From positions 1-23,463 of IMG/VR virus record IMGVR_UViG_3300027759_003332: DNA of 23,463 bases; one strand, written 5' to 3'. The position numbers and the translations under genes were made by a program. Every line of letters begins with the position of its first letter. The stretch's first letter is position 1. Below the pieces are notes generated by a model. That model was not told where the DNA came from. It worked only from the letters and a program-made list of their open reading frames with translations, and made no database searches. The stretch comes from a virus. This document shows, piece by piece, positions 1 through 23,463 of this stretch.

Positions 1-1
1 A

Positions 2-355
2 AACAAGTACCGACCAAATACCGACCAAGTAAAAAAAGTGTGGGAAAGGGTTAAAAAACTAAGAAAAGAAGGTAAATTACCCCCTGAGTCACATGATGAT
101 GATGAACCTTCAGCATTGGCATTTACACCATATGATGTTGAAGAGGAGGAAGAAAAAATTGTTGAGGCTCCTATAGTACAAAGAGAACCTTTAATTATTA
201 ATATTGAGAAAAGTTGGGAACCTGTATCTGATGATGAGTTATTTGAGAATCAAGAATATTACATAAAAAGTAATGGTACTGTTGGGGAATCGACAACTAC
301 CACAACAACTAATGATGGTGTTAAGAGATTAGTATATAAAAAGAATGATGAATGA
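2..355 (+). CDS. Unknown acidic phage protein, 5' end outside window
   Basis: The frame is open to the left edge with no ATG, so this is probably the C-terminal part of a longer gene. A GTG at 38 is the only internal start candidate and has no clear ribosome binding site. The visible protein has a basic segment (VWERVKKLRKEGKLPPES), then a strongly acidic stretch (HDDDEP, VEEEEEK), a Thr run (six consecutive) near the end and a basic C-terminus. No recognised domain. The stop overlaps the amidase start by 11 nt, so the two are translationally coupled and this gene belongs to the same late-type operon. A virion or packaging role is possible from position alone; no function is assigned. Confidence 0.6.
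   Translation, partial: NKYRPNTDQVKKVWERVKKLRKEGKLPPESHDDDEPSALAFTPYDVEEEEEKIVEAPIVQREPLIINIEKSWEPVSDDELFENQEYYIKSNGTVGESTTTTTTNDGVKRLVYKKNDE
8..29. repeat. Two tandem 11-bp units at the left edge
   Basis: TACCGACCAAA is followed immediately by TACCGACCAAG, two copies with one difference. The unit is not a multiple of three, so the copies are read in different frames of the partial gene that covers them. Only two copies are visible; more could lie left of the window. It could be a slippage product or chance. Confidence 0.5.
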
Positions 356-950
356 TGAAGATATCATAAAATTCGGAGACTTCAGTTATGAAGGGGAAGA
401 GGAAGATAAAGTTCAAATAATTTTATCTCATACCTCAAGATTCGCGGTGGATTATATAAATGGTCTAAAGCATCGGTACGGTAAAAAATATAACAAAATC
501 CCAAACTACATAATCACCCGTGACGGTAAAATTATAGAACTATTAGAACCAAAGAAATACTCCAAATATATTAAAGATGAGAATATATCTAAGAAGACAA
601 TTACTGTTTCTTTAGAAAATTTAGGTTGGTTAGAAAAAGAACCGTTAAAAAATAGATACATTAACTGGATTGGTAATATTTATAATGGAAAGGCTTTTGA
701 ACGTAAGTGGAGGGATTATTTTTTATGGCAACCTTACACCGAAGTTCAAGTTGATAGTACCATACTAATATGTAAAAAATTAATGGAAGATTTTAACATT
801 AGTAAAAAATGTGTGGGACATAACACTAAAGTAAATGGTGTGAATCAGTTTGAGGGTATTGTTACCAGAAGCAATTACACCACAGATGTTACGGATCTAA
901 GTCCGGCATTTGATTTTGATTATTTTAAAAAAAATATAGAAGATGAATAG
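345..950 (+). CDS. N-acetylmuramoyl-L-alanine amidase (endolysin)
   Basis: Amidase_2/PGRP-type zinc amidase that would cleave the bond between N-acetylmuramic acid and L-alanine in peptidoglycan, most likely the endolysin releasing progeny. Seen: the first zinc-ligand context ILSHTSR (His29), the core strand YIITRDGKIIELLEP with a Tyr near residue 55, and the C-terminal ligand region with GHN (His159) and TDLSPAFDF (Asp184), which matches the DPGPAFDW element of the family. At 201 residues it is a bare catalytic domain with no cell-wall binding domain. No signal peptide, so it needs a holin or another export route. Two consecutive ATGs (345, 348) are possible starts inside the end of the previous gene. 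The next gene overlaps its stop by 8 nt. Membrane/coiled-coil genes just downstream suit a lysis cassette. Confidence 0.85.
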   Translation: MMNDEDIIKFGDFSYEGEEEDKVQIILSHTSRFAVDYINGLKHRYGKKYNKIPNYIITRDGKIIELLEPKKYSKYIKDENISKKTITVSLENLGWLEKEPLKNRYINWIGNIYNGKAFERKWRDYFLWQPYTEVQVDSTILICKKLMEDFNISKKCVGHNTKVNGVNQFEGIVTRSNYTTDVTDLSPAFDFDYFKKNIEDE

Positions 951-1539
951 ACACGATGAAATAAAAATTTTAATAGAGGCATCTAAAAAATTATTAAATA
1001 AAAATTTAATTACTGAGGATATTAACCATATCAGAAAAAATCACGGGTTAATAGTGGAACAAGGGGAGGATATGCCAACTGAAGAACAACCTAAAGACTA
1101 TGAGACTGCGAATACTGACAATGAAGATAATAAAGAAGAAGAAGTTATAAAGTCAGATAAATCAAAGGGATATAGAATTTCTGGAGGTATTATTGTTATT
1201 CACGGAAAAGATAAATCTGACCTACAATTAACAACTGATGATAAAAAGGCATTCCAAGAGACCATGGACGATTTTGTTACAGAAGTTTCCGAGATTGTGG
1301 ATTTTAATAAACTAAATTTATATTCCAACAATGTTGAATGGTCAGGTAAAATTACCGAATTAGACGTTGAGTTCTTTTATTCAATTGGAGAAACGAATGG
1401 AATATATATTAATGGTACGATGACTAAGATCGACGATGACTACTTAGAATTTTTAAATAAGTTGAAACAATACTATGAGAAATTCAAATCTAAATGGTCT
1501 AAAGTTATTGCGGCAAGAAAGAAAACTCCCGAATCATGA
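943..1539 (+). CDS. Unknown acidic phage protein with an LITED...IVEQ motif
   Basis: A 198-residue protein with no domain I recognise. The N-terminal 40 residues are helical and end in LITEDINHIRKNHGLIVEQ (residues 22-40). Residues 41-75 form a low-complexity acidic linker rich in E, D, N and K, followed by a compact alternating sheet/helix region and a basic C-terminus. The IVEQ segment resembles the N-terminus of the 511-residue protein at 17155 and an internal segment of the protein at 3346. One reading is a targeting or cleaved propeptide before a globular domain; this is inference. It overlaps the amidase by 8 nt and the next gene by 4 nt (ATGA). Structural or scaffold protein is a guess from context only. 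Confidence 0.75.
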   Translation: MNRHDEIKILIEASKKLLNKNLITEDINHIRKNHGLIVEQGEDMPTEEQPKDYETANTDNEDNKEEEVIKSDKSKGYRISGGIIVIHGKDKSDLQLTTDDKKAFQETMDDFVTEVSEIVDFNKLNLYSNNVEWSGKITELDVEFFYSIGETNGIYINGTMTKIDDDYLEFLNKLKQYYEKFKSKWSKVIAARKKTPES

Positions 1540-1889
1540 AAGGATTTTTAAAATATAATTTTAAGTACATTTTAATATTTGTTGGGGTGGTATTTGTGTA
1601 TTTTTTATTAATGGATCTAATGACACCATCAAACGGTATGTCTAAAGAAGACGTAAAAAAAATTGAAAAAATTGACAAAGACATTAATTTAATTATTGAA
1701 AATCAAAAAAAATTAGACGAGTCAATTGAGAAATATAAAGAAAACATTAGAAAAATAGACTCAACGATATCTAATATTAATTTTAAGAAAGAAGTTGTTA
1801 ATAATTATTATGAGATTAAAGGTAAAGAAATTAATAATGCCGACGCTAAACAAATTGATAGTTTATTAAGACTAAGATATAAATTTTGA
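1536..1889 (+). CDS. Small membrane protein with coiled coil, candidate inner-membrane spanin
   Basis: A 117-residue protein with one hydrophobic segment near the N-terminus (about residues 10-28, YILIFVGVVFVYFLLMDLM) preceded by Lys, then a long charged helix with heptad-like spacing (about residues 37-83) and a polar tail. This N-in, C-out topology with a periplasmic coiled coil is that of Rz-type inner-membrane spanins, which help disrupt the outer membrane at lysis. Position two genes after the amidase, with the start overlapping the preceding stop (ATGA), supports a lysis role. It could instead be another membrane-anchored phage protein; there is no sequence signature beyond topology. 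Confidence 0.6.
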   Translation: MKGFLKYNFKYILIFVGVVFVYFLLMDLMTPSNGMSKEDVKKIEKIDKDINLIIENQKKLDESIEKYKENIRKIDSTISNINFKKEVVNNYYEIKGKEINNADAKQIDSLLRLRYKF

Positions 1890-1891
1890 TT

Positions 1892-2302
1892 ATGAAAAAA
1901 ATATTAATATTATTATTCTTTTTTGTTTCGTTGACCTCATTCGGTCAACTTAAAAAAATTGAAACAACTGAGATATGTTTACCATATAAAGTAGCCAAAC
2001 AAATTATGTTGGATCTTAATACGTTAGACTCAACTATGGAAATTCTTAAATTAACAAACTTAGAAGTTAAAGAGTTAAATAAGAAAGTAAGTGATCAACA
2101 AGGTATGATAGTTAATTTCGAAGATAAAATTAAAATGAACGATACTTTAATTAAGATGTCAAATGAAAAATTTAACATTGTTGATAAAATCAATAAAGAT
2201 TTAGTTATCGACAATAAAAAATTAAAGAGAAAGAATGTAATTATAGAGATAGTCTCAGGTATTTTAATTGGGGCATTAACATATGAAGTAATAACAAAAT
2301 AA
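1892..2302 (+). CDS. Exported coiled-coil protein with C-terminal membrane anchor, lysis candidate
   Basis: The start is taken as ATG 1892, two bases after the preceding stop; a TTG at 1886 is in frame but overlaps that stop. Seen: a classical signal peptide (MKKILILLFFFVSLTSFG, predicted cut before Gln, the usual flavobacterial style), a conserved-looking ICLPYKVAKQIMLDL segment, a long coiled coil, and a hydrophobic C-terminal helix (IVSGILIGALTYEVI). A protein exported at its N-terminus, periplasmic in the middle and anchored at its C-terminus could bridge envelope layers like a unimolecular spanin, but the lipobox Cys expected for an outer-membrane anchor is absent at the cleavage site. 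Proteins of this layout beside phage amidases in Bacteroidota phages are familiar, but their function is unproven. Confidence 0.65.
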   Translation: MKKILILLFFFVSLTSFGQLKKIETTEICLPYKVAKQIMLDLNTLDSTMEILKLTNLEVKELNKKVSDQQGMIVNFEDKIKMNDTLIKMSNEKFNIVDKINKDLVIDNKKLKRKNVIIEIVSGILIGALTYEVITK

Positions 2303-2547
2303 TGGCATTATCACAAACAGATAAAAAAGATATTGAAGTTTTAATCAGAAAAGAAATTAAAGATTTCTTAGGATCTACTACCGCCAAACAATTTGAGGAT
2401 AAACTAATTCAACAGGTCTCTAAAGATCTTAAACGAGGTAAACTAGAAGGTGATGTTAAAGATATTATTGTAAAATCATTCAGGGAATTTTTTACAATGA
2501 TGTTCCACCAAAGAAGTTTTTGGGAATCAAAATTTAGAAGTTCATAA
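2302..2547 (+). CDS. Small unknown phage protein
   Basis: An 81-residue, mostly helical, mixed-charge protein (begins MALSQTDKKDIEVLIRKEIK) with a hydrophobic/aromatic C-terminal helix (SFREFFTMMFHQRSFWESKF). No signal peptide or membrane segment. It is joined to both neighbours by 1-nt TAATG stop/start overlaps, a strong sign that it is translated. The aromatic tail could bind a partner or a membrane surface. It lies between the candidate lysis genes and the Cys-rich protein, so it may belong to either group. Confidence 0.7.
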   Translation: MALSQTDKKDIEVLIRKEIKDFLGSTTAKQFEDKLIQQVSKDLKRGKLEGDVKDIIVKSFREFFTMMFHQRSFWESKFRSS

Positions 2548-3323
2548 TGGATGAGATAACTGCAAAAATTAGAGATATGATATCTAGTCAAACTTCGGGT
2601 AATCCTGAGGCTAGAACAAACGCATTAAAAGGACTAAGAGACGTTAAAGAAAATGATGAGGGTGAAAAAAGAAACTCACCTCAAGATTACTTAAAGGATC
2701 CAAATGGGTTAAAGTTAGTTTTTGAATTGGCAAAACAAAAAAAGACTAATAAGTTAACTATAAGAAAGGAAATTAAAAAATTATTAAAAAACCCTGAAGA
2801 AATTAACGACTTCTTGAATTCAATACTTTCATTCGTCAAATCTAAAAAAAGTAACGATAAGGAAGAAACAAAAGAGATGACAGGATCAGGTAGTGCCGGT
2901 GGATATCCCACAAAATTATTTGGTGGTGAAATGAAAGAAAACGTTTGTAAAATTTGCGGTATGAAAAACTGCAAATGTCAGGACAAAAAACATGGTAATA
3001 CACCAAGAAGAGAAACAAAAGAAGCCACAGGATCGGCATCATCAGGACAATACTCAGGACCCTCGATATGGGCAAAATCAACCAACAAAAAAGATTGGGG
3101 ACCAAAACGTAAAACACAAATACCTGGAGGTAAGTTTGTTCAAGTTAAGAAAAAATGTAAAAAGTTTCCTTACTGTAATCAGGGGGATATTAACGCACTT
3201 AGGATCTTTGAAAACGAGACTCTTTCGAAAGTAATAAACGATTTATCAGATAAGTACCAAATTCACGAAGACTTCATAAGAGAAATAATCTTCAATGAAA
3301 TGTCAAAAAGGAATTTAATGTGA
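2547..3323 (+). CDS. Unknown phage protein with Cys cluster and duplicated ETKE-TGS segment
   Basis: A 258-residue basic protein. Residues 1-110 are helical and Lys-rich. A Cys cluster follows (Cys134, 137, 142, 144: CKICGMKNCKC), probably a metal site. Two copies of a Gly/Ser-rich segment flank it: ETKEMTGSGSAGGY and ETKEATGSASSGQY. A later basic segment carries KKKCKKFPYCNQGDINA, and the C-terminus is a helical domain (residues about 220-258). I have seen similar TGS-SxG and KFPYCNQGD segments in uncharacterised large-phage proteins, but know no function. It starts in a TAATG overlap with the previous gene. A TATTTAT box follows its stop and precedes the next gene, so transcription may be reinforced there. 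Confidence 0.75.
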   Translation: MDEITAKIRDMISSQTSGNPEARTNALKGLRDVKENDEGEKRNSPQDYLKDPNGLKLVFELAKQKKTNKLTIRKEIKKLLKNPEEINDFLNSILSFVKSKKSNDKEETKEMTGSGSAGGYPTKLFGGEMKENVCKICGMKNCKCQDKKHGNTPRRETKEATGSASSGQYSGPSIWAKSTNKKDWGPKRKTQIPGGKFVQVKKKCKKFPYCNQGDINALRIFENETLSKVINDLSDKYQIHEDFIREIIFNEMSKRNLM

Positions 3324-3330
3324 TATTTAT
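3324..3330 (+). promoter_or_regulatory. TATTTAT box before the gene at 3346
   Basis: TATTTAT, followed by TAAATAAAAA, lies 15 nt before the ATG at 3346. The same heptamer precedes several other unit-leading genes here, so it may be part of a phage promoter. The AT-rich background makes a single copy weak evidence. Confidence 0.35.
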
Positions 3331-3345
3331 TAAATAAAAATAACT

Positions 3346-4809
3346 ATGAACAATTATTTAAAATACAGAGCACAAAGACTTATTAACGAGACCTTAGAAC
3401 AAAAGGCTAACGAAGTTATGGATAAATTAAAATTTAACAAACCTGGTAGTTCTTTTGATTATGTTGAAGAAGGAGAAATGTGTGAATCATGTGGTGGAGA
3501 AATGACAGAAGGTGAATGTATGGAATGTGGTGGGGAAATGAGAGAAAATGACGAAATGGATTTTGAAACACCTATGAGAGATAATATGAGAGATCATAAA
3601 GGTAAATTTAAAACCCCTATGAGAGATACCGTTAGATCTCGTAAAGTACCATTTAAAACTTCTATGAGAGATGATATGTATATGAGATCTCGTAAAGACA
3701 GATATAAAGATGTTGACGATGACATGAACGAAAGTCTTTACCCTGAAATGATGGAAGATGATAGTGAGTCAGAAAATAGATATAACCGAACAAAAGATGA
3801 TGAAATTGTTCATCATTGGATGGATAATGGAAGACACACTTTAAAAGGAAAACTTGATAGAGGTAATAAATTCGTTGCCCACTCATATGAGACAGATTCA
3901 AAATATGAAGATGTAAAAAATTACTATCAGAATCGATTTGATAAAGTGAAAGGAACGGGACATGAATACAAAAGAAATGATGATAGTTTTTTTCTTCCTG
4001 GATTTGGTGATATAATAACCGATAATTCTTATGAAAGTGAATTGGATGAAAAATTTTACGGAAACCAAGCCAGATTGGATAAAAATAAAAATGGAAGATT
4101 AGATTCACAGGACTTCAAGATGTTAAGAAAAGAAAGTGTATTCTATGAATTAACAACTGGGGTAAATGGTAAAAGAGAAAAACTTTTATTTACTGAAGGT
4201 CAATTTGAAGAAATAATCGAAAATATTGTTTTAAAAGAAGAAAGTAAATTTACTAAAGGTAAAACCCCAGCCGGTTATGCGGAATATGAAAGATCTATTA
4301 AAAAATCAAAACAAGAAGGTGACGATTATATGAAGGATGTGTCCAAAAAAATGAAAGATTATTTAAAAGACGGATCTAAAGGGAAATATGAAACAAACCC
4401 TAAACGTTTCCCAAGAGGTAATGGACAGTTGGCTAAAATGGATAAGAAGGCATATGAAATTGATGATGAAGGAACTGATTTTAATTATGAAGTTGCTGGT
4501 CAGATGATTCCTGATTACGATGGTAAACCACCTAAAAAAGAAACTATTGAAAAACAAATAAAAGGAAGTTCTAGTAATGGTAATAGTCAAAAATATGGTA
4601 ACGCTGAAGAGACAGAAGTTAACGATAAATTTGCTAAATATTTTGAAGACGATCAATTGGCAAAATGGAAAGATGAATCATACAAAAGAGTACCTTCACC
4701 AGTTTATAATGAAACCCCATTAAAAAATAAAAAAGGTGGTAAAAATAAATTAAAAGAAGAGTTTGAGAAAATGAAATCGTTAATTTCATACGATAGAAAG
4801 ACTCAATAA
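3346..4809 (+). CDS. Large acidic probable virion/assembly protein with Cys knuckles, tandem repeats and EF-hand-like loop
   Basis: A 487-residue, highly charged, low-hydrophobicity protein. In order: a helical N-terminus; a doubled CxxCGGEM knuckle (Cys46, 49, 58, 61), probably zinc-binding; three 15-residue repeats led by FETPMRD, FKTPMRD and FKTSMRD (residues 73-117); an acidic region; a more globular stretch (about 150-225) with HHWMDNGRHTLKGKLDRGN; an EF-hand-like loop DKNKNGRLDSQDF (residues 245-257); a helix motif LFTEGQFEEIIENIVLKEE (281-299); and a long Lys/Glu-rich disordered tail. EF-hand-like loops before DFKMLR are seen in T4-like phage head-core proteins, so scaffold, core or decoration roles fit, but this is inference. 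It is preceded by a TATTTAT box and followed by a perfect terminator hairpin. Confidence 0.75.
   Translation: MNNYLKYRAQRLINETLEQKANEVMDKLKFNKPGSSFDYVEEGEMCESCGGEMTEGECMECGGEMRENDEMDFETPMRDNMRDHKGKFKTPMRDTVRSRKVPFKTSMRDDMYMRSRKDRYKDVDDDMNESLYPEMMEDDSESENRYNRTKDDEIVHHWMDNGRHTLKGKLDRGNKFVAHSYETDSKYEDVKNYYQNRFDKVKGTGHEYKRNDDSFFLPGFGDIITDNSYESELDEKFYGNQARLDKNKNGRLDSQDFKMLRKESVFYELTTGVNGKREKLLFTEGQFEEIIENIVLKEESKFTKGKTPAGYAEYERSIKKSKQEGDDYMKDVSKKMKDYLKDGSKGKYETNPKRFPRGNGQLAKMDKKAYEIDDEGTDFNYEVAGQMIPDYDGKPPKKETIEKQIKGSSSNGNSQKYGNAEETEVNDKFAKYFEDDQLAKWKDESYKRVPSPVYNETPLKNKKGGKNKLKEEFEKMKSLISYDRKTQ
3562..3696 (+). repeat. Three 45-bp in-frame tandem repeats
   Basis: Each unit encodes 15 residues starting Phe-Glu/Lys-Thr-Pro/Ser-Met-Arg-Asp. 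Copies start at 3562, 3607 and 3652 and diverge in the second half, with the third the least regular. The units sit in the acidic N-terminal third of the 487-residue protein. Copy number could vary between related phages. Confidence 0.75.
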
Positions 4810-4836
4810 TTTACAATTACATAATTGAATCTTATC

Positions 4837-4872
4837 ATTGTCCATAGGTAATAATCTATGGACAATTTTTTT
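4837..4872 (+). terminator. Perfect hairpin plus T-run overlapping the next start codon
   Basis: ATTGTCCATAG (4837-4847), 8-nt loop, then CTATGGACAAT (4856-4866): an 11-bp perfect stem followed by seven T (4866-4872). This is the form of an intrinsic terminator for the gene ending at 4809. Unusually, the ATG of the downstream gene (4858-4860) is inside the 3' arm, so in a read-through transcript the start codon would be base-paired. Confidence 0.75.
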
Positions 4873-5325
4873 AACTACATATCGAAACAATTAAAACAGG
4901 AGGATATTGAGGTTTGGTTTAACATCAACAATATCATTCCTGAGAAGATGGAATTGTATTACGATTTCTCAGTATCTATACATAAATTAATTTTAGAAAC
5001 TTATCTTGGTGATGACGATGGTTTTAATGAAACCAAAGTATTAATGAGTGAAGAAGATAAAGTAAACCATTTCGATTGGTGTTGGGACAAAACTATTGAT
5101 AGTTTTAATTTAGAAAATATTGTCTTTAATAAGAGGGGAGAACACTACGAGTACTTCCAATCATTCTTTTCTGAAATATATTATAACCAATCTGATAATA
5201 AAATAAAAAATTCAATCAGTGTTTTCTTTAGAGATGTCTTTGATTTGGATAAACCATTCACTCAGTCAGATTTGGATATGATCCTTAATATCTACCGTAG
5301 TTTAGATAAAAATTTGGTCATATAG
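4858..5325 (+). CDS. Unknown phage protein starting inside a hairpin
   Basis: A 155-residue acidic protein, rich in aromatic residues, with no recognised domain. It begins MDNFFNYISKQLKQEDIEVWF, and a DWCWD motif lies near residue 80. No membrane segment or signal peptide. The ATG lies within the 3' arm of a perfect 11-bp hairpin; the next in-frame ATG is 30 codons downstream, inside what looks like the folded domain, so the first ATG is preferred. Translation may therefore depend on a transcript that starts within the hairpin or on melting of the stem. It is the first gene of a run of six small plus-strand genes. General resemblance to small conserved proteins of large Bacteroidota phages is noted, without a function. 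Confidence 0.7.
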   Translation: MDNFFNYISKQLKQEDIEVWFNINNIIPEKMELYYDFSVSIHKLILETYLGDDDGFNETKVLMSEEDKVNHFDWCWDKTIDSFNLENIVFNKRGEHYEYFQSFFSEIYYNQSDNKIKNSISVFFRDVFDLDKPFTQSDLDMILNIYRSLDKNLVI

Positions 5326-5388
5326 TATTTACTAAGGTAAGTTAGTGAGGTATTATTATATTACATAAACAATAAAATAAATTAAAAA

Positions 5389-5562
5389 ATGGAAACGTTA
5401 GAACAAATTAAAACACTATTTGAACAATTAAGTGCTGACACAACTAAGTTTTTTGCTGGTAATAAAAGTGCGGGAACAAGAGCGAGAAAAACATCTCAAG
5501 AGTTAAAGGCTTTATTACAAACATTAAGAGGTGAAATCTTAGACGCTAAGAAAAATGACTAA
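5389..5562 (+). CDS. Histone H1-like (Hc1-type) small basic protein
   Basis: A 57-residue ORF: METLEQIKTLFEQLSADTTK, then FFAGNKSAGTRARKTSQELK, then ALLQTLRGEILDAKKND. The core GNKSAGTRARKTSQELKALL matches the short histone H1-like Hc1 family common in Bacteroidota chromosomes (typical core: GNKAAGTRARKxLxELxKL), which binds DNA through Lys/Arg residues. Here it would act on phage or host DNA: compaction, packaging or interference with host nucleoid, which cannot be told apart from sequence. The start is the ATG after an A-rich leader (AAATTAAAAA) without Shine-Dalgarno; the stop overlaps the next gene by 8 nt. Its C-terminus is shorter and less Lys-rich than chlamydial Hc1. Confidence 0.75.
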   Translation: METLEQIKTLFEQLSADTTKFFAGNKSAGTRARKTSQELKALLQTLRGEILDAKKND

Positions 5563-5749
5563 TATTGATACGATATATCTTTTTATATTCATTTTCTCAG
5601 TTCTGTCAGTTTTCAGAATTGTTTTAAAATTTATATTTTCCCTATTACAGGCATCCCCCGAAAGATTGGTGATGAGTAATAGGGAAATATTATTCCAAGG
5701 TATTACATTGTCTTATGTTATAACTTACACAATACAAAATTTATTATGA
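5555..5749 (+). CDS. Small two-helix membrane protein
   Basis: 64 residues with two hydrophobic segments: a long one at about residues 7-31 (IYLFIFIFSVLSVFRIVLKFIFSLL) and a second at about 46-63 (ILFQGITLSYVITYTI), joined by a short polar loop (QASPERLVMSNRE). No signal peptidase site or enzyme motif. It overlaps the histone-like gene by 8 nt and the next gene by 4 nt (ATGA). Size and topology would fit a holin-like or superinfection/membrane-modifying protein, but it is far from the amidase, so this remains open. Confidence 0.7.
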   Translation: MTNIDTIYLFIFIFSVLSVFRIVLKFIFSLLQASPERLVMSNREILFQGITLSYVITYTIQNLL

Positions 5750-6174
5750 GTTTTTTTACAGAATTTAATACGTTATCACCATACTTGCAATCCGTAAGAA
5801 AGTTGAAAACATATCTTTCGTTTGATATTCATTTTCCTAATACATGGAAAATCCCTAAGAAGTTTGTCGATGAGGAAACACTATTAGAAAATGAATCTGG
5901 AGAATCAGGCAAAAGATTCTTTTCGTTTGTTAGTACCTTTAATGAGGAAGAGGTTGAGAAGATTTTTAACAACCTTAGAAATATTATTAAATATAATAAA
6001 GAAAGAGAAGAAAAGGATAAACTATTCCAATCCAAAGTTAATGAACTAAAATCTATTTTTGAAAAACAAAATTTAGATAATTTACAGGCATTAAAATTTG
6101 AAATTTCCGAAAATCAAAAAATTGAATTAGAAGATGGCGAAGAAAATACAGACCCAGTTAGAAACCCAAATTGA
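5746..6174 (+). CDS. Unknown soluble phage protein
   Basis: A 142-residue protein. The first half has alternating hydrophobic/polar segments (LRKLKTYLSFDIHFPNTWKIP follows an SPYLQSV start region), the middle is acidic, and the second half is a charged helical region (NEEEVEKIFNNLRNIIKYNKE through KSIFEKQNLDNLQALKFEI). I associate similar small proteins with large marine and flavobacterial phages but know no role. Start and stop are both in overlaps: ATGA with the preceding gene, and a 41-nt overlap with the next one. Confidence 0.7.
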   Translation: MSFFTEFNTLSPYLQSVRKLKTYLSFDIHFPNTWKIPKKFVDEETLLENESGESGKRFFSFVSTFNEEEVEKIFNNLRNIIKYNKEREEKDKLFQSKVNELKSIFEKQNLDNLQALKFEISENQKIELEDGEENTDPVRNPN

Positions 6175-6340
6175 GTGGTTGAATAATGAATTGGAGAAAG
6201 ATAGGCTAGAAGTTGAGAGGAATAAATCCAAGTTCATTGACCAAATCAAACAATTAAAAAAAGAAGACATTGTTAAAGATAAAGTTAATGTTGAAAAAAT
6301 GACGATATGGAAGAGAATAAAGAAAGTATTATTGGGGTGA
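6134..6340 (+). CDS. Small coiled-coil protein with C-terminal Trp/Lys tail
   Basis: 68 residues, almost entirely a charged amphipathic coiled coil (about residues 4-50), ending in MTIWKRIKKVLLG, a short basic amphipathic helix with a Trp. The tail resembles that of the next gene (SWFKRLMKGSLK). No catalytic motif. It overlaps the previous gene by 41 nt, which is long but typical of this dense operon; the next gene starts inside it (ATG 6307) or in its stop (TGATG at 6338-6342). The tail could bind a membrane or a shared partner protein; this is inference. Confidence 0.65.
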   Translation: MAKKIQTQLETQIEWLNNELEKDRLEVERNKSKFIDQIKQLKKEDIVKDKVNVEKMTIWKRIKKVLLG

Positions 6341-6618
6341 TGGAAAAATTGGCAATGATTACAGATGCCGTCCAATCCTTATTCCCCGATGGTAAATCGG
6401 TAATTGCATTTGAATTACCTGAAGTTAGTTTTAAAGAAGTACAAAAAAACTTTAGAGAAATTGATAGAAATTATAAAAAATTTAAAATTGATATTTCAGG
6501 TGTTGAGGTAATATTCGTTTTAGAAAATTCATATGAAGAACAAACACCAATCGAAGAACCTATTGCGGTTAAAAAAGAAAGTTGGTTTAAAAGATTAATG
6601 AAGGGTAGTTTAAAGTAA
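6307..6618 (+). CDS. Unknown small phage protein with C-terminal WFKRL tail
   Basis: 103 residues from ATG 6307, or 92 residues from ATG 6340, which forms a TGATG coupling with the previous stop and is about equally likely as the true start. Core: helix (KLAMITDAVQSLFPDGKS), then beta-like strands (VIAFELPEV, FKIDISGVEVIFVLEN), an acidic/Pro linker and a basic Trp tail (ESWFKRLMKGSLK). Compact alpha/beta fold of unknown function. The linker plus amphipathic tail suggests a peptide docked onto another protein. It is the last gene before a convergent minus-strand gene, with a hairpin over its stop codon. Confidence 0.65.
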   Translation: MEENKESIIGVMEKLAMITDAVQSLFPDGKSVIAFELPEVSFKEVQKNFREIDRNYKKFKIDISGVEVIFVLENSYEEQTPIEEPIAVKKESWFKRLMKGSLK

Positions 6619-6627
6619 CTACCTTTT
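6601..6627. terminator. Bidirectional terminator-like hairpin between convergent genes
   Basis: GGTAGTT (6604-6610), loop TAAAGT, then AACTACC (6617-6623), extendable by G-U and A-U pairs to AAGGGTAGTT/AACTACCTTT, with a T-run at 6624-6627. It spans the stop codons of the plus-strand gene (6616-6618) and minus-strand gene (6619-6621), so it could end transcription from the plus side; A bases on the left side make it weaker in the other direction. Confidence 0.5.
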
Positions 6628-7254
6628 GTATGTTGTATAGGTCCTATACAACTTTGATTTGGGGATCCCTCCTTTTTCTAAAATATCATAAATGTATTTC
6701 TTTTGTGACTTACTTGAGTCAGGGACTAATATACAATCCATCCTATTTTTATCCTGTAGGAATTTACCTAACACGTCAAGGAACCTACCTGATTCATTAA
6801 CGGACTTCAAAGAAAAACAATTAAACTTATCGTCATTTTGAACTACAATTTTATTGTTAATTTTAGAAACTAATTTCAAACCATCTTTAGGTAGATATTT
6901 TTTAATAAATTGATCAAATGAGATTTTAGATGAGGTTTGAATATCGTAAATTAATTCTTCCATTAATAATTCAGAAACAGAAAGTATTGTATAATCACTA
7001 TTATCCAACTCCACTTTTATTTGACGACCTAATTCATCCTTTATAAAGTATGAGTCAAAATTCTTAGAATGTTTTTCAAGTAGACCGATTTCAAATGAAC
7101 AGGATTTTCCGTTTTCGAATAAAGTATTAAATCTAATCTCTTTATTACCTATTATTTTATCGTCGTAGAACTTTTTAGCGTTCTTGTAAGTCTTAAACGA
7201 CTTTATTATTTTTTTTCTTTCTTTATTTTTGAATAGTACGATTAAATAGTTCAT
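6619..7254 (-). CDS. Unknown phage protein
   Basis: 211 residues from ATG 7254; a GTG at 7266 would add four residues but is less likely. Lys-rich N-terminus (MNYLIVLFKNKERKKIIKSF), a central mixed alpha/beta region, and a C-terminal segment DCILVPDSSKSQKKYIYDILEKGG that looks like a small alpha/beta domain. No recognised motif. It is divergent from the dnaJ gene with about 45 bp between the two starts, so promoters for both must be in that AT-rich spacer (containing TTAATTAA). The 3' end is 1 nt from the stop of the convergent gene and carries hairpin sequences. Confidence 0.7.
   Translation of the reverse strand: MNYLIVLFKNKERKKIIKSFKTYKNAKKFYDDKIIGNKEIRFNTLFENGKSCSFEIGLLEKHSKNFDSYFIKDELGRQIKVELDNSDYTILSVSELLMEELIYDIQTSSKISFDQFIKKYLPKDGLKLVSKINNKIVVQNDDKFNCFSLKSVNESGRFLDVLGKFLQDKNRMDCILVPDSSKSQKKYIYDILEKGGIPKSKLYRTYTTYKR
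6632..6652. repeat. 21-bp near-perfect palindrome in a gene 3' end
   Basis: GTTGTATAGG, one T, then CCTATACAAC. It lies in the last codons of the minus-strand gene (coding LYRTYTTYKR). A 10-bp arm palindrome with one central base suits either a protein-binding dyad or, with a few bases opened as loop, a second hairpin in the convergent 3' region. Confidence 0.5.
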
Positions 7255-7299
7255 AATATTGATCACTCTTTAATTAAGTATATTAATTTTTTTTTATAA

Positions 7300-8205
7300 A
7301 TGAATAATGAAAACTATTATGAGGTTTTAGGTGTTGATGAAAAGGCAACACAAGAAGATATTAAAAAGGCGTACAGAAACCTAGCCAAAGAAAATCACCC
7401 CGATAAAGGTGGAGATGGTGAGATGTTTAAAAAGATCTCAGCTGCTTATGATACGATTGGAGACGAAAATAAACGAAAACAATATGATAACCAAAAGAAG
7501 AACCCGTTTGGTGGAAATTTTGCCGATATGTTTAATTCGTTCAATCAACAACAAAGACAAGAAAACCATACTAGCGTAATTACGGTAAACATAGGTGTGT
7601 TGGATTCATATTTAAGTAGGAACAAACAAATTACATATAAGAGAAAAACTAGTTGTAATATTTGTAATGGATCAGGAGGGGAAAAGAAGATATGTACCAC
7701 CTGTAATGGTGTTGGTAGTGTAATGAAACAAGTGGGTACGGGTATGTTCGTACAAGTTGTTAATATGAGTTGTAATACTTGTTCTGGTACTGGTAAAATT
7801 ACCATAAACGCTTGTTATGCGTGTAATGGGTTGGAGACTAAAGATGAGATGAAAATAATAGATCTTAAAATACCTCATGGAATTGAGGATGGTCAGTTTG
7901 TAAGAATGTCGGGTGTTGGGGATTTTAGAAATGGTAGATTCGGGGATTTAGTAATCAGGATTAATTTGGTAGAAGAAAACGGTTTCATTAAGAATGGTCC
8001 GCATTTAATATATAACTCTTATTTGAACTATGAGGATCTTACGAAGGAGGATATAAACATACCTCATCCTGATGGGGAGTTAAATATTAAATTACCTAAA
8101 TTATTTGATTCCTCAAAACCTTTGAGAGTTAGAGGTAAAGGATTCAAAAATGGACAAATTGGGGATCTATTAATTAATCAGATTGTTAGGTTTGATAGAC
8201 CTTAA
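7300..8205 (+). CDS. dnaJ: DnaJ (Hsp40) co-chaperone
   Basis: A complete type I Hsp40 of 301 residues. J domain (about 4-65) with YYEVLGV, KKAYRNLAKENHPDKGG and the HPD triad at 33-35, which stimulates DnaK ATPase. A short G/F-type linker (PFGGNFADMFNSF) follows. Zinc-binding domain with Cys pairs at 119/122, 132/135, 158/161 and 172/175; the first three are CxxCxGxG, and the fourth is CYACNGLE, lacking the final Gly. The C-terminal substrate-binding region (about 185-300) has IPHGIEDGQFVRMSGVGDF and LRVRGKGF. It is shorter than bacterial DnaJ (about 375) through loss of linker and C-terminal sequence. No dnaK is visible, so it probably recruits host DnaK for replication or virion folding. 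The leader is T-rich with no Shine-Dalgarno. Confidence 0.93.
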   Translation: MNNENYYEVLGVDEKATQEDIKKAYRNLAKENHPDKGGDGEMFKKISAAYDTIGDENKRKQYDNQKKNPFGGNFADMFNSFNQQQRQENHTSVITVNIGVLDSYLSRNKQITYKRKTSCNICNGSGGEKKICTTCNGVGSVMKQVGTGMFVQVVNMSCNTCSGTGKITINACYACNGLETKDEMKIIDLKIPHGIEDGQFVRMSGVGDFRNGRFGDLVIRINLVEENGFIKNGPHLIYNSYLNYEDLTKEDINIPHPDGELNIKLPKLFDSSKPLRVRGKGFKNGQIGDLLINQIVRFDRP

Positions 8206-8375
8206 AATAAAGACAAGATATCTTTATATAAGGAAACCGCCCCATATATTGATAGTGCAAACATAATACCACCGGTAATAAAAACAAATTTTTGTGTTTT
8301 CCCTGTAGTTTGATTACATTTTCTACAACCTTTAACTTGGGTTGCTTCAGTTTTGACTTCTTTAAATTCTTCCAT
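8202..8375 (-). CDS. Small CxxC membrane protein
   Basis: 57 residues from ATG 8375; an upstream in-frame start at 8411 would add an unlikely 12-residue leader across the putative promoter box. Polar N-terminus, a KGCRKCNQ motif (CxxC), then one hydrophobic segment (FVFITGGIMFALSIYGAVSLY) close to the C-terminus. The CxxC could bind metal or form a disulfide. Similar tiny Cys-pair/membrane-helix proteins are familiar from Bacteroidota phages; role unknown. The stop overlaps the dnaJ stop by 4 nt on the opposite strand. A TATTTAT box lies 12 nt upstream of its start. Confidence 0.65.
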   Translation of the reverse strand: MEEFKEVKTEATQVKGCRKCNQTTGKTQKFVFITGGIMFALSIYGAVSLYKDILSLF

Positions 8376-8387
8376 AGTATTTTTTAT

Positions 8388-8394
8388 ATAAATA
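8388..8394 (-). promoter_or_regulatory. TATTTAT box before the minus-strand gene at 8375
   Basis: Read on the minus strand, ATTATTTATATAAAA lies upstream of the ATG at 8375, with 12 nt between the heptamer and the start. One of the recurring boxes seen on both strands. Confidence 0.35.
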
Positions 8395-8474
8395 ATTATA
8401 CGACCAAACAATTTATAAGTGAAGAATTTTTAATGTTCATTTACTTTTTAACGCACTTTTATTATAATTATTAA

Positions 8475-8481
8475 TATTTAT
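8475..8481 (+). promoter_or_regulatory. TATTTAT box in the leader of the RHH/LAGLIDADG module
   Basis: TATTTATAATATATGGGAA: the box is only 5 nt before the ATG at 8487. The leader is nearly identical to that of the second LAGLIDADG gene at 22108. If this is a -10-like element, transcripts would be almost leaderless. Confidence 0.4.
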
Positions 8482-8486
8482 AATAT

Positions 8487-8651
8487 ATGGGAAAAATAGG
8501 AAGACCTATTAAAGAAGATAAAGATAAGAAAGTTAAATATGGGATTAGTATTGACCGATATCTTTTTGATAAAATGAAAAACGAGGGGGTTAGTATTTCC
8601 AAGTTTATTCAAAAATTAGTAAAGGAACATTATGAAAAGAAAAAAATTTAA
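8487..8651 (+). CDS. Ribbon-helix-helix DNA-binding protein
   Basis: A 54-residue protein starting MGKIGRPIKEDKDKKVKY. The segment VKYGISIDRYLFDKMKNEGV followed by SISKFIQKLVKEHYEKKK fits the ribbon-helix-helix (CopG/Arc) fold: a short strand (KYGISI), helix A (DRYLFDKMKNE), a turn and helix B (ISKFIQKLVKEHY). Such proteins dimerise and place the strand in the major groove as repressors. It sits 5 nt behind a TATTTAT box, and its 3' end overlaps the LAGLIDADG gene by 20 nt, so the two are co-expressed. The natural inference is that it regulates the endonuclease or its own promoter; an accessory role in target recognition is an alternative. Confidence 0.75.
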   Translation: MGKIGRPIKEDKDKKVKYGISIDRYLFDKMKNEGVSISKFIQKLVKEHYEKKKI

Positions 8652-9315
8652 TGAAGATTATTTTGAGGCAATAGATACACCTGAAAAGGCATATTTTCTT
8701 GGTTTTATTTTTGCGGACGGATGTTTAATTGATGATCCAAAAAAATATAGGTATAAATTAAACATTAAGATTCACAATAAAGATGAGGATATCCTTGAAA
8801 AGTTCATATCACTATTAGATAGTGAGGTTAAAATATGGAAAAGTAAGAATAGAGATATTTCTGAAATTGGATTTTCTAGTAAAAAAATAATAAATGATTT
8901 AAAAAATATTGGACTACATCAAAATAAAACATACACAATAGATTATCCCAAAATTGATGAAAAACTTGAAAGACATTTTTTAAGAGGATATTTTGATGGT
9001 GATGGGTGTATTAGAATTAATGAAGATAAAAGAGATAAAACTAAACGAGGAGACTTGAGAATTGTTGGGGGTTCAGTTAAGTTTATAGAAACTTTAAATG
9101 AAAGAATGGGTAAACTATTCGGAGTTAATGTTAATAAACTTTATGGCCCAAAGGATAAAAATTATAAATTTATTGGGTGGGCAGGTATGTCGGACATTGA
9201 ACGAATTTACGATGGATTTTATTCTGATACGGACTTGTTTTTAAATAGAAAAAAGATTATCTTTGATGAGGTTATTGATTTAATCGGAGATAAAAATAAA
9301 TACAGAAAAAAATAA
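8632..9315 (+). CDS. LAGLIDADG homing endonuclease
   Basis: 227 residues with two LAGLIDADG motifs: LGFIFADG (residues 23-30) and LRGYFDGDG (117-125), each supplying a catalytic Asp at the interface of the pseudo-dimer. Single-chain, freestanding homing endonucleases of this size make a site-specific double-strand break and are copied into the cut genome by repair. There is no sign of intron or intein context: flanking genes are intact. It is located between a ribbon-helix-helix gene (20-nt overlap) and an adenine methyltransferase (start 5 nt downstream). Lysine-rich and AT-rich like the surrounding genes. Function as an endonuclease is secure by family; the target site is unknown. Confidence 0.9.
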   Translation: MKRKKFNEDYFEAIDTPEKAYFLGFIFADGCLIDDPKKYRYKLNIKIHNKDEDILEKFISLLDSEVKIWKSKNRDISEIGFSSKKIINDLKNIGLHQNKTYTIDYPKIDEKLERHFLRGYFDGDGCIRINEDKRDKTKRGDLRIVGGSVKFIETLNERMGKLFGVNVNKLYGPKDKNYKFIGWAGMSDIERIYDGFYSDTDLFLNRKKIIFDEVIDLIGDKNKYRKK

Positions 9316-9320
9316 TAATT

Positions 9321-10160
9321 TTGATTTCATACATTGGCGGTAAGAGTAGAATAGGTAAATGGATTGTTCCATTCTACGATAAAAATATGGAGACATATGT
9401 TGAAACATTCGGAGGAATGTTTTGGTGTTTCTTTAATATGGATTTAAAACAATTCCCCAATCTTAAGAAAGTTGTTTACAACGACTTCAACCCACTCAAC
9501 TACAATTTATTCCAATGTATACAGGACCCTGTAAGACTATTGGAGTCAATAAATTCAATCCCTTGTCAACAATTTGGTGAGGTACCAACCCCACCATTAT
9601 ATAAAGAACAATTTATCAGGTTCCAGGCTGAAATATTTAATGAAGGTTTCAGCGTAGAACCTGGTGATTATGAAGTTGCTGCTAAATACGTATATGTGCT
9701 AACACAAGTATTTAGTGGTTCTAAACCTGAAACAAGTTCGTTTATTGATTTGAAAGGGAAGTATAAGTCAAAATACTTAACGTTTAGAGATAAACTTTCA
9801 AAACCGGATTGGATAGACCATTTCTTAAAGATAACTCACGTTGAGAATATGGATTTTGCTGAGGTTATTGAAAAGTATGATTCACCTAACACTTACTTCT
9901 ATGTGGATCCTCCTTATTGGAAAACTGAGAACTATTATTCTAACCACGATTTTGATAGAGAGGATCATGAAAGACTTTCAAAATCATTAATAAATATGGA
10001 AGGTAAGTTCAGTTTATCTTATTATGATTTTGAACTTTTACATGAATGGTTTCCCGAAGACCAATATAAGTGGGATAAAAAAGAATTTGCTAAAGCGGCA
10101 GCGGCAAAGAAAGGAATAAAACAAAATATGGGTGAGGAATTATTAATAATGAATTACTAA
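9321..10160 (+). CDS. Dam-type (D12 class) N6-adenine DNA methyltransferase
   Basis: 279 residues. Motifs in order: ISYIGGKSRIGKWI with the SAM-binding GGK near the N-terminus (residues 2-15), YVETFGGMFW (motif I, FxG), VVYNDFNPLNYNLF, and YFYVDPPYW with catalytic DPPY at 196-199; the C-terminus ends GEELLIMNY as in Dam-like enzymes. It transfers methyl from SAM to adenine N6 in DNA, to protect or mark phage DNA. There is no ATG: the frame opens with TTG 9321 directly before ISYIGG, while upstream codons run back to a stop at 9297. The normal start may have been lost or replaced when the endonuclease module settled just upstream. Target sequence cannot be read from the protein. Confidence 0.88.
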   Translation: MISYIGGKSRIGKWIVPFYDKNMETYVETFGGMFWCFFNMDLKQFPNLKKVVYNDFNPLNYNLFQCIQDPVRLLESINSIPCQQFGEVPTPPLYKEQFIRFQAEIFNEGFSVEPGDYEVAAKYVYVLTQVFSGSKPETSSFIDLKGKYKSKYLTFRDKLSKPDWIDHFLKITHVENMDFAEVIEKYDSPNTYFYVDPPYWKTENYYSNHDFDREDHERLSKSLINMEGKFSLSYYDFELLHEWFPEDQYKWDKKEFAKAAAAKKGIKQNMGEELLIMNY

Positions 10161-10181
10161 TTATTTTTTACACTATTGGAA

Positions 10182-10188
10182 TATTTAT
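10182..10188 (+). promoter_or_regulatory. TATTTAT box before the gene at 10203
   Basis: AATATTTATAATAAAA lies 14 nt (heptamer end to ATG) before the 629-residue gene, in a 42-bp gap after the methyltransferase. Part of the recurring box set. Confidence 0.4.
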
Positions 10189-10202
10189 AATAAAACTTTA
10201 CT

Positions 10203-12092
10203 ATGGAATTACTTAAGGTATTATCAACTGTCATTAAAGAAAACACAAACGGTAAACGTCTTGTGAGTGAAGCAATGGCTGAAAAGGTTGTTAAATTTTT
10301 AATTGACAAATACAAACCTACAACTAAAGATACGGAAGAACAAATAACTGCGGTTATTAACGCATTTGACAAATATAAAGCTGGGTTACCACAAGATCAG
10401 AGAGATATTACTAAATTAAGTTATGGTATTGTTAAAAACATTGTTTTATCCAAAGAGATTAAAAAACAAGAAAAAGGGATCTTCAAAAAATATATGGAGG
10501 CGAACAAAGGAGCCGACAAAAATGCGGTTAAATTAGCTTTACGTAAATTCTATGAGTTATTCCCTATTTTACCTACAAATCAAAGAGATGTTCTTAAAAT
10601 GCCTTATTTGAAACTGGTTGAGTTTTTACAGAGTAAGTTTAATACTATGTTAACTTCAGCGGCACTTAAGAAATTTAAGGAAGATGGTGCTAATGTAACA
10701 CCCGAACAATTAATATATTATATATCAACATACTTAGATCTATACCATAGATTACCGGCTAATTTACCACCATTATTGTTTATGAGTTTTGATGAACTTG
10801 AGCATACGTTAGATGGTATGGGGGATTTAACAGATGATATTAAAGATAAGACCGATGATTATGGGGATATTGAAACAATATATGACGATGATAACTTATT
10901 AATCTTCAAACCAAGTGGTAAAGAACAATGTATTAAATTGGCTAACGGAAGAAGTTGGTGTATATCTAAATCAGGTGGTGGTAATATGTATTACAACTAT
11001 CGTTTGGGTCATAACTTAACAATTTATTATGTTATTGATAAAGATAAACCATTTAGTGACCTTAACTACGCAGTTGTTATATTAGTTGAACCTTACGGTG
11101 GAAAACGAATTGCGGATGGACAAAATATGTCTGGTGGATATTCAGGACATAAGAAAGAAGCTTGGGCTACAATTGTAGGTAAAGTTCCAAAATTACAAGG
11201 TAAAGAACATTTGTTTGTTGCGGATCCATTGAGTACAGAAGAGCAAAGAGAACTGAATAATTTTAAAAATACTACCATCAATAAAGATGCAATTAAAGAA
11301 CTTGGTAGTGAACAAGCGGCTGAAATGTGGCTTGAGATTTCAAGTCCTGATTTAACATATAGAGGTAATGGTGATGAAATTTATAAAAACTTTACTGAGA
11401 ATCTTAAGAATAAATACTTAGGTTTGGGTATGGACTTGACTGCGGAAATGATCAATAACTCTGAACCTAGTGTGTTGAAATATTATGCGGCAAGAAAACT
11501 TCAAGGACTGATGTCAAAAAGTTTAGGTCAGTTAAATGATACTGATATTGCTTTCATCAATAGTCCTATAATGAGAGAGAATAAGAAAAAATTAAGAGAA
11601 AAATTCTCAGGTCAATTAGGTGGTGTTAGTAGTAGTGGTTATGTTGGACTTGAGTATCCAAAAGATGATAACTCTAAGTATGTTGCATTATTTGGATTTG
11701 AAGATTTCTTTGAGCATATTCCATCAAATACAACTATGATCCAAATGGAAAATACAAGTAAAACTCCAATTGCCTTGGATATACCGGCAAGTATTGGTAA
11801 ATTAACCGAATTAAAAACATTGATTATTGATAATATGGTTAAATCAATCCCTGAAAGTATTGGAAATTGTACCAAATTGAAATTTATAAACTTACCTAAT
11901 AACCCACAGTTAGAAAGTATTCCTGAGGCATTCGGAGATTTATATTGTTTGAACTTTTTCTCAACTGAGAATTCAAACCCTAATATGAGAATCCCCGCAA
12001 AATTAGAAGAATACATGACAGAAGACGAAGGGTTTTGGTTTATTAATTTCCCCCCTGAAATGAAAAAACATTGTGGACCTATAAGATCTTAA
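10203..12092 (+). CDS. Large phage protein with WC-type domain and C-terminal leucine-rich repeats
   Basis: 629 residues. Residues 1-210 are helical and repetitive in style (two ILP/IL...QRDVxKMPY-like segments: LPQDQRDITKLSYGIV and LPTNQRDVLKMPYLKLV). A central domain (about 220-350) holds IYDDDNLLIFKPSGKEQCIKL, then GRSWCISKSGGGNMYYNYR with W252-C253, and TIYYVIDKDKPFSDLNYAVVI. This WC...IDKxKP pattern recurs in uncharacterised proteins of T4-like and other large phages. The C-terminus (about 520-590) has three LRR-like units (LDIPASIGKLTELKTLI, SIPESIGNCTKLKFINL, SIPEAFGDLYCLNFF). LRRs mediate protein binding, so a host- or virion-interaction role is plausible. Function unproven. Confidence 0.75.
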   Translation: MELLKVLSTVIKENTNGKRLVSEAMAEKVVKFLIDKYKPTTKDTEEQITAVINAFDKYKAGLPQDQRDITKLSYGIVKNIVLSKEIKKQEKGIFKKYMEANKGADKNAVKLALRKFYELFPILPTNQRDVLKMPYLKLVEFLQSKFNTMLTSAALKKFKEDGANVTPEQLIYYISTYLDLYHRLPANLPPLLFMSFDELEHTLDGMGDLTDDIKDKTDDYGDIETIYDDDNLLIFKPSGKEQCIKLANGRSWCISKSGGGNMYYNYRLGHNLTIYYVIDKDKPFSDLNYAVVILVEPYGGKRIADGQNMSGGYSGHKKEAWATIVGKVPKLQGKEHLFVADPLSTEEQRELNNFKNTTINKDAIKELGSEQAAEMWLEISSPDLTYRGNGDEIYKNFTENLKNKYLGLGMDLTAEMINNSEPSVLKYYAARKLQGLMSKSLGQLNDTDIAFINSPIMRENKKKLREKFSGQLGGVSSSGYVGLEYPKDDNSKYVALFGFEDFFEHIPSNTTMIQMENTSKTPIALDIPASIGKLTELKTLIIDNMVKSIPESIGNCTKLKFINLPNNPQLESIPEAFGDLYCLNFFSTENSNPNMRIPAKLEEYMTEDEGFWFINFPPEMKKHCGPIRS

Positions 12093-12094
12093 TA

Positions 12095-12388
12095 ATGAAC
12101 GTAGATATAGAAATTTATATTAGTCAGTTAATACTATTCTTTGAAAAAAACCCAGGTGATTTTATGGGTCTTGTTGGAGAAGTGCAAAAAGAAGAGTTCT
12201 TTCAAAAATTGAAAGAAAAATCTATTGATAACCATAAAAAGGGTGAAGACTTTATTTTAACTAAACAACAGATCATTGATGTTGTTGTTGAACTTAAAGC
12301 TCCTGAGTTGAATCAGAAGTTAAGTTACACAAATAAGGTTGAAGGGTTCATACAAAAGACTAAGTTTGGTGATATCATATTAAATTAA
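12095..12388 (+). CDS. Small conserved-looking phage protein
   Basis: 97 residues from ATG 12095, two bases after the previous stop; a TTG at 12071 in the same frame would overlap the upstream gene and is less likely. Begins MNVDIEIYISQLILFFEKNP, includes FFQKLKEKSIDNHKKGEDFILTKQQIIDVVV, and ends TKFGDIILN. Helical, no Cys, no membrane segment. The helix-LTKQQIIDVVVEL element could be a small DNA- or protein-binding helix, but no family is certain. Its stop overlaps the end of the convergent GIY-YIG gene by 4 nt. Confidence 0.7.
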   Translation: MNVDIEIYISQLILFFEKNPGDFMGLVGEVQKEEFFQKLKEKSIDNHKKGEDFILTKQQIIDVVVELKAPELNQKLSYTNKVEGFIQKTKFGDIILN

Positions 12389-13164
12389 TTAATATAAATA
12401 ACTTTACCATTTTTTAAATAACGATAAATTGAAGTATGTGAAATACCCATTTCTTCCATACATTCTTTTATTGATGTATATATTTTAGATGATTTTACGT
12501 CCATTACTTTTTTTGCGTTAGGGCTTTTACCACCTTTATTATCCCTCATTAAAGCTGATTGTCTTATTTTCTCAATAACTTCTGGATTTTTAGTTGGGTT
12601 ATTAGTTAGATTTCTTAACCTTAAATCCTCTCTTGGTTTATTTTTTCTTGGATGGTTTTCAGTCCCATTTACCCATAAAAGCTTATGTGATTCTGATACT
12701 TTTTTTTGAGTTTCAAGGAGTCTCATTGGGTTATTTTTTTTCATTCTAATACTTTGTTTTATTTTATTATATTGTAATTTCATTGGATTGTTATCTGAAC
12801 TCATCCGATTTTTTTGTGTTGATTTAACTAATTCTGAAACGACAAGACCTTTACTACCCTCACCACCATCTGTAAAATTAACTAAAGTACCCTCATTTAA
12901 ATTTTTTCTACCATACATTTTTATGTATTTAATTTCTGATAATATGGATTCATCCCAAGTTAAAAAATCCTCAATAATTTCAACTGACCAAGAAATTTTA
13001 TTTGTTATTCTAACCCAATATTTGTTATGATTGTGAGTAGTATACGCACGACGATATGTGTTGGTATCACATTTACCGCTAGCTTTTTTATTAACGGTTC
13101 CTCTACCAATATAAAAAACTTCATTATTATCTAATTTCCTATGTAAATAAATGTAACATCTCAT
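12385..13164 (-). CDS. GIY-YIG homing endonuclease with NUMOD-type tail
   Basis: 259 residues. An N-terminal GIY-YIG nuclease: CYIYLHRKLDNNEVFYIGRGT carries the GIY-like (YIYLH) and YIG (FYIGRG) motifs, followed by a helix with acidic WDESILSEIKYIKMYGR that supplies the catalytic Glu. The middle contains repeated NNPM/NNP elements (DNNPMKL, KNNPMRL, TNNPTKN) typical of NUMOD3 DNA-binding motifs, and the C-terminus KVMDVKSSKIYTSIKECMEE plus ISHTSIYRYLKNG fits NUMOD1 with a helix-turn-helix. Family role: mobile site-specific nuclease. It lies opposite to its neighbours between intact genes. Only an AT-rich spacer with a near-palindromic CATATATATAATATATATG is found upstream of its start. Confidence 0.88.
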   Translation of the reverse strand: MRCYIYLHRKLDNNEVFYIGRGTVNKKASGKCDTNTYRRAYTTHNHNKYWVRITNKISWSVEIIEDFLTWDESILSEIKYIKMYGRKNLNEGTLVNFTDGGEGSKGLVVSELVKSTQKNRMSSDNNPMKLQYNKIKQSIRMKKNNPMRLLETQKKVSESHKLLWVNGTENHPRKNKPREDLRLRNLTNNPTKNPEVIEKIRQSALMRDNKGGKSPNAKKVMDVKSSKIYTSIKECMEEMGISHTSIYRYLKNGKVIYIN

Positions 13165-13224
13165 ATATATAATATATATGGGATTGGTATAAACACCCCA
13201 TAATTTTAAATTTTTTTTATATTA

Positions 13225-13255
13225 TTTGATTATTATAAGTTATTTACTATCTTTG
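13225..13255 (+). promoter_or_regulatory. Bacteroidota-type promoter (TTTG-N19-TATCTTTG)
   Basis: TTTG at 13225-13228 and TATCTTTG at 13248-13255 with 19 nt between them match the -33 TTG / -7 TAnnTTTG consensus used by the Bacteroidota primary sigma factor. The DUF932 ATG (13279) lies 23 nt further. This is the clearest host-type promoter seen in the window. Confidence 0.7.
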
Positions 13256-13278
13256 TATTATAATTAAAAAAAAATATT

Positions 13279-14034
13279 ATGATATACACACCAGAACTTA
13301 TTAAATCAGTAGCACCCTCAATTTTTGCAACATCAGCGTCTAATAAATTGTCTAATAAATACGTATTCGTACCTACGGATCAACTTATTGAATATTTTGA
13401 TCGTGAAGGTTGGCAAATTTCAGATGTTAAACAAACAGGTAGAGGTATTCACGCAACACACCAAGTAAGGTTTCGTAATGGAGAATTACCAAAAGTTGGG
13501 GACACCTTGTTTGAAGCTGTTGTTAAAAACTCACACAATGGGATGTCAGCACTATCGGTATCTGCGGGATTATTCAGATTATGTTGCTCAAACGGATTAA
13601 CGGTTCCCACCGCACTTGCGGAGTCTTTTAATGTGAGACACCAAAGATTTGAATTTGATGACGTAAAACGACTTACTGAGTCATTTGCGGGTAAACTACC
13701 AATGATCCAACACTCTGTTGGACGAATGATGGAACGTGAACTTACTATGGACGAGAAAGTGGAGTTCGTTCAAAAAGCATCTAAACTTAGATGGGCAACA
13801 GGTTCAGTTCCTTCAACACTTGATTTGGTTGACTTGTTGACACCTAATCGTAAGGAAGATGAAGGAGACGACCTTTGGAAAATCTTCAACGTAGTACAAG
13901 AGAAATTTGTACGAGGTGGGGTTGAGTACAAATCACAAAGTGGTCGTAAGACAGGGTTGAGAGGTTTGAAAAACATTATGGCGGTAAACGCAATAAACAC
14001 AAAACTTTGGGAGACTGCTGAGTCAATGATCTAA
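13279..14034 (+). CDS. DUF932 family phage/plasmid protein
   Basis: 251 residues recognised as the DUF932 (phage/plasmid-related TIGR03299-like) family. Characteristic features: an N-terminal YVFVPTDQLIEYFDREGW, HATHQVRFRN in the middle, the FRLCCSNGL motif, and a long helical C-terminal half ending with KTGLRGLKNIMAVNAINTKLW. Family members are widespread on phages and plasmids; proposed roles are unproven. It has a host-like promoter, an A-rich leader (AATTAAAAAAAAATATT) and its own terminator, making it an isolated transcription unit. Codon choice looks different from neighbours, with more C/G third positions (GAC, CGT, GCG, ACC), which may reflect strong early expression or recent transfer. 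Confidence 0.85.
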   Translation: MIYTPELIKSVAPSIFATSASNKLSNKYVFVPTDQLIEYFDREGWQISDVKQTGRGIHATHQVRFRNGELPKVGDTLFEAVVKNSHNGMSALSVSAGLFRLCCSNGLTVPTALAESFNVRHQRFEFDDVKRLTESFAGKLPMIQHSVGRMMERELTMDEKVEFVQKASKLRWATGSVPSTLDLVDLLTPNRKEDEGDDLWKIFNVVQEKFVRGGVEYKSQSGRKTGLRGLKNIMAVNAINTKLWETAESMI

Positions 14035-14042
14035 AAAGAAAC

Positions 14043-14067
14043 GTGGGGTGAACAACCCCACTTTTTT
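14043..14067 (+). terminator. Intrinsic terminator after the DUF932 gene
   Basis: GTGGGGT (14043-14049), loop GAACA, ACCCCAC (14055-14061), then six T (14062-14067). GC-rich stem in an AT-rich genome, 8 nt after the stop: a strong rho-independent terminator. Confidence 0.9.
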
Positions 14068-14081
14068 AATTTATAGTTAAT

Positions 14082-14405
14082 ATGTTTAGACGGGAAAATG
14101 ATTTTTTGGATATCTTAAAAGAAAGACATGATAAGTTATATGGTATCATTAAGGTTAATACTGTTTTAGGTTTAACTCCTGCATTGTTAATTGAAAAGAA
14201 ATTTGAAATTGAATACTTGGATAGTGTTGAGTTTGAATTTGAACTTAATCATTTAGAATCAATTCTTAAACATAAATCTGGGTTTTACATATATTTATCT
14301 AAAATGGAGGTCGCAGATATGTCGTATCAGATGAAAATTTATTACGATATGGATCAATTAAACGAAGTATCATTCTTCATTAAAAACTTATCAAAAATTA
14401 AATAA
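14082..14405 (+). CDS. Unknown small protein upstream of thioredoxin
   Basis: 107 residues, hydrophobic/acidic alternating composition with an aromatic strand (KSGFYIYLSKMEVADM) and helical ends. No signal peptide, no membrane helix, no Cys. The ATG follows the DUF932 terminator by 14 nt with AT-rich leader (TTATAGTTAAT). Five nucleotides separate its stop from the thioredoxin start, so it is probably co-transcribed with the redox pair, although no redox motif is present. Confidence 0.65.
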   Translation: MFRRENDFLDILKERHDKLYGIIKVNTVLGLTPALLIEKKFEIEYLDSVEFEFELNHLESILKHKSGFYIYLSKMEVADMSYQMKIYYDMDQLNEVSFFIKNLSKIK

Positions 14406-14410
14406 AAATT

Positions 14411-14725
14411 ATGGAAATTAGTAGTGTAGATTTACAAGAAAAAATTAACAAAGGTGAGAAAATAATTGTTGATTTTCATGGAGTTTGGTGTCGACCATGT
14501 GGTATAATGAAACCAATCTTTGAGGGTATTGCAAACAAAAATAAATCTGAAGTTCAGATGTATACAATGGATATTGATCTTAATAAAGAGATTGCTATGA
14601 GTTTAGGTATTAGAAGTATACCAACAATTAAAGTTTTCCAAAATGGGAATGTTATTGATACTAAAGTTGGATTAATGAACGAAGGTCAGATAAATGGGGT
14701 ATTAAGTGAGTTAATCAATGGATAA
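14411..14725 (+). CDS. Thioredoxin
   Basis: A 104-residue thioredoxin-fold protein of normal family length. Active site WCRPC (Trp26, Cys27, Cys30; RP instead of the common GP), the cis-Pro segment SIPT and the FQNGNVIDTKVG strand are all present. It would reduce disulfides, classically in ribonucleotide reductase during phage dNTP synthesis. No reductase gene is in this window. The start ATG follows an A-rich leader (AATAAAAATT). The stop overlaps the glutaredoxin-like gene by 8 nt, so the two are translated together. Confidence 0.9.
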   Translation: MEISSVDLQEKINKGEKIIVDFHGVWCRPCGIMKPIFEGIANKNKSEVQMYTMDIDLNKEIAMSLGIRSIPTIKVFQNGNVIDTKVGLMNEGQINGVLSELING

Positions 14726-15005
14726 ATTAGCAATCATATTTTCAATGAAGTCATGTCCTCATTGTAAAATACTTAAGGAGATGTTAGATAAAGAAAACAT
14801 ACCTTATGTTGATAGAGATATTGACGAACATAGTGATGAATATGATATGTTTGTTTCAATAACTAAGAATGAATATGTTCCGGCATTTATGTTAATTGAA
14901 TCACCAGGACAAGAAAATTCTAAAACTGAATTATACGCACCTGAACGAGATTTTAATGAACTTGATGAAGGGGTAACAATCATCAAAGAGTTTTACGAAA
15001 GATAA
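14718..15005 (+). CDS. Glutaredoxin-like protein
   Basis: 95 residues with the glutaredoxin/NrdH-like layout: strand LAIIFSMKSCPHC with active-site Cys13-Pro-His-Cys16, a following helix (KILKEMLDKENIPYVDRDID), a cis-Pro segment (NEYVPAFML), and a C-terminal helix. A longer polar insertion (ESPGQENSKTELYAPERDF) occurs after the cis-Pro strand. Together with the thioredoxin just upstream (8-nt overlap) it probably supplies electrons to ribonucleotide reductase. Both genes end at a strong shared terminator. Confidence 0.85.
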   Translation: MDKLAIIFSMKSCPHCKILKEMLDKENIPYVDRDIDEHSDEYDMFVSITKNEYVPAFMLIESPGQENSKTELYAPERDFNELDEGVTIIKEFYER

Positions 15006-15040
15006 TAAAAAACCCCACCTTATCAGTGGGGTTTCTTTTT
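15005..15040. terminator. Bidirectional terminator between glutaredoxin and the minus-strand block
   Basis: Stem AAACCCCAC (15010-15018) / GTGGGGTTT (15026-15034), loop CTTATCA, with an A-run on the left and TTTCTTTTT on the right. It can end the plus-strand redox operon and the minus-strand gene whose stop begins at 15039. The stem sequence is that of the terminator at 14043 in opposite arm order. Confidence 0.9.
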
Positions 15041-15728
15041 AGAATATAATTATATCCTGTAATCTGTCCTGAACCAAGTATGGTTTTTCTCCATCAGGAT
15101 CCAATATATCTTGGGTAAGGTCATAAGACTCCATTCTATTAGAGAAGTCTTCTAAATCGAAGTCAAATACATCTAAAATTAATGATTTGATAGTTTTAGT
15201 GTTGTACATTGAGTCAACAACAACATTAATGTCTACCTCATCATCTACTTTAGGTAAGAAATGGACATACATACTATCCGATCCTATTGTTGATGAAATT
15301 TGGTTAAGTATGTAATGTGAGTAGTAAGCCATAGATCTACCTGTACGTAAACTATACCCATAAGGAAACTCAGAACTAATTGAGATTTCATTAAATGACT
15401 CATCTTCTTTTACAAATACTTTTTTGTTGGTACTAACTAAACCCTTCTCAATAGGGAATATCTCAACTCCGTATTTGATTATATTAATTACATTAAAATG
15501 TTCTAAGTCTAATGATTTAAGTAGATCCTTATAGGTCTCATTGAATTCGTTTTTTAACTCATCAATGTTAAGTTCTGTTTCGCTTGTGGTCTGACCATTT
15601 ACAACCATGAATACATCACAATCTGTTATTTGTATTATTGATCTTTCTTTTGGGTCAATTTTAGACACAATGAAATCGGCAAATAAATTTACTATGCCTC
15701 GTCTTGAATTTTTATTGATTAATCTCAT
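15039..15728 (-). CDS. Unknown acidic phage protein, very weak SAM-synthetase-like resemblance
   Basis: 229 residues. The N-terminal third, DCDVFMVVNGQTTSETELNI, has a faint resemblance to the strand-turn-TS element of methionine adenosyltransferase, and SLRTGRSMAYYSHYILNQI follows, but the catalytic motifs of that family (HPDK, GHG) are not visible. I would not name it on this. The C-terminal half is acidic with two DFDLEDF/DLTQDIL-like segments. It is read from an AT-rich 51-bp spacer after the gene at 15780, with a TATTTAT (minus strand, 15767-15773) 38 nt before the ATG. It ends in the bidirectional terminator. Confidence 0.7.
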   Translation of the reverse strand: MRLINKNSRRGIVNLFADFIVSKIDPKERSIIQITDCDVFMVVNGQTTSETELNIDELKNEFNETYKDLLKSLDLEHFNVINIIKYGVEIFPIEKGLVSTNKKVFVKEDESFNEISISSEFPYGYSLRTGRSMAYYSHYILNQISSTIGSDSMYVHFLPKVDDEVDINVVVDSMYNTKTIKSLILDVFDFDLEDFSNRMESYDLTQDILDPDGEKPYLVQDRLQDIIIF

Positions 15729-15779
15729 ATCTTTTTTTGTAATGAATATGAGTTTTAAATGAATATATAAATAGTTGAC

Positions 15780-16868
15780 TTAAATATAGTCTCCGAATAT
15801 ATCATTTATGTCTTTGGAAACTAAACTATAGTCTGGATAATCAGGTATTCTAAAGTCTAACAAATCGTATTCATCATCATCCATTAGTTGTTTCATCATA
15901 CGGGTATAACTACCCTCGTAATTTAATTTATCGTTACTATATTCACTACCCAAACGATTAGAAAGAAATTTTTCCACATCACCTTTGAAGTCACGTATTT
16001 TAACATATTGTAACCATTTAGCACCTGATTGAGTCTGTTCGTCAATTACTCTACCAACAAAGTGTCTACTCAATTCTGACCAAATTAAACCATATATTTC
16101 ATTTTGATATGCTCCATTATAGGCATTATTATGAATACTATATAATTCACTTTTTAATTCGGATAAATCATCATTTAGAAGTTGTTTCATTGATTCTTCA
16201 TTCTTAATCAATTCATCTAAATCTTCTTCTTTGATTATGAAATAACCTTCAGTTCCTTGTTCTTCAGATAATCCCTCAAAAAAATCTGAGCCATATTTTT
16301 CTAATGAAAACTCAACATTACCAACTTCTCTGAATATATAATTTCTTAATTTTATAACATTTTCAACATCTAATTCTTCAATTACATCTTCATAAACATT
16401 ATTGGTTGAATCGTAAAAATCTTCCCAGTAATCCTCACCTAATACACGTTCTGCAACATCTTTTGCCGTAGTATCACGACCACGATCATCAAATAATTCG
16501 GCAAGTTCTGTACGGTCTCTTAATTGTAGGTAATACCCATCCGATCTTTTTTGAACATCAGTTAAAATGTTTTCAGTTATCCATTCCAACCAAGTGTCGG
16601 GATCCTGTTGTATTTTATATAAGAGAAAATCATTCTCAAGAACTTCTGGTATGGATTTATATTCAAAGTTATCCAAAAGTTTTGTTTTAACTAAAAAATC
16701 AAATGAGGGTACGTTATTATAAGGTATGTTGGACAAGTCTAACTCATCGATTAAACCCTTTCTAAGTATAAAACTTAAAAATACTTCAATCCTCTTGTTG
16801 AATATTTTGGATATATCATCCCAATTACCATCATTAAATTCTTCTATTATCTCTTCAATATCATTCAT
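15780..16868 (-). CDS. Large acidic unknown phage protein
   Basis: 362 residues, strongly acidic, rich in Tyr and Asp. No enzymatic motif recognised. Noteworthy segments: YYLQLRDRTELAELFDDRGRD, ERVLGEDYWEDFYDSTNNVYEDVIEE (residues about 140-166), GYFIIKEEDLDELI, and a C-terminal DYDLLDFRIPDYPDYSL-like stretch. The pattern of acidic helices and scattered aromatics resembles the 511-residue neighbour on the opposite strand, suggesting related proteins or a common role, such as DNA-mimic, scaffold or binding surface; this is inference. The start lies 5 nt from a TATTTAT box that overlaps the end of a terminator-like hairpin for the gene upstream. Confidence 0.75.
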   Translation of the reverse strand: MNDIEEIIEEFNDGNWDDISKIFNKRIEVFLSFILRKGLIDELDLSNIPYNNVPSFDFLVKTKLLDNFEYKSIPEVLENDFLLYKIQQDPDTWLEWITENILTDVQKRSDGYYLQLRDRTELAELFDDRGRDTTAKDVAERVLGEDYWEDFYDSTNNVYEDVIEELDVENVIKLRNYIFREVGNVEFSLEKYGSDFFEGLSEEQGTEGYFIIKEEDLDELIKNEESMKQLLNDDLSELKSELYSIHNNAYNGAYQNEIYGLIWSELSRHFVGRVIDEQTQSGAKWLQYVKIRDFKGDVEKFLSNRLGSEYSNDKLNYEGSYTRMMKQLMDDDEYDLLDFRIPDYPDYSLVSKDINDIFGDYI

Positions 16869-16873
16869 ACCTT

Positions 16874-16880
16874 ATAAATA
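16874..16880 (-). promoter_or_regulatory. TATTTAT box before the minus-strand gene at 16868
   Basis: On the minus strand, TTATATTTATAAGGTATG: 5 nt separate the heptamer from the ATG. It directly follows the T-run of the upstream hairpin, so a terminator and promoter-like element are fused. Confidence 0.4.
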
Positions 16881-16881
16881 T

Positions 16882-16918
16882 AAAAAAAGGTGGAAAATAT
16901 TTCCCACCTCAACTTTTT
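16882..16918 (-). terminator. Hairpin after the MGCGC gene
   Basis: On the minus strand, GGTGGGAAA / TTTTCCACC (16908-16889) with one G-U pair and a 2-nt centre, followed by seven T (16888-16882). It would end the 46-residue gene. A T-run on the other side (16914-16918) makes it partly bidirectional. Confidence 0.7.
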
Positions 16919-16931
16919 AACCAATCACCGA

Positions 16932-17072
16932 TTACTTTTTGTTGTAATACTTCTCAACAATTTTCTTTACCGACTCTTGAACCGTAGATTGGCTCGCAGC
17001 TGGTTGTTGTGGAGCTTGTTGAGGTGCCTGAACAGGTTGTTGATTTGCTTTATTCTTACATCCGCATCCCAT
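16932..17072 (-). CDS. Tiny MGCGC protein with Gln/Pro linker
   Basis: A 46-residue ORF: MGCGCKNKANQQPVQAPQQA, then PQQPAASQSTVQESVKKIVE and KYYNKK. Two Cys in MGCGC at the very N-terminus, a Pro/Gln/Ala linker, and a short basic amphipathic helix (ESVKKIVEKYYNKK). Small MGCGCK...ESVKKIVEKYY proteins recur in Bacteroidota phages, so it is very likely real despite its size, but no function is known. The N-terminal Cys pair could bind metal or cross-link; the C-terminal helix could dock to a partner. The gene has its own terminator hairpin and AT-rich leader (GATATTTATAAT at 17110-17099 on the minus strand). Confidence 0.7.
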   Translation of the reverse strand: MGCGCKNKANQQPVQAPQQAPQQPAASQSTVQESVKKIVEKYYNKK

Positions 17073-17141
17073 AATATTTGTTTTAATAGGTTTATTTAAT
17101 TATAAATATCAGATAGGTCGCATATTTTGTAAACCATTAAA

Positions 17142-17148
17142 TATTTAT
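17142..17148 (+). promoter_or_regulatory. TATTTAT box before the 511-residue gene
   Basis: TAAATATTTATTGTAATATG: 6 nt between the heptamer and the ATG at 17155. Sits in the divergent 82-bp spacer shared with the MGCGC gene. Confidence 0.4.
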
Positions 17149-17154
17149 TGTAAT

Positions 17155-18690
17155 ATGAAAAAAATAATTAGACTTAACGAAGATGATTTAATCAGGTTAA
17201 TAAAAAACATTATTGTCGAACAAGATGATAGTGTTGAGTATGAAGATTTCACACCACAAGAATATATGGATCTATTAAAGTCTGTTAATTATAAGGCACA
17301 AGCCATTCCTAAGTTTCCTGATTTTAGAGGTAAAAAAATAAGAGTTAAGGGTAACTTACCCTTAGCGGGTTTAAAACAAATAACTAATTTGGGTGAGTTA
17401 ATTGTGACTGGTGATTTGTATCTTCGTTCCTCAGGTATTGTAAGTATTGAAGGTGTTACAGTTGGTGGTAGTTTAGATTATTATGATACACCATATTATA
17501 AGGAACTTGAGAGAAGAAAAGAAATGGCTTTGAGACGAGAGGCAGAAGGAAGACGAGAAGAGGGTGTGTGGAATTTAAATAATCCTGATATTGACGATGA
17601 AGGTTTAATGGCAAATGCCGTGTTTGAATATATGCGTCAACAGGGTGAACTTAGTTATTTAAGTGATTCTGAACGTGAAGATTTGGTGGATTTTAAAAGA
17701 AAGTTTGAAGAACTTGAAGAAAGAATAGAAAATGAAGAAGATCCTGAAATAATAGAAGAATTAGAAAATGAACGTGATGAACTACAAGAAGACATTGATA
17801 GTCTTGAACGTAATGATAATGATGTATATGATTTAATACCTGAGGGTACCCATTATGAGTTAGATGTATTTAGGTCAACACATAATGATGTGAGTGGTTA
17901 TCGTTATGCGGTTGGGTCAGAAAGTGATGCGGATGATTCGATTTCTGACTATTATGAAGATTTTGTAAGTGATTATCAAAATTTTGATAAAAATACTTTA
18001 TCATATCATATTGATGGTGACGAAGTTGCGGAATATTATGAAGACATGATTCGTGAATGGGTTATGGACGATCCTGAAAATTATGATGTTAGTAGAGAAA
18101 CTAGTAACAGTCAAGATAGAGAAATTGAAAAACTACAAAACCAAAAAAGGTCTCTTGAAATAGAAACCTATTTGATTAAATGTGGTGCCAGATCCCCACT
18201 TACGGAAGAAGAAGTTGAGAGTGTTAAATACTTCAAATTTAACGATTACATGAATAACATTTTAATTGTTGAATGGTCTGAAAATAAATGGCAAATTTAC
18301 CAAAATAGTAAAAAAGTTGATGAAGTATACTATGAAGATGAGGATGAGGATGGTGAACATGAATCAGATAACGAATCAAGGTCAGATGAAATTGAAAGTG
18401 AAATAGAAGACATTGATATTGAAATACAAGATATAAAAGATGAGCCGGATGGTGATCTAAATGATGATGAGGTAGAAGAAGCGGTTGAAGATAAACTACA
18501 AGAAATTAAAGATGACCCCACAGGTTGGTTAGATGATATGGGGGATGATTATGAAAGATTTATTGATAGAAAAAGTTTATTAAGTGAGTTAATTGATAAT
18601 GCAGATTATGGTGTATTATCCAGTTATGATGGTAATTACGATATCGTTAGTGTAAATGACTCAAATTTTGTTGTAATGAGAATAGATTAA
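17155..18690 (+). CDS. Very acidic 511-residue phage protein with N-terminal RLNEDDL...IVEQ motif
   Basis: Begins with a basic-amphipathic element whose core is RLNEDDLIRLIKNIIVEQ (residues 6-23), a motif that recurs at the N-terminus of many large-phage proteins. Residues about 55-116 form leucine-rich-like beta units (KIRVKGNLPLAGLKQI, GELIVTGDLYLRSSGI, VSIEGVTVGGSLDYYDTP). A Glu/Arg helix, then acidic coiled coil (about 180-222) and GTHYELDVFRSTHNDVSGYRYAVGS follow. The rest is D/E-rich with a Glu-rich coil near 380-440. Extremely low pI. The I-V-E sequence would suit a T4-type prohead protease site (hydrophobic-x-Glu), so the first 22 residues could be a cleaved head-targeting peptide; speculative. 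Exact function unknown. Confidence 0.75.
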   Translation: MKKIIRLNEDDLIRLIKNIIVEQDDSVEYEDFTPQEYMDLLKSVNYKAQAIPKFPDFRGKKIRVKGNLPLAGLKQITNLGELIVTGDLYLRSSGIVSIEGVTVGGSLDYYDTPYYKELERRKEMALRREAEGRREEGVWNLNNPDIDDEGLMANAVFEYMRQQGELSYLSDSEREDLVDFKRKFEELEERIENEEDPEIIEELENERDELQEDIDSLERNDNDVYDLIPEGTHYELDVFRSTHNDVSGYRYAVGSESDADDSISDYYEDFVSDYQNFDKNTLSYHIDGDEVAEYYEDMIREWVMDDPENYDVSRETSNSQDREIEKLQNQKRSLEIETYLIKCGARSPLTEEEVESVKYFKFNDYMNNILIVEWSENKWQIYQNSKKVDEVYYEDEDEDGEHESDNESRSDEIESEIEDIDIEIQDIKDEPDGDLNDDEVEEAVEDKLQEIKDDPTGWLDDMGDDYERFIDRKSLLSELIDNADYGVLSSYDGNYDIVSVNDSNFVVMRID

Positions 18691-18718
18691 TACCTTTACA
18701 GAAAGTAATAATATTCTT

Positions 18719-19519
18719 ATGTTTAAGTTAATGACAAGGAAGAAAAAAATAGAATTTGTAATGGACACCGATTGGATGTTCGAAAGACCAATTGATAGAG
18801 AACATAAAGAGTATAAGTTACTTTCATATTTTCAACGAATGGGAGAAAAGTTAGACAACATGGAACTTTACCCTGGGTTTATAGAATTATCATTACATTT
18901 AGCGAACATACAAACACTTATCAGGGATAAGAAAATCATATACACAAATAAAAAATTTAATTCGGTTGATGACGAACTTTTAGTGAAAGATCTTAAAGTT
19001 AAAAGTGTTCCTGAGATGTCAACCGACGAGTATGAAGAATTCATAAAGATTTTACAATACACCGCACCAAGAATGTTGGAATACTTCAACATTGCAAAAT
19101 CTGTGTGGACAATAGTTTTTGATAGTATTGATGCAAAATACAGGAAGAATAAAAAAGAAATTCTATCTAACAAAGGTTTCTTCTTCCATTTAGATAAGAG
19201 AGACAACAAGTATTATGTTTGGGAATATGAAGTATCACCAGCGGCTAAAAAATCACCTGAAAGTAAGACAATCGTTAAGTTAATTTATTGTGATGATAAA
19301 ACTAAATTGACAATACCAAAGATAATCACTACATTTTCTGAAACTGAAAACAAAACAAAGTTACCAGTTTTGGAGATGATTAGTAAAGGAGATTACCCAA
19401 TTGAAGAAACATTATTACCTTTATTTAAGAGAAAAACAATAATGTTAATTAATCAAACGAGAAATTACAATATTGAACAAGAGAAAAAGAAAAACGAAAA
19501 AGAATTTTTAGAAAATTAA
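18719..19519 (+). CDS. Unknown phage protein, first gene of a long operon
   Basis: 266 residues, Lys-rich, mixed alpha/beta, no recognised domain. N-terminus MFKLMTRKKKIEFVMDTDWMFERPIDREHKEYKLLSYF; an alternative ATG at 18731 would remove four residues. Contains YTAPRMLEYFNIAKSVWTIVFDSI and a C-terminal Lys/Glu helix. I know similar proteins only as hypothetical in large Bacteroidota phages. There is no TATTTAT box; 28 bp separate it from the preceding gene. The following genes are spaced by a few nucleotides, implying co-transcription up to 22062. Confidence 0.7.
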   Translation: MFKLMTRKKKIEFVMDTDWMFERPIDREHKEYKLLSYFQRMGEKLDNMELYPGFIELSLHLANIQTLIRDKKIIYTNKKFNSVDDELLVKDLKVKSVPEMSTDEYEEFIKILQYTAPRMLEYFNIAKSVWTIVFDSIDAKYRKNKKEILSNKGFFFHLDKRDNKYYVWEYEVSPAAKKSPESKTIVKLIYCDDKTKLTIPKIITTFSETENKTKLPVLEMISKGDYPIEETLLPLFKRKTIMLINQTRNYNIEQEKKKNEKEFLEN

Positions 19520-19521
19520 AA

Positions 19522-19704
19522 ATGGGTTTTAACAAAAGATTTTTAAAGAAAGAAAACATCCTTATTCACTTAAATGATATTATGACTTATTTAGATGCCG
19601 ATGCGGTAATGACTACGGACGAATTTTCACGCAATGTATATAGGATGTTTAGTGAAGGAAAAAACAAAGAAGAAATAATAGAATATATAAATAATAATAA
19701 ATAA
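19522..19704 (+). CDS. Small unknown helical protein
   Basis: 60 residues: basic N-terminus MGFNKRFLKKENILIHLND, followed by helices with MTTDEFSRNVYRMFSEGKNKEEIIEYINNNK. The last 35 residues look like a small helical binding domain. Two nucleotides after the preceding stop and six before the aminotransferase start, so translated as part of the operon. Function unknown. Confidence 0.65.
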   Translation: MGFNKRFLKKENILIHLNDIMTYLDADAVMTTDEFSRNVYRMFSEGKNKEEIIEYINNNK

Positions 19705-19710
19705 ATTATT

Positions 19711-20355
19711 ATGGCAAACGGAGTACATAAAATAACAGAAGATTTTGAAAAGGAGTTGTGTGATTACACCGGATCAAAATATGCAATCGCGTTAGATAAT
19801 ATGAGTAACGCATTATTTTTGGCATTATACTATGAAAAAAATATAAAGAAAAGTTTAACAACAGATAAGGTAGACTGTCCTTCAAAAACATACCCATCTG
19901 TACCGTGCGAAATTATTCATGCTGGACTTAAAGTTAATTTCACACCTGTTGATGGAGATATGATCAAAGGTGCATACCAACTATCACCAAGTAATGTTTG
20001 GGATTCTGCGTTGAGGTTTACTGCGGATATGTATATACCAAAAACACATATGTGTCTTTCATTTACAGGTCCATATAAAACATTAAAATTGAGTAAGGGA
20101 GGTGCAATTTTAACTGATGATCATAAGGCAATGTTATGGTTTAAAAGAGCAAGATTTAGTGGTAGAAGAGAATGTTCATATCATGATGATAATTTTGATA
20201 TGTTAGGTTGGAATTTTTATATGATGCCGGAATTATCGGCAAGAGGATTATTAATGATGACACAATTCTATAACTTAGATGGGACTAAAAAACATAATCA
20301 AGATTTAGAGTTACCTTATCCTGATTTATCTAAATTTGAAATTTATACAAAATGA
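19711..20355 (+). CDS. Short DegT/DnrJ/EryC1-type aminotransferase
   Basis: 214 residues of the PLP-dependent sugar aminotransferase family. Visible: FEKELCDYTGSKYAIALDNMSNALFLALYY (motif for cofactor loop), VWDSALRF (Asp98, pyridine N partner), SFTGPYKTLKLSKGGAILTDD with candidate PLP-lysine Lys123, and GWNFYMMPELSARGLLMM. Family members convert keto-sugars to amino-sugars (usually about 370 residues). The large domain appears complete but the small C-terminal domain is missing, with the stop overlapping the NeuD-like gene by 4 nt. Either it works as a truncated enzyme, as phage versions sometimes do, or activity is altered. Linker TAAATTATTATG recurs before 20958. Confidence 0.85.
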   Translation: MANGVHKITEDFEKELCDYTGSKYAIALDNMSNALFLALYYEKNIKKSLTTDKVDCPSKTYPSVPCEIIHAGLKVNFTPVDGDMIKGAYQLSPSNVWDSALRFTADMYIPKTHMCLSFTGPYKTLKLSKGGAILTDDHKAMLWFKRARFSGRRECSYHDDNFDMLGWNFYMMPELSARGLLMMTQFYNLDGTKKHNQDLELPYPDLSKFEIYTK

Positions 20356-20951
20356 AAAAAGGAATCATAGGGGCTGGCGGTTTTGCGAGAGAGGTATATT
20401 GGAGTTTATCGTTAATTGAACGAGTTAATACTAAATTTTTTGTTGATGACAAATATTGGGATGGTCATGACAATTTAATACTGCCGTTATCTCAATTTGA
20501 CCCAAATGAGTATGAAGTGGTTATTGCCGTTGGAGACCCAAGTGATAGGTTTGATATTGTACAAAGATTACCAAAAGAAACAAAATATTTTACACATATA
20601 CACCCTAATGTGATAATACTTGGTGATGATGTTAAAATTGGAGAAGGTAGTATTATATGTGCAGGGACTATTATTACAACTAATGTTAAGATAGGTAAAC
20701 ATACCCATTTAAATCTTCAAACAACTATTGGACATGATTGTGAGATTGGTGATTATTTTACTACTGCACCTGGTGCTAAAATATCAGGAAATTGTAAAAT
20801 ATATGATTGTGTTTACATTGGTACAAATGCGTCAGTTAAAGAAAAAATATCAATACATAGCTTAACAACGATTGGGTTAAATGCTGCGGTAGTTAAACAT
20901 ATAGAGGAATCTGGAACATACGTGGGTGTACCTGCAAAAAAAATAAAATAA
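20352..20951 (+). CDS. NeuD/PglD-like sugar acetyltransferase
   Basis: 199 residues. An N-terminal Rossmann-like region (KGIIGAGGFAREVYWSLS) binds the nucleotide sugar, then a left-handed beta helix of hexapeptide repeats (from about 85: HIHPNVIILGDDVKIGEG through IGDYFTTAPGAKISGNCKI) with active-site His in TTIGHDCEIGD (His128, equivalent to PglD His125), and a C-terminal GTYVGVPAKKIK. It transfers acetyl from acetyl-CoA to an amino-sugar. It overlaps the aminotransferase by 4 nt, which is the functional pair of an N-acetylated amino-sugar pathway (as PglE/PglD). The product could decorate host surface polysaccharide or phage component; unknown. Confidence 0.88.
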   Translation: MKKGIIGAGGFAREVYWSLSLIERVNTKFFVDDKYWDGHDNLILPLSQFDPNEYEVVIAVGDPSDRFDIVQRLPKETKYFTHIHPNVIILGDDVKIGEGSIICAGTIITTNVKIGKHTHLNLQTTIGHDCEIGDYFTTAPGAKISGNCKIYDCVYIGTNASVKEKISIHSLTTIGLNAAVVKHIEESGTYVGVPAKKIK

Positions 20952-20957
20952 ATTATT

Positions 20958-21575
20958 ATGACACACACAGAAGAATCTTTAAATATTACAAGAAGAATAT
21001 CAAATGAAATGTATGGAGAAACGTTTCATCATCATTATCATATTTTATATGACATAGTTAAAACGTATCCCGATGATTACCATCTTAATTATGTGGAGAT
21101 TGGATGTTATGCTGGTGGATCGGCATCATTAATATGTCAAAGAAAAAATACCAATGTTTTTAGTATAGATTTAGGAATCCCTATATCACCTGAAATCCCA
21201 ATTAGAAATATAGAAAAATTTAATATTTTTAATAATCATTATGAATATATTCAAGGTGATTCTCAGAAAATAGAAACGGTAGAAAAACTTAAAACATTCA
21301 TTGATGATATTGATGTTTTATTTATAGATGGTGATCACTCATCAAATGGAGTGAAAAATGATTTTGAGTTATACTCAACAATGGTTAAAAATGGTGGTTA
21401 TATTGTTTTTGACGATTATAATGATTATGAATTTAGCCCTGAAGTAAGACCTATGGTGGATCATATTATATCTACACTTGATGGTTATGAAATAATAGGG
21501 ACATTACCCAATTCATTTAAGGCTAGACCAGAATCTTTGTTAGATGGTAATTGTTTTATAATTAGAAAAAAATAA
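20958..21575 (+). CDS. SAM-dependent methyltransferase (class I, macrocin-O-methyltransferase-like)
   Basis: 205 residues. Motif I YVEIGCYAGGSA (residues about 45-56), SAM-ribose region VFSIDLGIP, motif DVLFIDGDHSSNGVKNDFELY and GGYIVFDDYND. The DGDHSxxxVxxD pattern and FDDY fit the Methyltransf_24/TylF-CmcI-like group, which O-methylates sugars or small molecules with an Asp-coordinated metal. It is located just after the aminotransferase and acetyltransferase, so methylation of the same sugar or glycan is the natural inference. Starts with the TAAATTATTATG linker. No DNA-methylase PPY motif, so DNA is not the likely substrate. Confidence 0.82.
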   Translation: MTHTEESLNITRRISNEMYGETFHHHYHILYDIVKTYPDDYHLNYVEIGCYAGGSASLICQRKNTNVFSIDLGIPISPEIPIRNIEKFNIFNNHYEYIQGDSQKIETVEKLKTFIDDIDVLFIDGDHSSNGVKNDFELYSTMVKNGGYIVFDDYNDYEFSPEVRPMVDHIISTLDGYEIIGTLPNSFKARPESLLDGNCFIIRKK

Positions 21576-21580
21576 AATAA

Positions 21581-21853
21581 ATGGAAAAAGAATGTGTATG
21601 TGGGGCTAACGTACTTTGTATGTGTCCCCCACCAAAAATAGAACAAGTAAACCACCCCCAACATTATGGAGGAGAAGATAACCCTTATGAAGCAATCAAA
21701 GTAATTGACGCTTGGGAATTAGGATTCTCATTAGGGAATACAGTAAAGTATATATCAAGGGCGGGTAAGAAAGATTCGGATAAAGAATTACAAGACCTTA
21801 AAAAGGCTTTATGGTATTTAGAACATCACATAGAAACATTAAAAAATAAATAA
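21581..21853 (+). CDS. DUF3310 phage protein
   Basis: 90 residues with the DUF3310 signature: VNHPQHYGG (residues about 23-31), PYEAIKVIDAWELGFSLGNTVKYISRAGKK and DLKKALWYLEHHI. The N-terminus has a Cys-rich extension (ECVCGANVLCMCPPP), possibly a metal site not typical of the family. The domain is very common in tailed phages and is sometimes labelled nucleotide kinase, without solid proof. Start after an AT-rich leader, five nucleotides after the methyltransferase stop. Confidence 0.88.
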   Translation: MEKECVCGANVLCMCPPPKIEQVNHPQHYGGEDNPYEAIKVIDAWELGFSLGNTVKYISRAGKKDSDKELQDLKKALWYLEHHIETLKNK

Positions 21854-21855
21854 AA

Positions 21856-22062
21856 ATGAAGTTGACAGAAGATCAAAAAAATCATATTATTAATCTATAT
21901 GAGGGATTAAAAAATGATGAACAAACACTTGGAGAAGTACACGGAATAATTGTGGATTTTTGTGTTGATGAGTTTATAGTGGACTTATCGGATGATGAGG
22001 ATGGTGACCTATATGAGGAATTCTCTAATGAGGTGTGGGATTTTTTAGAAAGTATTAAATAA
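21856..22062 (+). CDS. Small acidic unknown protein
   Basis: 68 residues starting MKLTEDQKNHIINLYEGLKN, an LTE...hhxLY helix like the short motif seen at N-termini of several large-phage proteins. The rest is very acidic (FIVDLSDDEDGDLYEEFSNE) with a C-terminal helix. Two nucleotides after the DUF3310 stop, probably the last gene of the operon. No function recognised. Confidence 0.65.
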   Translation: MKLTEDQKNHIINLYEGLKNDEQTLGEVHGIIVDFCVDEFIVDLSDDEDGDLYEEFSNEVWDFLESIK

Positions 22063-22096
22063 AAAAAAGAAATGTGACTTTCTACACACTAACATA

Positions 22097-22103
22097 TATT
22101 TAT
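22097..22103 (+). promoter_or_regulatory. TATTTAT box in the leader of the second LAGLIDADG gene
   Basis: TATTTATATATATGGGAA: 4 nt between heptamer and ATG 22108. Near-identical to the leader at 8475. The box is preceded by an unrelated T-rich spacer and would give a nearly leaderless message if it is a -10-like element. Confidence 0.4.
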
Positions 22104-22107
22104 ATAT

Positions 22108-22968
22108 ATGGGAAGTAGAATAGATATAGATGATAATTTAGTTATAGAAAGGTATAACGAATTGAAAAATTTAAAAAAAGTTGCAAAAAGTTTTGGGGTT
22201 TCTTTAAGACCAATAAAACGTATTCTAAATAAAAATAATATAGAATTAACTAATCGTAGATTTAATGTGAACCATTCTTATTTTAACGTTATTGATTCTG
22301 AAGATAAGGCGTATTGGTTAGGTTTTTTATTTGCCGATGGTTGTGTTAGAAAAACTAAAACCGGGGCTCAAGTAGTGTTAAAGTTATCGGTAAAAGATGA
22401 AAACCATCTAATAAAATTTAAAAATGATTTAAATTCTGAACATAAAATATTTTATAATGTAAGTAAAACAACATCAAAAAAGGGAACCCCCTCAGTGTCA
22501 AATAATTGCGTTATTCGAGTCAATAGTGGGGAAATGGTTGAAGATTTAATTAACCAAGGGTGTGCCCCAAGAAAGACGTTTATTATTGATTATCCAAATA
22601 TTAGTGAGGAATTTTATAAAGATTTTATAAGGGGTTATTATGATGGTGATGGTAATTTTTTTTATAGTGAATCAACTAAGATGTCCGTAGTCACCATAGT
22701 TTGTGCCTCTGAAAAGTTTAGAGAATTCCTAATTGAGGTGATGTCTAAACTACCCAACATTGGTAGAATACACGAAGATAGTGGTAGATATACCATTAAG
22801 ATTGTTAATATAGTTGGAATTAGAAGTTTTTTAGATTACATTTATTTCGACTCTAAAATTTATTTAAAAAGAAAAAAAGAATATTATGAAAGATACAAAG
22901 AATATCGAAAAAATGTTGAATCAGGTTATCAACGGGGATTGTGTGGAAGTTATGTCAAATCTTCCTGA
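22108..22968 (+). CDS. LAGLIDADG homing endonuclease with N-terminal helix-turn-helix
   Basis: 286 residues. An N-terminal HTH-like region (about 20-50: NLKKVAKSFGVSLRPIKRIL) that could recognise DNA, then two LAGLIDADG motifs: LGFLFADGC (71-79) and IRGYYDGDG (174-182), with the catalytic acidic residues. It is a freestanding endonuclease like the one at 8632, but with DNA-binding module fused rather than encoded separately. The C-terminal 28 codons overlap the start of the next methyltransferase gene by up to 83 nt, so its 3' end evolves under two reading frames. No intron or intein sign; neighbouring genes look intact. Confidence 0.88.
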   Translation: MGSRIDIDDNLVIERYNELKNLKKVAKSFGVSLRPIKRILNKNNIELTNRRFNVNHSYFNVIDSEDKAYWLGFLFADGCVRKTKTGAQVVLKLSVKDENHLIKFKNDLNSEHKIFYNVSKTTSKKGTPSVSNNCVIRVNSGEMVEDLINQGCAPRKTFIIDYPNISEEFYKDFIRGYYDGDGNFFYSESTKMSVVTIVCASEKFREFLIEVMSKLPNIGRIHEDSGRYTIKIVNIVGIRSFLDYIYFDSKIYLKRKKEYYERYKEYRKNVESGYQRGLCGSYVKSS

Positions 22969-23463
22969 GGGGTCAATAGACTTAATTGTGACTAGCCCAC
23001 CATATTCGGTTAACATATCCTATGACGTTTATAATGATAATACAACTTTAGAAGAGTACTTAAAATTCTCCACTAAATGGTTAGAGGAAGCTTTTAGGGT
23101 ATTAAAGGATGATGGTAGAATATGTGTAAACGTACCATTTGAAATTAACCTAAAAGAAAGAGGTGGTAGGGTATTTATTGTTTCTGAAATATGGAATATT
23201 ATGAAAAAATTAGGGTTTAATTGGTTTGGGTTAATTGATTTGGCTGAAGATAGTCCCCATAGAAGTAAGACTACCGCTTGGGGTTCTTGGATGAGTTGTA
23301 GCCAACCATATATTTATAACCCAAAGGAGTGTCTAATTATTGCGTATAAAAATAGTCCTAAAAAACTTGTTAAGGGGGAACCACAGTGGAAAGGTACGCC
23401 GACTGAAATTGAACAGGAGGACGGAACCATAAAAAAGAAAGTTGTATATGAGGAAACGGATAA
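22886..23463 (+). CDS. DNA (N4-cytosine/N6-adenine) methyltransferase, 3' end outside window
   Basis: Open frame to the right edge, 192 codons visible. Motif IV LIVTSPPYSVNISYD (TSPPY at 36-40), then EEAFRVLKDDGRICVNVPFE (motif V/VI region) and a target-recognition stretch HRSKTTAWGSWMS. The start GDCVEVMSNLPEGSIDLIVTSPPY order is that of beta-class N6/N4 methyltransferases, which modify DNA. Start choice: ATG 22886 or ATG 22913 (MLNQVINGDC); both lie inside the endonuclease gene. With the Dam-type enzyme at 9321 this phage encodes two DNA methylases, each directly downstream of a LAGLIDADG gene. Substrate not predictable. Confidence 0.85.
   Translation, partial: MKDTKNIEKMLNQVINGDCVEVMSNLPEGSIDLIVTSPPYSVNISYDVYNDNTTLEEYLKFSTKWLEEAFRVLKDDGRICVNVPFEINLKERGGRVFIVSEIWNIMKKLGFNWFGLIDLAEDSPHRSKTTAWGSWMSCSQPYIYNPKECLIIAYKNSPKKLVKGEPQWKGTPTEIEQEDGTIKKKVVYEETD

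Follow-up and report, generated by a model that had tools for sequence, protein, structure and literature searches.

A conserved terminator-shaped hairpin that encloses a start codon and overlaps a putative promoter in uncultured phages

The hairpin located at positions 4837-4872 of the window, i.e. of the whole 23,463-nt stretch of viral DNA analyzed here, probably represents an intrinsic terminator fused to a start-occluding hairpin of the T4 gene e type, which is bypassed by an embedded promoter. This reading is based on the sequence of the window and on a comparison of roughly 97 different versions of the locus found on contigs in IMG/VR, in which the hairpin is kept with the start codon of the downstream gene inside it.

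The hairpin and the enclosed start codon

All parts of the locus itself lie on the + strand. The upstream gene (3346-4809, stop codon 4807-4809) encodes a protein of 487 aa with relatives in 15 IMG/VR loci and no match in Pfam or PHROG. The downstream gene (4858-5325) encodes a protein of 155 aa, for which structure prediction (pLDDT 84.5) indicates an all-helical fold; a fold search with the predicted structure returned an uncharacterised phage protein as the sole match, which is uninformative on function. Between the two genes, ATTGTCCATAG (4837-4847) and CTATGGACAAT (4856-4866), separated by GTAATAAT, form a perfect 11-bp stem. Upon folding, the helix extends to 13 pairs including one G-U pair, with a left arm at 4837-4849, a 4-nt loop at 4850-4853 and a right arm at 4854-4866 (dG −16.5 kcal/mol, z −4.9), and none of 200 shuffled sequences was as stable, with only four G-C pairs present in the stem. 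The right arm contains the ATG (4858-4860) and runs into the U-tract TTTTTTT (4866-4872), which is made up of the end of codon 3 (AAT) and the Phe codons TTT TTT. Since the first T of this run pairs with A4837, six T remain unpaired. Stem, enclosed ATG and 7-T tail are thus located exactly where the original prediction had placed them. As in intrinsic terminators, the stable hairpin is directly followed by 6-7 T, and this arrangement is kept in the strong-stem versions of the locus.

The ATG at 4858 is the earliest possible start of the 155-aa frame because of an in-frame TAA at 4852-4854; it is the first start past this TAA and is kept in all relatives, and homology between the proteins begins at residue 1. 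A true start located 3' of the stem, which would have spoken against the original prediction, is not borne out, since residues are conserved from codon 2 onwards and the stem moves together with the ATG. Among ten terminator-like sites identified in positions 1-12000 of the window (4.4 in shuffled versions of the same region), the hairpin has the highest number of pairs (13, tied with a site at 6598). We also surveyed ORF starts, 377 in total, from the window and 12 stretches of six large relatives, and found no other start within a stem of equal strength that contains G+C and precedes a T-run. The only exceptions were two short ORFs (59 and 67 aa), which are probably spurious and start in a terminator-like loop.

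Conservation, covariation and the coding U-tract

Protein searches of IMG/VR identified 305 loci on contigs of up to 318 kb, 98 of which were distinct over −70 to +60, with protein identities among the relatives down to about 50-60%. Searches of GenBank phages and of the genome collection revealed no relative, and the family is therefore known here from metagenomic viral contigs only; the locus is carried by a large group of uncultured phages, which are probably jumbo phages. Nearly all versions share a common layout, in which the upstream gene ends in CAATAA or CAGTAA and is followed after about 15-36 nt by the hairpin with the next ATG in its right arm. The spacer between stop codon and stem mostly comprises 24-28 nt (median 25 nt), and both sequence and length (3-9 nt) of the loop differ among relatives.

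The right arm consists of the ATG and codons 2 and 3 and is thus coding, and the left arm, with which it covaries, is non-coding. Codon 2 is GAC, GAT, GAG, GAA or ACA in the relatives and is mostly tracked by the left arm (GTCC/GGAC, ATCC/GGAT, CTCC/GGAG, TTTC/GGAA), so that all four pairs, C-G, A-T, G-C and T-A, are observed between the third base of codon 2 and its left-arm partner. This pair is of Watson-Crick type in 46 of 52 distinct arm versions, whereas 2000 permutations gave 18.9 on average and never more than 30; likewise, two inner stem positions pair in 47 and 36 versions (31.6 and 17.3 after permutation). Further inside, CATAG/CTATG is replaced by CATAAG/CTTATG, CATATA/TATATG or CATAAATG/CGTTTATG, and an extra AAT codon in proteins that begin with MENNFF is paired with an extra ATT in the left arm. 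On a protein tree built without the codons concerned, the covarying pair needs 11 changes. Only few independent changes fall on well-supported branches, and a formal independent-contrast test yielded one to two pairs on starred branches and hence had low power; therefore, our case relies on all pair types and the matched indels jointly rather than on a single p-value. Pairing is thus maintained by compensatory changes across the approximately 97 versions, and the interpretation originally given to the hairpin is supported by sequence comparison on both points that could have refuted it, i.e. the position of the start and the conservation of the stem. The covariation by itself would fit an RNA hairpin and a DNA palindrome alike.

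The U-tract is also constrained. Of the Phe codons 4 and 5 (alignment columns 5 and 6), which form the T-run, the first is TTC in none of 95 rows and the second in a single one of 85, whereas TTC accounts for 15-42% at each of 13 further Phe columns that are conserved in the 155-aa gene. AAC is similarly rare (3%) at Asn 3 inside the stem, whereas Asn 6 and Tyr 7, located just 3' of the T-run, vary freely (AAC 52%, TAC 54%). Because these two codons often end in C, a general avoidance of C close to the start does not explain the pattern. This bias indicates that the U-tract is selected as nucleotides, as expected for an intrinsic terminator. Across the relatives, we found stem, enclosed start codon, U-tract and promoter-like boxes to be conserved together and selected at the nucleotide level.

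The embedded promoter and the accessibility of the AUG

Between the stop codon and the stem, promoter boxes alone are conserved. A −35-like box TTTACA (4810-4815) is located directly 3' of the stop codon and is followed after 17 nt by a −10-like box TATCAT (4833-4838), the last two bases of which are part of the left arm. TTTACA, TTTACT, TTCACA or TATACA is found in 90 of 96 versions at the first position, and TATAAT, TATATT, TATTAT or TATCAT likewise in 90 of 96 at the second. At least nine of 12 positions match TTGACA/TATAAT in 91 of the 96 versions, compared to about 11% of shuffled sequences, and the boxes are separated by 16 (79 versions) or 17 nt (15 versions) of variable sequence. Over the 96 versions, the −10 score peaks exactly at −12 to −7 relative to the A of the left-arm CATAG, from which we derive C-A(+1) as the predicted transcription start, i.e. 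A4844, 5 nt from the −10 hexamer. The original prediction had postulated a promoter that begins after the left arm. A conserved sigma70-like sequence (TTTACA-16/17-TATAAT) is indeed present; its predicted start, however, lies within the left arm and past its outer seven bases, not past the whole arm.

A similar element, TTTACT-17-TATTAT (5328-5356), precedes the Hc1-like gene at 5389-5562. The leaders of this gene carry a TTTAC/TTGAC box (TT[TG]AC) in 87 of 92 relatives (14% in shuffles), although their full two-box score hardly exceeds that of shuffles; the recurring box supports the −35 reading at the hairpin. An AATAAAC motif also precedes the small Hc1-like histone gene, together with the TTTAC/TTGAC box, in about 90 versions (5328-5389 in the window). 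Genome-wide use of the pattern TTTACW-N16/17-TATNAT was rejected, since six contigs of 215-318 kb contained 6-11 hits each compared to 5-11 in the reversed control; as it is not enriched over whole contigs, the pattern would define at most a small class of promoters. The sequence CAATAATTTAC was likewise rejected as a repeated signal, and a Bacteroidota-type TAnnTTTG box, seen by eye in one sub-clade only (e.g. L120, L124) and implying a start at or before the left arm, was not adopted. In each of six large relatives (G001-G006; L351, L352, L355-L357) we detected one sigma70-family protein, encoded about 6-10 kb upstream of the locus on the same strand and comprising regions 1.2, 2 and 4; both of those that were read have a length of 266 aa.

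The position of the transcription start determines the predicted accessibility of the AUG. The probability of an unpaired AUG is 0.001 for RNAs that start at or before 4842, 0.004 for a start at 4843 and 0.38 for a start at 4844, and the median over 85 strong-stem versions increases from 0.001 to 0.36 with the RNA of the embedded promoter. The AUG reaches only about 38% because an RNA starting at A4844 can still form four pairs (AUAG/CUAU). Folding of the readthrough RNA during transcription or under translation may differ from these predictions. In a clade of 11 rows (L021, L024, L038, L058, L060, L063, L068, L069, L074, L141, L174) the outer stem is degraded (median dG −6.9 vs −15.6) and the T-run is broken in ten of them, while the promoter is perfect in most rows (exception L074) and the inner CATAG/CTATG helix is retained, giving a predicted median probability of an unpaired AUG in the readthrough RNA of 0.003. 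This pattern is suggestive of a loss of the termination part as a unit, apart from the start-codon helix; CATAG may, however, also have been retained as the initiation site.

A putative border between two transcription units

From these results we propose that the hairpin serves as a compact border between two transcription units; that it terminates transcription and occludes translation, precisely where the RNA starts and which sigma factor is used are what we infer here. A polymerase coming from the 487-aa gene would transcribe the full hairpin and the U-tract, and most transcripts would end at 4867-4872. In RNA that reads through, the AUG would be buried in the 13-pair helix. The 155-aa gene would be expressed from the sigma70-type promoter between stop codon and stem, and initiation at A4844 in the left arm would generate a leader of about 14 nt without the seven outer left-arm bases, leaving the AUG largely free. 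The median stop-to-stem spacing of 25 nt is near the distance, about 27 nt, past which ribosomes no longer suppress the terminator tR2 in E. coli (PMC4824070). Flavobacterium, a plausible candidate for the kind of host, is devoid of Shine-Dalgarno sites, and its initiation is tuned by mRNA structure at the start (PMC6847099). More tentatively, and with less than an even chance in our estimation, the roughly 60 bp could act as a three-in-one element, conserved throughout these phages, of partly protein-coding terminator, start-codon lock and promoter. The element would prevent synthesis of a phage protein from readthrough RNA, and the protein would be switched on only if the promoter is read by one particular sigma factor, perhaps the sigma70-family protein that the phage itself encodes 6-10 kb upstream.

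Four other explanations have to be weighed against the fused element. That the hairpin simply terminates transcription of the upstream gene, overlapping the start due to genome compactness and occluding the AUG as a functionless by-product, is rather unlikely in our view, although this would account for the protection of the U-tract at synonymous sites and the T-run after the stem, and the window harbors other intrinsic terminators between genes (e.g. 14043-14061, 16887-16910). Such a terminator could be placed 5' of the ATG, as at 14043, yet the overlap is kept in nearly all versions, the position of the stem follows that of the ATG, and RNA from the predicted promoter start would evade the stem; furthermore, the weak-stem clade retains the inner helix at the AUG despite lacking U-tract and outer stem. 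We give considerably less weight to a hairpin that only occludes translation as in T4 gene e, with the T-run as mere Phe codons and no termination. Its geometry would match that of e, soc, 49 and I-TevI of T4 (PMC3014915), but TTC is almost never used for the two Phe residues while the neighboring codons vary freely, which argues for a nucleotide-level need for the T-run.

It is even less probable that the gene has no promoter of its own, i.e. that the TTTACA/TATAAT boxes have another role and the 155-aa protein is made from readthrough RNA only, once the hairpin has been melted or processed. This possibility would fit the lack of genome-wide enrichment of the pattern and the fact that TATTTATA is the more frequent upstream motif of these phages; however, the boxes occur at a fixed spacing of 16-17 nt around variable sequence and at the correct distance to the CA start, are perfect even in most weak-stem versions, and their TTTAC/TTGAC part recurs before the next gene. 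Least probable of all appears a DNA palindrome that functions as operator for a repressor overlapping the −10/start region. The inverted repeat is perfect and surrounds the predicted start, where operators usually lie, and covariation would preserve such a palindrome too, but the distance of the half-sites changes by single bases (loop 3-9 nt), their sequence differs between clades and an operator does not need the constrained adjacent T-run.

Compared to known systems, the element most closely resembles T4 e, soc, 49 and I-TevI, the starts of which are hidden in long transcripts but accessible in RNA made from internal promoters (PMC3014915). As in this group, the start codon of the long transcript is predicted to lie in a helix, which is conserved. 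In the T4 group, a promoter in or next to the 5' arm gives RNA without this arm; the candidate counterpart here are the conserved promoter-like boxes with their predicted start in the arm. In contrast to the T4 group, the hairpin is also terminator-shaped with a coding U-tract, no Shine-Dalgarno site is involved, and phages and genes are unrelated. The T4-type late promoter TATAAATA is absent, the boxes being TTTACA and TATAAT-like (TTTACA-16-TATAAT), and we therefore consider the proposed mode of action gene e-like without classing the element among those of T4 late genes. With intrinsic terminators it shares the perfect stem, the U-tract and the location 15-36 nt past a stop codon; unlike in usual terminators, 3' arm and U-tract are at once the opening codons of the gene that follows, and the stem is poor in G-C pairs. 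As in attenuators and expression platforms of riboswitches, one hairpin could act on both transcription and translation, but a conserved leader or alternative antiterminator is absent; the spacer of 16-17 nt is variable and the locus gave no Rfam hit at E ≤ 1. As far as the sequence tells, the hairpin could be either regulated, i.e. a "switch", or a fixed insulator. A short search limited to open papers revealed no precedent, which is weak evidence of novelty. If our reading is correct, the locus would represent a naturally tuned design with a single hairpin that works at two levels and a local promoter that escapes it, maintained over a wide divergence, down to about 50-60% protein identity, by visible compensatory changes in a non-coding arm and the codons opposite. 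It would also make testable how a terminator can reside in the first codons of a gene without harm to the protein, and would point to a possible site of timing control in jumbo phages for which neither cultures nor genetics are available.

Several further features were observed in these genomes. The motif TATTTAT(A) is strongly enriched close upstream of starts, usually 4-20 nt before the ATG (39 of 96 leaders in the window and L339-L350, compared to 9.9 expected; in the window e.g. 8470-8486, 10180-10202, 16869-16885 and 22090-22107), and is probably the main promoter −10 or initiation signal of these phages. Divergent gene pairs in L342 (approximately 6297-7347) and L344 (approximately 311-2551) share a ATAAATACTTTGGTTTGTAGTATTTAT-like inverted repeat between them, which perhaps functions as a two-way promoter. 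In addition, the window harbors a phage-borne DnaJ-like gene (7300-8205) with J, zinc-finger and C-terminal domains, and three homing-endonuclease-like genes within its 23 kb, two of them of the LAGLIDADG type (8632-9315, 12385-13164 and 22108-22968).
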